A stretch of 64,000 bases of DNA from Glycomyces luteolus. GTDB lineage: Bacteria; Actinomycetota; Actinomycetes; Mycobacteriales; Micromonosporaceae. The notes below the pieces were generated by a model. The model saw only the letters and a list, made by a program, of their open reading frames with translations. It was not told the DNA's origin and did not search any database. This document shows, piece after piece, positions 1 through 64,000 of the stretch. The DNA is taken from positions 98,091-162,090 of the forward strand of contig NZ_JAPZVP010000009.1 in the NCBI RefSeq assembly GCF_027622875.1, in the 5' to 3' direction. Position 1 is the stretch's first letter; every line of letters begins with the position of its first letter. The translations under genes were made by a program, and so were the position numbers.

Positions 1-271
1 TCGAGACCTCGGCCGAGGTGTTCTCGGTGCCGGAGGGCTCCGGGCCGAACGCGATCGGGCCGATGGTCTGGGCCACGGCGAAACCGCCCGCGGTCACAGC
101 GGTGCACGCGCCCGCGATCGCGGCCAGCGACACGAGCCGGCGGCGGCGCTGCGCGGCCGGGGCGCGCCCGAGCAGCTCGTTGACCGGCGGCGGCGGGAAC
201 TGCGCGGAGGCGTCCGCCTTCAAGCTCGCGAACGCCGCTGCGACCTTGTCGTTCTCAGGGTCGACGGTCAT
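1..271 (-). CDS. Putative anti-sigma-like single-pass membrane protein (5' part only)
   Basis: The window holds only the first 90 residues. The start codon overlaps the stop of the upstream sigma factor as ATGA, so the two are almost certainly translationally coupled. The product begins with a short acidic cytoplasmic segment, has an Arg-rich stretch at about residues 52-56 and then one hydrophobic segment at about 57-78, followed by what should be the extracytoplasmic side. This N-in topology and position directly after an ECF sigma gene match the membrane proteins paired with SigE-family sigma factors. No zinc-binding anti-sigma motif (HxxxCxxC) is visible in this part, so partner or anti-sigma function is inferred from context alone. 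Confidence 0.6.
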   Translation of the reverse strand, partial: MTVDPENDKVAAAFASLKADASAQFPPPPVNELLGRAPAAQRRRRLVSLAAIAGACTAVTAGGFAVAQTIGPIAFGPEPSGTENTSAEVS

Positions 272-1125
272 GAGCGGTCCTCCTTCACGGAAGCTCGGCG
301 GTTCGCGGATCGGGCACCGGGGATGGCGCGCTTGATGCGGATCGGCATGGTGTCGGGGTCGGCCTCGGCGGTCTTCACGGCCTTGGCCGGTTTCGCGTCG
401 GCGGCTTCATCGGTGAGCAGCGCGGCGAGCTCCTTGCGCCCGCGGTGCAGCCAGGACTTGACGGTGCCCTCTTTCGCGCCGGTCGCCGCCGCGATCGCGT
501 TCACCGTCATGTCGGCCATGTAGTGCATGACGAGCGCCTGGCGCCGTTTGGCGGGCACCAGCTTCAGTGCGGCGACGAGCGCGACGTGGTCGGGGCTCGC
601 GGCCGGAGACAGCTCCGGCGCGGAGGACTTCTGGAGGAACTTGCGCGCCACCTGGTTGCGGCGGTGCCGACTCGTGGCGAGGTTCCACGCGACGCGGCGC
701 ACCCACGCGACCGGCTCCTCGTAGGCGCCGACCTTGTCCCATCGCTGCCACGCCCGCAGGAACGCCTCCTGCACGAGGTCCTGGGCTTCGGTGGCGTCGC
801 CGAGGTAGGCGCAGACCTGGGCCGCGAGCTCCGAGAAATGCTTCTCGTAGAGGTCGGTGAACTCCGCCTCCGTTCGCACATCCGCTCCAGCGCAGGTAGG
901 TGGGACAAGGGAATCTTCCGGGTCATCGCCTTCGTGCCCGGCGGCAACTATTGTCGCGTTCGCGAAGGCGGAGATGCGAGGCGGGGTCGTTATGTCGACA
1001 ATCCTCTCAACGACCGGACCGGCCGGGACGTCGAAGACGTCGCCGAAGTCCACGGGCCGGTCGAGCAGCATCGTGCCCGACTCGGCACGGCCCCGGGTCA
1101 GCGTCGGTGCGCCGGCGGCGGTCAT
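268..1125 (-). CDS. RNA polymerase sigma factor, SigE-family ECF type
   Basis: The 285-residue product has sigma region 2 at about residues 88-155 (it includes the motif AQDLVQEAFLRAW) and region 4 at about 185-240, with the helix-turn-helix around GAKEGTVKSWLHRGRKEL. This is the two-domain ECF layout that recruits RNA polymerase to stress or development promoters. The first ~85 residues have no sigma homology. A purine-rich AAAGGGA lies upstream of the ATG at 1125, and the first ~35 codons are GC3-rich like real coding sequence. An alternative GTG at 879, with GGAG just upstream, would give a normal-length ECF protein. The stop overlaps the start of the downstream membrane protein. The tail after region 4 is basic and low in complexity. 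Confidence 0.88.
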   Translation of the reverse strand: MTAAGAPTLTRGRAESGTMLLDRPVDFGDVFDVPAGPVVERIVDITTPPRISAFANATIVAAGHEGDDPEDSLVPPTCAGADVRTEAEFTDLYEKHFSELAAQVCAYLGDATEAQDLVQEAFLRAWQRWDKVGAYEEPVAWVRRVAWNLATSRHRRNQVARKFLQKSSAPELSPAASPDHVALVAALKLVPAKRRQALVMHYMADMTVNAIAAATGAKEGTVKSWLHRGRKELAALLTDEAADAKPAKAVKTAEADPDTMPIRIKRAIPGARSANRRASVKEDRS

Positions 1126-1348
1126 GTGCGGTGATCCCTTTTCCTGTTACCTGTGCGTACGCGCGCTCGGTCCCGCATTGGGGGACTTCGCCGCGTTCGG
1201 AGTGAATCCTCTTCGTACAACAACACGCCCCTGCGTGCCGGGCGGTTGCGCCCGGTGCGCCGAAGTTCCCCGGAATCGGCCCGGAAACGCGTCGATTCGG
1301 CCGCGCGCACGGGTATCGCGGGGCGCTGTGCGGCATTAAGGTGTCCTT

Positions 1349-1717
1349 ATGCACACGACCCGGTTGAGTGATTACGCCGTATTCGGGGTGCTCCTGCTCG
1401 CCGGATTCGCGTTCGTCGCCGCCGCGATGACCGCCAACCGCCTCCTGCGCCCGAGCGCGCCTTCAAAGGAGAAGGGCCAGACCTACGAATGCGGCGTGGA
1501 CCCCGTCGGGAAGGACTGGGCGCAGGTCCAGATCCGGTACTACGTCTACGCGTTCCTGTTCGTGCTCTTCGCGGTCGAAGCGGTGTTCCTGTTCCCGTGG
1601 GCGGCGGTGTTCCGGGCCTTCGGCCCCGCCGCCGCGGTCGAGATGGGCGTCTTCGTGGGCGTGCTCGCGCTCGGCCTCGCCTACGCCTGGAGGAAAGGGG
1701 TACTGCGATGGCGGTGA
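1349..1717 (+). CDS. nuoA: NADH-quinone oxidoreductase subunit A
   Basis: This 122-residue membrane subunit belongs to the proton-translocating arm of complex I. It shows the family pattern of three hydrophobic helices (about residues 10-30, 62-85 and 92-112) with the conserved loop containing [11 protein letters not shown] between the first two; the Cys-Gly in that loop is characteristic. It is the first gene of a tight A-B-C-H cluster and overlaps nuoB by 10 bases. The likely ribosome binding sequence AAGG lies 8 bases before the ATG but inside a short inverted repeat (TAAGG-TGT-CCTTA), which could mask it. The cluster lacks nuoD and all other Nuo genes, so this is probably a secondary copy. 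Confidence 0.93.
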
Positions 1718-2235
1718 ATCTCCCGTTCCCTTCCCGCCCAAAGGAAGCCAGCAATGTCGGCGACCCGATCCGGTTCGTCCTGAACTGGGGCCGCCGCTAT
1801 TCCCTGTGGGTCTTCAACTTCGGACTCGCCTGCTGCGCCATCGAATTCATCGCCGCCTCGATGAGCCGCCACGACTTCATGCGCCTCGGCGTCATCCCCT
1901 TCGCGCATTCGCCGCGCCAAGCGGACCTCATGGTCGTCTCGGGCACCGTGACGGACAAGATGGCACCCGCGATCAAGCGCCTCTACGAGCAGATGCCCGA
2001 GCCGAAGTACGTGATCTCCTTCGGCGCCTGCTCCAATTCCGGTGGGCCCTATTGGGACTCGTACTGCGTCACCAAAGGGGTCGACCAGATCATCCCCGTC
2101 GACGTCTACATCCCCGGCTGCCCGCCCCGCCCGGAGGCCCTCCTCTACGGCATCGGCGAACTCCAGAAGAAGATCGCCGCCGAGCCGCTCCGTAGACCGA
2201 GCCTGCGCGCGCCCGTGAGGAGGCCCGATGCCTGA
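1708..2235 (+). CDS. nuoB: NADH-quinone oxidoreductase subunit B
   Basis: This is the 175-residue peripheral-arm subunit that carries the N2 4Fe-4S cluster next to the quinone site. All four cluster cysteines are present: the adjacent pair C42-C43 in [10 protein letters not shown]108 in SFGACSN and C138 in YIPGCPPRP. The conserved stretch [16 protein letters not shown] is intact. The protein therefore looks able to bind N2. The ATG at 1708 overlaps the end of nuoA and the 3' end overlaps nuoC by 8 bases, indicating one operon. The last ~15 residues are an unconserved basic tail. Confidence 0.95.
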
Positions 2236-2866
2236 TTTCTGGGAGGAGCGCGTCCGCGCCGCCCTCCACGTCGACGCAATCGGCGCCGACGGTCCCCGCT
2301 CCGTCGTCGACGTCGACCCCAAGGACTGGCACGAGGCCGTGCGCGCCTGCCGCGACGAGGTCGGCTGCGACTTCTTCGACTGGCTCTCGGCCGTGGACGA
2401 GGGCCCGGCCGAACCCGAGACCGAGGACGGACCGCCCGGCCCGATCCGCTTCCGCGTCATCGCCCACCTCTGGTCGGTGAGCGAACGCCGCGGCGTGCTC
2501 CTGCGCGCCCTCCTCACCGAAGGGGCCGTCGCCTCGGTGGTCGACCTCTATCCCGGCGCGGACTGGCACGAGCGCGAGACCCACGAGATGTTCGGCGTCG
2601 ACTTCCCCGGCCACCCCGACCTGCAACCGCTCCTCCTCGCCCCCGAGTTCGAGGGCCACCCGCTCCGCAAGGACTTCATCCTCGCCTCCCGCGTCGTCAA
2701 GCCCTGGCCGGGCGCGAAGGAACCCGGCGAAGGGCACGGCACCGTCCGCAAACGAGCCCCCAAACGCCCGCCGGGGGTCCCCGAGGACTGGATCGAACCC
2801 GACCCCCGCACCGCGCCGAGTGACGGCTCGCAAGCGCCACCGGAGGGGCGGCCCGATGCTTCTTGA
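2228..2866 (+). CDS. nuoC: NADH-quinone oxidoreductase subunit C
   Basis: This 212-residue product matches the complex I 30 kDa subunit. The family signature lies in the middle (about residues 117-145), with [18 protein letters not shown] followed by a segment ending in GHPLRKDF. The N-terminal half is a divergent mixed fold and the last ~50 residues are Pro- and charge-rich. NuoC normally contacts NuoB and NuoD; NuoD is missing here, so its partner would have to come from another locus or be dispensable. It overlaps nuoB by 8 bases and nuoH by 11, so translation is coupled through the cluster. Confidence 0.92.
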
Positions 2867-3809
2867 GGCCGCGGTCAAGCTCGCCGCCGTGCTCGCCGCG
2901 TTCCTGGTGCTGCCCTTGCTGGTCGGCCAGACCGAGCACAAGCTCATGGCCCACATGCAGGGCCGCCTCGGCCCGATGCACGCCGGGCGCTTCCACGGCT
3001 GGGCCCAGCTCATCGCCGACGGCGTCAAGTTCGCGCAGAAGGAGGACCTCGTCCCCGACGCCGCGGACAAGCCGGTCTTCAAGCTCGCGCCCGCCGTCGC
3101 GCTTCTGCCGTACCTGCTGGTCATCCTCTTCATCCCGCTCGGCCCCGGCGACCTCGTCGGATCGAACCTCGACATGGGCCTGTTCATCGTCGTCGCGCTC
3201 GTCGGCGTCGGCGTGCTCGCGGTCCTCATGGCCGGGTGGTCCTCGGCGAACAAGTACACGCTGGTGGGCGCTCTGCGCGGGGCCGCGCAGCTCATGGCCT
3301 ACGAACTGCCGCTGGTGCTCTCCGCCGCGTCCGTCGCCGTGGCGGCCGGAACGCTCAGCCTCCCCGAGATCATCGAGGCCTGGAACCCCTGGTGGCTGCT
3401 GTGGCAGGCCCCGGCCGCGCTCGTGTTCTTCACGGCCGGGCTCGCCGAGATCCGCCGCCCGCCGTTCGACGCGCCCGTCGCGGACTCCGAGCTCGTCTTC
3501 GGCTACCTCACCGAGTACGCCGGGCTTCGCTTCGCACTGCTGCTCCTCGCCGAGTACGTGGGCATCGTCGTCATCTCGGCCCTCACCACCGTGCTCTTCC
3601 TCGGCGGCTGGAAGGGCCCCGGCCCCGAATCGCTCGGCTGGCTGTGGACGCTCCTCAAGACCGGGGCGCTCGCGGCGGTCGTCATCTGGCTCCGCGTGGC
3701 CTGGCCGCGCCTGCGGGTCGACCAGATCCAGGCCCTCTGCTGGAAGGCGCTGGTGCCGATCGCGCTCGCGCAACTCGTGCTGACCACATCCGTCGCATTG
3801 GCCATCTGA
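2856..3809 (+). CDS. nuoH: NADH-quinone oxidoreductase subunit H
   Basis: This 317-residue polytopic membrane subunit forms the quinone tunnel with NuoB and NuoD. It has about eight hydrophobic helices, the early loop RLGPMHAGRFHGWAQLIADG, and the loop AEIRRPPFDAPVADSELV followed by GYLTEYAGLRFALLLLAEY, both typical of NuoH. The family motif usually reads AESELV; here the first acidic residue is Asp. The ATG at 2856 is chosen over an in-frame upstream start because GGAGGGG lies at 2842-2848 and the protein then begins at the first helix. It is the last gene of the cluster and is followed by a class A PBP after 72 bases. Confidence 0.94.
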   Translation: MLLEAAVKLAAVLAAFLVLPLLVGQTEHKLMAHMQGRLGPMHAGRFHGWAQLIADGVKFAQKEDLVPDAADKPVFKLAPAVALLPYLLVILFIPLGPGDLVGSNLDMGLFIVVALVGVGVLAVLMAGWSSANKYTLVGALRGAAQLMAYELPLVLSAASVAVAAGTLSLPEIIEAWNPWWLLWQAPAALVFFTAGLAEIRRPPFDAPVADSELVFGYLTEYAGLRFALLLLAEYVGIVVISALTTVLFLGGWKGPGPESLGWLWTLLKTGALAAVVIWLRVAWPRLRVDQIQALCWKALVPIALAQLVLTTSVALAI

Positions 3810-3881
3810 GTCACATCTGTCCCATTAGGCGTCCTTAGTAGCGGCGCAACCGATTGGCGAGTTTCGGGCGTATTCCTCATT

Positions 3882-6119
3882 ATGGAATCAGGTCGAGACG
3901 TTACCGAGACCGAAGATCCCGGCCGCACGATCAACTTGCGGCCCTTCAGGAGACGGCCCAAGGCCGCTCCCGGTGAACCCCCCGGCGAGCGGCCCCCTCG
4001 GTCGAAGCCGAAGCACCGCCGCAAGAAGCGCAAGATCGCCGCGCTCGGACTCGCGGTCCTGGTCCTCGCCACCTCGGTCTCCGTGGTCGGGTCGGTCTTC
4101 TACGCCACCGTCGACCTCCCCGAGTCCCTCGACGACGACCTCAGCCAGGGCTCCACCGTCTACTACAGCGACGGCACCACCGTCATGGGCGAGCTCGCCG
4201 CCGAGCAGCGCACCTCCGTCGACCTCGACGAGATCGCCGACGACCTCGAGAACGCGGTGGTCGCGGCCGAGGACGCCAACTTCTACGAGCATCCCGGGGT
4301 CGACGCCAAAGGCGTGCTCCGCGCCATCGTCAACAACGTCAAAGGCGGCGACCAGCAGGGCGCCTCCACGCTCACCCAGCAGTACGTGGGCCTCGTGGCC
4401 GACATCCGCGGCGACGGCTCCTACTTCCGCAAGGCCCGCGAGGCGGCCATGGCGATGAAGATGGAGGAGGAGTTCACGAAGGACGAGATCCTCAACCACT
4501 ACCTCAACATCGTCTACTTCGGACGCGGCGCGTACGGAGCCGAGGCCGCCGCCCAGGCCTTCTTCGGCCGCTCGGCCGCCGAGCTCTCCACCTCCCAGTC
4601 CGCGCTGCTCGTCGCCCAGATCAAGTCCCCGGACGGCCCCTACGACCCGCGCGACCCCTACGGCAAGGGCGGCAACGTCGAGGAGGCGACCGAGCGCTGG
4701 GAGTACGTGCTCGACCAGATGGTCGCCACCGGCAGGCTCGAGCAGGTCAAGCGCGACGCGATCACCGAGCTCCCCGAGACCCTCGACCCGACGAACGACC
4801 CCGAGGGCCTCGGCCCGGAAGGCTTCATCACCAACGGCTTCGTGCTCCAGGAGCTCGCCGCCGCCGGGATCGGCACCGAGGAGGTGCTGCGCGGCGGATT
4901 CGAGATCGTGACCACCCTCGACGCCGACCTGCAGGAACTCGCCGTCGAGCAGACCGGCATCCGCGAGGTCGCCGCCGAGGACGAGAACATGGCCGCCGCG
5001 CTCACCGCCCTCGAACCCGGCACCGGCCGCGTCCTCGCCTACTACGGCGGCGAGAACGGCGCCGGCCTCGACCTCGCCGCCGACGTCGGCCACCGGCCCG
5101 GCACCTCGTTCAACACCGTGGTCCTCGCCGCCGCGGTGGAATCCGGCATCGACCCCTGGTCGCCCGACCTCGACGGCTCCTCGCCCCGGCAGTTCGAGAC
5201 CTACCTCGACGAGCACGGCGAACCGATCGACCTCGTCAACATCGGCGGCGCCCAGGACCACGAGGTCAGCCTGGCCGACGCGGTGGCCCAGAAACTCGAC
5301 ACGCCCGTCTACGACATCTCGGAGGCTCTAGGCGGCAACGCCATCGCGCAGACCGCCGCCGGTCTCGGCATCGACCGCATGTGGGACCCGCACGACGTCG
5401 ACGAGCACGGCGTGGCCGCCGAGATCGACCCGGGCGGGAACGCCGAGTTCCACCCCGACATCGGCATCGGCGCCTACCCGATCACCACCCTCGACGCCGC
5501 TGTCATGCACGGGACCCTCGCCGCGGTCGGGACCGTGGCCGAGCCCTATTTCGTCGACCACGTCAATGGCGCCGACGGCAGGCTCTACAAAGCCGATCCC
5601 CAGGTCGAGGAGGGCGCGTTCGACCCTGGTGCCGCCGCCGAAGCCACCGCCCCCATGTACTCGAACACCGCCGAAGCGGGCATCTTCGCGGATCCCAACG
5701 ACCGCGGCGACTTCGACGTCGCCGTGAACGCCTCCTCGACCTGGCACACCGGCTTCTCCACGGGCCTCTCGCTCGCGGTCTGGGCCGGGGACGAGAAGAA
5801 GGAGGGCGACGGCTCCTCCCACGAGGGCACCGTCGCCGAGCGCATCTGGTGGCAGGTTATGCAGGGCCGCCCCGACAAGTACCGCTGGGACCCCGAACAG
5901 GAAGCGGCCCTCCTGGAGGAGCAGCAGGCCAAGGAAGAGGAAGCAGAAGCGGAGCAGTGGCCGCCCGAGGACGAACCGGTCGCCCCCGAGGAGAGTCAGG
6001 ACGGCACCGAGTCGGAGGAGGAACCCGGCCAGGCGACCGAGTCACCGGTCACCGAGGAGTCCGCGTCCCCGAGCGAGGAGGAGACGGACCTCGGGTGGCT
6101 CGGGGGCGGCGGCGACTGA
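3882..6119 (+). CDS. Class A penicillin-binding protein with degenerate transpeptidase domain
   Basis: This 745-residue bitopic protein has a basic cytoplasmic N-terminus, one transmembrane helix (about 51-75), a GT51 glycosyltransferase domain (about 95-290), a transpeptidase-like domain (about 330-665) and an acidic Glu/Pro-rich tail. The glycosyltransferase motifs are intact: EDANFYEHPGVD with catalytic E130, GASTLTQQ, and KDEILNHYLN. The transpeptidase motifs are not. The usual SxxK appears as T408-S-F-N411, the SxN position reads KLD (about 471-473), and where KTG(T/S) should stand the sequence is VNASSTWHTG. It should polymerise glycan strands but probably cannot crosslink or be acylated by beta-lactams. 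No strong ribosome binding site precedes the ATG. Confidence 0.9.
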   Translation: MESGRDVTETEDPGRTINLRPFRRRPKAAPGEPPGERPPRSKPKHRRKKRKIAALGLAVLVLATSVSVVGSVFYATVDLPESLDDDLSQGSTVYYSDGTTVMGELAAEQRTSVDLDEIADDLENAVVAAEDANFYEHPGVDAKGVLRAIVNNVKGGDQQGASTLTQQYVGLVADIRGDGSYFRKAREAAMAMKMEEEFTKDEILNHYLNIVYFGRGAYGAEAAAQAFFGRSAAELSTSQSALLVAQIKSPDGPYDPRDPYGKGGNVEEATERWEYVLDQMVATGRLEQVKRDAITELPETLDPTNDPEGLGPEGFITNGFVLQELAAAGIGTEEVLRGGFEIVTTLDADLQELAVEQTGIREVAAEDENMAAALTALEPGTGRVLAYYGGENGAGLDLAADVGHRPGTSFNTVVLAAAVESGIDPWSPDLDGSSPRQFETYLDEHGEPIDLVNIGGAQDHEVSLADAVAQKLDTPVYDISEALGGNAIAQTAAGLGIDRMWDPHDVDEHGVAAEIDPGGNAEFHPDIGIGAYPITTLDAAVMHGTLAAVGTVAEPYFVDHVNGADGRLYKADPQVEEGAFDPGAAAEATAPMYSNTAEAGIFADPNDRGDFDVAVNASSTWHTGFSTGLSLAVWAGDEKKEGDGSSHEGTVAERIWWQVMQGRPDKYRWDPEQEAALLEEQQAKEEEAEAEQWPPEDEPVAPEESQDGTESEEEPGQATESPVTEESASPSEEETDLGWLGGGGD

Positions 6120-6126
6120 ACGAACG

Positions 6127-6155
6127 AGTGCCCGGCCGCCGAGCGGCCGGGCACT
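6127..6155 (+). terminator. Hairpin terminator after the PBP gene
   Basis: A perfect 13-bp stem (AGTGCCCGGCCGC and its complement) surrounds a 3-base loop, starting 8 bases after the PBP stop. There is no T-tract, as is common in high-GC actinobacteria. The next gene converges from the other strand, so the hairpin may serve both. Confidence 0.7.
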
Positions 6156-6206
6156 GCATGTTCATGGTCCGCGAGCGAGCCTCGCGGGGCTTCAGGCGTC
6201 CGAGGC

Positions 6207-6518
6207 TCAGGCGGCCTTCGCGGCGCTGCCGGAATCGGACTTCGCGGCGGTGGCGGCGGGCTTCGCCTCGCTCTTGCCCTCGCTCTTCTTCGACCCGTTC
6301 TTGGAGCCGTTCGAGCTGAGGGAGCTGGAGTCGGTGGACCTGGAGTCGGTGCGGTAGAAGCCGCTTCCCTTGAAGGTGACCCCGACGTTTCCGAAGACCT
6401 TCCGCAGCGCGCCCTTGGCCTCGCAGCTCGGGCAGTCGGACAGGCGCGCTTCAGAGAACGACTGGTGTTTGTCGAACTCGTAACCGCACTCCTTGCAGCG
6501 GTATTCGTAGACAGGCAC
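6207..6518 (-). CDS. FmdB-family zinc ribbon protein
   Basis: This 103-residue protein starts with the classic FmdB N-terminus MPVYEYRCKECGYEFDKHQ. It has two CxxC pairs (C8/C11 and C29/C32) forming a small zinc ribbon, then GVTFKGSGFYRTDSR, also typical of the family. The rest is a Ser/Lys/Ala-rich tail that looks disordered. The family was named as a putative regulatory protein from methylotrophs; its role in actinobacteria is unknown. It lies downstream of the formyl-THF cyclo-ligase gene on the same strand, a common arrangement in actinobacteria. Confidence 0.9.
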   Translation of the reverse strand: MPVYEYRCKECGYEFDKHQSFSEARLSDCPSCEAKGALRKVFGNVGVTFKGSGFYRTDSRSTDSSSLSSNGSKNGSKKSEGKSEAKPAATAAKSDSGSAAKAA

Positions 6519-6639
6519 GTCCCAGACCTCCAGCAGTCAACACAGATCCCGATCGACATTAGCAGTCAACGCTGAAGAGTGCTAATCCCATCCCGAGACG
6601 ATCGACAGCTCACAAGCCCGCCGAGACGAGGGGTGTGGC

Positions 6640-7242
6640 CTATCTCAACGAGACGAACCCCCTGGCCGGGGTGATCGCACCCGTCACCGGCTGATCGTGC
6701 GGCTCGGCCGGGACCATGTAGCCCAACTCGCCGTCGCGCAGCAGCGCCACCACCGGCACGTCCGGGCCCACCCGGGCCAGCGCCCGGTCGTACGAACCGC
6801 CGCCCCTGCCGAGTCTGATCCCATCATCCGAGACGGCGAGGCCGGGGACGATGACCGCCGCCGCCTGCTCGATCCCCTCCGGTCCGAGCACCTCCCCGCC
6901 CGGGTTCGGGCCGTCGCCGCCCCGCGAGTTCGCGTCCGGTTCCTCTTGCCCCCCAGGGCCTCCGACCTCCCGCCAGGCGAGGTCCTTGTCCGGCAGGAGG
7001 ACCGGTTCGAGGACCTTGTAGACCACCGCAAGCCGTTCGGGCAGTTCGGGTTCGAGTGCCGCGCCCGGTTCCGATCCGAACGGCCGGTACGCCGCCACGA
7101 CGGCCCCTTCGTCCACGACTTCGATAAGGAAGTCCCGCAAGGCCTTCCATGTAGCCAGATCGGCGTATCCGCGCTGCTCCCCGGGCATCGCGTTCCGCGC
7201 CGCGAGCAGCTGGCGACGGGCCGCAGTCTTCGCCTCTTGCAT
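6640..7242 (-). CDS. 5-formyltetrahydrofolate cyclo-ligase
   Basis: This 200-residue enzyme converts 5-formyl-THF to 5,10-methenyl-THF with ATP, returning stored folate to one-carbon metabolism. The N-terminal helix KTAARRQLLAARNAM and the C-terminal nucleotide-binding signature IRLGRGGGSYDRAL are typical. A Gly/Asp/Asn-rich loop at about residues 93-115 looks like a lineage-specific insertion. The internal ATG at 7242 is preferred over a start 54 bases upstream because AAGGAAGG lies just before it and the protein then begins at the conserved helix. FmdB lies downstream on the same strand. Confidence 0.9.
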   Translation of the reverse strand: MQEAKTAARRQLLAARNAMPGEQRGYADLATWKALRDFLIEVVDEGAVVAAYRPFGSEPGAALEPELPERLAVVYKVLEPVLLPDKDLAWREVGGPGGQEEPDANSRGGDGPNPGGEVLGPEGIEQAAAVIVPGLAVSDDGIRLGRGGGSYDRALARVGPDVPVVALLRDGELGYMVPAEPHDQPVTGAITPARGFVSLR

Positions 7243-7400
7243 GCCGTTTCCTTCCTTCGATGACCGGTGCCTGGGAGGATTCCACTGAACGGACACCTCT
7301 ACTCACCCATTCGGTTAGTCCCGTTTACACATGCCTGCCATGTCGTGTCGAGTCGGTAGCTCTAGGTAGTCTTCTAAGTAGTGAACTTGAGGGGGATTCG

Positions 7401-9539
7401 GTGTCGCTGCGCTCACGGCTCACCACGGCGTTCCTCGTCGTCGTGCTCGGGCCGGTCCTGGTGGGGGCCGTCTTCGTCGCTGCCGTCATGTCCCATCTGG
7501 CGGACTCCCGCGGGGAAGCGCTGGCCGACTCGGCGGTGACGATGGTCGACTCGACGCTCGGCACCATCTGCGAGCGCATTCAGGCTTCGGCCGCTGCGGT
7601 GGCATTGAACTACCGTAACGGCGATCAGGAGAACGCGGTCGAAATGGCGCAACTCCTGGTCGACCGGGAGGTGGTCGACGGCGTGGTCTTCTCGAGCCTG
7701 GCCTCCGTCAGCACCGATCCCGGCATTGACATCGGCGCCGAGGCCCCCGACGGCTCCTGGGTCGACTGCGGGGAGACCGTCGCCTACGCGGGCACCGAGC
7801 CGATCGTGGCGCTCGGCGCGCAGGCCGAGGTCCAGAACGCCGACGGCTCTACGGCCGTGTTCAGCGCCTTCCGCGAGGTCGACCAGGAGTTCCTGGCGCG
7901 ACTCTCCCGCGTCGCCGACGCGGACCTCATCCTCCAGGACACCCGCCCCACCCCGATCGAGGTCGGCAGCGCCGACGCCGGTCGCTGGGACTTCACGGAT
8001 TCGTTCCTGCCCTTGAGCATCGGCACGGTCGCCACCGACGTCACCCCCATGTACTGGACGCTCGCCGCGATGGTCTTCGCGTCGGCCCTGTGCGCGGTCG
8101 GCCTCGCCTCCTGGCTCGCCCGCTCGACGACGAGACCCCTGGCCGAGCTGTCGGCCGCCGCCGAACGCGTCGCCCGGGGCGACCTCACCGTGCGGGTTCC
8201 GGTGCACGGCCGCGACGAAGTGGCGCACCTCGCGTTCGCGTTCAACCGCATGACCGCCCAGACCCAGTCGTACGTCAACGCCCTCACCGCCTCCCGCGAC
8301 CAGATGCGCGGCCAGCTCGGCCGCCTGGGCCAGACCCTCACCGCGACCCTCGACCTCGACCGCATCCTGGAGGTCATCCTCGACACGGCGATGGTCACGG
8401 CCGGAGCCGAAGCCGGGGTCATCATGCTCGTCGACGTGGACGACGCCGACCAGCTCCGCGAACGCGCCGGCGAAGGCGACCTCGGCATCACCGAGCCCGC
8501 GACCATCCGCATCGGCGAAGGGATCATCGGCGCGATCGCCGCCGCGGGCGTCCCCGCCCACGGCCGGATCATCGACGGCCACTTCGGGGACCGCCGCCGC
8601 GCCGACACCGAGCCCGACGCGCACACGATCGTCGCGGTGCCTTTCAGCGGGCGTCAGCCCGTTGATCATGAGCGCAGTAGCGGGCGTCAGCCCGTTGACC
8701 ATGAGCGCAGTAGCGGGCGTCAGCCCGTTGACCATGAGCGCAGTAGCGGGCGTCAGCCCGCAGACCAAGACCGCAGCACCGGCCTCAATCCCGCAGACCA
8801 AGACCCCAGCACCGGAAGCCATCCCGCCGAACACGACCGCGCCCGCCCCGCCGACGGCGAGTACGGCGGCGCGCCCCGCACCGACGCGGGGGTCCTCGGC
8901 GTGCTCGTCCTCTACAACCGGATCGCCGGGGACGACTTCGAACCGGGCGACGTCGACACCCTGAAGACCTTCGCCGGGCAGGCCTCCGTCGCGGTCGAGA
9001 ACGTGCTCCTGCACCGCCACGCCGAGCGCCTCAGCGTCACCGACCCGCTCACCGGACTCTGGAACTACCGGTTCATGCAGACCTCCCTGCGCCGAGAGGC
9101 AGAGCGCTCCCGCCGCTACCAGCGCCCCTCCGCGCTCCTCGCGATCGACCTCGACCGCTTCAAGGACGTCAACGACACCTACGGCCACCCCGTCGGCGAC
9201 CAGGTCCTCTCCGAGCTCGCCCGCCGCATCACCGGCCAGATCCGCGAAGTCGACCTCGCGTTCCGCCACGGCGGCGAGGAGTTCATGGTCCTGCTGCCCG
9301 AGACCGACGCGGCCGGCGCGTCCGTCGTCGCCGACCGCCTCGGCAAAGCCGTCAACGCCCGCAAATTCAAGGTCAACGACGCCTCCGGCGGCCGCGAACT
9401 CAACATCACCGTCTCCATCGGCATCGCCGTCCTCGGCGAGCACGCCGAGACGGCCACCGGCGTCCTCGCCGCCGCCGACGAGGCCCTCTACGCCGCCAAG
9501 GCCGCCGGCCGCGACACCTGGAGGGTCGCGGTGGTCTGA
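7401..9539 (+). CDS. Membrane diguanylate cyclase (HAMP-GAF-GGDEF)
   Basis: This ~712-residue protein makes cyclic di-GMP from two GTP. Order: transmembrane helix (about 10-32), extracytoplasmic sensor region, second helix (about 215-238), HAMP (to about 290), a GAF domain (about 325-545), then GGDEF (about 545-712). The catalytic motif reads GGEEF (residue ~624) and an RxxD inhibitory site (REVD) sits five residues before it, so both activity and product inhibition are expected. The GAF domain is split by a 66-residue, 11-residue-period repeat (see the repeat entry). GTG at 7401 is chosen because GAGGGGG lies at 7389-7395 and the product then begins with a normal signal-anchor; an upstream in-frame ATG at 7260 lacks this support. 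Confidence 0.92.
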   Translation: MSLRSRLTTAFLVVVLGPVLVGAVFVAAVMSHLADSRGEALADSAVTMVDSTLGTICERIQASAAAVALNYRNGDQENAVEMAQLLVDREVVDGVVFSSLASVSTDPGIDIGAEAPDGSWVDCGETVAYAGTEPIVALGAQAEVQNADGSTAVFSAFREVDQEFLARLSRVADADLILQDTRPTPIEVGSADAGRWDFTDSFLPLSIGTVATDVTPMYWTLAAMVFASALCAVGLASWLARSTTRPLAELSAAAERVARGDLTVRVPVHGRDEVAHLAFAFNRMTAQTQSYVNALTASRDQMRGQLGRLGQTLTATLDLDRILEVILDTAMVTAGAEAGVIMLVDVDDADQLRERAGEGDLGITEPATIRIGEGIIGAIAAAGVPAHGRIIDGHFGDRRRADTEPDAHTIVAVPFSGRQPVDHERSSGRQPVDHERSSGRQPVDHERSSGRQPADQDRSTGLNPADQDPSTGSHPAEHDRARPADGEYGGAPRTDAGVLGVLVLYNRIAGDDFEPGDVDTLKTFAGQASVAVENVLLHRHAERLSVTDPLTGLWNYRFMQTSLRREAERSRRYQRPSALLAIDLDRFKDVNDTYGHPVGDQVLSELARRITGQIREVDLAFRHGGEEFMVLLPETDAAGASVVADRLGKAVNARKFKVNDASGGRELNITVSIGIAVLGEHAETATGVLAAADEALYAAKAAGRDTWRVAVV
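8646..8843 (+). repeat. Six tandem 33-bp units inside the diguanylate cyclase gene
   Basis: Units start at 8646, 8679, 8712, 8745, 8778 and 8811. Units 1-3 are nearly identical (one C/T difference), unit 4 keeps the first half, and units 5-6 are diverged. Each is in frame and encodes an 11-residue hydrophilic motif beginning SGRQPVDHERS. The array lies in a GAF loop between the strands IVAVPF and GVLGVLVLYN. The near-identity of the first three units suggests recent slippage or unequal recombination, so copy number may vary between strains. Confidence 0.95.
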
Positions 9540-9728
9540 CCGCGAGCGGCCCAAGCGATCCGAAGGCGACCCGCCACCGCGGCGAACGCTTCGGCTCGCC
9601 GTCGGCGCCAAGCCAAGCGGCACCCTGCGCCGAACGACCCGAGCGCGGACCACCCGACACGAACGTTCACCCGCTGTTCGACCGGGTGGCTGACCGCCGA
9701 CGCAGCGTGTGCACGCTACCCTCGCAAT

Positions 9729-10619
9729 ATGTCAGCAACCGCGCCCCGCGCCACCAAAGCCGTCATCCCCGCGGCAGGTTTCGCCACCCGCTTCCTGCCG
9801 GTCACCAAGGCCATTCCCAAGGAGCTCCTGCCGATCGTCGACAAGCCCGTCCTCCAGTACATCGTGGAGGAGGCCGCAGCCGCAGGCGCCGACGACGTCA
9901 CCCTCGTGACCGCCCCCGGCAAAGACGCCATGATCGACTACTTCGACGCGCGCGCCGACCTCGACAACGCCCTCAAAGCCAAGGGCAAGAACGAGATGCT
10001 CGCCAAGGTCAAGGCCCCCGAGACCATCGCCGAGATGACCGCCATCCGCCAAGGCGGCGCCAAGGGCCTCGGCCACGCCGTCGGCCGAGCCGCCTCCCAC
10101 GTCGGCGACGAGCCCTTCGCGGTCCTCCTCGGCGACGAGTGGTGCCACCTCGACGACAAGCTCCTCCCGCGCATGATCGACCTCCAGTCCGAAACCGGCG
10201 GCATCGTCCTCGCCCTCATCGAGGTCCCCGACGACCAGGTGAGCCGCTACGGCGTCGCCGCCGTCCGGGGCACCGACGCCGACGACATCGTCGAAGTCAC
10301 CGGCCTCGTCGAGAAACCCGCCATCGAAGACGCGCCATCGAACCTGATCCTCATCGGACGCTACGTCCTCCCCGGATCGATCTTCCCCGTGCTCGAGCAG
10401 ACCGAGCCCGGCAGCGGCGGCGAGATCCAACTCACCGACGCCATGGAGGCCATGCGCGCCAATGGAACCCCCGTCCACGCCGTCGTCTTCCGCGGCCGCC
10501 GCTACGACACCGGCGAACCCGTCGCGTACCTCCAGACCCTGGTCGAGCTCGCAAGCCAGCGGGACGACTTGCCCGGCTTCAACGCCTGGCTGCGCGAATT
10601 CAGTGCGACACTTGACTGA
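9729..10619 (+). CDS. galU: UTP-glucose-1-phosphate uridylyltransferase
   Basis: This 296-residue nucleotidyltransferase makes UDP-glucose for cell-envelope polysaccharides and glycolipids. The N-terminal signature VIPAAGFATRFLPVTKAIPKE contains the nucleotide-binding GxxTRxLPxTK motif. VDKPVLQYIVEEA, GLGHAVGRA and the sugar-binding GLVEKP region are present, as is the C-terminal RRYDTGEP. Length matches bacterial GalU. moeA follows on the same strand after a 54-base gap, and a GNAT gene after that; galU-moeA-rimJ is a common actinobacterial order. Confidence 0.95.
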   Translation: MSATAPRATKAVIPAAGFATRFLPVTKAIPKELLPIVDKPVLQYIVEEAAAAGADDVTLVTAPGKDAMIDYFDARADLDNALKAKGKNEMLAKVKAPETIAEMTAIRQGGAKGLGHAVGRAASHVGDEPFAVLLGDEWCHLDDKLLPRMIDLQSETGGIVLALIEVPDDQVSRYGVAAVRGTDADDIVEVTGLVEKPAIEDAPSNLILIGRYVLPGSIFPVLEQTEPGSGGEIQLTDAMEAMRANGTPVHAVVFRGRRYDTGEPVAYLQTLVELASQRDDLPGFNAWLREFSATLD

Positions 10620-10673
10620 CCCGGCGACCGCGAGGCGGCGCTGAGAGGAACTTGACCGACGGGGGGATGAGGA

Positions 10674-11912
10674 GTGAAGGGGACCGGCGAGGCGACACCA
10701 TTGGCCGACTTCCTGGCGAAGGCGCTGGCCTTGGTGCGACCCCTGCCCCCGGTCGACATCGACATGACCCAGTCGACCGGGTCGGTCCTGGCCGAGAACG
10801 CGGTCAACCCCGGCCCGCTCCCCGCCTTCGACTACGCCGCGATCGACGGCTACGCGTGCAACGGCGACGACATCGCCGGAGCCAGCCCCGAACGCGGTGT
10901 CGGCCTCAAGGTCCTCGGCGACCTCGCCGCCTCCTCCTGGCGCCCGGTGCGCCTCGTCTCCGGCACCTGCTTCTCCGTGGCCGCCGGCGCGGCCCTCCCG
11001 GTCGGCGCCGACATGGTCGTGCCCCTCGCCTGGACCGACGAGGGCATGGCCACCGTCGACGTCCGCCAGGTGCCGCGCCGCGGACACGGCGTGCGCCGCA
11101 TGGGATCCGAGCGGCCCTCAGGCGAGATCCTCGCCCACGAGGGCCGCCGCGTCACCCCCAACCTCATCGGGCTCCTCGCCGCCGCCGGCATCGCCGACGT
11201 CGTCGTCCGCCCCACGCCCCGCGTCGTCGTGATCGCCACCGGCGACGAACTCGTCGACACCGGCCGCCCCTCGCAGCCCGGCCAGCTCATCGACGTCAAC
11301 TCCCACCTCGTCACCGCCGCCGCCTCCGAAGCCGGAGCGCACGCGTACCGCGTCGGCATCTGCGACGACGAGCCCGACGCGCTCCGCTCCGTCCTCGACG
11401 ACCAGATCCTCCGCGCCGACCTCGTCATCACCACCGGCGGCACCGGCCTCGGCCCCGGCGACATGGTCCGCCGCACCTTCTCCCGCGACGGCGCCGTCGA
11501 CTTCAACCCCGTCGCCGTCTACCTCTGCGAGACCATGGGCTTCGGCACCATCGGCCCCGAGGAAGTCCCCGTCGTCTGCCTCCCCGGCGACCCCGTCGCG
11601 GCCACCATCGCCTTCGAGGTCATCGCCCGACCGCTCATCCAGCGCCTCGCCGGAGCCGAACCCGTTTTCCGGCCCAGCGTGCGCGCCAACCTGACCGAGC
11701 CCGTATCCTCACCGAGCGGGCTGCGCGAATTCCGGCCCGTCCGCGTCGCCGAGAGGCGCGGCGGCGGCTACACCGTCGCCCCGCTGGGAGCCACGTCCTA
11801 CACGCTCTCCGGACTCGCCGAGGCGACAGGCCTCATGACGATCGGCGAGAACGCGACCCGGGTGCCCGCCGGATCGACCGTAGACGTGCTGCTCCTGGAC
11901 CGGAACCGATGA
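10674..11912 (+). CDS. moeA: Molybdopterin molybdenumtransferase MoeA
   Basis: This 412-residue enzyme inserts molybdate into adenylylated molybdopterin in molybdenum cofactor synthesis. Domain order matches the family: N-terminal region with PLPAFDYAAIDGYA, a middle beta domain, the MoCF-binding domain with VIATGDELVDTG and TTGGTGLGPGD, and a C-terminal beta-barrel ending in ATGLMTIGENA. The start is GTG at 10674, following a G-rich stretch. It sits between galU and a RimJ-like acetyltransferase on the same strand. The gene is often labelled glp or moeA1 in actinobacteria; no Mo-enzyme gene is visible in the window. Confidence 0.94.
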   Translation: MKGTGEATPLADFLAKALALVRPLPPVDIDMTQSTGSVLAENAVNPGPLPAFDYAAIDGYACNGDDIAGASPERGVGLKVLGDLAASSWRPVRLVSGTCFSVAAGAALPVGADMVVPLAWTDEGMATVDVRQVPRRGHGVRRMGSERPSGEILAHEGRRVTPNLIGLLAAAGIADVVVRPTPRVVVIATGDELVDTGRPSQPGQLIDVNSHLVTAAASEAGAHAYRVGICDDEPDALRSVLDDQILRADLVITTGGTGLGPGDMVRRTFSRDGAVDFNPVAVYLCETMGFGTIGPEEVPVVCLPGDPVAATIAFEVIARPLIQRLAGAEPVFRPSVRANLTEPVSSPSGLREFRPVRVAERRGGGYTVAPLGATSYTLSGLAEATGLMTIGENATRVPAGSTVDVLLLDRNR

Positions 11913-11937
11913 CCCACAATCCGCAGCTGGACAACGA

Positions 11938-12567
11938 ATGACCCTCTCCAACCCCGGTTGGCCCGTGCACCTGAACCACGGCGACGTCAGCGTCCGCCCT
12001 TTCCGCCGCTCCGACGCCGCGCGCTGGTCCGAACTGCGCCGCGCCAACGAGGCCTGGCTCGCCCCTTGGGAACCCGGCACCGGCACCACCTGGTACGAAG
12101 CCCACTCGCCCGCCGCGTTCCGCGCCATGCTCCGCGGCCTCAAACGCTCCATCAAGGACGGCACGAGCTGGCCCCTCGCCGTCTGCTGGCAAGGCCAGCT
12201 CGCGGGCGGCCTCACCGTCGGCAACATCGTGCGGCGCGCCTTCGGCTCCGCGTACGCGGGCTACTGGATCGACCGCGGACACGCAGGGAAGGGCATCACC
12301 GCGACCGCGCTGGCGCTCGTCATCGACCACGCGCTCACCGTCGGCCGCCTCCACCGCATCGAGGTCAACATCCGGCCCGAGAACGGCCCGTCGAACCGGG
12401 TCGCCGAGAAGCTCGGCCTCCGCCGCGAGGGCCTGCACAAGCGCTACCTCTACATCGACGGCGACTGGCGCGACCACTACGGTTACGCCGTCACCGCCGA
12501 GGAGATCGCCACCGAGCGCATGATCGACCGCATGGCCCGCCTCGCCCGGACCGAAGCCGAGCATTGA
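11938..12567 (+). CDS. GNAT acetyltransferase, RimJ/RimL type
   Basis: This 209-residue protein has the GNAT fold of ribosomal-protein N-terminal acetyltransferases. VSVRPFRRSDAARW is the usual first strand and helix, GYWIDRGHAGKGITATAL is the acetyl-CoA pyrophosphate loop (variant of Q/RxxGxG/A), and HRIEVNIRPENGPSNRVAEKLG is the typical C-terminal RimJ segment. The true substrate cannot be read from sequence. It lies 25 bases after moeA and probably shares its transcript. Confidence 0.9.
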   Translation: MTLSNPGWPVHLNHGDVSVRPFRRSDAARWSELRRANEAWLAPWEPGTGTTWYEAHSPAAFRAMLRGLKRSIKDGTSWPLAVCWQGQLAGGLTVGNIVRRAFGSAYAGYWIDRGHAGKGITATALALVIDHALTVGRLHRIEVNIRPENGPSNRVAEKLGLRREGLHKRYLYIDGDWRDHYGYAVTAEEIATERMIDRMARLARTEAEH

Positions 12568-12750
12568 AGCGGAGCGCCGGCGGCGTGAAACGCCACTGCT
12601 CGGTGCGGAACTCCACACTTCAGCTGCGCTTCAGGTTCCCCGGCCCAGCTTTGAAACCGGGGTCCCTTCCCTAGCCGCGGATCGCGTGTCCGGGGTGCCC
12701 GCCGATACCGCTCGGCGCCGGAACCGAACCACTCGTCCAGCCCCGCGCCG

Positions 12751-13527
12751 TCAGGATGCCGAGCCTCTTTCGGTCAGGATGATCGGCCCGTCCTCCGTGA
12801 TCGCGATCGTGTGCTCCATGTGCGCGCCGCGCGAACCGTCGGCGCTGCGCAGGGTCCATCCGTCCGGGTCGTAGACGATCTCGTCGGTGGTCTGCAGGAA
12901 CCACGGCTCGATCGCGATCACCAGGCCCGGCTTCAACTTCATGCCCCGGCCCGGCCGTCCGTCGTTCGGCACGTGCGGGTCGCCGTGCATGGTCCGGCCC
13001 ACCCCGTGCCCGCCGAACTGCGTGTTCACGCTGAGGCCGTCGCCGCGCGCCACCGTGGCGATCGCGTGCCCGATGTCGCCCAGCTTGTTCCCGACCCGCG
13101 CCGCCCCGATGCCCGCCTCGAGCGCGCGTGCCGTCGTGTCGATGAGGTGCAGGTCGTGCTCGCTCGCGTTCCCGACCACGATCGACAGGGCCGAGTCGGC
13201 GACCCAGCCGTCCACTTCGGCCGCGAAGTCGAAGCTCACCAGGTCGCCGTCCTTGAGCTTGTAGTCGAACGGCAGCCCGTGCAGCACCGCGTCGTTCACC
13301 GAGGTGCACAGCACCTTCCCGAACGGGCTCCCGCCGAACGACGGGTGGTAGTCCACATAGCAGGAGACCGCCCCGGCCTCCTTGATGCGCCGCGCGACCA
13401 GGTCGTCGAGCTCGAGCAGGTTCATGCCGACCTCGGCGGTCCGCTCCAGCTCGGAGAGGATGCCGGCCACGAAGCGTCCGGCCGGGCGCATCGCCTCGAT
13501 CTCGGCGGGGGAGTAGTACTCGATCAT
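12751..13527 (-). CDS. map: Type I methionine aminopeptidase
   Basis: This 258-residue metalloenzyme removes the initiator Met from nascent proteins. The five-ligand dimetal site can be traced: D in [12 protein letters not shown] in VADSAL, H in [11 protein letters not shown] in AIEPW and E in AHMEHT. The substrate-pocket His is in LHGLPFDY. There is no N-terminal zinc-finger extension, so it is a type Ia form. It is convergent with the acetyltransferase gene and divergent from purK. Actinobacteria often carry two map genes; this one is not in the ribosomal-protein/secY neighbourhood, so it may be the second copy. Confidence 0.94.
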
Positions 13528-13706
13528 GGCGGCCCTTCGGAACTCGGCTAAGCGGTGTCCCCTCCATCATCACCGCTCCCGCGCACCGCCGCCGCGAGCC
13601 CCCGCAAACTGCGACCGCCGAGACATCCCATCATCCTGTAAGGGCCCAGGTCACGCCACGTCCCGAACGCCGAGCCCGAGGTCGGGGCCCGGGTTAGGCT
13701 CTGGCC

Positions 13707-14840
13707 GTGGACGCCGCGACGCAACTTCCGACGGTGGGCATGATCGGCGCCGGTCAGCTCGCCCGCATGACCCACCAGGCCGCCATCGCCCTCGGCCAGA
13801 GCCTCCGAGTGCTCGCGGGCGACCCGGCCGAGAGCGCCGCCGTCGTCACCCCGGCGACCACGCTCGGCGACTACCGGAACGTCGACGACCTCCGCGCCTT
13901 CGCCAAGGGCTGCACCGTGCTCACCTTCGACCACGAGCACGTCCCCCAGGAAGCGCTCCGCGCCCTCGTCGACGAAGGCGTCGAAATCCAGCCCCGCCCC
14001 GAGGCGCTGCTGTACGCCCAGGACAAGCAGGCCATGCGCACCCGACTCACCGAACTCGGCCTGCCCCAGCCCCGCTGGGCGCCCGTCGACTCGATCTCCG
14101 ACGTCGAAGCGTTCGGCCTCCCCTGCGTCCTCAAAGCCGCCACGGGCGGCTACGACGGCAAGGGCGTGTGGATGATCGACACGCCCGCCGACGCGCAGGC
14201 CGTGCTCGCCTCCGGCATCCGCCTCATCGCCGAAGAGCGCATGGCGCTCCAGCGCGAACTCGCGATCCAGATCGCCCGCTCCCCGCGCGGCGAGACCGCC
14301 GTCTACCCCGTCGTCGAGACCGTCCAGACCGGCGGCATCTGCACCGAGGTCATCGCCCCCGCGCCGCACCTGAACGACGACACCGCCGCCGAAGCCCGCC
14401 GCATCATCGAGATCATCGCGGCCGAGCTCGGCGTCTGCGGCATGCTCGCCGTCGAACTCTTCCAGACCAGCAAAGGCCTCTTCGTCAACGAGCTCGCCAT
14501 GCGCGCCCACAACTCCGGCCACTGGACCATCGAAGGCGCCCGCACCAGCCAGTTCGAGCAGCACCTCCGCGCCGTCCTCGACTACCCCCTCGGCTCCACC
14601 GAGACCGCCGCACCCTACACGGTGATGGCCAACGTCCTCGGCGGCGCACCAGGCGGCCCGCGCCTCGACGAGCGCCTCCAGCACCTTCTCGCCGACGACC
14701 CCGGCGCCCACGTCCACCTCTACGGCAAGGCCGTGCGCCCCGGCCGCAAGATCGGCCACGTCACCGTCTGCGGCGACGATCCCGACGTGCTGCGGCGCCG
14801 CGCCCTGCGGGCCGCCAAACGGCTCCAGGAAGGCGAGTAA
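13707..14840 (+). CDS. purK: 5-(carboxyamino)imidazole ribonucleotide synthase
   Basis: This 377-residue ATP-grasp enzyme converts AIR, ATP and bicarbonate to N5-CAIR in purine synthesis. The N-terminal [12 protein letters not shown], the ATP-grasp signature [10 protein letters not shown], and the C-terminal ligand segment [19 protein letters not shown] are all present. Start is GTG at 13707; no strong ribosome binding site is visible, so it may be leaderless or weakly translated. The stop overlaps the purE start as TAATG, so PurK and PurE, which act in consecutive steps, are coupled. Confidence 0.95.
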
Positions 14841-15352
14841 TGGCTGAGCAGAAACCCCGCGTCGGCGTCATCATGGGCTCCGACTCGGATTGGCCCACAA
14901 TGGAACCGGCCACCGAGGTCCTCAAGGAGTTCGGCGTCCCCTATGAGGTCCGAGTCGTCTCCGCCCACCGCACCCCCCACGGCATGCTCAGCTACGCCGA
15001 CTCCGCCGCCTCCCGCGGCCTCCGGGTCATCATCGCCGGAGCCGGCGGCGCCGCCCACCTCCCCGGCATGGTCGCCTCCGCGACCCCGCTGCCGGTGATC
15101 GGCGTGCCCGTCCCGCTCAAGTACCTCGACGGCATGGACTCGCTCATGTCGATCGTCCAGATGCCCGCGGGCATCCCCGTCGCCACCGTCTCGATCGCCG
15201 GAGCCAAGAACGCGGGCCTCCTCGCCCTCCGCATCCTCGGCGCGAGCGACGACCCCCTGCGCGACAAGCTCGCCAACTACCAGGTCGACCTCGAACGCAT
15301 GGTCACGGAGAAGGACGCGAACCTCCGCTACCGGATCGCCCACCCCGAGTGA
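14840..15352 (+). CDS. purE: N5-carboxyaminoimidazole ribonucleotide mutase
   Basis: This 170-residue class I PurE moves the carboxyl group of N5-CAIR to give CAIR. The N-terminal [13 protein letters not shown], the SAHRTP motif and [15 protein letters not shown] are the catalytic and substrate-binding elements. Presence of purK alongside supports the bacterial class I mutase rather than class II carboxylase activity. It begins within the purK stop codon and is followed after ~50 bases by a RidA-family gene. Confidence 0.96.
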
Positions 15353-15402
15353 CCCTGCGAAAACCGGTTCCGGCGCAACGGCAACGGCCATAGACTCGCG
15401 GT

Positions 15403-15792
15403 GTGTCTGACACTGAGCTGCACCCCACCGGGGGATACGAGCATGTGACCGTGGTCGAGGCCGGGCGGCTGGCGATGCTCGCCGGGCAATGTCCCGTCGA
15501 CGCCGACCAGCAGGTCGTCGGCATCGGCGACCTCGACGCCCAGATCGACAAGACCGCCGCGAACTGCCTCGCCGCACTGGCCTCGGTCGGCGCGGCGCCC
15601 GACGACGTGGTCCGCTCCGTCGTCTACGTCGTGAGCGCCGACAGCGCGATCGTCGGCGCCGCCTGGCACCGGTTCTCCGAGCAGACCGACCTCGGGCCCG
15701 CGTTCAAGGCAGCGAGCACCGTCGTCGGCGTCACGGCCCTCGGCTACGCGGGCCAACTCGTCGAAGTCGACCTCACCGCACGACTTCCCTGA
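15403..15792 (+). CDS. RidA (YjgF/YER057c/UK114) family protein
   Basis: This 129-residue protein has the RidA fold. RidA members hydrolyse reactive enamines and imines made by PLP enzymes. RLAMLAGQCPVDADQQVVGIGDLDAQ is the family N-terminal pattern, and AAWHRFSEQTDLGPAFKAASTVVGV is a variant of the usual C-terminal segment; the canonical Arg of archetypal RidA (R105) is replaced around FKAAST, so deaminase activity is doubtful. Start is GTG at 15403, with another GTG two bases upstream out of frame. Confidence 0.85.
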   Translation: MSDTELHPTGGYEHVTVVEAGRLAMLAGQCPVDADQQVVGIGDLDAQIDKTAANCLAALASVGAAPDDVVRSVVYVVSADSAIVGAAWHRFSEQTDLGPAFKAASTVVGVTALGYAGQLVEVDLTARLP

Positions 15793-15936
15793 CCGCACCT
15801 TCCCAAGACGCGGCGAAGTCCGGGCACCGTTCGCAGCGGTTCCCGGCCTTCCTCGCGTGTGGCGCCCGCTCGCGGCGGTGCCCGACGCTGTCCTCGGTTC
15901 CACTTCGGGAACGTATGCCGGTGGCAGCATTTGAAC

Positions 15937-16053
15937 ATGGCAAAGAAGCGCACCATGGTCTGCGCGGACAAGGAAGACCTCGCGATCATCAAGGAAGCCG
16001 CGAAGCCGCTCGCGCAGGCATCAAAGCTTCCATCGGTCACCACGACTCGCTAA
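15937..16053 (+). pseudogene. Remnant of a ribbon-helix-helix antitoxin
   Basis: A 38-codon frame begins MAKKRTMVCADKEDLAIIKE. This resembles the N-terminal RHH segment of small actinobacterial antitoxin-type proteins, with the beta-strand RTMVCAD and the following helix. It stops where the second helix and the remainder should follow. It has no adjacent toxin gene and lies next to another antitoxin remnant. Homology is pattern-based. Confidence 0.45.
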
Positions 16054-16080
16054 AGGTCGTCGGGCAGAAGCCGGAAGGCT

Positions 16081-16280
16081 TTGAACTCAATTCGCCCGGG
16101 AGAGATCCTGGACGAGGAATTCCTGAAGCCACTGGGCGTCACGCAGTACCGGCTCGCTAAGTCGATCGGGGTACCGTCTCGGCGGATCAACGAGATCGTG
16201 CTCGGCAAGCGGCGCATCAGCGCGGACGCCGCCCTGCGGCTGACAATCCGTCCGCCCGGAATCTTCGACCGCATACGGCA
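16081..16280 (+). pseudogene. Truncated HigA-type antitoxin (XRE helix-turn-helix)
   Basis: From 16081 the frame reads a good HigA/VapI-like N-terminus: RPGEILDEEFLKPLGVTQYR, then RLAKSIGVPSRRINEIVLGK, then RRISADAALRL, which is the XRE helix-turn-helix. The homology breaks after about residue 55; the frame continues as unrelated sequence antisense to the neighbouring methyltransferase. A complete HigA is about 95-110 residues, so the dimerisation end is gone, and no HigB toxin lies upstream. I call it a decayed antitoxin, possibly damaged when the methyltransferase end was joined here. Confidence 0.65.
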
Positions 16281-16286
16281 CGGAGC

Positions 16287-17450
16287 TCAGGCCTCCTGGC
16301 AGAGGATCGCCGCGTGGGCTTCTCCTAGTCTCGTCAGCACTAGGGTCGCCTCGTTGTTCCCCTTCAGCTTCAATTGTCTTCGCAGGGCTGCCGGGTCGAT
16401 ACCCGTTCCCCTCTGCTTGATCGTCAGGCGGCCGATGCCACGCTCCGCCAGCAGCGCCTTGAGTTTCTTGGGGTGGAGGGGCCAGACCTCCTCCACCTTC
16501 CAGGCCCTCGCGAACGGGGTTTCGACCAACCGATCGCTGTAGAGATACGCGATGGCCTCATGCGCCGTATGGGCTTCCAACCGCTCCGCCAGCTCGGCCA
16601 CCAGACCCGCTCGGATGACCGCTCCGTCCGGCTCGTACAGGTACTCGGCTACCTCGCCCACCGCAGCGAGTGCATCTCCGCTGCCCGTCAGCTCGTGCCA
16701 CTCGCCCGCCTTGCACAAGCTCGCTCGGCGCGGCACCTCCGCCGCCTCGCCCAGCCACAGGCAAGCCTCTACGACGTCCCGGTCAACCGAGACCCATTCC
16801 GCTTCGGCCCCTTCCGGAATCCACTCGTGGCTGATGCCCGGGCCGAGCTTCAGCGCGGCGTACCTGGTCTTCGACATGTGGGTCAGGAGGTCGTTCAGCG
16901 GCGGTGAGTACTCGGCCGGGTTGAAGTTCCTGCCCGCTCCCGACCGGCGCGCCGGGTCCGCGAAGGCCGATTCCAGCAGCGGGGTCGTCAAGGCGTCGCC
17001 CACTTCGATTCCGATCGGCAGACCCATCGCCTCGGCATTCGCCTTCGCGTACGCGGCCGTCTCCTCGCTCATGTCCACGGCCTCGACCCGCAGGCCCGCT
17101 TCCGCGAACGCCAGTGCCTCCGTGCCCAGCCCGCAGCACAAGTCCGTCACCGCTGCCGCGTGTCGCGCGAACCGCGCCGCTCTGCGCTCAGCGACGACCC
17201 ATCGCGTGGCCTGCTCCAGGCCCGCCCGCGTGAAGTAGAGCTTGGCCGCACGATCGCCGAACTTTCCCCGGGCCTTCTCCCGCAGCTCGGCCAGGGTCAG
17301 CGCGGCCGCCGCGAGGTCGGGTTTGACCCCTGCCTTCCGGAGCGTCAGCGGCGCCCTCTCGCCATCGCGCCGTAGGGCGTCGGCGGCTTGTGTCTGGAGC
17401 TCGAGGCGGGCCCTCAGGGCGGCGAGCAGGCTGGTGTCCACGTGCCTCAT
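16287..17450 (-). CDS. Class I SAM-dependent methyltransferase with THUMP-like domain
   Basis: This 387-residue protein has an N-terminal helical region, a Rossmann SAM-binding core with VTDLCCGLGTEALAFAEAG (motif I, about residues 100-118) and VEAVDMSE (motif II), a DPARR catalytic-loop motif, and a C-terminal THUMP-like region containing WPLHPKKLKALL and IGRLTIKQRG. Proteins of this architecture are found across actinobacteria and are presumed RNA methyltransferases; the target is not established. Its 3' end abuts the HigA remnant, leaving almost no intergenic space. It is divergent from groES. Confidence 0.85.
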   Translation of the reverse strand: MRHVDTSLLAALRARLELQTQAADALRRDGERAPLTLRKAGVKPDLAAAALTLAELREKARGKFGDRAAKLYFTRAGLEQATRWVVAERRAARFARHAAAVTDLCCGLGTEALAFAEAGLRVEAVDMSEETAAYAKANAEAMGLPIGIEVGDALTTPLLESAFADPARRSGAGRNFNPAEYSPPLNDLLTHMSKTRYAALKLGPGISHEWIPEGAEAEWVSVDRDVVEACLWLGEAAEVPRRASLCKAGEWHELTGSGDALAAVGEVAEYLYEPDGAVIRAGLVAELAERLEAHTAHEAIAYLYSDRLVETPFARAWKVEEVWPLHPKKLKALLAERGIGRLTIKQRGTGIDPAALRRQLKLKGNNEATLVLTRLGEAHAAILCQEA

Positions 17451-17508
17451 CGTATGACGTTCGAGACCCCGCGTTGACGCTCCCCACCTGGGCGAATTAT
17501 CTTACGTC

Positions 17509-17535
17509 TTAGCACTCGCAGACCGAGATTGCTAA
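17509..17535 (+). promoter_or_regulatory. CIRCE operator 1 upstream of groES
   Basis: TTAGCACTC, a 9-base spacer, then GATTGCTAA matches the CIRCE consensus (TTAGCACTC-N9-GAGTGCTAA) with one mismatch. CIRCE is bound by the HrcA repressor. Coordinates are good to about one base. Confidence 0.92.
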
Positions 17536-17549
17536 GCGCTATGATCGGC

Positions 17550-17576
17550 TTGGCACTCTCGCCTCGAGAGTGCCAA
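17550..17576 (+). promoter_or_regulatory. CIRCE operator 2 upstream of groES
   Basis: TTGGCACTC and GAGTGCCAA form a perfect 9-bp inverted repeat around a 9-base spacer. This is the GC-shifted CIRCE form seen in actinobacteria. A possible -10 hexamer TATGAT (17540-17545) lies between the two operators, so HrcA binding at either would cover the promoter. Confidence 0.92.
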
Positions 17577-17669
17577 CAGCCACGGGCCGGTGCCTCGGCA
17601 CCCGCGACGACGAGACCCGAGCCGTCGTGGCGATATCCGTTTTTGAACACGCAGGTTTGGAGAAACCAA

Positions 17670-17969
17670 GTGAGCAAGGCTGCCATCAAGCCGCTGGGCG
17701 ACCGCATCGTTGTTCAGGCGAACGAGGCCGAGACCACCACCGCCTCGGGCATCGTCATCCCCGACACCGCCAAGGAGAAGCCCCAGGAGGGCACCGTTCT
17801 GGCCGTGGGCCCGGGCGCCTTCGACGACAAGGGCAACCGCCTCCCGATCGACGTGAAGGTCGGCGACGTGGTCATCTACTCCAAGTACGGCGGCACCGAG
17901 GTCAAGTACAACGGCGAGGAATACCTCGTCCTGTCCTCGCGCGACGTCCTCGCGGTCGTCGAGAACTAG
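17670..17969 (+). CDS. groES: Co-chaperonin GroES
   Basis: This 99-residue heptameric lid closes the GroEL cavity. [23 protein letters not shown] includes the mobile loop, and [26 protein letters not shown] is the conserved core. The GTG start at 17670 follows GGAGA with normal spacing. It lies about 90 bases after two CIRCE operators, so heat-inducible HrcA control is expected. A 22-base palindrome separates it from groEL. Confidence 0.97.
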
Positions 17970-19661
<1,692 letters not shown>

Positions 19662-19696
19662 CGCCGGGCCGGTCTGACCGGCGACGGGAACGATCA

Positions 19697-19727
19697 GCAA
19701 GGCCGCCGACCTCGTCGGCGGCCTTGC
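19697..19727 (+). terminator. Terminator after groEL
   Basis: A perfect 14-bp stem (GCAAGGCCGCCGAC and complement) closes a CTC loop, 35 bases after the groEL stop. No T-tract follows. Confidence 0.8.
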
Positions 19728-19791
19728 TCCGTTCTCGGGCTCTGGTTTAACCCCAGGTCGAACAGGGGGTCGGAACCGCAAGTGTCAACAT

Positions 19792-19819
19792 CCCGACAGT
19801 TAGTCGCACTACTGTCGGG
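19792..19819. promoter_or_regulatory. 9-bp inverted repeat, operator-like
   Basis: CCCGACAGT and ACTGTCGGG surround a 10-base spacer, with no protein gene on either side for 100 bases. The spacing of about one helical turn suits a dimeric regulator. What it controls is unclear; see the following hairpin. Confidence 0.45.
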
Positions 19820-19838
19820 AAACCGATAGAGTTCAAGT

Positions 19839-19882
19839 GCCTTCGCGGCCTTTGGGGATCGGAGCCGCGAAGGCGCTTTTTT
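19839..19882 (+). terminator. Rho-independent terminator with T-tract, no gene upstream
   Basis: GCCTTCGCGGC pairs with GCCGCGAAGGC across a 14-base loop and is followed by GCTTTTTT. This is the clearest T-tract terminator in the window, which is notable because groEL already has its own terminator 110 bases upstream and nothing coding lies between. It also faces the 3' end of the minus-strand ATPase gene. It may end a small RNA starting near the inverted repeat at 19792. Confidence 0.65.
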
Positions 19883-19966
19883 GCCTAGAAACCGATGGTT
19901 CGACCACCGGGCGCGCAGGGCCCACCGGCTCTCACACCCACGAACCGATCCGCCAGGGCCCCAACC

Positions 19967-21619
19967 TCATCCGCCGCTCTGGCGCACTCGCAGCTCCCGC
20001 ATCCGGTTGAGCGTCGCCGCCACCTCGTGCCGCCTCGGCACCGCCAGATCGATATCCCTGATCCGCAGCAGCTCCGCCTCGCCCCCGGTGTCCAACGCTT
20101 CGTCCAGGCGATCCAAGACCGCCTCGACAGTGGCCTCGCCGTCGATCCATCCGTGCCGCACGGCCGCCTCGATCGCCAGGCCGATCCCGGTGGTCATCGC
20201 CGGGTCGGTGATCTGCTCCACCGAGCGGACGTCGACATCGGACTCGCCGAAGCGCAGCCCGTCCGTGCCCCCGGCCTTGATCTTCTGCTTCCCGCGCGAC
20301 TCCGACGACACCGACCGCGGGTCGATCACGCGCGCCCGCGGCAGCCGGAAGCCCTCGGCCTCGACCCGCCGCCCGGTCGGCTTGGCCGCCAGGGCCTTCG
20401 CTCGCTCCGTCACGTCCTCGGGCCGATACGCGTCCATCAGGATCACCCGATCGGCGACGTCCATGTAGTCGCCCGAGCCGCCCATCACGAGGATCGTCGC
20501 CACCCCGTGCTCGTCGGCCATCGACCGCACGAGGTCCACCAGCGGCGTCAGCGGCTCCCGCTCCTTCGCCACCAGCTCCTGCATACGCGCGTCGCGGATC
20601 ATCAAGTTCGTCGCGGCCGTGTCCTCGTCGATGAGCAGCGCCTTCGCGCCCGCCTCAAGGGCCTCGACTATGCCTGCCGCCTGCGAGGTCGAACCCGACG
20701 CGTTCTCGGTCGTGAAATGCCTCGTGTCGTCGCCGCTCGGCAGGTGGTCGACGAACGCGTGCACGTCGACGCCCGTCACCGCGCGCCCGTCCTCGGCCCG
20801 GATCTTCACCGCCGACCGGTCCGCGACCACGAGGTCCCGTCCGTCCCCGGGCACGTGATCCCACACCCCGGACTCCAAGGCCCGCAACAGGGTCGACTTC
20901 CCGTGGAACCCGCCGCCGACGATCAGGGTCACGCCCGGCCCGATCCCCATGCCCCGCACCGTCCCCGCGTGCGGCAGGTCGAACTCGACCGCCATCGACT
21001 CGGGGCTCGCGAACGGCACGCCCGACTCCATCGGCCGATCGTCGACACCCGAGCGCCGCGCGAGCATCGCCCCGTCCGCCACGAACGCGACCAGTCCTGC
21101 CGCCCCCACGGCCTCCCTGAGCGCCCGCACGTCGTCGGCGTGGCGCGTCCACACCAGCACGTCCTCCTCGCTCACCGAGAGCGCCTCGTCGGCCGCGTCG
21201 GGCAGGACCTCGCACAGCAGCCGCGCGGCCTGCCGCCCCGCGATCCGCCGCCCGTGCCCGGGGAACTGCGCGCCGAGCCGGAACACCACCGACCCGTCCG
21301 AACCCACGGTGCACGAGGCCCGCCGCAGGATCTCCTGCCCGCCAGCGTCGATCCGCAGGTCCCTTGTGGGGCACGCCCGCTTGAAGCGCTTGGCGAGCAG
21401 CACCGCCAGCGCCCGCCGCCGCTCCTCGGTCGCGTACCAGTCCGCGATCAGGTCGGCGGCCTCGGCGTCGAATTCGAGCGCCACGCGGCTCGGCGGCGCG
21501 TACGGGTCCGACTGGACCCGCGATATGTCCAGAATCGCCGGGCCTGCCCACCATTTGCCACGCAAGGATTTATATCGGCCGTAACTCGTACCTTCCAGGG
21601 CCGTTAGTTCGTTAGACAA
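19967..21619 (-). CDS. ABC-class ATPase (PF09818-type) of unknown function
   Basis: The ~550-residue soluble protein matches the predicted 'ATPase of the ABC class' family. The N-terminal region SYGRYKSLRGKW is typical, the P-loop reads GGGFHGKSTLL (a shifted Walker A), the Walker B-like segment is ALLIDEDTAATNLMIRD, and ILVMGGSGDYMDVADRVILM follows. No membrane segments are present, so it is not a transporter. Biochemical role is unknown. The start is uncertain: a TTG at 21619 gives family-like length, but in-frame ATGs at 21703 and 21796 exist; upstream codons have relaxed third positions and none has a convincing ribosome binding site. Confidence 0.85.
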   Translation of the reverse strand: MSNELTALEGTSYGRYKSLRGKWWAGPAILDISRVQSDPYAPPSRVALEFDAEAADLIADWYATEERRRALAVLLAKRFKRACPTRDLRIDAGGQEILRRASCTVGSDGSVVFRLGAQFPGHGRRIAGRQAARLLCEVLPDAADEALSVSEEDVLVWTRHADDVRALREAVGAAGLVAFVADGAMLARRSGVDDRPMESGVPFASPESMAVEFDLPHAGTVRGMGIGPGVTLIVGGGFHGKSTLLRALESGVWDHVPGDGRDLVVADRSAVKIRAEDGRAVTGVDVHAFVDHLPSGDDTRHFTTENASGSTSQAAGIVEALEAGAKALLIDEDTAATNLMIRDARMQELVAKEREPLTPLVDLVRSMADEHGVATILVMGGSGDYMDVADRVILMDAYRPEDVTERAKALAAKPTGRRVEAEGFRLPRARVIDPRSVSSESRGKQKIKAGGTDGLRFGESDVDVRSVEQITDPAMTTGIGLAIEAAVRHGWIDGEATVEAVLDRLDEALDTGGEAELLRIRDIDLAVPRRHEVAATLNRMRELRVRQSGG

Positions 21620-21892
21620 GTCATGGCGAGGTGGATGTGAACGATGATCACCAATATCGCGGGACTCGGCTCGATACGGTCGTCCGCCTCTTCGCTGTGT
21701 CATGCCCCCAGTTTCCCATCCGGGACGAGGAACTCGCGTCAAGCGAACCCGAACACCATGCGTCTGCGCCCCGCCCCGGAAACCTCGATAAGTCACTCGA
21801 ACAATTCGCGCGAACTCGCGTCACGGCGGCGGAACGCCTGCGTGCTGGTAACAGCGACACGCACGGCCTACCGCAGCGAAAGGTAGAACAAA

Positions 21893-22513
21893 GTGAGAAC
21901 CGTACTGGTCTGTGTTAAGACTCCTCAAGCCGGACAGAAGATCTCGGCCTGCGCGACCCGCATGGGGTTGGCGCAGGCGGTCAAGTCGGTTGAGGGCTCG
22001 CCCGAGCTCTTCCTCGAACTCGGACGCCGCCAGGTGGACGTGGTGCTGGTCGACGTGGCCTTGGCCGCGCCCGACCCGGTCAAGTTCGTGAAGACCGTCC
22101 GCGCCCGCTCGCCCCGGACAGGAGTCCTCCTGTCCGGCGCGGCCGATCCTCGCACGGCGGCCATGGTGGTCGCGGCCGGCGCCCGGGGTGTCATCCGCAC
22201 CCCGTCCAACAACTCCGACGACCTCCTGGTCGCGCTGGCGCAGGCGATCATGTTCGCCTCGCCGACGCTCCAGCGCGTCACCGAGACCGTGCCGCGGCAG
22301 CGCTCGACGCTGCAGGGCATGAAGCTCACGGAACGCGAACTCCAGGTCCTGCGGGGCATGAGCGAAGGGAAATCCAACGCGGAGATCGGGCGCGACCTGT
22401 TCGTCTCCGAGGACACCGTCAAGACCCACGCGCGGCGCATGTTCCGCAAGCTCGGCGCCCGCGACCGGGCCCACGCGGTGGCCGAGGCCTTCCGTTCGGG
22501 CCTCGTCTGCTGA
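21893..22513 (+). CDS. BldM-like response regulator with degenerate receiver
   Basis: This 206-residue protein has an N-terminal receiver-like domain and a C-terminal LuxR/NarL helix-turn-helix. The DNA-binding part, LTERELQVLRGMSEGKSNAEIGRDLFVSEDTVKTHARRMFRKLGARDRAHAVAEAF, closely resembles Streptomyces BldM, a developmental regulator. In the receiver only the central Asp (VLVDVAL) remains: the acidic pair is VK, and the conserved Lys is replaced (RTPSN). It probably acts without phosphorylation, as BldM and WhiI do. Location near groES-groEL also matches the streptomycete neighbourhood of bldM. Start is GTG at 21893, after GAAAGGTAGAACAAA. Confidence 0.85.
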   Translation: MRTVLVCVKTPQAGQKISACATRMGLAQAVKSVEGSPELFLELGRRQVDVVLVDVALAAPDPVKFVKTVRARSPRTGVLLSGAADPRTAAMVVAAGARGVIRTPSNNSDDLLVALAQAIMFASPTLQRVTETVPRQRSTLQGMKLTERELQVLRGMSEGKSNAEIGRDLFVSEDTVKTHARRMFRKLGARDRAHAVAEAFRSGLVC

Positions 22514-22893
22514 TCATCCACTGACGTACGCGTCCCGACTGGCAGGAACGGGCGCGCCCGTCCCCCGGAACTACACGCGCGCTAGGCGACGGCGGTGACC
22601 GGCAGGGTTACGCACGGCGGTTCGCCGATACGCGCAGCGAAGCGGGCGAGTGCAGCGCTCGCTTTGCCTGCAGCAGCAGCGAGAAGCAGCAAGCGGTGAC
22701 TGGTCAGGACCGAGGGTTCCGCGGGGGGAGGGGGCCCCGCGGCACGGCCCGGTCGGACTGACGCAGCGGTCGGGACACCCATCGTCCCGGCCGGACGCGA
22801 GTGCATCGGCGACGGCGTCGTCGGCGGCCCGATCCGCTCGGGCCGCTGGCAGTCCGCGGCACCCATCGTCGCGGACCGGCTGCCGGACCGGGC
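22514..22893. other. Noncoding gap between BldM-like gene and amidase
   Basis: The two genes converge here. A 14-bp palindrome (ACGGGCGCGCCCGT, 22548-22561) soon after the regulator stop is the likely terminator. The rest has no reading frame with coding-type codon bias and no recognisable remnant. Confidence 0.5.
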
Positions 22894-24021
22894 TCAGGCC
22901 AGTTCGAGCAGCCGTTCGTCGCCGCCCGGCGCGGCCACGAGTTGGAGGCCTACCGGCAGACCTTCAACCGTGCCGGCCGGCACGGCCAGACCTGGTGCGC
23001 CCGAGAGCCCAGCGATGCACGTCAAGCGGACGATCGCCTCGCGGTCGGGCGAACCGCCGATCATGAACGCCGGTCCCGGCGCGGCCGGGGTCGCCAGTGC
23101 GGTGCCCTCCGGCAGGCGGTCCCGCACGAGCGCCACCACACCGCTGCGGACCCGTTGCGCCGCGGCGATCTCCGCCTGGTCCAGCTTCGCCGCGTTCGCG
23201 AACCGCATCGCCACGCCCGGTCCGAACTCCGGGTCGTTCGCTTCGATCCACGCGCCGTGCGTCCGCCACGCCTCCCACGCCTGCAGGGTCGCGTACGCGA
23301 CCCGGGCGGTCTCCAGCGGCGCCGCGTCCCCGTTCGCCGCGAACAGCGGCTCGCGGTCGATCGCCAGCCCCAGCTCCTCGACCTTCGGCATCACGGCCGC
23401 CCGCGTGGCCTCCGGGATCTCGTCCCAGATGTCCTGCGGCGCCAGCAGCCTCGTGATCGGCCCGGCCTCCGCCGCGCCCTCAAGGAGGACGCCCATCGCC
23501 AGCCGCAGCGTCGCCGCCTCCCGGGTGAGCACCCCGGCCGTGTCGAACGACGGTGCCAGCGGCACCGCGCCCTGCAGGCTCACCCGCCCGTGCGTCGGCC
23601 GCAGCCCGTACAGGCCGCAGTAGGACGCCGGGACGCGGATCGAACCGCCCGTGTCCGTCCCGAGCCCGATATCCGCCCGCCCCAACGCGACCGCCGAAGC
23701 CGAACCCGACGACGACCCGCCCGGCACCCGCCCCGGCGCGGCCGGATTCTCGGGGGTCCCGTAGTGCGCGTTGGTGCCGTTGAGGCTCCACGCCAACTCG
23801 TCCGTGATCGTCTTCCCAACGACCTTCGCGCCCGCTTCGCGCAGCAGCGCCACCGCCGCCGCGTCCTCGGTCGGCACCTCGTGCGTCTCGAGCCAGCGCG
23901 GGTTCCCCGCGCCCGTCGGCACGCCCGCGAGGTCGAACAGGTCCTTCACCGCCAGCCGCAGACCCGCAAGGGGCCCTTCGCGTCCGGCGTCCTCGATGGT
24001 CCTGATGAACGGATCGGTCAA
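22894..24021 (-). CDS. Amidase, amidase-signature family
   Basis: This 375-residue enzyme belongs to the Ser-cisSer-Lys amidase family. The catalytic Lys is in GLRLAVKDLFD (K26), and the signature VPGGSSSGSASAVALGRADIGLGTDTGGSIRVPAS supplies both serines. It is shorter than the 450-500 residues of GatA or bacterial indoleacetamide hydrolases and ends soon after the substrate-pocket region PGLAVPAGTVEGLPVGLQLV, typical of the compact forms. The substrate cannot be predicted. It stands alone, convergent with the BldM-like gene. Confidence 0.9.
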   Translation of the reverse strand: MTDPFIRTIEDAGREGPLAGLRLAVKDLFDLAGVPTGAGNPRWLETHEVPTEDAAAVALLREAGAKVVGKTITDELAWSLNGTNAHYGTPENPAAPGRVPGGSSSGSASAVALGRADIGLGTDTGGSIRVPASYCGLYGLRPTHGRVSLQGAVPLAPSFDTAGVLTREAATLRLAMGVLLEGAAEAGPITRLLAPQDIWDEIPEATRAAVMPKVEELGLAIDREPLFAANGDAAPLETARVAYATLQAWEAWRTHGAWIEANDPEFGPGVAMRFANAAKLDQAEIAAAQRVRSGVVALVRDRLPEGTALATPAAPGPAFMIGGSPDREAIVRLTCIAGLSGAPGLAVPAGTVEGLPVGLQLVAAPGGDERLLELA

Positions 24022-24316
24022 GGTCCAGCTCCTTCGGCAGTGTGCGGCGGACGCCCTTCACGAGGTCGAGCCCGGTCGTGATCCAGTGTTCCGCAGTCTC
24101 GGCGAAAGGCCCGTCGAGGGCCGCCGCGAGTCGGCGTGTCGGAGTGCGCGGTGAGTTGCGGCGGCACCCGCAGCCGGTCCAGGTCGCGGCCGCGATCCGC
24201 GAAGAGTCCTCGTCGGCCGGTGCCCGTCGGGGCGAGACCGTGACGGGACCGGGACGGACACATGACCGGTCGCCGCAAGCTCTTGATCGAGAACCCCCCT
24301 TCGATCAGGAGCACCC

Positions 24317-25507
24317 ATGGACGCGAACGGCCCGAACCGCGACGACGACACCTCCCGCAAGCCCGAAAAGGACGACAAGAAGCCCCGTCCGTCCGGGCGG
24401 CCCGCCGATGCCGAGGACGAGAACGGCGCGGCGGGACTCGGACTGAGCTTCGGGGTCGGCGCACCGCAACCGGCCGACCCGGCCGGGGCCGGTCCCGACG
24501 TGAACGTCCCCTCCGGCGAGGCCGCCAGTATCGGCCTCGACCCCGACCACGGCGTCTCGAGCAACATCCCGATCGCCGACGCGCAGTTCCAGATCCCGGT
24601 GGGCGACCAGGTCGTCCCGGTGAAGGCCGTGCTCGGCCTGACGCTGAAAGGCTGGGCCGCGATCGGCGGCATCCTCATCGCGGGAGCCGTCGGGATCAGC
24701 GTCGCGAACGCCGAAGACGACACCGGACCGGGCCCGTCCCCCGATCCCACAAGCGAAACGACCGGCTTCGGCGGCGATACGACCGACGTCTGGGGCGGTG
24801 AGGAGACGGCCGAGTACGTCGAATCCGACCCGGTGGCCGAAGCCGCCATCGGCGACTGCTTCGACGTCTCCGGCGACATCGCCGACGTCGAGGTGGGCAT
24901 CGAATCGACGTACTGCGGCGCCGGAGCGTTCGAAGTGATCGACATCGTCGAGGGCACGAACGACCTCAGCGCCTGCGATGCGGAAGAGGACAACGACCAG
25001 TCGGTCACCTCCACGGTCACCGCCCGGGTGCTGTGCCTGGCCTATATCCCCATCGACGGCGACACCGCCTACCGCGCCCAACTCGGCGAATGCGTCTACG
25101 GGCCGAACGACTACAGCTCGGCATGGACCATCTCCGACTGCGACACCGGCGCGTTCGAGGTGATCGAACGCTATGAGGGCGAATCGGATGCGGACGCGTG
25201 CGCCAATGACTCGTACGGGGACCGCGCACGGACCTATGCGGCCACGGACTCCTACTTCGATGTGACGCTGTGCCTCCGGATCATCTACCCCGACGACCTG
25301 GGCTACGCCGAGCAGTACACCTGCATGGTCCTCTACGAGGACGATTCGTTCGAGTACGCGGACAGCTGCGAGACCGCGAACGTCCGTGTCGTGGGCCGCA
25401 CCAGCGACTACGAAGCCTCGGGCTTCTGCGAGGGCTACGGCTGGTCGACTTGGCAGAACCCCGATTTCCCCGAGCACGGCTACACGGTCTGCTGGGAGTG
25501 GTACTGA
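24317..25507 (+). CDS. Single-pass membrane protein with Cys-rich extracytoplasmic repeats
   Basis: This 396-residue protein begins with a highly charged cytoplasmic region (about 1-100), has one transmembrane helix (about 107-131) and an acidic exported region. That region holds a domain starting GDCFDVSGDIADVEV (about 177) and a second partial repeat (LGECVYGPNDYSSAW), each with spaced cysteines and the shared phrase GAFEVI. This resembles LppU/septum-formation-like domains that follow kinases or stand alone in actinobacteria. An ATG with AGGAG-type sequence upstream marks the start. Function unknown. Confidence 0.75.
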   Translation: MDANGPNRDDDTSRKPEKDDKKPRPSGRPADAEDENGAAGLGLSFGVGAPQPADPAGAGPDVNVPSGEAASIGLDPDHGVSSNIPIADAQFQIPVGDQVVPVKAVLGLTLKGWAAIGGILIAGAVGISVANAEDDTGPGPSPDPTSETTGFGGDTTDVWGGEETAEYVESDPVAEAAIGDCFDVSGDIADVEVGIESTYCGAGAFEVIDIVEGTNDLSACDAEEDNDQSVTSTVTARVLCLAYIPIDGDTAYRAQLGECVYGPNDYSSAWTISDCDTGAFEVIERYEGESDADACANDSYGDRARTYAATDSYFDVTLCLRIIYPDDLGYAEQYTCMVLYEDDSFEYADSCETANVRVVGRTSDYEASGFCEGYGWSTWQNPDFPEHGYTVCWEWY

Positions 25508-25529
25508 GCCGTCCACGGCCCCAACGGTT

Positions 25530-25559
25530 ACGCCGCCGTGCCCGGAGGCACGGCGGCGT
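25530..25559 (+). terminator. Hairpin between convergent genes
   Basis: ACGCCGCCGTGCC and its exact complement flank a CGGA tetraloop, 22 bases after the stop of the membrane protein and 15 before the end of the next, minus-strand gene. It can terminate both. Confidence 0.75.
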
Positions 25560-25574
25560 GAGTACTTGCGGCTC

Positions 25575-25979
25575 TTAAGCGTTGAGCGCCTCGGTGATCT
25601 TGCGGGTCATCTCGGCCATGCTCGGGCTCGGCTCGCCCTTGTGCGCGCGGTTCGCCGCCTCGACGGCGACCATGACCGTAGTCCGGAAGTTCTCCGCCTC
25701 GCCCGCGTCCTGCGCCTCGAGCAGCCGCACCGAGTCGGTCAGCGCGGGCAGCACCTGGTCGGCCAGGGCCGCAGCGGACTTCGCTTCGAGCTTGAAGTCG
25801 TTCTTCTTCGACGCCAGCACGTGGCCGACGGCGCCGGTCGCGGCAGCGTAAGCCAGGCTCCCGTCGGTCGCGACCTTGTGCGCCGACCCGGCGAGGCCGG
25901 CGTAGGACAGGAGCGTGACGGCCCCGAAGGCGGCGGTGCGGATGGTGGTCTGGTCCTGGGCGGTGAGGTTGACGTTCAT
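25575..25979 (-). CDS. Small Ala-rich hypothetical protein
   Basis: This 134-residue protein is predicted mainly helical, with no signal peptide. The first half has a weakly hydrophobic Ala/Gly-rich part (about 14-52) and the second half is an amphipathic charged helix region ending MTRKITEALNA. GGAG six bases before the ATG at 25979 fixes the start. I do not recognise the family. It is divergent from the VOC-family gene and convergent with the Cys-rich membrane protein. Confidence 0.6.
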   Translation of the reverse strand: MNVNLTAQDQTTIRTAAFGAVTLLSYAGLAGSAHKVATDGSLAYAAATGAVGHVLASKKNDFKLEAKSAAALADQVLPALTDSVRLLEAQDAGEAENFRTTVMVAVEAANRAHKGEPSPSMAEMTRKITEALNA

Positions 25980-26118
25980 GTCGTGCTCCAGCTTCGTTTC
26001 GGTGAGGTGTCCCTCGTTGATGAAGCAACTATCGGCCGCCCGCCTTGCACCCGCCTGACACCGACCTGACAGCCACGCTGACACCGCGATCGTCATACCC
26101 GCGGTGGATGATGTCGAT

Positions 26119-26496
26119 ATGGAGATCGCATTCAACGTCGTCGTCTTCGACGCCGCAGACCTCGCCGAAGAAAGCACCTTCTGGGCCGCGGTTCTCGGCG
26201 GGACCGTCGACCCGGAAGACGACTGGCACATGGTGTCGGTCGACGGCACGCCCCGCGTCGGAGTCCAGCTCGCCCCCGACCACCGCCCGCCCGAGTGGCC
26301 CGACGGGACGCCGCAGCAGATCCATCTCGACTTGTGGGTGCGCGACTTCGCCGCTGCCCACGAGGAAGTGCTCTCGTACGGCGCCAAACTCCTGAAAGCC
26401 GCCGACGACCTCCATGCGGCAGAGGGCTTCCAGGTCTACGCGGACCCCGCGGGACACCCGTTCTGCCTCTGCTGGCATGAGGACCTCCGATCCTGA
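26119..26496 (+). CDS. VOC (glyoxalase/bleomycin-resistance-like) family protein
   Basis: This ~125-residue single VOC module has paired beta-alpha-beta-beta-beta units: the first contains FNVVVFDAADLAEESTFWAAVLGG and the second QQIHLDLWVRDFAAAHEEVLSYGAK, ending YADPAGHPFCLCWHED. The HLDLWV and GHPFCL segments supply typical metal-ligand positions. Such small VOC proteins are common in actinobacteria and rarely have a known substrate. An in-frame GTG 15 bases upstream is an alternative start. Confidence 0.82.
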   Translation: MEIAFNVVVFDAADLAEESTFWAAVLGGTVDPEDDWHMVSVDGTPRVGVQLAPDHRPPEWPDGTPQQIHLDLWVRDFAAAHEEVLSYGAKLLKAADDLHAAEGFQVYADPAGHPFCLCWHEDLRS

Positions 26497-26934
26497 ACGA
26501 CCGACGGCCGAGACTGATGCTCATGTGCGGCCTCCAAACGCCTCCGAGCCCGCTAACTCGGCGCGAAGGCCGAACTGCGTTGCCTCGCAGCGCCATTGCC
26601 CAAACTGGAGCACCTGGATGTGCGCAACATTCATTCTTTAGGATCTCTCTCTGTCAGGTGTGCCTCGCCTGACCGCTGAACTGGGAATCCGAGTTCGGGA
26701 AGCGGGCTGGATCCGCCCGTGCTTGGGGTCATAGCGGTTTGTCAATTTCTGTATCACGATGCGTGACTGACCAATATGACCAGTTTCAGAACGTGAGCAA
26801 GGTATTGACGGGGTGTGCTGGGGTCGGATAGGTTCTGGTCCAACACGGTCCGTAGCCCCATTCCGGACCGTGCACAGTGGAGTCTTCCCCATCCTGGTTC
26901 CGCTGGTTGCAAACGCCCTGCTCACCCCTGAGCC
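26497..26934 (+). other. 438-base noncoding region with a promoter candidate
   Basis: Base composition falls clearly below that of the neighbouring genes. A sigma-70-like promoter candidate lies at 26805-26834: TTGACG, 18-base spacer, TAGGTT. It points toward the secreted LamG-type gene. No convincing reading frame was found; frames here lack GC3 bias. Confidence 0.5.
26805..26834 (+). promoter_or_regulatory. Candidate -35/-10 promoter for the LamG-type gene
   Basis: TTGACG and TAGGTT are separated by 18 bases, about 100 bases upstream of the TTG start. Assigned by eye only. Confidence 0.4.
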
Positions 26935-28458
26935 TTGACCCCTGGAGATCCCTCCATACCCGAAACCCTCTCGGGCGGCCGCTGGCTGCGCCGACTCGCC
27001 GTCCCTGCCCTGCTCGCGGGACTGCTCCTGGTGGTTCCCGGCACCGCCCAAGCGCAATCGTGTTCCACTGAGGTCTCGGCGATGGAGTGGGGGATCACCT
27101 CCACCGTCCAATCGGCCGCGAACGCGGGCACCTCGTCCTTGTCTTTCCAGGTCCGCAACTACTCCGAGACCGAAGAGCAGCGGTGGATCCGGGTGTGCAA
27201 CAACGCGCAGCTGCGCGTCAAGTGCAACACGCCGCCGGACCAGCCGCTGATGGGAAACATGTGGACCAAGCCCGGCGGCACCTGCCAGTGGACGCTCGAC
27301 GTGAACGTCTCGTACACGAACAAACTGCCGATCCTCTACACGCGGGCCTACGACGACGACAACAACGTCGGCAACGAATGGGGTCCGTCCGACCCGCTCT
27401 CCGAGGAGATCAAGGTCCAGTGGCAGCTGCCCAACACCAGCGATGTGGTCATCTACACGGCCACGTCCGGCTGGAATGAGGCGGGAAGCGTGTTCCAACT
27501 CAACCTCGCGACTGCTGCAGGCCTGCCTGCAATCGCCTCCGGGACGGAGGTCCGCTGGGAAGCCCGCGCCTACGACGGCGTCTCGTATTCGCCGTGGTCG
27601 TCCGCGGGTTCGCCCTCGCGGTGCCGGTTCATCTACGACACCACCGCACCGAACCCGCCACAGGTGACCAGCACGAGCTTCCCCGAGCTCACCGACACCT
27701 CCGAGACGGTCGTCCCCATGGTCGGCAAGAACGGGACGCTGACCTTCGACACCGACAGCGCCAACGTAGTCAAGTACACCTACGACTTCTCCAAGGACGG
27801 CGCCGGCCCGCAGACCGTGACACCGGATGAGGTCAGCGGGCCCGCCACGGTCAACTACCTCCCGATGCTGCCGGGAGCGGAAACGCTCACCGTCAGCGCG
27901 ATCAACGCGGCCGGGAGTTCATCGGAGTACACGTACGCCTTCATGGTCTCGACCGCCGACCCAGCCGGTGTATGGACCCTGGGCGACGCCGCGGGCAGCA
28001 CCAAAGCCGTTGATATCAGCGGCACGAACCCTGGGACACCCGGGACGGGTGTGACCTTCGGGTCCGCCGGTCCGGGCACCGCGACCGCCGCGGTCTTCAA
28101 CGGCACCGCGAACGCCTACATCGACACGAAGAAGTACGCAGTGGCGCCGACCGGCAAGAGCGTGTCGATCGCCGCCTGGGTCAGGGTCGACAACCTCGCC
28201 AAGAACGGGACGGTCGCGTCGATCGACGGCGGTCTCGGCGAAGCCGGCATGATCCTGGGCTACCGCTCCACATCGGCCACGAGCGGCCGATGGGTGCTCT
28301 CGATGCCGGACATGGCCATGGGCGCGTTCACTTCCTGGGAGGTCCTCGGCGGCCAGGTCACGACCGGTAACCAGGACGAGTGGGTCCACCTGGCCGGCGT
28401 CTGGAGCGAGGCCACCGGCGACATGACCCTCTATGTCAACGGCGCTGCCGCGGGCTGA
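26935..28458 (+). CDS. Secreted LamG-domain protein, apparently C-terminally truncated
   Basis: This 507-residue product starts at TTG 26935 and has a Sec signal peptide (RRLAVPALLAGLLLVVPGTAQAQ, cleavage after AQA at about residue 41). Fibronectin/Ig-like beta domains follow (about 45-330), then a LamG (concanavalin-like) domain beginning near ADPAGVWTLGDAAGSTKAVD. The LamG domain stops in its last strands at MTLYVNGAAAG and a TGA, with a second in-frame TGA two codons later. Proteins of this layout in actinobacteria are often much longer, carrying RHS or other C-terminal modules. The following DNA is lower in GC and contains broken fragments, so I infer a truncated gene. What was lost cannot be told. 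Confidence 0.7.
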   Translation: MTPGDPSIPETLSGGRWLRRLAVPALLAGLLLVVPGTAQAQSCSTEVSAMEWGITSTVQSAANAGTSSLSFQVRNYSETEEQRWIRVCNNAQLRVKCNTPPDQPLMGNMWTKPGGTCQWTLDVNVSYTNKLPILYTRAYDDDNNVGNEWGPSDPLSEEIKVQWQLPNTSDVVIYTATSGWNEAGSVFQLNLATAAGLPAIASGTEVRWEARAYDGVSYSPWSSAGSPSRCRFIYDTTAPNPPQVTSTSFPELTDTSETVVPMVGKNGTLTFDTDSANVVKYTYDFSKDGAGPQTVTPDEVSGPATVNYLPMLPGAETLTVSAINAAGSSSEYTYAFMVSTADPAGVWTLGDAAGSTKAVDISGTNPGTPGTGVTFGSAGPGTATAAVFNGTANAYIDTKKYAVAPTGKSVSIAAWVRVDNLAKNGTVASIDGGLGEAGMILGYRSTSATSGRWVLSMPDMAMGAFTSWEVLGGQVTTGNQDEWVHLAGVWSEATGDMTLYVNGAAAG

Positions 28459-28545
28459 CGGTGACAGGTGCGGAATCGGATACTGAGTAGGAGAACTTCA
28501 GGTACGGGACACCGGCGGGCAGGCTGCGATCCTGAGTTCGCCTAT

Positions 28546-28773
28546 GACAATTACGGGGAGTATCCCGCCATCACCCCGAATGTGGTCGGCGAGTGGGGAT
28601 ATATCAAGGCTCCGCGGGGGGTCGACGAGACGCTTCACAAGTGGTCGGTCTCCGCGGGTCCCACGAAGGCGCGACCTGTTGCGGCGCTTGTGAATGCGGC
28701 CCGAAAAGGGGTCAGGGTCACCGAAATCGACTACCGCACCCGTCGGCCCAGGGATCTGACAGTGAAGTCGTAG
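28546..28773 (+). pseudogene. Fragment related to the C-terminal half of the 29098-29691 protein
   Basis: The frame reads DNYGEYPAITPN, later LHKWSVSAGPTKARPVAALVNAARKG. This aligns by eye with DNYDRYPLVRPN and GKWSVNIGSTKASKIAGLIDAAGKS in the intact membrane protein 550 bases downstream. The N-terminal membrane helices and PH-like part are missing, so it is a 5'-deleted paralogue. It ends at an isolated TAG (28771-28773). Confidence 0.65.
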
Positions 28774-29052
28774 GGTGCGTTCACGCTCAATCCGAGGGAA
28801 CTGGGCTGGAATCTATTTGACGCTGCGATGTTCACTGAGAATGTAGGGTACGGCGCGTGCGAGGCAGCGAAGGAGTGCACCTCGCGCGATGAGACGTACT
28901 TCGGTTGGGGTGATGACGATTCCGGATCCGGTAGCAGTGGAGGCGGAAACTCCAGCTCCTCCAGCTCCTCCGGCTCTGGGTCATCCGGTGGGGGTACCTC
29001 ACAGTCTTCAGATGGAAGATACTATGTTTCGAAGAACCTCTACTTCACCTGA
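28774..29052 (+). pseudogene. Frame continuation after a TAG, with Ser/Gly-rich tail
   Basis: Immediately after the TAG and in the same frame the sequence continues AFTLNPRELGWNLFDAA, has two cysteines (YGACEAAKECTSRDE) and then a Ser/Gly linker of ~35 residues. The TAG could be a nonsense mutation of CAG in a single longer gene. ATG at 28828 gives a 74-residue frame but no ribosome binding site is seen. I do not recognise the segment. Confidence 0.4.
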
Positions 29053-29097
29053 CATCGGGGTGGGGTGCGGCGATAGATCGAGGAGAGGTCCTGCGGA

Positions 29098-29691
29098 ATG
29101 AGCGTCAAGCAGGCGCATTTCGGTAAGATGCTTGCCGGCGTGAGTTGGTATGTATGGCTACTGGCCGGCATCGCATCGGCGATTTTCATCGCGGGACTCT
29201 TCCGAGTGAACCCGGACAATCCAATCGGCCTGGTGGTTGGGGCGCTGATGTTGGCGGGTCTGGCAGTGGGGTTCCATCGCAGAATCCTGCTCATTCCGGT
29301 AGTGGAGACCACTGAGGCCGGCCTCATCCTGCGGCCCGCTTCCCAGGGCGGATATCTTTTTTACAAATGGGAGGATATCCAGGAGGTGGTGATCTGGTAT
29401 CAGCGCACCAATGGCGACAAGTCCACAATGGTCGGTATCCTGCCTCGAGTGAAGCGTGAGCCCGACAACTACGACAGGTATCCACTTGTCAGACCGAACG
29501 ATCGGCGCTCGACGGGCCCATATCCGCGATATGTCGCCGGCCTCGTCGGGAAATGGTCGGTGAATATCGGATCGACAAAGGCATCCAAGATAGCCGGACT
29601 CATCGATGCCGCCGGAAAGTCTGTGCCGGTAGTCGAGAATCCGCTTTGGTCTGATGAGGTTAGGGCGCTGAGCCATCCTCAACCTGAATGA
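29098..29691 (+). CDS. Two-helix membrane protein with PH-like domain
   Basis: This 197-residue protein has two transmembrane helices (about 15-36 and 41-60) and then a cytoplasmic part that reads like a bacterial PH domain: GLILRPASQGGYLFYKWEDIQEVVIWYQ, ending in the helix KASKIAGLIDAAGKS. AGGAGAGG precedes the ATG. GC is visibly lower than the flanks (about 53% in the line I counted). A 5'-deleted paralogous fragment lies just upstream, behind a truncated secreted protein. A tandem intact/fragment arrangement is what toxin-immunity loci leave behind, but immunity function here is only a guess. Confidence 0.65.
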   Translation: MSVKQAHFGKMLAGVSWYVWLLAGIASAIFIAGLFRVNPDNPIGLVVGALMLAGLAVGFHRRILLIPVVETTEAGLILRPASQGGYLFYKWEDIQEVVIWYQRTNGDKSTMVGILPRVKREPDNYDRYPLVRPNDRRSTGPYPRYVAGLVGKWSVNIGSTKASKIAGLIDAAGKSVPVVENPLWSDEVRALSHPQPE

Positions 29692-29747
29692 GTGGTCGGT
29701 CGTCGGTACGCTCATGTCGTTCTGACATGAGAAGGGAACACACCCCC

Positions 29748-31490
29748 ATGACCCGATCGGTCTCACGCCGCAACCTGTTCAAGATCGGCGGCGGCGTAGC
29801 CGTCGCGGGAGTCGGTGCCTCCGTCGCCTTTACCGCGCACGCGCAGGACGTCGAACCCGCCCAGGCCTTGCATTCCAGCCTCGTCTACCCCGGCGCGGAC
29901 GGCAAACTCAACTACGCTCTCGAAGAACAGAGCGACAGGAAGATCCCCAACTTCAGCTGGGCCGGGTACCGCAACGGCGAAGCTCCCATTCCAACGGCGG
30001 AGACCGTGCCGGCCGCCGTGGAGCTCGAACCGATCCCGGGCGAGACCGACGCCACCGTCCGCATCAACGCCGCGCTGGCAGAGGTCGCCGCGAAGCCCAA
30101 GGACGCGAACGGCTTCAAGGGCGCGCTGCTGCTCCATCCCGGCCTGTACCCGGTCGCCGAGACCATCGAGCTCAAGTACAGCGGCGTGATCCTGCGCGGT
30201 TCGGGCCGCACCGGCGATCCCGCCGTGAGCACGATCATCAGGTCGACCGCGAAGGCGGGCACCGAGAACGAGCTGACCGGGGTCGAGTGCCCGATCAAGA
30301 TCGGATCCGATGACATGGGCGTCAAGTGGGAGACCATGCCCGACGGCACCGCCCCCGTCCCCATCCCCATCACGTCCGAGCTGGTGACCGCCGGTTCACG
30401 AAGGTTCGCGATCGAATCCACTGCTGGTCTGGCGGTCGGCGACAACATCATCATCTGGCACCCGTGCACGTCGGACTGGATCGACGCGATCGACGGCGGC
30501 GGCGTGACAGCGAGGCCGCCGTGGGAGCCCGACAAGCACCCCATCATGTACAACCGGTTCATCAAGGCGATTCCGACTGAGAACGAGATCCTCATCGACG
30601 CCCCCGTCTTCAACGACCTCAACTTCGATCTCTCGAAGAGCTACGTCTACAAGTGGTCCAATCCGAACGAGGTAGTCAACGCGGGCGTCGAGAACCTGCG
30701 TGTGGACATGGGTCTTCTCGCTGAGGAGACCAAGGAGGAACAGGAGAACGAGAAGCACGCGGACAGCTGCATCGTCGTGTCGCGCAGCCGGGACACCTGG
30801 GTGCGCAACGTGTCCACTCTTCACTTCAAGCGGTCCGGCGTCATGGTCCGCCGCAGCCACCGGGTCACCGTGGACGACGTCTGGGCCCGGGATCCGCGGT
30901 CGCGACCGGTGGGCGGGATGCGCTACAACTTCTGCGCCGGGTACATGGCCCAGCAGGTCCTGTTCACGAACGTATGGGCCTCGCAGGCCAGGCATGCCTT
31001 CGTCGCGGGCGGCGGCGCTTCGACCTCAGGCGTCGTGTGGCTCGACAGCCGCTCCAACAACGGACTCAAGGAGTCGGGCGGGCACGCGCATTGGAGCCAG
31101 GGCCTCCTGTTCGACAACGTCCGGGAGGAGACGAGTGAAAGCGATCGCGACGAGGTGTTGAACCTGCACAACCGCGAGGATGGGGGTGCCGACGAGTCGG
31201 CCGACGCCCATGGTTGGTCGTCGGTCTACAGCGTCCTGTGGAACTGCACGGTCGGCGACGGCAAGGATGGATTTGGCAGGCAGGCGTGCGTCCAGCAGCC
31301 GCCGACCTCGCAGAACTTCGCCATCGGCACCAAAGGCACCGGTGTCAAAGACACCGATGGCGTGGTCAGGGTCGTCTCCGGGGAAAGCTGGATTGTGACG
31401 GAGCCGATCGGGTTCGTGGAGCACACCAACAAGAACGTGGAACCGGCGTCGCTGTACCGCAAGCAACTCGCCGACCGCCTGGCACCTTGA
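29748..31490 (+). CDS. Tat-exported right-handed beta-helix protein
   Basis: This 580-residue protein has a twin-arginine signal (SRRNLFKIGGGVAVAGVGASV, cleavage near AHA-QD). The mature part has the look of a pectate-lyase-like parallel beta-helix: GFKGALLLHPGLYPVAETIELKYSGVILRGSG is the usual first coils, and later coils repeat short N/V/W strands such as SCIVVSRSRDTWVRNVS and HFKRSGVMVRRSHRVTVDDVW. No specific catalytic signature is recognisable, so a polysaccharide lyase or hydrolase role is only likely. GAAGGGAA before ATG 29748 sets the start. GC3 returns to normal here. Confidence 0.75.
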   Translation: MTRSVSRRNLFKIGGGVAVAGVGASVAFTAHAQDVEPAQALHSSLVYPGADGKLNYALEEQSDRKIPNFSWAGYRNGEAPIPTAETVPAAVELEPIPGETDATVRINAALAEVAAKPKDANGFKGALLLHPGLYPVAETIELKYSGVILRGSGRTGDPAVSTIIRSTAKAGTENELTGVECPIKIGSDDMGVKWETMPDGTAPVPIPITSELVTAGSRRFAIESTAGLAVGDNIIIWHPCTSDWIDAIDGGGVTARPPWEPDKHPIMYNRFIKAIPTENEILIDAPVFNDLNFDLSKSYVYKWSNPNEVVNAGVENLRVDMGLLAEETKEEQENEKHADSCIVVSRSRDTWVRNVSTLHFKRSGVMVRRSHRVTVDDVWARDPRSRPVGGMRYNFCAGYMAQQVLFTNVWASQARHAFVAGGGASTSGVVWLDSRSNNGLKESGGHAHWSQGLLFDNVREETSESDRDEVLNLHNREDGGADESADAHGWSSVYSVLWNCTVGDGKDGFGRQACVQQPPTSQNFAIGTKGTGVKDTDGVVRVVSGESWIVTEPIGFVEHTNKNVEPASLYRKQLADRLAP

Positions 31491-31505
31491 TCGCGTAGGA
31501 CGTGA

Positions 31506-31538
31506 AAACGGGCGGGTCCGCGAAGGGCTCGCCCGTTT
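31506..31538 (+). terminator. Hairpin after the beta-helix gene
   Basis: AAACGGGCG and CGCCCGTTT form a 9-bp stem around a 15-base loop with some internal pairing, 15 bases after the stop; the second arm ends in a short T run. Confidence 0.6.
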
Positions 31539-31716
31539 CGGTTGCTCACGGCGGACAGGGCAGGCAGGGCGGAGAGCAACGACGATGCGGCAGTGGATGG
31601 TCGGGCTCGGTCTCTGGCTTCGAGCCCTCGATGTGTTGCGGTTCAAGCAATCAGCGACAAATTGGTCGCTTCCTCCCGGGCCTGGTTCTCGGCTTCGATG
31701 GCACGGGTGCTTGCGA

Positions 31717-33513
31717 TTAGGGCGGGCAGCGACCTAGGGGTGGGTGGGGGCTGGGCTTCCTCTTCGGCATTCCGGGGTACGAAAGCGGGCTCTCTCGGGG
31801 CGGGCTCTTCTCTGGGCATGGTGAGGGGCCCGAGCCCGTGTGGGTTCGGGCTGCGCTGCTGGTGTTGCGGCGACGCTTCCCCTCAGCAGTCGCCCGCTGA
31901 GGGCAGGGTAAGAATGGTGGTTCCCCGTAGTCGGCCTCACTGGTCGCACCAGCCATCACCTTCGAGGCCCTAGGCGCTTCGATTGGTTCGGAAGGCATGG
32001 GGGCCTGGATGATCCGCGCCGGGCTCGGTGGTGTCGCCTGGCTCGGTTCACCGAACCTCTCTCGGCACTTCGCTCTTGCGGCCTTGATGCCTTTCAGCGC
32101 CCGGTCGCGGTCGATGGCCTCAGCAAGCGCATCGAGGTCGGGCTTCAATGCTTCGGACCACTCAGAGCGGTAGAGGCCGGTGGGGAACACATCCCAGTCG
32201 GTGCCGTGGTGTTCGGTGTCCATGTCCGCATCGGTGCGCCAGTCGGAGCAGCCACACCCAGCCGACGTGTCGGTGGTGGCGCTCTCGATGTCGTGGCCGT
32301 CGTGGTGGGTGATGATCGCGTGGCCCGGACCGGTCTTCTCCACCGACCAGCCCGCAGTGTGGATGCGGCCGTGGTGGAACCGGCACAGCAGGATCAGGTT
32401 CTCCGCGACCGTCGCCCCGCCATCGGCCCAATGCTCGATGTGGTGCGCCTCAGTCCAGGCGACCGGCCGGTCACAGCCCTGCCAGGTGCAACCCCCTGGC
32501 TGCTCGAGCTCCAGCTTCCGGCGCAGCGCGGCGTTGGGGAGGCGCAGGGCCCGACCGAGTTCGACCGCTTCACCGCTCTGGAAGTTGAAGACTGAGGGGA
32601 TGATGACGCCTTCGCAGGCGAGGAGCCGGGCTCGGGCTACTGAGATCGGCTGGCCCTCCAGGAGGGGCAGGCGGCCGGTGTCTTTGCCCTGCAGGGTCTC
32701 GATGTCGACGGTGAGGTCGAGGGTGGCGGTGTGGCCGTGCCGGGTCGCTGCCTGGGGAGAGGAACCGTACCCGGCGAGGAGCTGGTGGAGGGCTTCTGCG
32801 TGCCGGTTCTCAGCCGGTGGCAGGAGCCCGTCTGCGTCCTGCTCTTCTTGGCGCGGGGGCGGGCACGCCGTCTGAAGGTACTTGTCCAGGAGTCGCCCGG
32901 TCGCATCGCTGAGTTCGGCTGAGAGGCTCCACATGCCGTTGTCCTGCGGGACCAGTTCCAGACGCTGCAACGACTGCGCGCCAAGATCATCGAACAACTC
33001 GACCTCTTCAGCGATCGAGGCCCAGAGCTCGTCGAGGTGGCGGCGGAGGTCATTGAAGGAGGCATGCGCGCAGTACTCGGCCACCATCGCTTCAGGCGTC
33101 GTGCATTCGACCGTGGCGTCGAAGGGGGAGGGGACGGGGGTCCTGAAGGGGGTGCGGGCGAACAGGCGCATCGCAGTGGTCTGATCCAGCTGCCGGACGG
33201 CGTAGGCGACCTGGTCGATCCGGGCCTTCCCTGTCGTTGCCGCCTCTGCCAGGAGACGGAACTTGCCTGAGAGGCGGGCGATGGCCGCGATGGAGCCTGC
33301 CGTGTTGAACGTGAAGTCGAACTGGGAGAGCAGCAGGTCCCGGAGAGCGGAGAACCCGAACTCCGAGCGGTGCAATCCGGAGGCCTTCATCTCGATGACC
33401 GCGGACAGGACGGCCGCGTGCTGGGTGTTGATGAGATCGGCGGCTTGGTCGAGGGTGGAGCGGATGGCTTGGGCTTGGGTGTGGCGGTCCTGTGCGGGGG
33501 TAGTGGCAGCCAT
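31717..33513 (-). CDS. DUF222 / HNH endonuclease protein (13E12-repeat type)
   Basis: This 598-residue protein has an N-terminal DUF222 domain (about 15-320) and an HNH nuclease module (about 345-405) with CTWQGCDRP, AWTEAHHIEHWADGG and ENLILLCRFHHGRIH, which hold the zinc-binding Cys/His and catalytic His. The last ~130 residues are Pro/Ser/Arg-rich and unstructured. Members of this family correspond to the 13E12 repeat proteins of mycobacteria and are frequently multicopy and mobile-like in actinobacteria. CACCTCC-type complement before the ATG gives a good GGAGG ribosome binding site on this strand. Confidence 0.9.
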   Translation of the reverse strand: MAATTPAQDRHTQAQAIRSTLDQAADLINTQHAAVLSAVIEMKASGLHRSEFGFSALRDLLLSQFDFTFNTAGSIAAIARLSGKFRLLAEAATTGKARIDQVAYAVRQLDQTTAMRLFARTPFRTPVPSPFDATVECTTPEAMVAEYCAHASFNDLRRHLDELWASIAEEVELFDDLGAQSLQRLELVPQDNGMWSLSAELSDATGRLLDKYLQTACPPPRQEEQDADGLLPPAENRHAEALHQLLAGYGSSPQAATRHGHTATLDLTVDIETLQGKDTGRLPLLEGQPISVARARLLACEGVIIPSVFNFQSGEAVELGRALRLPNAALRRKLELEQPGGCTWQGCDRPVAWTEAHHIEHWADGGATVAENLILLCRFHHGRIHTAGWSVEKTGPGHAIITHHDGHDIESATTDTSAGCGCSDWRTDADMDTEHHGTDWDVFPTGLYRSEWSEALKPDLDALAEAIDRDRALKGIKAARAKCRERFGEPSQATPPSPARIIQAPMPSEPIEAPRASKVMAGATSEADYGEPPFLPCPQRATAEGKRRRNTSSAARTHTGSGPSPCPEKSPPRESPLSYPGMPKRKPSPHPPLGRCPP

Positions 33514-33907
33514 CTGACACCTCCTCGAACAATCCGGTTGATTTCGCTTGCTTGTGCTATATCAAGCATAGGTTAGTCAGGGGGTGGATGTCATCGCCCA
33601 AACGGGTGAATATTCGATCTTTTCGCAGGTCAGTGGCACCGTCACCCGCGGTCGGGCGTGTCGGCCAGCGCCCCGGGGCAGATAGAGGCGAAGGTTGCAA
33701 TCCGACCGAGGTAGCTCAGCCCTCTTTGTCGCTGCCAGGTTGAACGCCGAGACGAATCGAGCGGGAAACCGAAGGACAGGCTGAGGAGCCGCCTGCCTCG
33801 TTGTCGTTGCGCGACTGAAGCTTGACGGAGACGGCGCGAAACGCCTCAGCGGTGCGCGGTGGGCAGAATCGCCTCGGGTCAGCAGGCGCTCATGGGGACT
33901 GCGCATT
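33514..33907. other. Divergent promoter region between HNH gene and patatin gene
   Basis: An AT-richer stretch holds a 6-bp inverted repeat (TGCTTG-N8-CAAGCA, 33549-33568), about 40 bases upstream of the HNH start and suited to an operator. The remainder toward the patatin gene has no coding-type frame and no clear promoter. Confidence 0.45.
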
Positions 33908-35041
33908 GTGGCCATTCGGGTTATCCTGGGGACAATCCGATTCCGCCGCTCCACCGCACCCCTGAGCGAGGCCGAATTGTCCGATGCATATGCCTTCGAC
34001 GCCGACCGGTACTGGGCCGACGATCATCCTGTCCTCGAACTGATCCGATCCCGTCAATCCGCTGACTCCAAGCCCGGATCGCGGGTCGACGGGTTCAAGC
34101 TCGGCCTGGCCGTCGAGGGCGGCGGGATGCGCGGAGTCACTTCCGCCGCAATGCTCGTCGCCCTCGACGACCTGGGCCTGCGCGGCGTGTTCGACGCCGT
34201 GTACAGCACGTCGTCGGGTTCGATCAACGCCGCCTATTTCATGGCGGGCGGTGATTGCTGGTATCCGCTGACCATCTACTTCGACGACCTCTGCACCCGC
34301 AAGTTCGTTGACATGCGGAACATGTTCAACAAGCGACCCATGCTCAACCTCGACTACGCCTTCGACGAGGTCCTGGAGACGATCAAGCCCCTCGATTTCG
34401 AGAAGATCTTGAAGAACCCGGCAGAGTTCCATATCACGATTAGCCTGGTGGACAGCCTGACTCCCATTGGGCCGCATGAGTTCGAGTCCCGGGAGGACTT
34501 GAAGTCCGCGTTGAAGGCGAGCTGCTGGATGCCCGTCGCCGTCCCCGGCACCGGCATGTTCCGCGGCCAGCGCGCCCTCGACGGCGGCGTGCTCACCGCC
34601 CACCCCTCCCTCCTGGCGATCGAAGACGGCTGCACCCACGTGCTCTCCCTCAGCACCAAGCCGATCAAGCCCCCGCCCACGCGGCTCTCGAAGGGCCGCC
34701 GCTTCTCCGTCGCCTACCTCGAACGGATCCAGAAGGGACTCGGCCAGGCCTATGTGGCCTCGCAGCTCCAGTACTGCACGCAGCGGAAGCAGTTGCAGCG
34801 CTGGATGACCGAGCCCGACCCCGGCGCGAAGGTGCTCGACCTCGCGCCGCTGCCGTGGATGAAGGAGGTCGGGAACCAGACCAGGGACCGCGACGTCCTC
34901 ATTAACGCGGCACGCCACGCGCACGCCGTCATGGCCGCTGCCATCCAGGGCATCCCGGTCTCGGAGATCCGCGACGGTTCGTTCCGGTCCGTGCCCCGCA
35001 TCGTCACCGTGAGGACCGCCAATGGCGAACGGATCGGTTGA
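33908..35041 (+). CDS. Patatin-like phospholipase
   Basis: This 377-residue protein is a patatin-type serine lipid acyl hydrolase. The oxyanion motif is EGGGMRG (70-76), the nucleophile elbow is YSTSSGSIN with S102 (first Gly of GxSxG replaced by Ser), and the catalytic Asp is in RALDGGVLTAHPS (about 224). There is no signal peptide or membrane helix, so it is cytosolic. The start is GTG at 33908. It overlaps the next gene, a membrane kinase-like protein, by 20 bases, so the two are co-translated and probably act together. Regulated patatins serve as membrane-damaging effectors in several anti-phage systems, but no known sensor gene is adjacent. Confidence 0.88.
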   Translation: MAIRVILGTIRFRRSTAPLSEAELSDAYAFDADRYWADDHPVLELIRSRQSADSKPGSRVDGFKLGLAVEGGGMRGVTSAAMLVALDDLGLRGVFDAVYSTSSGSINAAYFMAGGDCWYPLTIYFDDLCTRKFVDMRNMFNKRPMLNLDYAFDEVLETIKPLDFEKILKNPAEFHITISLVDSLTPIGPHEFESREDLKSALKASCWMPVAVPGTGMFRGQRALDGGVLTAHPSLLAIEDGCTHVLSLSTKPIKPPPTRLSKGRRFSVAYLERIQKGLGQAYVASQLQYCTQRKQLQRWMTEPDPGAKVLDLAPLPWMKEVGNQTRDRDVLINAARHAHAVMAAAIQGIPVSEIRDGSFRSVPRIVTVRTANGERIG

Positions 35042-37376
35042 CCTCCTCGCCGCCGCATGCGCGCGCCTCACCGGACGCACCGATGAGCGGGACGCCGAAC
35101 GGAAACTCAACGGCTGGAGCATCAGGGACTGGCGGAGCGCGCTCCTCGACGTGCCGCTCGACGAGCGCGCCTACGCCGACCGCTTCCTGGTCGATCGGGT
35201 CGTCGAGATCAACCGGCTGTGGACCTGGTGGTCCGCTCCTGAGCCCGACGACCGCGTCACCCCCGAAACCGCCGGCTTCCTTGGGCTGTTCCTGCTTACC
35301 CTGATCTCGATGCACCGCTCGGACCGGATGCGGTACCACGGCGAGGCCTATGAGGCCGTTGCGATCTCAGGCCAGTCGACGGACGCGCTGTGCACGGTGC
35401 TCGTCGCCGATCCCCGTGTGCAGGGCGCCATCAAGCGGCTCTATGCGCCTTCACCGCAGAAGGGCAGGAAGGCGGCGACGGTCTGGGGTCGGGTCGACTT
35501 CAACACCGTGGCCTTTCACCGGGGCGGCACGACCTCGTTCATCCTCACCGTGGACACCGTCCCCCAGCCCGGTGTCCGCACGTCGAAGTACGCCCTCAAG
35601 TGCCTCATCTACCCCTATCTGCGCAATCCGGCGATCGTCAAGGCCACCAACGACTACGACAAAGTATTCGGCGGCGAGCGCGGCGGCGACTCGCCCCTCG
35701 TCGCAGTCTGGGCCAGCCACGACAGCTGGATCATGATGGAGTTCCTCGAAGGGGACACGCTCGCCGACAAGCTCCGGGAGATCGCGAACGGCCGCAAGGA
35801 CCCGAGGTCCGAGCTCCTGCGGCCCGTCGACATCGAGCAGCTGCGCGCCCTCGGCACCCTGCTGCTCAACGCGATGACCGCGCTCGCGGAGGAGGTCGGG
35901 CACCACAACGACCTCACGCCGTCGAACATCATCGTTCAGAAGGAGAACGGCGCCCCGGTCAGAATCAAACTCATCGACCTCGGCGTGAACTTCCTCCACA
36001 CAAGGACGCTCGTCGGAGCCGAATCCCGCGAATCCGTATACATCGCACCGGAAGTCAAGGCCACTGGCAAGGGCGGCGATCTGGCGGACCTGTACTCGGT
36101 CGGCATGGTGCTCATCGCGATCGGCGGGATCCCCCATAGTGCGCCGGGCACGGTTCCCGACCAGTTCTACGTCGCCTCAGTCGGTCTCGCGCGACTCCTC
36201 GAGGACCTGGTCGACGCCGACCCGAAGCAGCGCCTGGCCGTCTCCGGCATCGACCCCGGCCGCGGCCGCTTCGCCGAGATCCGCGACCTCTTCGAGTGCG
36301 AGATCGAAGTGCTGGAAGCGGCCGAGAAGAACAAGCCGAAGACCCCCTACCAGCGGTTGAAGAACCTGCTGCCGGGAGTGAACGCGGTCAATCGCCAGCG
36401 CGAGATCTGGAAGGTCCGCCGCAGACAGGCCAAGCGGATCGACAAGCGGAAGCATCCGATGCGGGCGCACCACCTGCGGCAGGCTCGGGGACTCAAACGC
36501 TGGGCCGTCGCCTGCGCGTTGATATCGTGGGCGACTCTGGCGCTCATCCTGACCTGGTGGTCACGGGACCTCGACTTCTTCTGGCAGGCGAAGTGGGTGG
36601 AGTACGCCAACGGCCTCCTCAACCGCTCGGGGGACCAGAGCGTCCCGTTCCTCGACGACTTCCGGGCCTCGGACTACCCGATCCCGGACGCATGGGGCAA
36701 CCTGCCGGTGCGGATCGTGGCCCTCTCCTATGCGATTCCGGGTCTGCGGCTGTACATGAACATCTTCGCCGACATGACCCCGCGTTCGGCGATCCGCAGG
36801 CGCGGCTGGAAGGGTGTTCGCACGGCCGCGGCCTCGTTCATGATGCGGGGCTCGGCGGTCTACCCGAGCGTGTACATCCTGCTGCCTACGCTGGTGCAGC
36901 GGAAGTGGTGGTTCCTGTTCTCCCCCTTGGGAGTCATCACGGTGGCGACGCTGATCACGGCGTGCCTGTGGTTCGCGCTCGACTCGAACGCCCGCGCCCG
37001 CGCCTGGGACGGCGGCAAGGGCCTCTCGACCGTCCCCAAGGGAGAGATCATGACGTTGCAGCGCCTGGTGTCCTGGCAGCCCACCGCGTGGCTCTACGCC
37101 CTCACGGTGGTCGTCATCGGGATCTTCCTCTACAACGACCGACTGCAGGACGAGCTCATGTACGCGATCGCGATCGCACTGATCAACATCGGCATCCAGA
37201 CGTTCAAGAACACCGGCTCCGACGCGCCGTACGTGCGGGCCGGGCTCGCGCGGGCGATCCTCGCGGCCGAGCGGCTCGACGTCCTGGAGGAGCGGGAGGC
37301 GAAGGCGAAGGCGGCCGGAAAAGCCCCGAAGCCCCGCGCTGATGAGCCGGTGAAGGAGGCGCAGCCGGTCGCCTAG
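35022..37376 (+). CDS. Kinase-like protein with C-terminal multi-pass membrane domain
   Basis: This 784-residue protein has an uncharacterised N-terminal region (1-165), a Hanks-type kinase-like domain (about 165-430), a basic linker, and about five transmembrane helices (roughly 494-515, 610-625, 630-655, 687-705, 711-728). Kinase landmarks: YALKCLI with K193, HHNDLTPSNIIV (HND for HRD, D297, N302), IDLG for DFG (D319) and YIAPEV. The key Lys, Asp, Asn and Asp are kept, so activity is possible, but the usual Lys after the catalytic Asp is Thr and the glycine loop is poor. The topology differs from PknB-type kinases, which have one helix and an external sensor. It overlaps the patatin gene by 20 bases. 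Confidence 0.8.
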   Translation: MANGSVDLLAAACARLTGRTDERDAERKLNGWSIRDWRSALLDVPLDERAYADRFLVDRVVEINRLWTWWSAPEPDDRVTPETAGFLGLFLLTLISMHRSDRMRYHGEAYEAVAISGQSTDALCTVLVADPRVQGAIKRLYAPSPQKGRKAATVWGRVDFNTVAFHRGGTTSFILTVDTVPQPGVRTSKYALKCLIYPYLRNPAIVKATNDYDKVFGGERGGDSPLVAVWASHDSWIMMEFLEGDTLADKLREIANGRKDPRSELLRPVDIEQLRALGTLLLNAMTALAEEVGHHNDLTPSNIIVQKENGAPVRIKLIDLGVNFLHTRTLVGAESRESVYIAPEVKATGKGGDLADLYSVGMVLIAIGGIPHSAPGTVPDQFYVASVGLARLLEDLVDADPKQRLAVSGIDPGRGRFAEIRDLFECEIEVLEAAEKNKPKTPYQRLKNLLPGVNAVNRQREIWKVRRRQAKRIDKRKHPMRAHHLRQARGLKRWAVACALISWATLALILTWWSRDLDFFWQAKWVEYANGLLNRSGDQSVPFLDDFRASDYPIPDAWGNLPVRIVALSYAIPGLRLYMNIFADMTPRSAIRRRGWKGVRTAAASFMMRGSAVYPSVYILLPTLVQRKWWFLFSPLGVITVATLITACLWFALDSNARARAWDGGKGLSTVPKGEIMTLQRLVSWQPTAWLYALTVVVIGIFLYNDRLQDELMYAIAIALINIGIQTFKNTGSDAPYVRAGLARAILAAERLDVLEEREAKAKAAGKAPKPRADEPVKEAQPVA

Positions 37377-37744
37377 TCCGGTTCCTGGCCGTTCGTCTTG
37401 ATCCAGCAGTCCGAGAAGCCCCGGGCGTAGTCCCAGGTCACGTAGTGGGCCGGATCGGGGTCGAAGGCGGGCTCGTGGACCTGCGCGCAGTTGGCCTCCA
37501 GGAGGCCGCGCAGGTTCGCCATGAGCAGGCCCCAGGTGAAGTAGTGGGGTTCGTCGCAGTCCTCGCAGTCGACGACGACGCCGCGGTAGCCCTGCGGATG
37601 CAGGACCTTCTCGAACAGCTCCAGTTCGTGGAGGTCTTCGAGGAGGTCCGCGCGGTCGTCGTCGTCCAGTTCTGGGTCGAACGGGGCGAGCGCCTCCGCG
37701 TGGTCGGGATCGTCGGCGAACGGGTCGCGTGGCTCCTCATACAC
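37373..37744 (-). CDS. DUF5319 family protein
   Basis: This 123-residue acidic protein matches an actinobacterial family: YEEPRDPFADDP at the N-terminus, LFEKVLHPQGYRGVVVDCEDCDEPHYFTW in the middle (with a CxxC) and EPAFDPDPAHYVTWDYARGFSDC at the end. The mycobacterial member (Rv3412) lies next to guaB2 and the sigD locus, and guaB follows here too. GTG at 37744 is chosen because conservation begins there; upstream codons are not conserved in type. Function unknown. It overlaps the end of the convergent kinase-like gene by 4 bases. Confidence 0.85.
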   Translation of the reverse strand: MYEEPRDPFADDPDHAEALAPFDPELDDDDRADLLEDLHELELFEKVLHPQGYRGVVVDCEDCDEPHYFTWGLLMANLRGLLEANCAQVHEPAFDPDPAHYVTWDYARGFSDCWIKTNGQEPD

Positions 37745-37903
37745 AATTACCAGCCTAACCCTTGGCAACGACTTGCCGAGTGAGCGCAGTGCGCGGGCGG
37801 TGACTCCCGGATGCGTGCCAGCCTCGGCTCCGCGTGCTGACACCGCGCGGCGGGCTCGTTAGCATGGGCCGCAAGTCAACCCGCTAACACTGAGGAGACG
37901 GCC

Positions 37904-38095
37904 ATGGACGGCTTGGGCGAGAACGTAGAAGAGATCTTCGACGACGTGGTGGACGGCATCGCGGACGCGGTGACCGACATCGACGCCACCGAGGTCTGGG
38001 AGGACGTCAGCGACGGCGCTTCCGACGCCTGGGAGTCCGTGTCGGAGTCCGACACGTTCGAGACCGTCTCCGAGGAAGTCGAAGACATTCTCTAG
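37904..38095 (+). CDS. Small very acidic protein
   Basis: This 63-residue protein is rich in Asp and Glu (about a third of residues) and lacks Lys and Arg entirely. It is built from short amphipathic phrases such as DVVDGIADAVTDIDA and SESDTFETVSEE. A strong GAGGAGA lies seven bases before the ATG, and codons are GC3-rich, so I think it is expressed. No family is recognised. A 6-bp inverted repeat GTTAGC/GCTAAC (37858-37888) lies just upstream. guaB follows after 150 bases. Confidence 0.6.
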   Translation: MDGLGENVEEIFDDVVDGIADAVTDIDATEVWEDVSDGASDAWESVSESDTFETVSEEVEDIL

Positions 38096-38238
38096 GACAT
38101 ACCGGTCATAGCCGTAACGGGCCTGGAGGCGAAGCCGACAGGCCCGTCCGGTCATCCCCTCAATGCGCGGTGTCTCCGCTGCGAATCACACCCTCAGAGG
38201 ACGTGTGCGCTTCGGAGCGACGCAGGTTACGGCTCTAG

Positions 38239-39816
<1,578 letters not shown>

Positions 39817-39840
39817 TCGGGCCCTGTAGGAGGAGTGACT

Positions 39841-40962
39841 GTGCGGGAATTGGTCGAGATCGGCCCCGGCAAGATCGTGGCGCGGGGCTGGCGGCTGTCC
39901 GAAGTGGCGCTCGTGCCGACCCGGCGTACCCGGGACATCGACGACGTCTCCACCGAATGGCAGCTCGACGCCTACCGGTTCGAGATCCCGGCCATGGCGC
40001 ACCCGTCCGACGCGACGATGAGCCCGGCCTCCGTGATCGAGATGGGCCGCCTCGGCGGCCTCGGCGTCCTCAACGGCGAAGGGCTCTGGTGCCGCTACGT
40101 CGACCCGAGCTCGCTGCTGAAGGAACTCGCGGACACGCCCGCCGAGAACGCCATCGAGCGGCTCCAGGAGATCTACGCGGAACCGGTGAAGCCTGAGCTC
40201 ATCGCGGAGCGGATCGCCGAACTGCGCGCCGGCGGCATCACCACCGCCATCCGCTTCAGCCCGCAGCACACCGCCGAACTCGCGCCGCTCGCGGTCGAGG
40301 CCGGGGTCGACCTGCTGGTCATCCAGGGCACCATCGTCTCGGCGGAGCACGTCTCCTCCAACGGCGACGTCCTGAACCTGAAGCAGTTCATCGCCGACCT
40401 GGACGTCCCGGTCGTCGTGGGCGGGGCCACCAACTACAAGACCGCGATGCACCTGATGCGCACCGGCGCGGCCGGCGTCATCGTCGGCGTCGGCTCCGAC
40501 GACTGGTCCACCACGGACACGGTCCTCGGCATCGACGTCCCGATGGCCTCCGCTGTTGTCGAAGCCGCGGCCGCGCGCCGCGACTACCTCGACGAGACCG
40601 GCGGGCGCTACGTGCACCTCATCGCCGACGGCGAGATGACCAACTCCGGCGCCATCGCCAAGGCCATCGCCTGCGGCGCCGACTCGGTCATGCTCGGCTC
40701 GATCCTCGCGGACGCGGCCGAGTCCCCGGCCGCCGGCGCCTGGTGGCACTCCGCCGCCTCGCACCCGAAGCTCCCGCGCGGCCGCTTCCGCCCGGGCGAC
40801 TCCGGCGACGTCGAGGTTCCCGACCTGGAGGCCATTCTCTACGGGCCCTCCAACTCCTCCGACGGCAGCCAGAACCTCTTCGGAGGCCTTCGCCGGGCCA
40901 TGGCCAAGACCGGCTACACCACGGTCAAGGAATTCCAGAAGGCCAGCCTGGTAACCGCGTAG
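39841..40962 (+). CDS. guaB3: GuaB3 family IMP dehydrogenase-related protein
   Basis: This 373-residue protein has the IMPDH barrel without CBS domains, as usual for GuaB3. RELVEIGPGKIVARGW is the family N-terminus, and DYLDETGGRYVHLIADGEMTNSGAIAKAIACGADSVM the usual C-terminal core. The loop that holds the catalytic Cys in IMPDH reads GVGSDDWSTTDTVLG, with no Cys, so ordinary IMPDH chemistry is unlikely; a similar loop occurs in other actinobacterial GuaB3. GTG at 39841 is chosen over 39835 because AGGAGGAG (39828-39835) needs that spacing. Confidence 0.92.
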   Translation: MRELVEIGPGKIVARGWRLSEVALVPTRRTRDIDDVSTEWQLDAYRFEIPAMAHPSDATMSPASVIEMGRLGGLGVLNGEGLWCRYVDPSSLLKELADTPAENAIERLQEIYAEPVKPELIAERIAELRAGGITTAIRFSPQHTAELAPLAVEAGVDLLVIQGTIVSAEHVSSNGDVLNLKQFIADLDVPVVVGGATNYKTAMHLMRTGAAGVIVGVGSDDWSTTDTVLGIDVPMASAVVEAAAARRDYLDETGGRYVHLIADGEMTNSGAIAKAIACGADSVMLGSILADAAESPAAGAWWHSAASHPKLPRGRFRPGDSGDVEVPDLEAILYGPSNSSDGSQNLFGGLRRAMAKTGYTTVKEFQKASLVTA

Positions 40963-40976
40963 ACGACAAACCAATC

Positions 40977-41010
40977 GAGGCCCGGTCCCGCAACAGCGGG
41001 ACCGGGCCTC
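40977..41010 (+). terminator. Terminator after guaB-guaB3
   Basis: A perfect 15-bp stem (GAGGCCCGGTCCCGC and complement) closes an AACA loop 15 bases after the guaB3 stop. No T-tract. Confidence 0.85.
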
Positions 41011-41025
41011 GGCTCGTCTCAGCGG

Positions 41026-41165
41026 TCAATCGCTCCGCCAAATCGCTGACACATGCACCGCCCAGATGCGCTCGTCGAGCGGCAGCGTGTTGTCGCCGGT
41101 GCGGACGACCAAGCCCAGCTTGGAGCGGTCCCCGAGCTTGTCCCGCAGCCACGTGAGGTGCTCTA
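41026..41165 (-). pseudogene. C-terminal fragment of a DUF4143 (AAA ATPase) protein
   Basis: Reading the minus strand from 41165 gives EHLTWLRDKLGDRSKLGLVV, then RTGDNTLPLDERIWAVHVSAIWRSD and a stop. This is the conserved end of DUF4143-containing AAA ATPases (usual form: H-L-x-W-L-R-D...G-V-V...D-R-I...P-I-S-A-L-W). The other ~350 residues are absent. It is too short to be a gene and is the relic of a deletion next to the guaB3 terminator. Confidence 0.7.
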
Positions 41166-41241
41166 AGTGATCAAACGCGGAACTTGAAGTGATCGAAACG
41201 CGGGATATCCGAGTGGGTCAGCACCGCGGCGGCTTCGGCCG

Positions 41242-42204
41242 TCAAAGCCGAGACTCCTGCAGGAGGTCGGTGAGGAGCTTCCAGGATTTGCGGTCCCTGT
41301 GCCACGCGGCGGCTACGAGTCGGCGTTTGCCGTCGGGGCGGACTTCGTGGATCGCGTCGAGGCGCACCGAGTATTCGAGGTGGTCGTATCCGCGGCGCGG
41401 GTACATCCGGCCTCTGCTCATGCGGCTGGTGGCGATGACCGTCGCGGTTTGCGGATAGTAGACCGTCACCGGGTTGAACAGCAGGGGAAGCCCACCGCCA
41501 ACGATCAGCATGGTCGGCAGCAGGGTCAGCATGCTGGAGTGCTCTCGCACGACGGGCAGCAGCGCCACTCCCGCGCATTCCGCGAGGTACAAGGCAAGGC
41601 CGGCGAGGAACATCCCGAAGAACGGCTTCCGCTTGAACCCGATGCGAATCGCGGCAGGAGCGACCCGAAGGCTCGTGTGTCCGGTGCTGCTCATCCGGAT
41701 CCAGTCCGGGGACGCCAGGTGCTCGCCGTCGGCGAACAGGCCTGCCAGTTCGGCCCAGTCGCCGGGGTGAGCCCACCAGCTGGGGAACGGCAGGCGGGGG
41801 GAGCGGCCATCAGCGTTCGCGTGAATCCGGCCGTCCCTCATCGAGAACGTGACGTCCGAATGTCCGAGTCTCGGATAGGACCGGGCCCACCACCAGCCGC
41901 CCGGGCCGCGAAGCGCCAGTCTGGTCGAGTCGAAGGTGAGGTAGGGCTGCTGGTAGGGCGCGAATGCGCACAGCATCGAGAAGAGCAGGAACACTGCCGA
42001 GAACATGGTGAGCAGGTTCGCCCAATGGAACGGCAGCGCCTTCACCGCAAACGTCAGCGCGCACCACAGTAGGAAGCAGCCGACGGCGACGGCCAGCAGC
42101 CGCGCCCGGTGGTACCGGATCGTGAACGTCGCCGCAGTGGGTGATGCGATGCCGGACGGTTCGGGCGGCGGCTCAGGGTTCTGGGGTTCGAGGGGCGACG
42201 CCAT
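41242..42204 (-). CDS. Four-helix membrane protein of unknown function
   Basis: This ~320-residue protein has a pair of helices near its N-terminus (about 35-58 and 63-85), a soluble middle rich in Trp/Arg/Pro and a second helix pair (about 190-215 and 220-240) before a soluble basic C-terminal region. The two similar halves each follow helices with a strand-rich region containing SMRDGRIHAN or SRGRMYPRRGYDHLEYSVR, suggesting a PH-like duplication. Start is uncertain: ATG 42204 has conserved-looking context, but an in-frame GTG at 42372 would add a Pro/Lys-rich 56-residue N-terminus. Divergent from the cyclase gene. Confidence 0.6.
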   Translation of the reverse strand: MASPLEPQNPEPPPEPSGIASPTAATFTIRYHRARLLAVAVGCFLLWCALTFAVKALPFHWANLLTMFSAVFLLFSMLCAFAPYQQPYLTFDSTRLALRGPGGWWWARSYPRLGHSDVTFSMRDGRIHANADGRSPRLPFPSWWAHPGDWAELAGLFADGEHLASPDWIRMSSTGHTSLRVAPAAIRIGFKRKPFFGMFLAGLALYLAECAGVALLPVVREHSSMLTLLPTMLIVGGGLPLLFNPVTVYYPQTATVIATSRMSRGRMYPRRGYDHLEYSVRLDAIHEVRPDGKRRLVAAAWHRDRKSWKLLTDLLQESRL

Positions 42205-42408
42205 ATGCGGGGCTTTCGGGTTCGGAGCCTTGAGGGTTCGGCTCGTGCCAGCGGATTTTATCGGGGTGGGCGCATTGGTGGGTTCTGCTGGGGCGTCCGG
42301 TTCGGGCTTGGCGGGGTGGGCCTTTTGGCTGATCGGGTGGTCGGTCTCTAGGGCATTTGTGCCCCTGCACACAGGGATCTGTCAGCTAGGCCACGTATCC
42401 TTGCGAGC

Positions 42409-42486
42409 GTGAAGCGCAAGAACCACCCCATTCCCACAAGGAGTGGGGAACAACACACCCTGCCCCCGGCGTTGGTGCTGCTGTGA
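42409..42486 (+). CDS. Short leader peptide frame overlapping the cyclase start
   Basis: A 25-codon frame beginning GTG AAG CGC AAG stops at TGA 42484-42486, which overlaps the GTG start of the cyclase gene as GTGA. The downstream start has no ribosome binding site of its own, so re-initiation after this leader is plausible. A TATCCT hexamer (42396-42401) seven bases before the leader start would make the mRNA leaderless. Confidence 0.35.
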   Translation: MKRKNHPIPTRSGEQHTLPPALVLL

Positions 42487-45400
42487 CCTGCCCATTCTGC
42501 TCCGTGCCCACCGTGCCCGGCGCGCGCTACTGCCATAACTGCGGAGCACCCCTCTCCCCGGAGGCGACCTCCCCGCAGACGGAGCGCCGCTATGTCACGG
42601 TGCTCTTCGCCGACCTCTCCGACTTCACCACCTGGTCTGAAAGTCTCGACCCTGAGCGGGTTTCATCCGTTACCGACCGTTTGCTGGCGGAATGCGTTAC
42701 TGCCGTCAACGAGTTCGGCGGGCACGTGGACAAGCTCATGGGCGACGGCCTCATGGCCGTGTTCGGCGCTCCGCTGTCGCACGAAGACGACGCCGAACGC
42801 GCCGTCCGCGCCGCTCAGGCCATGCAGAAACGGGTGCGTCGTCTCCTCAAAGCCGAGTCCGGTGGTGGCCTTCCCATCGGACTTCGCATTGGGCTGCGCT
42901 CCGGCCTCGTCGTCGCGGGCATGCAGGCGAACCTCGAGTACACGGTCATCGGCGACACCGTGAACACCGCTTCTCGCATCTGCGCGATCGCCTCCGTCGG
43001 CACCATCTGGGCCGGCGAGGAGACCATGCGCTCCACCAAGCACGCCGCCGCCTGGCGCCGCCTCACTCCCGTGCGCCTCAAGGGAAAGCGTGAGCCGGTC
43101 GAGGTGTTCCAGCTCCTGGGTCTCGAGGACGAGCCCGGGACGCGGGCCAGCCTCGGGGACACCGCCCCGTTCATCGGACGCGATGCCGAGATCGGCCGTG
43201 TCAACGGGCGCCTCGAGGCCGTCATCGACCGCGGCGAACCCCTGGTACTCATCCACACCGCTGAAGCGGGCATGGGGAAGACCCGGTTCGCACGGGAAGT
43301 GCGGACCGTCGCCACCGAGCGCGGCGCGCGTGTCCTGACCGTTCGCGTCGCTCCTTACGGCGAGGGCCGTCGGTTCGGGCCGCTGGCTGATCTGGTCCGC
43401 AAGGCCGCCGGTCTTCGATTCGATGACGACCGCGCCACCGCTGAAGCGAAGCTTCGGCGGATCGCCGACGGGCACGCCGATCACGGCGAATGCCGTCTCA
43501 ACATCACGCTGCTCCTCGGGCTGCTCGGACATGGACGACCCGGGGCCGCCGACCGCGTCGGCGGTTTCACCGGCCAGCAGTCCGACGCCTACACGATCCC
43601 CGAGGCGGTCGCGGAGCTCATCACGCACATGGCCACCCAGGGCCCGCTGGTCCTGAACATCGACGACCTGCACACTGCTTCAGCGGCCGGTATCGATGCG
43701 CTCGGCGTCGCTCTCTCCAAGATCCACGGGCCCGTGCTCGTGCTGCTGTACGGGCGGCCCGAACTGACCCGGTCCTCCGGTGTCCTCACCCGCATCTCCG
43801 AGGCCGAAGTCCACCCGCTCCCGCCGCTCGCCGGCGCCGACGCCGCGCGTCTGCTCCGCGAGTTCCTCGGCGGCGGGCGCATGCCCAAGCCCGACGAGGA
43901 CCGCCTGCTCGGCTTCGCGCAAGGCAACCCGTACTACCTCGCCGAACTGGTCACCCTGCTCACCGAGCAGCGACTGCTCTCCGGCGACGGCGAGCACTGG
44001 CGCCTCGCCGCCGGATCGCTGACCGGGCGCGTGCTCTCCCGCGACCTCGCGCAGGTCCTCGGCGCCCGCATCGACGCGCTCACCCCCGCGGCCCGCGCGC
44101 TCCTGCGCGCCGCCTCGATCTTCGGCGACGCCGTGCCCCCCGAGGCCGCGCAGCTGCTCGAAAAAGAGGTCCCCGGCGAGTTCGACACCGCCCTCCAGGA
44201 ACTCCTCGACCGCCGCATGCTGCGCCGACGCTCCTACGGCGGCTACCGCTTCGTCACCCCGCTGCTGCGGCAGGCCGCCTACGCGCCCATCGGCAAAGCC
44301 GACGCCGCGCACGCGCACGCCGAGATCGCCCGCTGGGCCGCCGACACCGAACTCGAAGGCCAGAGCGCCGACGACCTCGTGGTCTTCCACGCCGAGCAGG
44401 CCGTCACCCTCGCCAAGGAAGTCGAGATCGAGGCGATCGACGAGGTCTGGAACGTCCTCCCGCTCGCGGTCGAGGCCGTCCGCAAGCAGGCCGCCCGCGC
44501 CATGGACGCCTCCGAGCCCGAGCGCGCCGTCGCGCTTCTCAACGACGTGGAACGCCTTGCGCCCCTGTCGTTCGACGACCGCCTCCTGCGAGGCCGGGCC
44601 CTGACCCGTCTGGGCCGCACCATGGAAGCCGAGTCCGAGATCGAGGGCCTCGCCATCGACATCGGCCTCATCGTCCCCAGCGACGACCACGAGGAGCACC
44701 CGTCCGGCCGGCTCTTCGGCGACGACTTCGCCGAGGACGAGGCCGAACTCGTCGCCCAGCTGCTGCTCCTGCGCGGGCGCCTCCACCGGTACAAGGGCGA
44801 GCTCCAGGACGCGCGCACCGCCTGGACCGCGGCCCTCGCGCTCTCGAGGCGCGAAGGGCTCGCCGGGCCGCGCTGCGACGCGCAGTGCCGCATCGGCCTG
44901 CTCGACTTCCTCGCCGGGCACCTGTCCGAAGCGGAGGCCCGCTTCCTCGACGCCTACGACACCGCGTTCGGCGTCGGCGACGACAAGCGGCTCGCCTGGG
45001 CCCTCCAGCACCGCGCGTGGGTCCTCGTCGCCCGCGGCGACTTCGACGGCGCCGACGACGTGCTCCGCGAAGCGGCGAAAGCCTTCGCGCGCCAAATGGA
45101 CCTGGTCGGCCGGGCCTGGGTGCGCGGCGTCTCCGCGTTCGCGCTGCTCATGGCCGGGCGCTTCACCGAGGCGAAGCGACTGTCCGACGTGTTCATGCCG
45201 ATCGGCGAGCGCTCGGGCGACGTGTTCGCCGTCGGGCTCCTGCGCGCCATCGGCGCCGCCGCCCAAGTGGCCCTTGGGCATCCGGAAGGCGCCGACATCG
45301 CCGCGCGGGCGTCCTTCCGCGACTTCGAGCGCATCGACGACGACTGGGGCCGCGGCTTCGCGAAATACGTGCGGGCCCTCGCCGCCCGCTCGATCGGCGC

Positions 45401-45869
45401 GCTCGACCACGCCCTCGACCTCGCCCAAGGCGCGGAGGAGTACGGCACCAAGACCGGCCACCCGCTCCTGATCTCCCTGGCGCACCATCTGAGAGGCCAA
45501 TGCGCCCTCGAACTCGGCGACACGGCCACCGCCGAGGCCGCCGCGGAAGAGGCGCTGGCGCTCGTCACCGACGACGTGCTCGAGCCGGGCCGCGCGGCCA
45601 ATACCGCGCTCCTGGCCGACGTGCGCGCCGCCAAGGGCGACCGCGCCGAAGCCCTCCGGATGCTCGAACCCCTTGCGGCGCACCATGACGAGCCCGCACT
45701 GGGCCGTCCGCGCCGGGAGATCGTGGCCCGCTACGCGCGACTCCTGGACGAGGACGGCCAGGTCGAAGCGGCCCGCCAGTGGGCGCAGACGACGCTGAAG
45801 TCCTTCGGGGAAGACCCGGCGGCGACGGCCTGGGCCGAGGGCTATCTCGAAGCCGCCAAGGTCTCCTGA
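42483..45869 (+). CDS. Class III adenylate/guanylate cyclase with ATPase and TPR domains
   Basis: This 1128-residue multidomain regulator has an N-terminal zinc ribbon (C3, C6, C17, C20), a class III cyclase domain (about 36-200), an AAA/STAND-type ATPase (about 225-560, P-loop AEAGMGKTRF) and a long TPR-like region to the end. Both metal-binding aspartates are present (D44 in FADLSDF, D88 in GDGLMAVFG), and the transition-state segment YTVIGDTVNTASRI is intact, so cyclase activity is expected. The layout resembles mycobacterial cyclases with LuxR/MalT-like ATPase regions, but there is no C-terminal helix-turn-helix. The substrate and ligand are unknown. Confidence 0.9.
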   Translation: MTCPFCSVPTVPGARYCHNCGAPLSPEATSPQTERRYVTVLFADLSDFTTWSESLDPERVSSVTDRLLAECVTAVNEFGGHVDKLMGDGLMAVFGAPLSHEDDAERAVRAAQAMQKRVRRLLKAESGGGLPIGLRIGLRSGLVVAGMQANLEYTVIGDTVNTASRICAIASVGTIWAGEETMRSTKHAAAWRRLTPVRLKGKREPVEVFQLLGLEDEPGTRASLGDTAPFIGRDAEIGRVNGRLEAVIDRGEPLVLIHTAEAGMGKTRFAREVRTVATERGARVLTVRVAPYGEGRRFGPLADLVRKAAGLRFDDDRATAEAKLRRIADGHADHGECRLNITLLLGLLGHGRPGAADRVGGFTGQQSDAYTIPEAVAELITHMATQGPLVLNIDDLHTASAAGIDALGVALSKIHGPVLVLLYGRPELTRSSGVLTRISEAEVHPLPPLAGADAARLLREFLGGGRMPKPDEDRLLGFAQGNPYYLAELVTLLTEQRLLSGDGEHWRLAAGSLTGRVLSRDLAQVLGARIDALTPAARALLRAASIFGDAVPPEAAQLLEKEVPGEFDTALQELLDRRMLRRRSYGGYRFVTPLLRQAAYAPIGKADAAHAHAEIARWAADTELEGQSADDLVVFHAEQAVTLAKEVEIEAIDEVWNVLPLAVEAVRKQAARAMDASEPERAVALLNDVERLAPLSFDDRLLRGRALTRLGRTMEAESEIEGLAIDIGLIVPSDDHEEHPSGRLFGDDFAEDEAELVAQLLLLRGRLHRYKGELQDARTAWTAALALSRREGLAGPRCDAQCRIGLLDFLAGHLSEAEARFLDAYDTAFGVGDDKRLAWALQHRAWVLVARGDFDGADDVLREAAKAFARQMDLVGRAWVRGVSAFALLMAGRFTEAKRLSDVFMPIGERSGDVFAVGLLRAIGAAAQVALGHPEGADIAARASFRDFERIDDDWGRGFAKYVRALAARSIGALDHALDLAQGAEEYGTKTGHPLLISLAHHLRGQCALELGDTATAEAAAEEALALVTDDVLEPGRAANTALLADVRAAKGDRAEALRMLEPLAAHHDEPALGRPRREIVARYARLLDEDGQVEAARQWAQTTLKSFGEDPAATAWAEGYLEAAKVS

Positions 45870-46319
45870 GGGACGCACACCGTGTACGCCGAACCTGCTC
45901 AGGAAGCTGCGATGCTTGCCGCGGTGGGGGAGACGCAGCGGGTGGACGGGCGGCCCCTGCGGGCCGAGGCCTTGCGGCACGGGGCCCGTTCCAGTCGGAC
46001 CGCCCGTCCTCCCGCGCGCCACACGGGGGATGCATTCACTATGGGCTACCGGCAGTTCGCCCAGCGGAAGCGACATATCAACCGTTCGGCCAGTTATCGC
46101 TGGCTCTTCGTCCAGGGGTATACAGAATCGTGGGCGCGTTGCCGTAACGTTATGCGTCAAAGGTCCCATGACTCGGTTCCCCCAGGCCCGAGCGCCGCGA
46201 CCTAAGGTCCGGAACAACCCCACGCGCCGATCAACTCGGTCGGCGCACCGACCTGCACCAGGCAAGACGCCAGCGCGGTTCCCGCCGCGCGCGTCGCCGA
46301 GAACGGAGGCTGTATCACA
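45870..46319. other. 450-base gap upstream of the Ser/Thr kinase gene
   Basis: The region starts GC-rich and becomes more AT-rich from about 46030 to 46160, as expected for a promoter of the kinase gene. Several frames stay open, but none has coding-type codon bias or a ribosome binding site. No hairpin terminator for the cyclase gene was found. Confidence 0.4.
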
Positions 46320-48200
46320 GTGGACACCATCTCGTCCTACGGTGCTCCAACCGATCCCCACCTCGCCCCATCCACTCCTCTCACCCCTCCGGGCCCCCGC
46401 GCCGAGGCCGACCCTGAATCCCTCTTCCAGGGCATCGAGCGCCTCACCGGCTTCCGCGAGATCGACCGCGGCGCCTTCTCCATCGTCTACAGCGCCACCC
46501 GCTACGACGACGGCTCCGAAGTCGCCGTCAAGGTCGAGGCCAGGCCGCTCACCGACGACGCCGCCCGCGAGCGCTTCCGCCGCGAGGTCCAGACCGCCGG
46601 GCGCCTCTCCGACCACCCGTGCGTGGTCAAAATGCTCTCCGCCGGCCTCACCCACCAGGCGAACCCGTACGTCGTCATGGAGCGCTGCCGCGGCACCGTG
46701 GCCGACCTCCTCGACCGGCACACGACGATCCCGCCGCACCGGACCATCGAGATCGGCATCCGCATCGCCGACGCCCTCGCCGCCGCCCACGAGGCCGGCA
46801 TCGTCCACCGCGACGTCAAGCCCGCGAACCTCCTCGTCGACCACCACGGCCACGCCGTGCTCGGCGACTTCGGCCTCTCCAGCCTCATCGCCGCGCCGCG
46901 TCCCGGCGAGCCCGTGTCGACCATGGCCACGCCCGCGTACGCGCCCCTGGAGGTCTTCCAGATGCGCGAGGTCGGCCCCAGCGCCGACGTCTACTCGCTC
47001 GCGGCGACGCTCTACACGATGCTCTCCGGCACGCCCCCGCGCTTCCCCGTGGACGGGGTGCTCGACATCAACGACGTGGCGGCCCTGTTCGATCAGCCGA
47101 TCCCGGCGATCCCCGGTATATCGCCGCTCCTGCTGGAGATGCTGCGCACGGCGCTCATCAACAACCCCGGCGGTCGCCCGACCGCGGTCGAGTTCCGGGA
47201 GTTCCTGGCGAGCATCCCCGAGGCCTCGACCGGCCTCCTCCCGCGCGTCACCGACGACCCGCCGCCGAGTTCCCCTGCGCCCCAAGGCGTCGGCGTCTTC
47301 GGTGCGTACTCCTCGCCGCCGCAGGAGGACGTCCGCTCCGCTTCGCCTCCCGGCTACGCCCAGCTCGACCCGAGCGCGTTCCCCGACGCGCCCTCCACGC
47401 TCCGGCTCGCCCCGAGCAAGCGCCGCCGCGAACCGCAAGCGCCGCAGGCATTCTCGGCCGGACCCGAAGCGCCGTTCATTTCACCGGTCGTCCCCGACCC
47501 GAACGCGCGCATCCCGAGCCCGCCGGTCAGCCCCCCCATCAGCCCCGCGGCCCCCGAACGCGACATGGCCGCCGAGACCACCGCCTGGAAGTCCTTCGCC
47601 TCCGGCGGGAACCGCGACGACAACGACTCGCGCCTCCCGGTTCCCGTGCCCCGCAACGAGACCGGCCTGACCCGCCGGGAGCGCCGCCTCAAGGAGGGCG
47701 ACACCGGCTCCAGCGTCGGCCGCCTCATCGGCATGGGCTTGGGCGGCCTCGTCGTCCTCGGCCTCCTGATCTTCGGCGGCATCTGGCTCTTCGGCGGCGA
47801 GGAGGCCCCGGGCCTCGAGGAGCAGTCCAACGCCGGCGACTACGTGGCCACGTGCACCCTCGAGATCGAGGGCGTCGGCTGCGTCACGAAGCCGGCCTGC
47901 TTCGACGACAAGTTCGCCGCCATCAACTGCGACACCGCCCACCAGTGGGAGGCCTACGCGACCGGCCCGCTCCCCGAGGGCGTCTCCGACGCCGACGGTG
48001 CCCTCGCCGACCCCACGGTCGCGGCCGCGTGCGTCGACGGCCAGCTCGAAGGCGGCCCGCTCTCGCAGCTCATCGGCGGCGACTCGTTCGACTGGACCAC
48101 TGACGTCTACGTCTCCGGCGACGGCACGTTCCAGTGCGTCGCCCAGCTGCAGGACGGCTCCCAGGCGACGGGCGCCACCTTCGCCCGCGAAGCGGGTTAG
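46320..48200 (+). CDS. Transmembrane Ser/Thr protein kinase, PknB type
   Basis: This 626-residue protein has an N-terminal Hanks-type kinase domain (about 40-300), a Pro/Ser-rich linker, one transmembrane helix (about 470-492) and an extracellular domain (about 505-620). Kinase motifs are intact: the glycine loop DRGAFSIVY, Lys in VAVKVEA, HRDVKPANLLV and DFGLSS; the APE motif appears as APLE. The outer domain has spaced cysteines (CTLEIEGVGC, KPACFDD, INCDTAHQWEAY, AACVDG, FQCVAQL) and looks like a septum-formation-type sensor rather than PASTA repeats. Start is GTG at 46320. It follows the cyclase gene on the same strand. Confidence 0.92.
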   Translation: MDTISSYGAPTDPHLAPSTPLTPPGPRAEADPESLFQGIERLTGFREIDRGAFSIVYSATRYDDGSEVAVKVEARPLTDDAARERFRREVQTAGRLSDHPCVVKMLSAGLTHQANPYVVMERCRGTVADLLDRHTTIPPHRTIEIGIRIADALAAAHEAGIVHRDVKPANLLVDHHGHAVLGDFGLSSLIAAPRPGEPVSTMATPAYAPLEVFQMREVGPSADVYSLAATLYTMLSGTPPRFPVDGVLDINDVAALFDQPIPAIPGISPLLLEMLRTALINNPGGRPTAVEFREFLASIPEASTGLLPRVTDDPPPSSPAPQGVGVFGAYSSPPQEDVRSASPPGYAQLDPSAFPDAPSTLRLAPSKRRREPQAPQAFSAGPEAPFISPVVPDPNARIPSPPVSPPISPAAPERDMAAETTAWKSFASGGNRDDNDSRLPVPVPRNETGLTRRERRLKEGDTGSSVGRLIGMGLGGLVVLGLLIFGGIWLFGGEEAPGLEEQSNAGDYVATCTLEIEGVGCVTKPACFDDKFAAINCDTAHQWEAYATGPLPEGVSDADGALADPTVAAACVDGQLEGGPLSQLIGGDSFDWTTDVYVSGDGTFQCVAQLQDGSQATGATFAREAG

Positions 48201-48213
48201 CGAAGCCGCGAAA

Positions 48214-48244
48214 AAGGGCCCGACGCCGATGGCGTCGGGCCCTT
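48214..48244 (+). terminator. Terminator after the Ser/Thr kinase gene
   Basis: AAGGGCCCGACGCC and its exact complement enclose a GAT loop 13 bases after the kinase stop. It faces the end of nrdB on the other strand. Confidence 0.85.
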
Positions 48245-48311
48245 CACCGCTCTGAGCCGATTGACGGCTCCGCAAGCGGTCGCCGCGCAGGGAGAGTTGC
48301 GCGGCTTCAGA

Positions 48312-49307
48312 TCAGAACTCCTCGTCGAGGTCGACCTTGCCTTCCACGGCCACTTGGTAGGCGGTCGGGCGACGTTCGAAGAAGTTCGTCAGCTCTTGCA
48401 CGTCCTGGAGCGCCATGAACGGGAACGGGTTCTCCGAGCCCCACTTCTTGGGCATGCCGAGGCGCACGAGGCGCTGGTCGGCGGCGTACTCCAGGTACGA
48501 CTTCATGTCCTTGACGGTCATGCCGGGCATGCCCTCGCCGATGAGGTCCTCGGCGAACTGGAGCTCGGCCTCGACGGCCTCCTCCATCATCGCGACGACC
48601 TCCTGGTGCATCTGCTCGTCGAACAGCTCCGGTTCTTCCTGGCGCACCTGGTCGACCACGCTGAACGCGAAGTTCATGTGGCAGGACTCGTCGCGGAACA
48701 CCCAGTTCGTGCCGGTGGCGAGCCCGTCGAGCAGGCCGCGGCTGCGCAGCCAGTACACGTACGCGAAGGCGCCGTAGAAGAACAGGCCCTCGATGCACGC
48801 GGCGAAGCAGATGAGGTTGAGCAGGAACGTGCGGCGGTCCGAGGCGGTCTTCAGCTCGGTCATGTCGAAGGCCGAGTCGATCCACTTGAAGCAGAAGTCG
48901 GCCTTGCGCTTGATCGACGGGATGTTGTTGACCGCGTCGAAGGCCTTCGCGCGCTCCTCCGGGTCGGGCAGGTAGGTGTCGAGCAGCGTCAGATAGAACT
49001 GGACGTGCACGGCCTCCTCGAACAGCTGCCGCGACAGGTACAGCCGGCCCTCGGGGGAGTTGATGTGCTGGTACAGGTTGAGCACCAGGTTGTTCGCGAC
49101 GATCGTGTCGCCGGTGGCGAAGAACGCCACGAGGCGGTGGATGAGGTGCTGCTCCTGGGGCGTGAACCCGGCCAGGTCGGTCAGGTCGGACGCGAGGTCG
49201 ACCTCTTCGACGGTCCAGGTGTTCTTGATGGCGGCCCGGTACTGGTCGTAGAAGTCCGGGTACTTCATCGGTCGCAGGGTCAGGTTCATGCCCGGGTCGA
49301 GCAGCAT
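48312..49307 (-). CDS. nrdB: Class Ia-type ribonucleotide reductase, small subunit
   Basis: This 331-residue R2 protein holds the diiron-tyrosyl radical for ribonucleotide reduction. Metal ligands are visible in FEEAVHVQFY (E, H) and FRDESCHMNF (E, H), and the radical Tyr is four residues after the first His, so this is a Tyr enzyme, not the Phe-type class Ic. Closest by eye to Streptomyces NrdB (NLTLRPMKYPDFYDQYR). The ATG at 49307 follows GAGAGGA. It is second in the nrdA-nrdB operon, with a hairpin in the 108-base gap. Confidence 0.95.
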   Translation of the reverse strand: MLLDPGMNLTLRPMKYPDFYDQYRAAIKNTWTVEEVDLASDLTDLAGFTPQEQHLIHRLVAFFATGDTIVANNLVLNLYQHINSPEGRLYLSRQLFEEAVHVQFYLTLLDTYLPDPEERAKAFDAVNNIPSIKRKADFCFKWIDSAFDMTELKTASDRRTFLLNLICFAACIEGLFFYGAFAYVYWLRSRGLLDGLATGTNWVFRDESCHMNFAFSVVDQVRQEEPELFDEQMHQEVVAMMEEAVEAELQFAEDLIGEGMPGMTVKDMKSYLEYAADQRLVRLGMPKKWGSENPFPFMALQDVQELTNFFERRPTAYQVAVEGKVDLDEEF

Positions 49308-49347
49308 TCTCGGGTCCTCTCTCGTTGCGGTGGGCGGGGTGGCGTGC

Positions 49348-49373
49348 GTGCGGGGCCTCGGAAGGCCCCGCAC
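49348..49373 (-). terminator. Hairpin between nrdA and nrdB
   Basis: GTGCGGGGCCT and its exact complement flank CGGA or its reverse (11-bp stem). Because nrdB has no obvious promoter, the stem probably attenuates read-through or protects the nrdA mRNA end. Confidence 0.6.
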
Positions 49374-49415
49374 CGACGGTGAATCGTGCGAGCCGCCAAT
49401 CGGCTCGGCGGATCC

Positions 49416-51806
49416 TTACTGGCAGGCCTCGCAGGTCTCCGGGTTCTCCAGGGAGCACGCGATGTCGGCGGGGATGACCTCGAGCTCGGTCGGGACGACC
49501 GCGGCCTCGGTCGGCTTCTCGGCGGCGCCCGCGGCGCTCACGGTCGTCTGGTTGATCCGCGTGGCCGGGCGGCTGCGCAGGTAGTACGTGGTCTTCAGGC
49601 CCGACTTCCAGGCGTACCGGTACATCGACGAGAGCTTGCCGATGGTCGGCGCGGCCTGGAACAGGTTGAGCGACTGGGCCTGGTCGATGAACGGCGTGCG
49701 GGCCGCGGCCAGGTCGATGAGCGCCCGCTGCGGCAGCTCCCAAGCGGTGCGGTACCGCTCCTGGAGGTCCGCGGGGATCGCGTCGATGCCCTGCACGGAG
49801 CCTTCGGCGACGATGATCGCCTGGCGCACCTGCTCGCTCCAGATCCCGCGCTCCTTGAGCTCGGTGATCAGGTGGCGGTTGACCTGCAGGAACTCGCCCG
49901 AGAGGGTCTCGCGCTTGAAGACGTTCGAGACGACCGGCTCGATGCACTCGGCGCAGCCGGCGATCGAGGCGATGGTCGCGGTCGGCGCGATCGCGATCAT
50001 CAGCGAGTTGCGCAGGCCGTGCTCGCCGATCTGCGCGCGCACCGCGTCCCAGCGCTCGCCCAAGGTGATCCGGGCGTCCGCGAAGTGGTCGGTGTGCAGC
50101 ACGCCTTCGGCGGCGCGGGTCTCGTCGAAGTTCGGGTGCGCCCCGAGCTCGGCGGCGAGCTTCGCGGAGGTCTCGTACGCCACGATCGCGATGCGCTCGG
50201 CGATCGCCGTGGAGAGCGCCAGCGCCTCCTCGGAGTCGAAGGCCAGCTTCAGCTTGAAGAACACGTCGGCGAGGCCCATGCAGCCCAGGCCGATCGGGCG
50301 CCACTTGCGGTTGGCCTTCTCGGCTTCGGCGGTCGGGTAGAAGCCGAGGTCGATGGTGCGGTCGAGGAACTTGACCGCGGTGCGCACGGTCTCCTCGAGG
50401 CGCTCGAAGTCGAAGCCCGCCGGCGTGGTGTGCTCGGCCAGGTTCACCGAGCCGAGGTTGCACACGGCCGTCTCGGAGTCGTTCGTGACCTCGAGGATCT
50501 CGGTGCACAGGTTCGAGAGGTGGATGACGTTCTCTTTGCGCGCCGTCTGGTTCGAGGTGCGGTTCGCGGTGTCGGAGAAGGTCATCCAGCCGTTGCCGGT
50601 CTGGGCGAGCGTGCGCATCATGCGCCCGTAGAGCTCGCGCGCCGGGACGGTCTTGCGGGCCTTGCCCGCGGCCTCGGCGGCCCGGTAGGCCTGGTCGAAG
50701 TCGTCGCCCCACAGGTCGACCAGCTCGGGGGTCTCCTTCGGGTCGAACAGGGACCACGGGGCGTCGTTCTCGACGCGGCGCATGAACTCGTCGGGGATCC
50801 AGTTGGCGAGGTTCAGGTTGTGGGTGCGGCGCTCGTTGTCGCCGGTGTTGTCGCGCAGCTCGAGGAACTCCTCGATGTCGGCGTGCCAGGAGGCGAGGTA
50901 GACGCACGCGGCGCCCTTGCGGCGACCGCCCTGGTTCACGGCGGCGACGGACGAGTCGAGGGTCCGCAGCCACGGCACGATGCCGTTCGAGTGGCCGTTC
51001 GTGCCCCGGATCAGGGAACCGCGCGAGCGGACCCGCGACCAGGCGATGCCGATGCCGCCGGCGTACTTCGAGAGGCGCGCGACCTGGCTGTACCGCTCGT
51101 AGATCGAGTCGAGCTCGTCCTTCGGCGAGTCCAGGAGGAAGCACGAGGAGAGCTGCGCGCGGCGGGTGCCCGAGTTGAAGAGGGTCGGCGACGACGGCAG
51201 GTACGAGAGCGTCGACAGCAGGCGGTAGAGTTCGGCGGCCTCCTCGACCGACTGGCTCAGCCCGCATGCGACGCGGAGCATGAAGTACTGGGGGCGCTCG
51301 AGCACGGTGCGGTGCTCGGGGTGGCGCAGCAGGTAGCGGTCGTAGACCGTGCGCAGGCCGAAGTATTCGAAGCGGTCGTCGGCGGACTCGTCGATCACGG
51401 CGTCGAGCGCTGCGGCATTGGCGTTCACGAAGGCCACGAGGTCGTCGGCGAGCAGGCCGTTGGCGTTGGAGGCCGCGATGGAGGTCGTGAACGAGGTGAC
51501 GCCCTCGCCCGCGGTCTCGTCCGCGATGTGCTCGGCGAGGAGCCGCGCCGCGAGCTTCGAGTAGGTGGGCTCGGAGGCGACGGTGGCCGAGGTGATCTCG
51601 ATGGCCCGCTCGCGCAGGGCCTGCTCGGTCGCGCCGGGCCAGAGGCCGGCTTCGATCTGGGCGATGACCTTCTCGGCGTCCACATCGGGCAGGCCCGCGG
51701 CGTGGACGCGGAGGCGCTCGGCGATGAGGGCGGCGGGGCCCGGTTCGGGTTCCCGCTGCTGCGGTGCGGTGGTGGTGGCGGATGGCGTGGTGGCGAGCCC
51801 GGTCAT
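49416..51806 (-). CDS. nrdA: Ribonucleoside-diphosphate reductase, large subunit
   Basis: This ~796-residue subunit reduces ribonucleotides. Active-site residues are present: NLCTEI (N, C, E), the redox Cys in LSSCFLL and TAVCNLGSVNL, and the C-terminal CEAC pair that receives electrons. The N-terminal ~40 residues are an Ala/Thr/Pro tail, and an ATP-cone-like region follows only weakly, so allosteric control is uncertain. ATG 51806 follows GAGGGG with good spacing; an in-frame extension upstream has no coding-type bias. nrdB lies downstream. No NrdR gene is in the window. Confidence 0.95.
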   Translation of the reverse strand: MTGLATTPSATTTAPQQREPEPGPAALIAERLRVHAAGLPDVDAEKVIAQIEAGLWPGATEQALRERAIEITSATVASEPTYSKLAARLLAEHIADETAGEGVTSFTTSIAASNANGLLADDLVAFVNANAAALDAVIDESADDRFEYFGLRTVYDRYLLRHPEHRTVLERPQYFMLRVACGLSQSVEEAAELYRLLSTLSYLPSSPTLFNSGTRRAQLSSCFLLDSPKDELDSIYERYSQVARLSKYAGGIGIAWSRVRSRGSLIRGTNGHSNGIVPWLRTLDSSVAAVNQGGRRKGAACVYLASWHADIEEFLELRDNTGDNERRTHNLNLANWIPDEFMRRVENDAPWSLFDPKETPELVDLWGDDFDQAYRAAEAAGKARKTVPARELYGRMMRTLAQTGNGWMTFSDTANRTSNQTARKENVIHLSNLCTEILEVTNDSETAVCNLGSVNLAEHTTPAGFDFERLEETVRTAVKFLDRTIDLGFYPTAEAEKANRKWRPIGLGCMGLADVFFKLKLAFDSEEALALSTAIAERIAIVAYETSAKLAAELGAHPNFDETRAAEGVLHTDHFADARITLGERWDAVRAQIGEHGLRNSLMIAIAPTATIASIAGCAECIEPVVSNVFKRETLSGEFLQVNRHLITELKERGIWSEQVRQAIIVAEGSVQGIDAIPADLQERYRTAWELPQRALIDLAAARTPFIDQAQSLNLFQAAPTIGKLSSMYRYAWKSGLKTTYYLRSRPATRINQTTVSAAGAAEKPTEAAVVPTELEVIPADIACSLENPETCEACQ

Positions 51807-52175
51807 CTCTGCATCCCCTCGGTGCTGTGCGTCTGGAAGACGTGGCGATCTGCTGCGGCGGCGCGGCGGCGCCGCCCTCCCCTCGCAGTGGGAACGGGAG
51901 CTGACAGCACCGACCTGACAGAGCAGAATCATACATGTAGTGGTCGGCACTTGGGGTCGCCCCAAGATGTTGCGGTTTTCCGGTGTTTCGGACACCGAAC
52001 CCCCAGCGTGTCAGCTAGGCTCGGGGGTTTCCGCGGGGTCAGCCTAGACCCGCCGTTCGACATTCCTCCCGCTAAACCGCCGCACTCGCCCGGGTGTGAT
52101 CCTCGCCGGCGAAACCGGCTGCGACCCCAAGTCCGGCAACTGGTAGCATCGTCCCGGTCCGACACGTCGGACAAC
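51807..52175 (-). promoter_or_regulatory. nrdA upstream region
   Basis: On the minus strand a TATGAT hexamer sits about 120 bases before the nrdA start, immediately after CACTACATG, so CACTACATGTATGAT could be an imperfect NrdR-type box overlapping the -10. A 7-bp inverted repeat (CTTGGGG-TCG-CCCCAAG, 51950-51966) lies upstream of it. I see no cobalamin-riboswitch-like fold. The rest, toward the tRNA, is plain. Confidence 0.35.
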
Positions 52176-52248
52176 GCCTCCGTAGCTCAGTGGATAGAGC
52201 ACTGGTTTCCGGGACCAGGTGTCGCAGGTTCGAATCCTGCCGGGGGCA
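52176..52248 (+). tRNA. tRNA-Arg (anticodon CCG)
   Basis: A full cloverleaf can be drawn: acceptor GCCTCCG with CGGGGGC, D arm GCTC/GAGC, anticodon stem CTGGT/ACCAG with loop TTCCGGG (anticodon CCG), and T arm CAGG-TTCGAAT-CCTG. The discriminator base is A and CCA is not encoded. It reads the codon CGG, common in this genome. Confidence 0.96.
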
Positions 52249-52256
52249 CGTTCAGA

Positions 52257-52286
52257 AACCGTCGCGCGAAAGCGCGGCGGTTTTTT
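52257..52286 (+). terminator. Terminator after tRNA-Arg
   Basis: AACCGTCGCGC pairs with GCGCGGCGGTT (one mismatch) around GAAA, then runs into TTTTTT. It starts 9 bases after the tRNA. Confidence 0.85.
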
Positions 52287-52303
52287 GTTGCCTTTGAGGG
52301 GCT

Positions 52304-52322
52304 GATAGTTTCCGAAAGTTTC
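52304..52322 (+). promoter_or_regulatory. CGAAA-type inverted repeat upstream of xylanase
   Basis: GTTTCCGAAAGTTTCAG contains CGAAAGTTTCAG, much like the CGAAA/TTTCG repeats reported upstream of Streptomyces xylanase genes. It is 250 bases from the start codon. Further related half-sites occur at about 52430-52455 (CGAAAAT, GTTTTCCGGAAG). Confidence 0.45.
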
Positions 52323-52499
52323 AGTGATGCTTGAGCGTGCCTGGCGCGATCGATGATGGTGTGTTTCGAAGGATTCCGAACAGGTATGGGCTTTCAGCAC
52401 TACTGATGCTTGTTCAGTAACGAGTTTCGGGTCGAAAATCTTCCGATAGTTTTCCGGAAGTCATTGACATGCCGGTGGTCTCAGTCCACGATGGTCTCT

Positions 52500-52523
52500 A
52501 TCGAAAGATAGATAGCTTTCGAT
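52500..52523 (+). promoter_or_regulatory. 8-bp perfect inverted repeat upstream of xylanase
   Basis: ATCGAAAG and CTTTCGAT flank an 8-base spacer, 50 bases before the xylanase start. Shape and CGAAA core suit a LacI- or ROK-type repressor for sugar-controlled genes. The whole stretch 52287-52572 is AT-rich, unlike the neighbouring coding DNA. Confidence 0.55.
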
Positions 52524-52572
52524 TCGGTTTGCGCGAATCGCAGACCGGACGGCACCCTTCCAAGGAGTCAGG

Positions 52573-53556
52573 ATGTCCACCTTCAACCCTCCCCCCAGCA
52601 TCTTCAGCCGCCGGAACCTGTTGCTCGGCGGCACGGGCGCGCTCGCGCTCGGAGCCACCGGGATGTTCCTTCCCAGTGCGGCGCAGGCGCAGCAGGTCAT
52701 CACCACCAACCAGGAGGGCACCCACAACGGGTACTACTACTCGTTCTGGACCGACTCCCAGGGCCGGGCCTCGATGACCCTCGGCTCGGGAGGGAACTAC
52801 AGCTCCCAGTGGAACGGCGCCAACAACTGGGTCGGCGGCAAGGGCTGGGCCAACGGCGGGCGCCGGATCGTCGACTACAACGGCACCGTCAACCACGGCA
52901 GCAACGGCTACCTGGCGCTCTACGGCTGGACCTCGAACCCGCTGGTGGAGTACTACATCGTCGAATCGCACGGCCCGTACAACCCCAGCAGCGGGGCCTC
53001 GAACCGCGGCACCGCCAACATCAACGGCGGCACGTACTGGCTCGGCCAGTCCACCCGCTACAACGCCCCGTCGGTGGAGGGCACCAAGACCTTCAACCAG
53101 TACTGGAGCGTCCGCCAGGGCGCCCGCACCTCCGGCACCATCGACACCGGCGCTCACTTCGACGCGTGGGCCCGGGCCGGCATGAACCTGGGTGCCTTCA
53201 GCTACTACATGATCATGGCGACCGAGGGCTACCAGTCCACCGGCAGCTCCAACATCACCGTCGGCAGCACCGGAGGCGGCGGCGGCGGTGGCGGCGGCGC
53301 CTGCACCGCGACGCTCTCGGCCGGCCAGCGCTGGAGCGACCGCTACAACCTCAACGTCACGGTCTCCGGAAAGAGCGACTGGCGGACCACGCTGAACATC
53401 CCTTCGCCCGCGAAGGTGATCGCCACCTGGAACTGCAACGCCTCGTACCCGACGGCGCAGCAGCTCGTGGCCACCCCCAACGGCAGCGGCAACACGTTCG
53501 GCCTCACCATCCAGGCCAACGGCAACTGGAACTGGCCGACGGTCGGCTGCGCCTAG
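52573..53556 (+). CDS. Secreted GH11 endo-1,4-beta-xylanase with C-terminal carbohydrate-binding module
   Basis: This 327-residue enzyme has a Tat signal ([10 protein letters not shown], cleavage near AQA-QQ at about 39), a GH11 domain (about 42-230), a Gly-rich linker and a CBM (about 243-327). The nucleophile is E126 in [11 protein letters not shown], and the acid/base is E218 in [11 protein letters not shown], both in canonical context. The CBM has conserved Trp residues and two Cys (CTATL, and the C-terminal VGC), as in family 2. It should degrade xylan outside the cell. GGAGTCAGG precedes the ATG. Inverted repeats upstream indicate regulated expression. Confidence 0.95.
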
Positions 53557-53580
53557 GACCCGTCCTCCGACACCCCGGGA

Positions 53581-53613
53581 CGGCGCGGCGGCATCGGGCC
53601 GCCGCGCCGTTTT
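53581..53613 (+). terminator. Terminator after xylanase
   Basis: CGGCGCGGCGGC and its exact complement flank ATCGG and are followed by TTTT, 25 bases after the xylanase stop and 9 before the end of the convergent gene. Confidence 0.85.
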
Positions 53614-53621
53614 CGCTGCCG

Positions 53622-53939
53622 CTAAGCGGGCTGCGAGGCGCGCTCGGCCTCCAGGAACTCGTCCTTCTTCGCGTGGTGGAAGAAGAACGGCGCCAACGGG
53701 ATCACCGAGCAGACGAGTGCGACGAGGGTGGTGCCGAAGCCCCAGTCGAGGCGGCGGCGGATCAGGAGGGTCGCGAGGACCAGGAGCACGAACAGGACGC
53801 CGTGCAGCATGCCGAGGGGCATGACCAGGTCGATGTCCGAGACGCGGCTCAGCAGGGAGCCGAAGACGAGGAGCAGCACGAACGACCACCCCTCTGCCAG
53901 GGTGAGCATGCGGTAGCGGAAGACGGGGTTCGCGAGCAC
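53622..53939 (-). CDS. DUF3817 family membrane protein
   Basis: This 105-residue protein has three predicted helices (about 11-30, 40-58 and 65-88). YRMLTLAEGWSFVLLLVFG, LVMPLGMLHGVLFVLLVL and SVIPLAPFFF are typical of DUF3817 in actinobacteria. Start is GTG 53939, with AAAGGAC upstream; an ATG within the first helix is less likely. No function is known. It is convergent with the xylanase and divergent from lprG. Confidence 0.88.
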   Translation of the reverse strand: MLANPVFRYRMLTLAEGWSFVLLLVFGSLLSRVSDIDLVMPLGMLHGVLFVLLVLATLLIRRRLDWGFGTTLVALVCSVIPLAPFFFHHAKKDEFLEAERASQPA

Positions 53940-54143
53940 GGCAGGGTGTCCTTTCGACGGCGTTCCACGGGGTGTCACATGGGGTTTCCTGCGGCCGACA
54001 CTAACACCGGGATATCGAACGGCCGCTGAGGTCTTCGGCGGCCCGGGCCCCGTCACGTCCGGCTCCCGCGCGCCGCCCATAACGGCAGGGCCACGTGGTC
54101 TCGGTGCCTCCTGCGGGAGCCGACGACGGCATAGGATCGGGCC

Positions 54144-54800
54144 ATGCGATCGATACCCCTCGTGGTCACCGCCGGTCTCGCCCTCGTCGCGGCCGCCGCC
54201 TGCTCGAACGGCGGCGACCTGCCCGCCGCCGACGAATTCATCCCCGAAGCCGCGACCGCGATGCGCGAGGTCGAGAGCGTCCGCTTCGACCTCGCCGTCG
54301 ACGGCGAGGTCCCCGGACTCGACGTCAAGGCCGCCGACGGCGTCGTCACCGCGGACGGCTCCGCCGAAGGCACCGGCACCCTGACCGCGTTCGGCATGGA
54401 CATCGAAGCCGAGTACGTGATCATCGGCGAGGACGCCTGGGTCAAGGGCCCCACCGGCGGATTCCAGCAGATCCCCGTCGGGGACGACCTGCTGCCCTAC
54501 GACCCGACCCTCCTCCTCGACCCCGACGCGGGCGTCGCCACCCTGCTCGAGGCCGTCGAGTCGGCCGAACCCGAGGACACCGAGAAGATCGACGGCGTCG
54601 AGACCTACCGCTACGCCGTCGAATTCGACCCGGCCGCCTTCGCCACCCTCATCCCCGCCGAAGGCGACTGGAACGCCGCCACCGTCTGGTTCGACCAGGA
54701 GACCTCGCGCGTGGTCAAAGCCGAGTTCTCCCAAGGGGACGCGATCGTGACGCTGCTGCTCTCCGACTACGACGAACCGGTGACGATTGACGCCCCCTGA
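54144..54800 (+). CDS. lprG: LppX/LprAFG-family lipoprotein (LprG-like)
   Basis: This 218-residue protein has a lipoprotein signal with lipobox AAAAC (Cys at about 20) and then the LppX_LprAFG beta-alpha fold: FIPEAATAMREVESVRFDLAVDG is the usual first helix and strand, and TEKIDGVETYRYAVEFD the middle. In mycobacteria LprG binds triacylated lipids and glycolipids in a hydrophobic pocket and works with the P55 transporter encoded next to it. The same arrangement occurs here: the stop overlaps the MFS gene start by 14 bases. Confidence 0.88.
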   Translation: MRSIPLVVTAGLALVAAAACSNGGDLPAADEFIPEAATAMREVESVRFDLAVDGEVPGLDVKAADGVVTADGSAEGTGTLTAFGMDIEAEYVIIGEDAWVKGPTGGFQQIPVGDDLLPYDPTLLLDPDAGVATLLEAVESAEPEDTEKIDGVETYRYAVEFDPAAFATLIPAEGDWNAATVWFDQETSRVVKAEFSQGDAIVTLLLSDYDEPVTIDAP

Positions 54801-56277
54801 CGCCACCCGCCGAAGACTCGCGGTCAGCGCGGCCGGGGCCGCCGTCCTCATCGGCTCGATCGACGCCTACGTGCTCGTCTCGGTCCTGGTCGACATGATC
54901 GACGAGTTCCACATCCCCGTCAACCACCTCGAACGGGCCACGCCCCTGGTCACCGGCTACCTCCTCGGCTACACCGCCGGGATGCCGCTCCTCGGGCGGC
55001 TCTCGGACCGCTTCGGCCGCAAGCCGATCATCTACGCCTGCCTCGCCGCGTTCGCCGTCGGCTCCGTCGTCAGCGCCACCGCCACCGAACTGTGGCCGCT
55101 CGTCGCCGGACGGTCCCTCCAGGGCCTCGCCGGAGGCGCGCTCCTGCCCGTCACGATGGCCCTCGCCGCCGACCTCTTCGCCGCCCGGCGGCGGCCCGCC
55201 GTGCTCGGCTGGGTCGGCGCCGCACAGGAACTCGGGGCCGTCCTCGGCCCGCTCTTCGGCGCCGCCGTCGCCGCCCTCGTAGGCTGGCGCGGCATCTTCT
55301 GGATCAACGTCCCGCTGGCGCTGCTCGCGGCGCTGGCGATCCACTTCGCGCTGCCGAGGGCCCCGGCGCGGCGCGGCGCCGGACGCGTCGACGTCCTCGG
55401 CGGCCTGCTCCTCGCCACCGCCTTGGGGCTCTTCACGATCGGGCTCTACAACCCCGACCCGGAGGCCGCCGTCCTGCCGTCCTGGGGCCTGCCGACAGTG
55501 CTCATCGGCACCGTCGTCCTGGTCGCCTTCGGGCTCCAGCAGTGGCGGTCCTCCACGCGCCTCCTCGACCCGGCCGGGGTCGCCTGGCGGCCCTTCTCGG
55601 CCGGGCTGGCCGCGAGCCTCGGCGCCGGGGCGGTCCTCATGGTCACCCTCGTCGACGTGCAGCTCCTCGCCCAGACCCTCCGCGGCCTCGACTCAGCCGG
55701 CGGAGCGCTGCTCCTGCTCTGGTTCCTCATCGGCCTCCCGGTCGGCGCGCTCTTCGGCGGGTTCATCGCCTCGCGCTTCGGCGAGCGACTCCCCGCCGTG
55801 ATCGGGTTCGCCGCCGCTGCCGCCGCCTACTTCTGGATCGGCCGGTCAGTGCCCGACATCGAACCCGGCCTCGCCCTCGCCGGAGCCGCCCTCGGCATCA
55901 CGATCGCCCCGCTCTCCTCCGCCGCCCTGCGAACGACCCCCGAGCACAGTCACGGCACCGCCTCGGCCGCGGTCGTCGTCGCCCGCATGATGGGGATGCT
56001 CGTCGGCGTCGCCGCCCTCACCTCCTGGAGCCTCCACCGCTTCCAGAACGCCACCGCCGACCTCGACACGCCCCTGCCCTTCGGCATCCCCGAAGCCGAA
56101 TACCTTGCCCTCCAAGCCGACTATCTCAAAGCGCTCAACGCGGCACTCGCCACCCAATACGCCGAGGTGTTCACCGCGGCGGCCGCCATCTGCGCCGCCG
56201 CCGCGGTGGTGTCGCTGGCTATTCCCGGACGTGTGCGAGCCCGCAGATCCTCGCTGACCGGTGCCGGGCCTGGATAG
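54787..56277 (+). CDS. MFS transporter, P55 (Rv1410c)-like
   Basis: This ~496-residue transporter appears to have 14 helices. The N-terminal part, DAYVLVSVLVDMIDEFHIPVNHLERATPLVTGYLLGYTAGMPLLGRLSDRFGRK, is strikingly similar to mycobacterial P55 around its first helices and the MFS A motif GRLSDRFGRK. P55 exports triacylglycerides and drugs in concert with LprG; the coupled lprG gene makes the same role likely. Start is TTG at 54787, overlapping lprG by 14 bases. A Pro-rich basic loop follows helix 6. Confidence 0.9.
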   Translation: MTPPDATRRRLAVSAAGAAVLIGSIDAYVLVSVLVDMIDEFHIPVNHLERATPLVTGYLLGYTAGMPLLGRLSDRFGRKPIIYACLAAFAVGSVVSATATELWPLVAGRSLQGLAGGALLPVTMALAADLFAARRRPAVLGWVGAAQELGAVLGPLFGAAVAALVGWRGIFWINVPLALLAALAIHFALPRAPARRGAGRVDVLGGLLLATALGLFTIGLYNPDPEAAVLPSWGLPTVLIGTVVLVAFGLQQWRSSTRLLDPAGVAWRPFSAGLAASLGAGAVLMVTLVDVQLLAQTLRGLDSAGGALLLLWFLIGLPVGALFGGFIASRFGERLPAVIGFAAAAAAYFWIGRSVPDIEPGLALAGAALGITIAPLSSAALRTTPEHSHGTASAAVVVARMMGMLVGVAALTSWSLHRFQNATADLDTPLPFGIPEAEYLALQADYLKALNAALATQYAEVFTAAAAICAAAAVVSLAIPGRVRARRSSLTGAGPG

Positions 56278-56287
56278 TGTTGGCCGC

Positions 56288-56578
56288 ATGGCGGATCTTT
56301 CTGTGATCGAGAATGTCGACGAGAACCGGTACGAGCTGCGTGACGACGCCGGAGCCGTGCTCGGTTACCTGGAGTACCTCAACCGGGAGGACTTCGTCGT
56401 GCTGCCCCACACCGAAGTGGACCGCTCGCTGCGCGGCCAGGGCTGGGGCGACCGGCTCGTGCGCCACGCCCTCGACGATCTGCGGGCCAAGAACGCTAAG
56501 GCCTATCCGACCTGTCCCTTCGTGGACCGCTGGATGCAGCGCCACGACGAGTACGAGGACCTGCGCTACCAAGCCTGA
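56288..56578 (+). CDS. Small GNAT-like N-acetyltransferase (YjdJ type)
   Basis: This 96-residue protein is a single-domain GNAT of the YjdJ group: RYELRDDAGAVLGYLEYL, FVVLPHTEVDRSLRGQGWGDRLVRHALDDLRAK (acetyl-CoA loop RGQGWG) and AYPTCPFVDRWMQRHDEYEDL are diagnostic. ATG at 56288 follows the MFS gene closely and may be co-transcribed. Substrate unknown. Confidence 0.9.
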   Translation: MADLSVIENVDENRYELRDDAGAVLGYLEYLNREDFVVLPHTEVDRSLRGQGWGDRLVRHALDDLRAKNAKAYPTCPFVDRWMQRHDEYEDLRYQA

Positions 56579-56753
56579 CAGCGCTGCCGCGCACCCGTGT
56601 TGCCAAGCGCGGCACCACTGCTGCGGACTGTTCACCTCCGCTTCAACTTCGGGTTCATCCGCAGTTCACTTGTGGATGAAGCATCTTCAATATGCGTCTC
56701 CCGGTTGCCGAGCCCCGGCCCTCGTCCCGCCTCCGCGTGAACGGGGGCCGCTG

Positions 56754-57260
56754 ATGCTGTCCGCCCTCATCCTGCTGCGCCACGTCGCCCTCCCGGCCGC
56801 CGAACCCGCCCCGCTGACCGACGAGCAGTCCCGCCGCGCGTGGGCGCTCGCCGACTTCCTGCAGCTCTACAACCCCACCTCACTCCTCTGCGGCCCCGGC
56901 CGCGCCTGCGCCGACACCCTCGCGCCCCTCGCCAGCCGCCTCGGCCTGCACGTCACCGTCACCGAGGACCTCAACGCCGCCACCCCGCCGCTCCCCGGAC
57001 CCGCCCACACCGCGGCCTGGCTGGCCGCCAAGGCGATCCGCACCCTCCCCGACCCCCGCCGCACCACCGTCGTCTGCGCCGAAGGCCCCGTGCTCGCCGC
57101 GCTCCTCGTCGCCGTCGCCGCCCGCGACGGCCACGACCTCGCCGGCCACGGCCTCACCCTCCCGCTCGAGGGCCCCGACACCGCCCCGCCCGGCGCCGGA
57201 TGGGTCCTCCACCGCGACGACGGCCGCCTCGTCGACGTCAAACCCCTCGCCGCCCGCTAA
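56754..57260 (+). CDS. Degenerate histidine-phosphatase-like protein
   Basis: This 168-residue protein follows the histidine-phosphatase pattern: LILLRHVALP at the N-terminus (RH kept), SLLCGPGRACADTLAPLASRLGL where S-x-x-x-R-x-x-x-T usually lies, and TVVCAEGPVLAALL where the second catalytic His (usually SHG or GHG) is replaced by Glu. The first His is present but the second is gone, so the phosphohydrolase reaction should be weak or absent. GC3 codons show it is maintained. Start is ATG 56754 after an in-frame upstream stretch with no coding signal; the gap to the GNAT gene holds nothing recognisable. Confidence 0.6.
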   Translation: MLSALILLRHVALPAAEPAPLTDEQSRRAWALADFLQLYNPTSLLCGPGRACADTLAPLASRLGLHVTVTEDLNAATPPLPGPAHTAAWLAAKAIRTLPDPRRTTVVCAEGPVLAALLVAVAARDGHDLAGHGLTLPLEGPDTAPPGAGWVLHRDDGRLVDVKPLAAR

Positions 57261-57344
57261 ATCGATTGCTCCCGCAGGTCAGGTCTGAGTAAGCTCGACG
57301 GTTCGTCTGCTTCAATCCTGTCCGAATCCACCGGGAGACAAGCT

Positions 57345-59405
57345 ATGGCCAATTCGGCCGAAACCGAACTCCAAGCCGAACTCGACCACCACGAGCACGC
57401 CCGCGCCCAGATGGCCGCCATGCGCGACCTCACCGAAGGCATCCACCGCATCTACTCCGGCGACTTCAACGAGTCCACCAAGAACCTCGGCCTCGGCGAC
57501 GTCCGATCCGACCACCTCTTCGGCTGGGCCATGGCCAACTACACCGTCCCGCGCCTCGCCGACCTCTCCGACCGCGACATCGCCCTCTTCTTCGGCCGCA
57601 TCTGGATGGACGACGGCGAGGACTTCCACATCGGACGCCGCCACATCCGCGACGAGCACGGGGACCCGATCGTCCTCGACTGGCGCGCCCCGCTCGCCGA
57701 GCAGTACTACCGCGCCTCCGCCCACAACCGCCGCGACGTCGCCAAACGCCGCCGCTTCGGCTTCCAAGGCGCCCGCATCACCGGCTTCGAGGACGAGAAC
57801 CTCCTCCTCGGCGAAGAGGTCGCCTCCGACATCCTCACCGAGGAGATCGAACGCCCCCGCACCGGCCCGATGCGCGACATCGTCGCCACCATCCAGCCCG
57901 AGCAGGACGAGCTCATCCGCCGCGAAGCCGCCGTCAACCTCTGCGTCCAGGGCGCCCCCGGCACCGGCAAGACCGCCGTCGGCCTCCACCGCGCCGCTTG
58001 GCTCCTCTACAACTACACCGAGAAGCTCGACAAGGCCGGCGTCCTCGTCGTCGGCCCCAACGAGGGCTTCCTCTCCTACATCTCCGGCGTCCTCCCCACC
58101 CTCGGCGAATCCTCCGTCTGGCAGGTCACCGTCCAGCAGCTCACCGGCGCCCACACCGCCCTGGCCGTCGACACCCACGAAGCGGCCCTCCTCAAGCACG
58201 ACGAACGCATGGCCCTCGTCTGCGAACGCGCCGTCTGGGGGCATGTCGGCACCGCCGCCGACGGCGTCACCGCGGAAGAAGGCCTCCTCATCACCGACGG
58301 CGGCTGGCGCTGGCGGCTCGGGCTCAGGTACCTCGATGAGGCCATCTCGAACGCCCGCAAGCACACCCGCACGTACACGGCCGGGCGCAAGGCCGTGGAG
58401 GACGCGATCGTGCAGGGCGCCCGCCGCCAAGCCGAGATCCGCTCGGGCCACTCCCCGGACAACAAGTGGGCGACGAAGCTCAAGCGCACCGAGTCGGTGC
58501 GCGCCTTCCTCGACGCGGTGTGGCCCAAGCTCAACACCAAGACCGTGATGAAGAAGCTCTACGGCGACGCGGCCTTCCGCGCCGACGCGACCCGGGGGAT
58601 CCTCACCGAGGCCGAAGCCGCCCTCCTCGCCGGGAAGCCCGCCAAGCCCACCGCCGGGGACCTGCTCATCTCGGACGAGATCGAGTCCCACATGAAGCTC
58701 CGCGAACCCTCGGAGTCCTTCGGCCACATCGTGATCGACGAGGCCCAGGACCTCTCGCCGATGCAGTGCCGGGTGATCGCGCGCCGCTCCGGCAAGGGCT
58801 CGGTCACGGTGCTCGGCGACCTCGCGCAGGGCACCACCCCGTGGGCGGCCTCGTCCTGGACCGACCAGATGCGCCACCTCGGCAAGGAGCAGGTCGAGCA
58901 CACCGAGCTGACCACCGGCTTCCGCGTCCCGGCGGTCATCATCGAGCTCGCCAACCGGGTCCTGCCGCACCTCGGCGTCGACGTGGCCCCCGCCCGCTCC
59001 ATCCGCTCCGACGGCTCGCTCGACACGATCGCCACCTCGGATCTCGGTGACGGTGTCCGGGAAGCGGTCGCGAAGGCCCTCGCCGAGGAAGGCCTGGTGG
59101 GCGTCATCGCCGCCGACGAGCGCGCCGAGGAGCTGCGGTCCCTCCTGGAGGGCACCGAGCGGCTGGAGGTCGTGGCCGCGAGCCTCGCCAAGGGCCTCGA
59201 GTACGACCACGTCGTAGTGGTGGAGCCCGCCGAGATCGTCGCAGCGCCGACTGCGCGAATCGACGGCTCGACAAGCTTCGCCGAGGGTGGAGGAGCGACC
59301 ATCGAGAGCGTCGGCCTCCGCCACCTCTATGTGGCCCTGACGCGCGCAGTCTCGCGCCTCACCGTCGTCCACTCCCGAGCGCTCCCGCCGGAAATGGAGG
59401 CCTGA
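57345..59405 (+). CDS. HelD/HelR-like RNA polymerase-associated ATPase
   Basis: This 686-residue SF1 ATPase starts with a coiled-coil arm (about 4-45), has Walker A QGAPGTGKTAVGLH, Walker B HIVIDEAQDLSPMQ, and later helicase motifs LGDLAQGT, TTGFRVPA and HLYVALTRAVSRL. HelD releases stalled RNA polymerase; the actinobacterial HelR form can also protect against rifampicin. The N-terminal arm and secondary-channel region fit HelD class II. I found no clear rifampicin-associated element upstream, so a resistance role is not supported. GGGAGACAAGCT precedes the ATG. Confidence 0.9.
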   Translation: MANSAETELQAELDHHEHARAQMAAMRDLTEGIHRIYSGDFNESTKNLGLGDVRSDHLFGWAMANYTVPRLADLSDRDIALFFGRIWMDDGEDFHIGRRHIRDEHGDPIVLDWRAPLAEQYYRASAHNRRDVAKRRRFGFQGARITGFEDENLLLGEEVASDILTEEIERPRTGPMRDIVATIQPEQDELIRREAAVNLCVQGAPGTGKTAVGLHRAAWLLYNYTEKLDKAGVLVVGPNEGFLSYISGVLPTLGESSVWQVTVQQLTGAHTALAVDTHEAALLKHDERMALVCERAVWGHVGTAADGVTAEEGLLITDGGWRWRLGLRYLDEAISNARKHTRTYTAGRKAVEDAIVQGARRQAEIRSGHSPDNKWATKLKRTESVRAFLDAVWPKLNTKTVMKKLYGDAAFRADATRGILTEAEAALLAGKPAKPTAGDLLISDEIESHMKLREPSESFGHIVIDEAQDLSPMQCRVIARRSGKGSVTVLGDLAQGTTPWAASSWTDQMRHLGKEQVEHTELTTGFRVPAVIIELANRVLPHLGVDVAPARSIRSDGSLDTIATSDLGDGVREAVAKALAEEGLVGVIAADERAEELRSLLEGTERLEVVAASLAKGLEYDHVVVVEPAEIVAAPTARIDGSTSFAEGGGATIESVGLRHLYVALTRAVSRLTVVHSRALPPEMEA

Positions 59406-59561
59406 GGCCCGCCCCGGATCCGGGGCGTGGAGGGAGCCTGAGGCTCCACCGCGCCCCGCCGTTTGTCCGGAACTTCCCGAAACCGGCGCTTCCAGGTGTA
59501 ACGATGATCCAGTCGCGGGCTCTAGCGGCCCACAGTGGATTCACACACGGGGAGTGGTCAT

Positions 59562-61250
59562 ATGCGACCTGCACAAGCGAGGGCCTTCGCCCTCGCCGGA
59601 ACGGCGCTGCTGGCCGCCGCGGCGCTCGGCGCCTGTGGCGGGGGGAGCGATTCGGGCGGCGGCGACACCGACGTCACCTGGGCGATCAGTTCGGGCTGGG
59701 AGTCGTGGAACGAGAACACCGCCGACGGCAACACCTCGTACCTGCACCAGGCCCTGTCGCCGGCCACCACCGCGCTCGGCGACTTCAACCAGGACGCCGA
59801 GTGGGTCCACAACGACGCGCTCCTCGCCAAGGCCCCGGAGCTGGTGAGCGAATCGCCGATGACCGTGGCCTACACGCTCAACGAGAACGCCCAGTGGTCC
59901 GACGGTGAGGCCTTCGGCGTCGACGACTTCACCTACCTCTGGCACCAGATGTCCGGCAAGGCCGAGCACTGCGACCAGACCATGTGCCTTCCCGCCTCCA
60001 CCGACTGGGGCGCGAACGTCGCCTCGATCACCCAGGAGGGCGACGTCGTCACGATGACCTATGTGGACGGCTACCTCGACCCCGAGTGGCAGTACCTCCA
60101 GACGCCGATGTACCCGGCCCACATCGCCGAGGCGAACGGCTTCACCGACTGGGCCACCGACCCGGCCCAGATGGGCGCCAGCGCCTCCTGGTTCACCGAG
60201 AACCCGCCGACGTGGTCGACCGGGCCGTACACGCCGGTCGACGCGGTCGCCGGCGAGTACGTCACGTTCGAGCGCAACGAGAACTACCAGGGCTCGACCG
60301 AGCCGGCCCTCGAGAAGCTGACGATGAAGGTCGTCGAGGGCACCGAGGCGATCATCACCGAGCTGCGGCAGGGCTCGATCGACGGCTCCTGGCCCTCGGA
60401 GTTCAGCCAGGAGGAGCTCGACAAGGTCGCCAACGACGACGCCGTGACGACCGAGGTCTACGAGGGCTCGATCTGGCTCCACATCGACACGAACATGAAC
60501 AACCCGTTCCTGGCGGACCAGGTGCTGCGCCAGGCGGTGTTCGCGGCGATCGACAACGCGGACATCATCTCCAAGGCCTACCCGGACACTGAGGTCACGG
60601 CCCGCAAGAACCACTTCTTCAACGAGCAGTCGGAGTACTTCGTGGACGCGCTCGGCGAGACGACCCCGGTGCAGGGCGGCGGCGACGCCGCGTCGGCCAA
60701 CGCGCTGCTCAAGGACGCGGGCTACACCACCGGAGAGACGCTGATGACGCCCGACGGCCAGCCCGTCACGTTGAACTTCCGCTACGGCGAGGGCGACGCG
60801 ACCCGCACGCTCGCGGGCGAACTCGTGCAGTCCTATCTGGCCGAGATCGGCATCGACGTAGAGCTCGAGGCGATCCCCGACGGCCAGCTCGGCACGGTCC
60901 TCTCCGAGGGCGACTTCGACATGGTCATCTTCGGCTGGTCGGGCACGCCCGCGTTCACGACCGCGCCGGCGCAGTACTTCGGCTCGGACTCGTCCTCGAA
61001 CTTCGGCAAGTACCGGCTGGACGGGCTCGACGAGGCGATCGCGAAGGTGCGCTCGACGACCGACATCGCCGAGGCCGCGCAGTTCGCGAACGATGTGGAG
61101 TCGATGGTCATGCCGCAGGCGTTCACGCTGCCGGTCTTCGATGAGCCGCAGTCGGTCGTGTACCTGAACGGCGCGCTCGACGGGCTGGTCGCGAACGGCA
61201 ACAGCCAGGCGGGACCGATGTGGAACATCCAGGAGTGGAAGCCCGCGTAG
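59562..61250 (+). CDS. ABC transporter solute-binding lipoprotein, family 5 (copy 1)
   Basis: This 562-residue protein has a lipoprotein signal (ALAGTALLAAAALGAC, Cys at about 26) and the SBP_bac_5 fold of peptide/nickel-type transporters. NAQWSDGEAFGVDDFTYLW is the family signature, and VTFERNENYQG and LRQAVFAAIDNADI follow. It is the first of three tandem paralogues. No permease or ATPase gene is in the window; those may lie beyond its end or elsewhere. GGGGAGTGG precedes ATG 59562. Confidence 0.93.
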   Translation: MRPAQARAFALAGTALLAAAALGACGGGSDSGGGDTDVTWAISSGWESWNENTADGNTSYLHQALSPATTALGDFNQDAEWVHNDALLAKAPELVSESPMTVAYTLNENAQWSDGEAFGVDDFTYLWHQMSGKAEHCDQTMCLPASTDWGANVASITQEGDVVTMTYVDGYLDPEWQYLQTPMYPAHIAEANGFTDWATDPAQMGASASWFTENPPTWSTGPYTPVDAVAGEYVTFERNENYQGSTEPALEKLTMKVVEGTEAIITELRQGSIDGSWPSEFSQEELDKVANDDAVTTEVYEGSIWLHIDTNMNNPFLADQVLRQAVFAAIDNADIISKAYPDTEVTARKNHFFNEQSEYFVDALGETTPVQGGGDAASANALLKDAGYTTGETLMTPDGQPVTLNFRYGEGDATRTLAGELVQSYLAEIGIDVELEAIPDGQLGTVLSEGDFDMVIFGWSGTPAFTTAPAQYFGSDSSSNFGKYRLDGLDEAIAKVRSTTDIAEAAQFANDVESMVMPQAFTLPVFDEPQSVVYLNGALDGLVANGNSQAGPMWNIQEWKPA

Positions 61251-61266
61251 GGCAACGGCTCCGATC

Positions 61267-61293
61267 GAGGGCGGCCCGTTTCGGGCCGCCCTC
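61267..61293 (+). terminator. Terminator after solute-binding protein 1
   Basis: GAGGGCGGCCCG and its exact complement enclose TTT, 17 bases after the stop. Confidence 0.8.
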
Positions 61294-61488
61294 GTTGCGT
61301 ATCGCTCCGGTAACAATGATCCGCCAAATTCGTACCGATGCGTTCCCTTCCGCCGTGGCGCGTGGCACTGTGGCACCCAGCACTGCCGAGCGGCCGCCTG
61401 GCCCCTCCGCGACCCCCGTGACGGCGACGAAGCCCCAGCGGCGCATCGGGCGACCCCCTCGGCCGGACACCCATGGAGGAGACAAGCA

Positions 61489-63210
61489 ATGGCTTTGACT
61501 CGTAGAGCACTCGGCGGACTCACCATCGGCGGTTCTTCCGCTGTCCTGCTGGCAGCCTGCGGTGGCAACGACGACGGCGGCGGCGCGCAGAACGACGAGC
61601 TCGTGTGGGCCGTCTCCTGGCCCTGGGAGGCGTGGAACCAGACCACGGCCCTCGGCAACACCAGCTCCTGCAACGAGGCGACCGCACCGATGAACCCGGT
61701 CGGCGGCGGCGGCGGCAACGCCGGTTACGACTTCGACCCCGAGGGCAAGGTCTTCTACGACACCAACCTCTTCTCCGGCCCGCCGGAGATCGTCACCGAG
61801 GAGCCCTTGGCCACCAAGGTCCTTCTGAAGGAGGGCGTCAAGTGGTCGGACGGCAAGCCGGTCCGCCTGGAGGACTTCATCTTCCTGTGGCACGCGCTGT
61901 CGGGCCTGCCCGAGCACGCGAACCAGGAGAAGGCCACCCCGACCAACACCGACTGGGGCTCCAACGTCGAGTCGATCACGCAGGCCGAGGACGGCTCGAT
62001 CGTCACCACCTACAAGGCCGGGTACGTCTCCGCCGAGTGGGCCTTCATCGGCGGCGTCTACCTTCCGAGCCACGTGGCCGAGGAGAACGGCTTCGCCGAC
62101 TGGGCGACCAACCCCGAGACCATGGGCGACGCGATCCTGTTCTTCAACAACGACCTCTCCCCGGTCGGCCTCGGCCCGTACAAGCCGGTCGACTCCAAGC
62201 TCGGCGAATACGTCATCTACGAGCCCAACGAGCACTACCAGGGCGACAAGAAGCCGATCTTCAAGAAGCTCACCATGAAGATGGTCGACGGCCTCGAGGC
62301 GATCGTCACCGAGATGCGCCAGGGCACCGTCGCGGGCTCGGCCCCCAGCGACTTCGACGTCGAGATCCTCGCGCAGCTCGACGAGGACCCGGCGATGAAG
62401 TACGAGACGTACGCGGGCGCGACCTGGTCGCACATCGACATCAACATGAACGCGAAGTTCTTCAAGGACATCGCGCTCCGCAAGGCGTGGTTCACGCTCA
62501 TCAACATCGCCGACATCACCGAGAAGATGTTCCAGGGCATCCCGATCCCGTGGAAGGGCAACCACTTCTTCACCGAGGAGAGCCCCTACTACGTCGACTA
62601 CACCTCCGAGGTCGGCTACGGCTCCGGCGACATCGAGGCGGCCCGTGCGGCCCTCACCACCGCCGGATACACCTGGAACGGCGACGGCAAGCTCGTCAGC
62701 CCCGACGGCGAGGTCGTCACCACCGACTTCCTGTTCGCGGCCGACAACGTCGTCCGCAAGGACACCGCCTCGCTGATCCAGGCCTACGCCGCCGAGCTCG
62801 GCTGGGACGTCACGCTCAACGGCGTCGTCGGCGACGAGCTGTTCTCGAAGATCGAGGCCGGCGAATGGGACTCCTGCATCTTCAGCTGGGTGGGCAACCC
62901 GGCCTTCACCAGCTCCCCGGAGCAGTTCTTCGGCTCCGGCTCGTCCTCGAACTACGGCAAGTTCAACGACCCGGCCGTCGACGCGCTCATCGCGCAGGTC
63001 AACTCCACCCTGGAACTCGACGAGGCCGCCGGCTACGCCAACGAGATCTCGAAGGCGGTCGTCGACGCGGCCTTCACGCTGCCGCTCTACAGCAGCCCGC
63101 TCTCGCACGCCTACAACACCACGATGGTCGGCAACATCCAGACCAACGGCCAGGCGCAGCTCGGCCCGATCTACAACCTCGTGGAGTGGACGGCCGGCGG
63201 GGAAGGCTGA
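61489..63210 (+). CDS. ABC transporter solute-binding lipoprotein, family 5 (copy 2)
   Basis: This 573-residue lipoprotein has signal MALTRRALGGLTIGGSSAVL and lipobox LAAC. An RR pair is present, but the region is short for Tat. Family motifs: GVKWSDGKPVRLEDFIFLWHA, EYVIYEPNEHYQGDK, DIALRKAWFTLINIADI and a C-terminal SPEQFFGSGSSSNYGKF that is nearly the same as copy 1 (SSSNFGKY). A substrate-binding role for oligopeptides is likely. GGAGGAGAC precedes the ATG. The signal peptide is close to that of copy 3, so these two are the more recent duplicates. Confidence 0.93.
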   Translation: MALTRRALGGLTIGGSSAVLLAACGGNDDGGGAQNDELVWAVSWPWEAWNQTTALGNTSSCNEATAPMNPVGGGGGNAGYDFDPEGKVFYDTNLFSGPPEIVTEEPLATKVLLKEGVKWSDGKPVRLEDFIFLWHALSGLPEHANQEKATPTNTDWGSNVESITQAEDGSIVTTYKAGYVSAEWAFIGGVYLPSHVAEENGFADWATNPETMGDAILFFNNDLSPVGLGPYKPVDSKLGEYVIYEPNEHYQGDKKPIFKKLTMKMVDGLEAIVTEMRQGTVAGSAPSDFDVEILAQLDEDPAMKYETYAGATWSHIDINMNAKFFKDIALRKAWFTLINIADITEKMFQGIPIPWKGNHFFTEESPYYVDYTSEVGYGSGDIEAARAALTTAGYTWNGDGKLVSPDGEVVTTDFLFAADNVVRKDTASLIQAYAAELGWDVTLNGVVGDELFSKIEAGEWDSCIFSWVGNPAFTSSPEQFFGSGSSSNYGKFNDPAVDALIAQVNSTLELDEAAGYANEISKAVVDAAFTLPLYSSPLSHAYNTTMVGNIQTNGQAQLGPIYNLVEWTAGGEG

Positions 63211-63546
63211 AGCGCCGATACCCGGAGCGCATGAAGCCGTAGTCAATACGGCACCATCCGTCCTGATAATTCACTGAATTCCCCCGTGGGGCCGATGCCA
63301 CATCGGCCCCACGGTCCATTCTGTGCACTGCCTTCACGGCGCAAAGTCACGAATACATCACGAATAAACTCCAGTTGAGGCCGCGACCATGCCAATCCCC
63401 TCACGTCTGTGCAAGTGTTTGTCACAACACCGCCGAGGGCGACCTGACGCCTTCCCCCACCCGGTCCGAAAGGACCGGCACCCGGACGCGAGGCATCGGC
63501 GCCTTCGCAAAGGCCCCTCGGCATCGATACCTGGAGGAGAACACTC
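63211..63546 (+). other. 336-base gap between solute-binding proteins 2 and 3
   Basis: It holds the terminator of copy 2 (below), then an AT-rich stretch (about 63315-63420) likely to contain a separate promoter for copy 3, and a leader ending in TGGAGGAGA before its ATG. Sequence between has no coding frame. So copies 2 and 3 seem to be separate transcripts. Confidence 0.5.
63284..63314 (+). terminator. Terminator after solute-binding protein 2
   Basis: CCGTGGGGCCGATG and its exact complement enclose CCA, a 14-bp stem 73 bases after the stop. Confidence 0.8.
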
Positions 63547-64000
63547 ATGGCTCTGACCCGTAGAGCTCTCGGCGGCCTGACCATCGGCGGTACGGCCGCC
63601 TTCACCCTCGCCGCATGCGGCGGCAACGAAGGCAACGGCGGCTCCGGCGCGACCGAGCTCACCTGGGCCGTTTCCTCGTCCTGGGAGTCCTGGAACGAGA
63701 ACACCGAGTCCGGCAACAACTCCTACGGCCACCAGGCGATGTACCCCATGCGCTACGGCCTGGACGGCAGCGCCTCCGGCGACTTCGACGAGAACGGCGA
63801 CTACTACCTCAACGACGCCGTCTTCGCCGACGCGCAGGTCATCAGCGAAGCCCCCTTCCAGGTCGAGTACACCCTGCAGGAGAACGCCCAGTGGTCTGAC
63901 GGCAAGCCGGTCCGCGTGGAGGACTTCATCTTCCAGTGGTACTCCACCTCCGGCAACGAGGCCCACGCCGACCAGACCATCGCCCTCCCCGCCTCCATCT
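63547..64000 (+). CDS. ABC transporter solute-binding lipoprotein, family 5 (copy 3, cut by window end)
   Basis: The first 151 residues are present. Signal MALTRRALGGLTIGGTAAF and lipobox LAAC match copy 2 almost exactly. The mature part, LTWAVSSSWESWNENTESGNNSYGHQA, is closer to copy 1 (SWESWNENT), and NAQWSDGKPVRVEDFIF is the family signature. Thus the signal resembles copy 2 and the mature start copy 1, which hints at recombination among the paralogues. The gene continues past 64000. Confidence 0.93.
   Translation, partial: MALTRRALGGLTIGGTAAFTLAACGGNEGNGGSGATELTWAVSSSWESWNENTESGNNSYGHQAMYPMRYGLDGSASGDFDENGDYYLNDAVFADAQVISEAPFQVEYTLQENAQWSDGKPVRVEDFIFQWYSTSGNEAHADQTIALPASI

Follow-up and report, generated by a model that had tools for sequence, protein, structure and literature searches.

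A two-gene patatin-kinase cassette in Glycomyces and other actinomycetes, a putative switch for cleavage of the cell's own membrane lipids

Sequence comparison indicates that a patatin-type phospholipase gene and an overlapping gene for a kinase-like membrane protein, located in a 64,000-nucleotide stretch of the Glycomyces luteolus contig NZ_JAPZVP010000009.1 (hereafter the window), are an operon-like pair that is kept as neighbors across distant actinomycetes and that has the form of a discrete two-gene insertion. The pair recurs as a small cassette among scattered soil bacteria and probably encodes a switch that cuts the membrane lipids of its own cell on receipt of a signal. In particular, we propose, at slightly less than even chances, that the two genes constitute one functional unit, a membrane phospholipase gated by the kinase.

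Both open reading frames lie on the plus strand and overlap by 20 bases (35022..35041), as read in a preliminary description of this DNA. That description opened the patatin frame at a GTG at 33908, however, and the start is corrected here to a TTG at 33977. The gene thus delimited (33977..35041) encodes 354 residues, as does the database copy, and a TTG occupies the same position in all seven loci that carry the pair here, behind the ribosome-site-like GAGCGAGG. Measured from a fixed motif in the window and in six relatives, the start lies 33 to 40 nt away, in steps that are not of three, and positions 33908-33976 are therefore taken to be a conserved non-coding leader. They form part of an upstream block (33895..33976, plus strand), predicted to comprise promoter, leader and ribosome site, which in all six relatives carrying the pair at this site can be aligned over 59-98 bases with 84-94% identity; the block belongs with the pair and is likely to act as its promoter.

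The first gene matches the patatin family (Pfam PF01734, E 5e-15; 56.6 bits against a cut-off of 27.7, with positions 1-187 of the 191 in the model matched), and hydropathy reveals neither a hydrophobic stretch nor a predicted membrane helix. The motifs previously reported are in place, GGGMRG at 71-76 and DGG at 225-227 in the numbering of the original frame, from which 23 is subtracted when counting from the TTG, and S102 is seen in the alignments. The Ser-Asp dyad (S102 and D225, or S79 and D202 from the TTG) and the oxyanion glycines do not vary across the 28 pairs, and neither do any of G71-G73, R75 and G76; the first glycine of GxSxG is Gly in 9, Ser in 17 and Ala in 2 of these pairs, and the second glycine of DGG is replaced by alanine in four. 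The best match of known structure is PlpD (5fqu, 2.7e-6), with which the regions of the nucleophile and the aspartate align. PlpD is a secreted one-gene protein, whereas the patatin described here belongs to a two-gene unit and has no predicted membrane helix.

The second gene (35022..37376, plus strand) encodes a kinase-like protein of 784 residues (Pfam PF00069, E 6.7e-11), laid out as an N-terminal region (1-150), a kinase domain (approximately 155-420), a linker, six predicted helices (approximately 494-732) and a short tail. The preliminary description was right on its motifs: HND lies at 295-297, DLG at 319-321, and K193 is identified by alignment. K193, D297, N302, D319, P343-E344 and R404 are invariant in all 28 pairs, and the catalytic Lys, the HxD Asp, the Asn, the DxG Asp and the APE motif are also present in seven of seven unpaired kinases. 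The N-lobe is atypical. An invariant GTTS stands where the glycine-rich GxGxxG loop would be expected, the Pkinase match (42.5 bits against a cut-off of 31.7) covers only model positions 71-190 of 263, and in the helix-C region of the paired kinases (model columns 191-235) the highest count of Glu in any column is at most 5 of 28. Since no helix-C Glu is conserved, kinase catalysis is not certain. These features could point to a shared pathway without direct control, in which the substrate phosphorylated by an atypical kinase is a lipid, a lysolipid or some small molecule that the patatin produces or consumes. We consider this quite improbable, given that the catalytic loop and the APE and Arg motifs follow the protein-kinase type and that the best matches of known structure are the ULK, calcium-dependent and PknB protein kinases.

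The count of about five membrane helices in the preliminary description is also corrected. Hydropathy averaged over 24 relatives yields six helices, all in the C-terminal half; the charges of their loops agree with an alternation of inside and outside and place the kinase domain inside the cell. From the window sequence alone, five hydrophobic stretches are obtained over the whole protein, of which three fall within the C-terminal half. A further hydrophobic stretch (79-97) also passes the helix cut in the 24-relative mean, and we read it as a buried helix, a seventh membrane crossing being possible. When the membrane part alone was used as query, all 24 matches fell within full-length kinase-like proteins already found, and no combination with other domains appeared among them. 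Comparison of the seven loci at the site shows the N-terminal region to be the fastest-changing part of the protein and the membrane part to change more slowly; the predicted exposed loop shows no hypervariability.

Two questions raised in the preliminary description, whether homologs of the genes occur side by side and whether their key residues are conserved, can both be answered affirmatively. The catalytic residues of the two proteins are kept in 28 of 28 pairs, and a gene for this kinase adjoins 28 of the 32 patatins of the subfamily found in two samples totaling 399 genomes, at several unrelated chromosomal places across genera, which takes the pairing beyond chance. The patatin gene precedes the kinase gene in 26 of the 28 loci, follows it in one and is convergent with it in another; adjacency hence outlives the operon layout. 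The identical 20-base overlap recurs in eight loci, and in the remainder, of which one is convergent, the spacing between the stop and the start of the profile match ranges from -38 to +131 bases. Pairwise identity matrices for the two proteins are correlated (r 0.90 over 28 pairs, with none of 2000 permutations as high), a correlation that can arise from shared descent alone, and the nearest relative is the same for both proteins in only 13 of the 28 loci. Both genes are under purifying selection in seven Glycomyces loci (median dN/dS of 0.25 for the patatin and 0.39-0.48 for the kinase regions).

The genomic setting supports the interpretation of the pair as a unit of its own. On the right it is bounded by a chromosomal DUF5319 gene (37373..37843, minus strand; PF17252, E 2.4e-39), which all 15 of the other Glycomyces searched possess, and in empty genomes the left-hand boundary is an amidase gene (22894..23949, minus strand; PF01425); both lie outside the unit. 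The spacing between these genes is 81-1682 bp in 12 of the 15 Glycomyces that lack the pair here, and in G. amatae (L036) the patatin and kinase genes stand alone between them. The G. amatae insertion, set against these empty sites, identifies the pair as a two-gene accessory cassette. The stretch was previously described as accessory DNA, which holds for the insertion itself but not for one of its sides, where DUF5319 and two IMP-dehydrogenase-family genes mark core chromosome. Further variable DNA in the window (24317..33513, no strand assigned), for which G. amatae has no counterpart between its amidase gene and the pair, also falls outside the unit. It includes the DUF222-HNH gene (31717-33513, minus strand; Pfam) that, as previously noted, adjoins the pair in the window; this gene occurs within the stretches compared in only two of the seven loci with the pair at the site and hence is not part of the unit.

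The uptake of other genes at this site might suggest that two unrelated genes merely share one mobile stretch, a possibility to which the occurrence of kinases and patatins on their own and the TnpB-type transposase (OrfB/IS605) adjoining the pair in one locus (L039) also lend themselves. Such hitch-hiking is nevertheless very unlikely, as 28 of 32 subfamily patatins adjoin a kinase; moreover, the adjacency recurs at unrelated sites across genera, reversed and convergent layouts included, and the G. amatae site contains nothing besides the pair.

The pair is patchily distributed, being present, in the family sample, in 13 of 22 Glycomyces genomes and in 10 of the 178 others, and in 5 of 199 from one further genus, which we take to be Streptomyces. 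Several cases speak against an obligatory pairing, and against control of the lipase by the kinase. Four of the 32 subfamily patatins have no neighboring kinase, and unpaired kinases occur as second copies in two genomes (L038 and L045, in G139 and G163) and as five members of a distant clade (L055, L056, L064, L065 and L069). Twelve kinase clusters are named as Promicromonosporaceae, against no patatin so named among the patatin matches listed (120 of 640, many of them nameless), and the 11 of these kinases placed in a midpoint-rooted tree nest inside the paired clade; apparently, Promicromonospora has kinases without the patatin. Wider samples, in which scoring was limited to 2-5 candidates per genome and which consequently under-count, gave 5 of 396 genomes of the phylum for the patatin profile (apart from the window, four distant patatins with scores of 149-170 bits), 2 of 396 for the kinase profile, and 2 of 369 genomes of the class for a Promicromonospora kinase query, with no close kinase.

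This distribution bears on what the pair may do. One possibility is envelope or lipid homeostasis, the kinase reading membrane state (fluidity, turgor or hyphal growth) and tuning a non-killing, lipid-remodeling phospholipase. The hosts named in the database matches, which we take to be mycelial actinomycetes, the slower change of the membrane part relative to the N-terminal region and the retention of the pair by several species of some lineages at a single place (L046-L048 with L050, and L059-L061) would all be congruent with such a role, but the absence of the pair from 9 of the 22 genomes sampled in the genus, with clean empty sites, makes us regard it as rather unlikely. Given its patchy occurrence in the form of a cassette, we think that the pair performs a conditional task, such as immunity, self/non-self discrimination or the response to severe envelope stress, and not routine lipid metabolism.

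Immunity in the form of anti-phage abortive infection, in which the kinase would detect infection and activate the patatin, breaking the membrane and killing the cell before phage maturation, would agree with the patchy presence and cassette insertion of the pair and with the rapid change of the N-terminal region of the kinase. CBASS is among the systems that use patatins as effectors, and PADLOC effector models match the present patatin at 3.6e-6. Even so, we judge this explanation possible but improbable. The association with defence islands about which the preliminary description had asked shows weak signs or none, both among neighbors and in phage, viral and plasmid collections. We scanned 118 neighboring proteins from 13 of the 28 pair loci with PADLOC at 1e-10 (128 listed proteins minus ten, overlapping or from repeated synteny, left out by hand), and in the 25 of 26 matching families shown HTH_VI matched two proteins and the other 24 one each. 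Some single matches are strong (PDC-S48, 4.5e-136; MzaA, 2.5e-65; Csx1, 2.9e-31), DpdF and DEDDh are also represented, and single candidate defence genes may possibly lie near some pair loci. On the other hand, the matches of 20 neighbors scanned singly include an FtsK-like protein (L054) and an ABC transporter (L039), besides L051:13769-16312 (PDC-M37B, DolB), L040:5503-7032 (PN-superfamily, PDC-M60C) and L059:16210-17877 (GlgB), and Cas12f-type matches fit the transposase of L039. Where neighbors of paired loci could be identified, they proved to be ordinary enzymes, regulators and hydrolases, and with PADLOC matches scattered singly among ordinary chromosomal genes at these 13 loci the surroundings lend no direct support to a defence-island reading, which was set aside. 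In addition, no relatives of the kinase were found in the plasmid, phage and viral-contig collections, curated defence models remain far below cut-off for both proteins, and the predicted exposed loop, as noted above, lacks hypervariability.

Comparison with known systems sets the pair apart. It shares with the CBASS patatin effectors and the DS2_1 phospholipase a patatin domain with nucleophile Ser and Asp, but the similarity is weak (CBASS_lipase, 15.7 bits against a cut-off of 200; DS2_1, 17.4 against 400). CBASS likewise pairs a lipase with a regulator gene, its partner being a nucleotide cyclase, whereas the partner here is a membrane kinase; no CD-NTase is found among the flanking genes identified in the window (DUF222-HNH, DUF5319 and two of the IMPDH family). 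A cytosolic kinase domain with a membrane anchor is common to the Hanks-type receptor kinases (PknB/PASTA), from which the present protein differs in its six predicted helices, PknB having one, in its N-lobe and in its score (22.3 bits against 450 for the Stk1/PknB model). The defence kinases PD-T4-6, MAD6 and PglW share the kinase domain, with weak matches confined to the kinase core (approximately 230-406); PglW of BREX reaches 21.4 against a cut-off of 990 and MAD6 of MAD 16.1 against 460, both well short of equivalogs, and to our knowledge these systems have neither a membrane part nor a lipase partner. No specific model for a patatin-kinase switch exceeded its cut-off in Pfam, NCBIfam, PADLOC or PHROGs. 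In agreement with the earlier statement that no two-gene set of this layout had been described, no account of the pair was found in searches of the open-access PMC literature.

Returning to the kinase-gated phospholipase, it seems reasonable to postulate that the C-terminal helices anchor the kinase-like protein in the cell membrane, leaving its kinase domain on the cytosolic side, and that a signal would reach this domain through the fast-changing N-terminal region or the membrane part. The kinase would then phosphorylate or release the patatin, a cytosolic product of the same mRNA, and recruit it to the inner leaflet, there to cut acyl chains off the phospholipids of its own cell. In the well-known bacterial systems, it is nucleotide messengers that drive patatin effectors. 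More tentatively, and with some doubt, the pair might represent the first polytopic membrane kinase with an atypical N-lobe to gate a patatin phospholipase, and a cassette of two genes that lets mycelial actinomycetes attack their own membrane on command, or reshape it, the kinase serving elsewhere without the lipase and perhaps with other effectors. The pair is small and comes with clean empty-site controls. If the kinase does gate the lipase, the cassette would provide a compact switch for regulated cleavage of the cell's own membrane, and would tie kinase signaling to patatin effectors.

The two overlapping plus-strand genes proposed in the preliminary description of the G. luteolus genome (5.74 Mb) were recovered with an overlap of 20 bases; the first matches the Pfam Patatin model (5e-15) and the second, a kinase-like gene at 35022-37376 encoding 784 residues, matches Pkinase (6.7e-11), and the motifs initially named for both proteins were found in the sequence and in alignments. 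The patatin gene (33977-35041, + strand), however, does not begin at GTG 33908, as first assumed, but at TTG 33977, because the spacing of a conserved motif to the start (33-40 nt in the window and in six relatives whose pair occupies the same site) is out of step with codons, the TTG is kept in 7/7 of these loci and the database entry has 354 residues. The closest named relative found for the kinase is from Glycomyces niveus (90% identity), and no description of the pair was found in the open-access papers searched.

Residues S102, D225, G71-G73, R75 and G76 of the patatin (numbered from the GTG, 23 higher than from the TTG) and K193, H295, D297, N302, D319, G321, P343, E344 and R404 of the kinase are kept in all 28 pairs compared, among them the three (S102, D297, D319) whose conservation had been singled out for checking, and both proteins look active. 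The kinase N-lobe (residues 155-240) is nevertheless atypical and marks an unusual subtype, despite the invariant catalytic Lys, Asp, Asn and Asp: GTTS replaces the expected glycine loop (G, S and second T invariant, first T in 27/28), and the helix-C region shows no conserved Glu among the 28 pairs, while a T (27/28) and a Y (28/28) are kept. Since the catalytic residues are retained but the N-lobe is atypical and the Pkinase match spans model positions 71-190 only, the protein probably, though not certainly, works as a protein kinase.

Co-occurrence was assessed in 200 genomes of the window's family and 199 of one genus, presumably Streptomyces. Profile A2 was built from the window patatin and 19 of 120 listed patatins, and profile A1 from the window kinase and 23 of 98 kinase homologues. 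Patatins above 250 bits against A2 were taken as the subfamily (lowest counted 293, other fetched patatins at most 173), a cut chosen after the scores were known and with the weaker-matching patatins of both samples fetched in part only. Homologues of the two genes do occur together, the kinase adjoining the subfamily patatin in 28 of 32 cases, with one patatin per genome; the four exceptions are in G069, G135, G046 and G770. Conversely, a patatin adjoins 28 of the 30 near-group kinases (at least 602 bits). The patatin precedes the kinase in 26 of the 28 pairs, follows it in L049 and is convergent with it in L054. The pair is present in 13/22 sampled genomes of the window's genus and in 10/178 others of the family sample.

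The two near-group kinases lacking a patatin neighbour (L038, L045) are second copies, nested within the paired clade, in the pair-bearing Glycomyces genomes G139 and G163. Twelve named Promicromonosporaceae clusters occur among the kinase homologues, and the 120 patatins listed include none of that name; the 11 of these kinases placed in a midpoint-rooted tree also nest in the paired clade. For the Promicromonospora and Myceligenerans kinases (P0028-P0051) no patatin of those names is among the matches listed, and the Promicromonospora kinases apparently stand without one. Effector loss or exchange is possible in both cases. Kinases without a patatin imply that the lipase can be lost, that it acts from another location or that a different effector replaces it. 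Five more kinases (406-424 bits; L055, L056, L064, L065, L069), which belong to the same membrane kinase family but form a distant clade, have no patatin, and in L056 and L069 the adjacent gene encodes a MEDS-HATPase protein. Two tandem distant patatins without a kinase occur in L070, a 2-Mb genome from another family of the phylum.

The pair lies between an amidase gene (22894-23949, - strand) and a DUF5319 gene (37373-37843, - strand), borders of a variable-DNA site in Glycomyces. Their spacing is 81-1682 bp in 12 of 15 other Glycomyces genomes without the pair there (81-226 bp in L078, L079, L084, L086 and L092), the amidase gene of the remaining three falling outside the stretch fetched, and six of the 15 carry the pair elsewhere. 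The G. amatae locus L036 holds only patatin and kinase between these borders, which are 3.66 kb apart. Genome comparison demonstrates adjacency, conserved catalytic residues and a two-gene insertion. The window's site contains about 13 kb, some 10 kb of it beyond the pair, including, next to the pair, a DUF222-HNH gene (31717-33513) that L033 has as well; it is found in 2/7 loci with the pair at this site, within the stretches compared, and lies outside the unit. The same variable stretch encodes a laminin-G-domain protein (27031-28458) and a 600-residue protein (29688-31490) that matches a Tat signal weakly and belongs to no family scoring above cut-off. In other lineages the pair adjoins different, ordinary genes: H+-pyrophosphatase and topoisomerase (L046), sigma-70 and trypsin-like (L059), luciferase-like and acetyltransferase (L043) or rRNA adenine dimethylase and OrfB/IS605 transposase genes (L039). 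The L039 transposase (TnpB-type, 10715-12103) lies immediately past the kinase of that Glycomyces pair.

Pairwise identities of patatin and kinase correlate across the 28 loci (r = 0.90; 0/2000 permutations as high), a value obtainable from shared descent alone, and both proteins have the same nearest relative at only 13 loci. Purifying selection on the pair is evident from sequence comparison: at the seven loci sharing the window's site, a rough method gives median dN/dS values of 0.25 (patatin), 0.39-0.48 (kinase regions) and 0.20 (a neighbouring IMPDH-family gene). The first 150 kinase residues diverge most among these loci (mean identity 0.66; 0.82 for a predicted exposed loop).

A defence role is possible and would fit a patchily present two-gene insertion in which the kinase evolves more quickly than the lipase, but the data give it no support, since kinase relatives were found neither in plasmids (E up to 1e-20) nor in phages (1e-5) or viral contigs, the pair scores far below the cut-offs of curated NCBIfam defence models, and defence matches among neighbours are scattered. 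In particular, the 118 proteins encoded around 13 loci match 26 PADLOC families at 1e-10; of the 25 families listed, 24 match one protein each, and three matches (PDC-S48, MzaA and Csx1) are strong. For the pair itself, PADLOC matches reach no further than the motif region at the N terminus of the patatin and the core of the kinase, and patatin matches in plasmids and phages cover at most 77% of the protein at no more than 36% identity.

The topology of the kinase can be predicted from hydropathy averaged across 24 relatives, which gives six helices in the C-terminal half; family-mean charges of the successive segments that flank and separate these helices (+2.5, -3.2, +2.7, +0.3, +2.3, -1.5, +2.1) agree with a cytosolic kinase domain. 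Residues 79-97 form a further hydrophobic stretch above the same cut, read here as a probable buried helix; if it spans the membrane, residues 1-78 would be outside the cell. Patatin and kinase form a genuine two-gene unit, scattered among actinomycetes, in which, as initially suggested, the kinase may control the lipase, which would act on the cell's own lipids.
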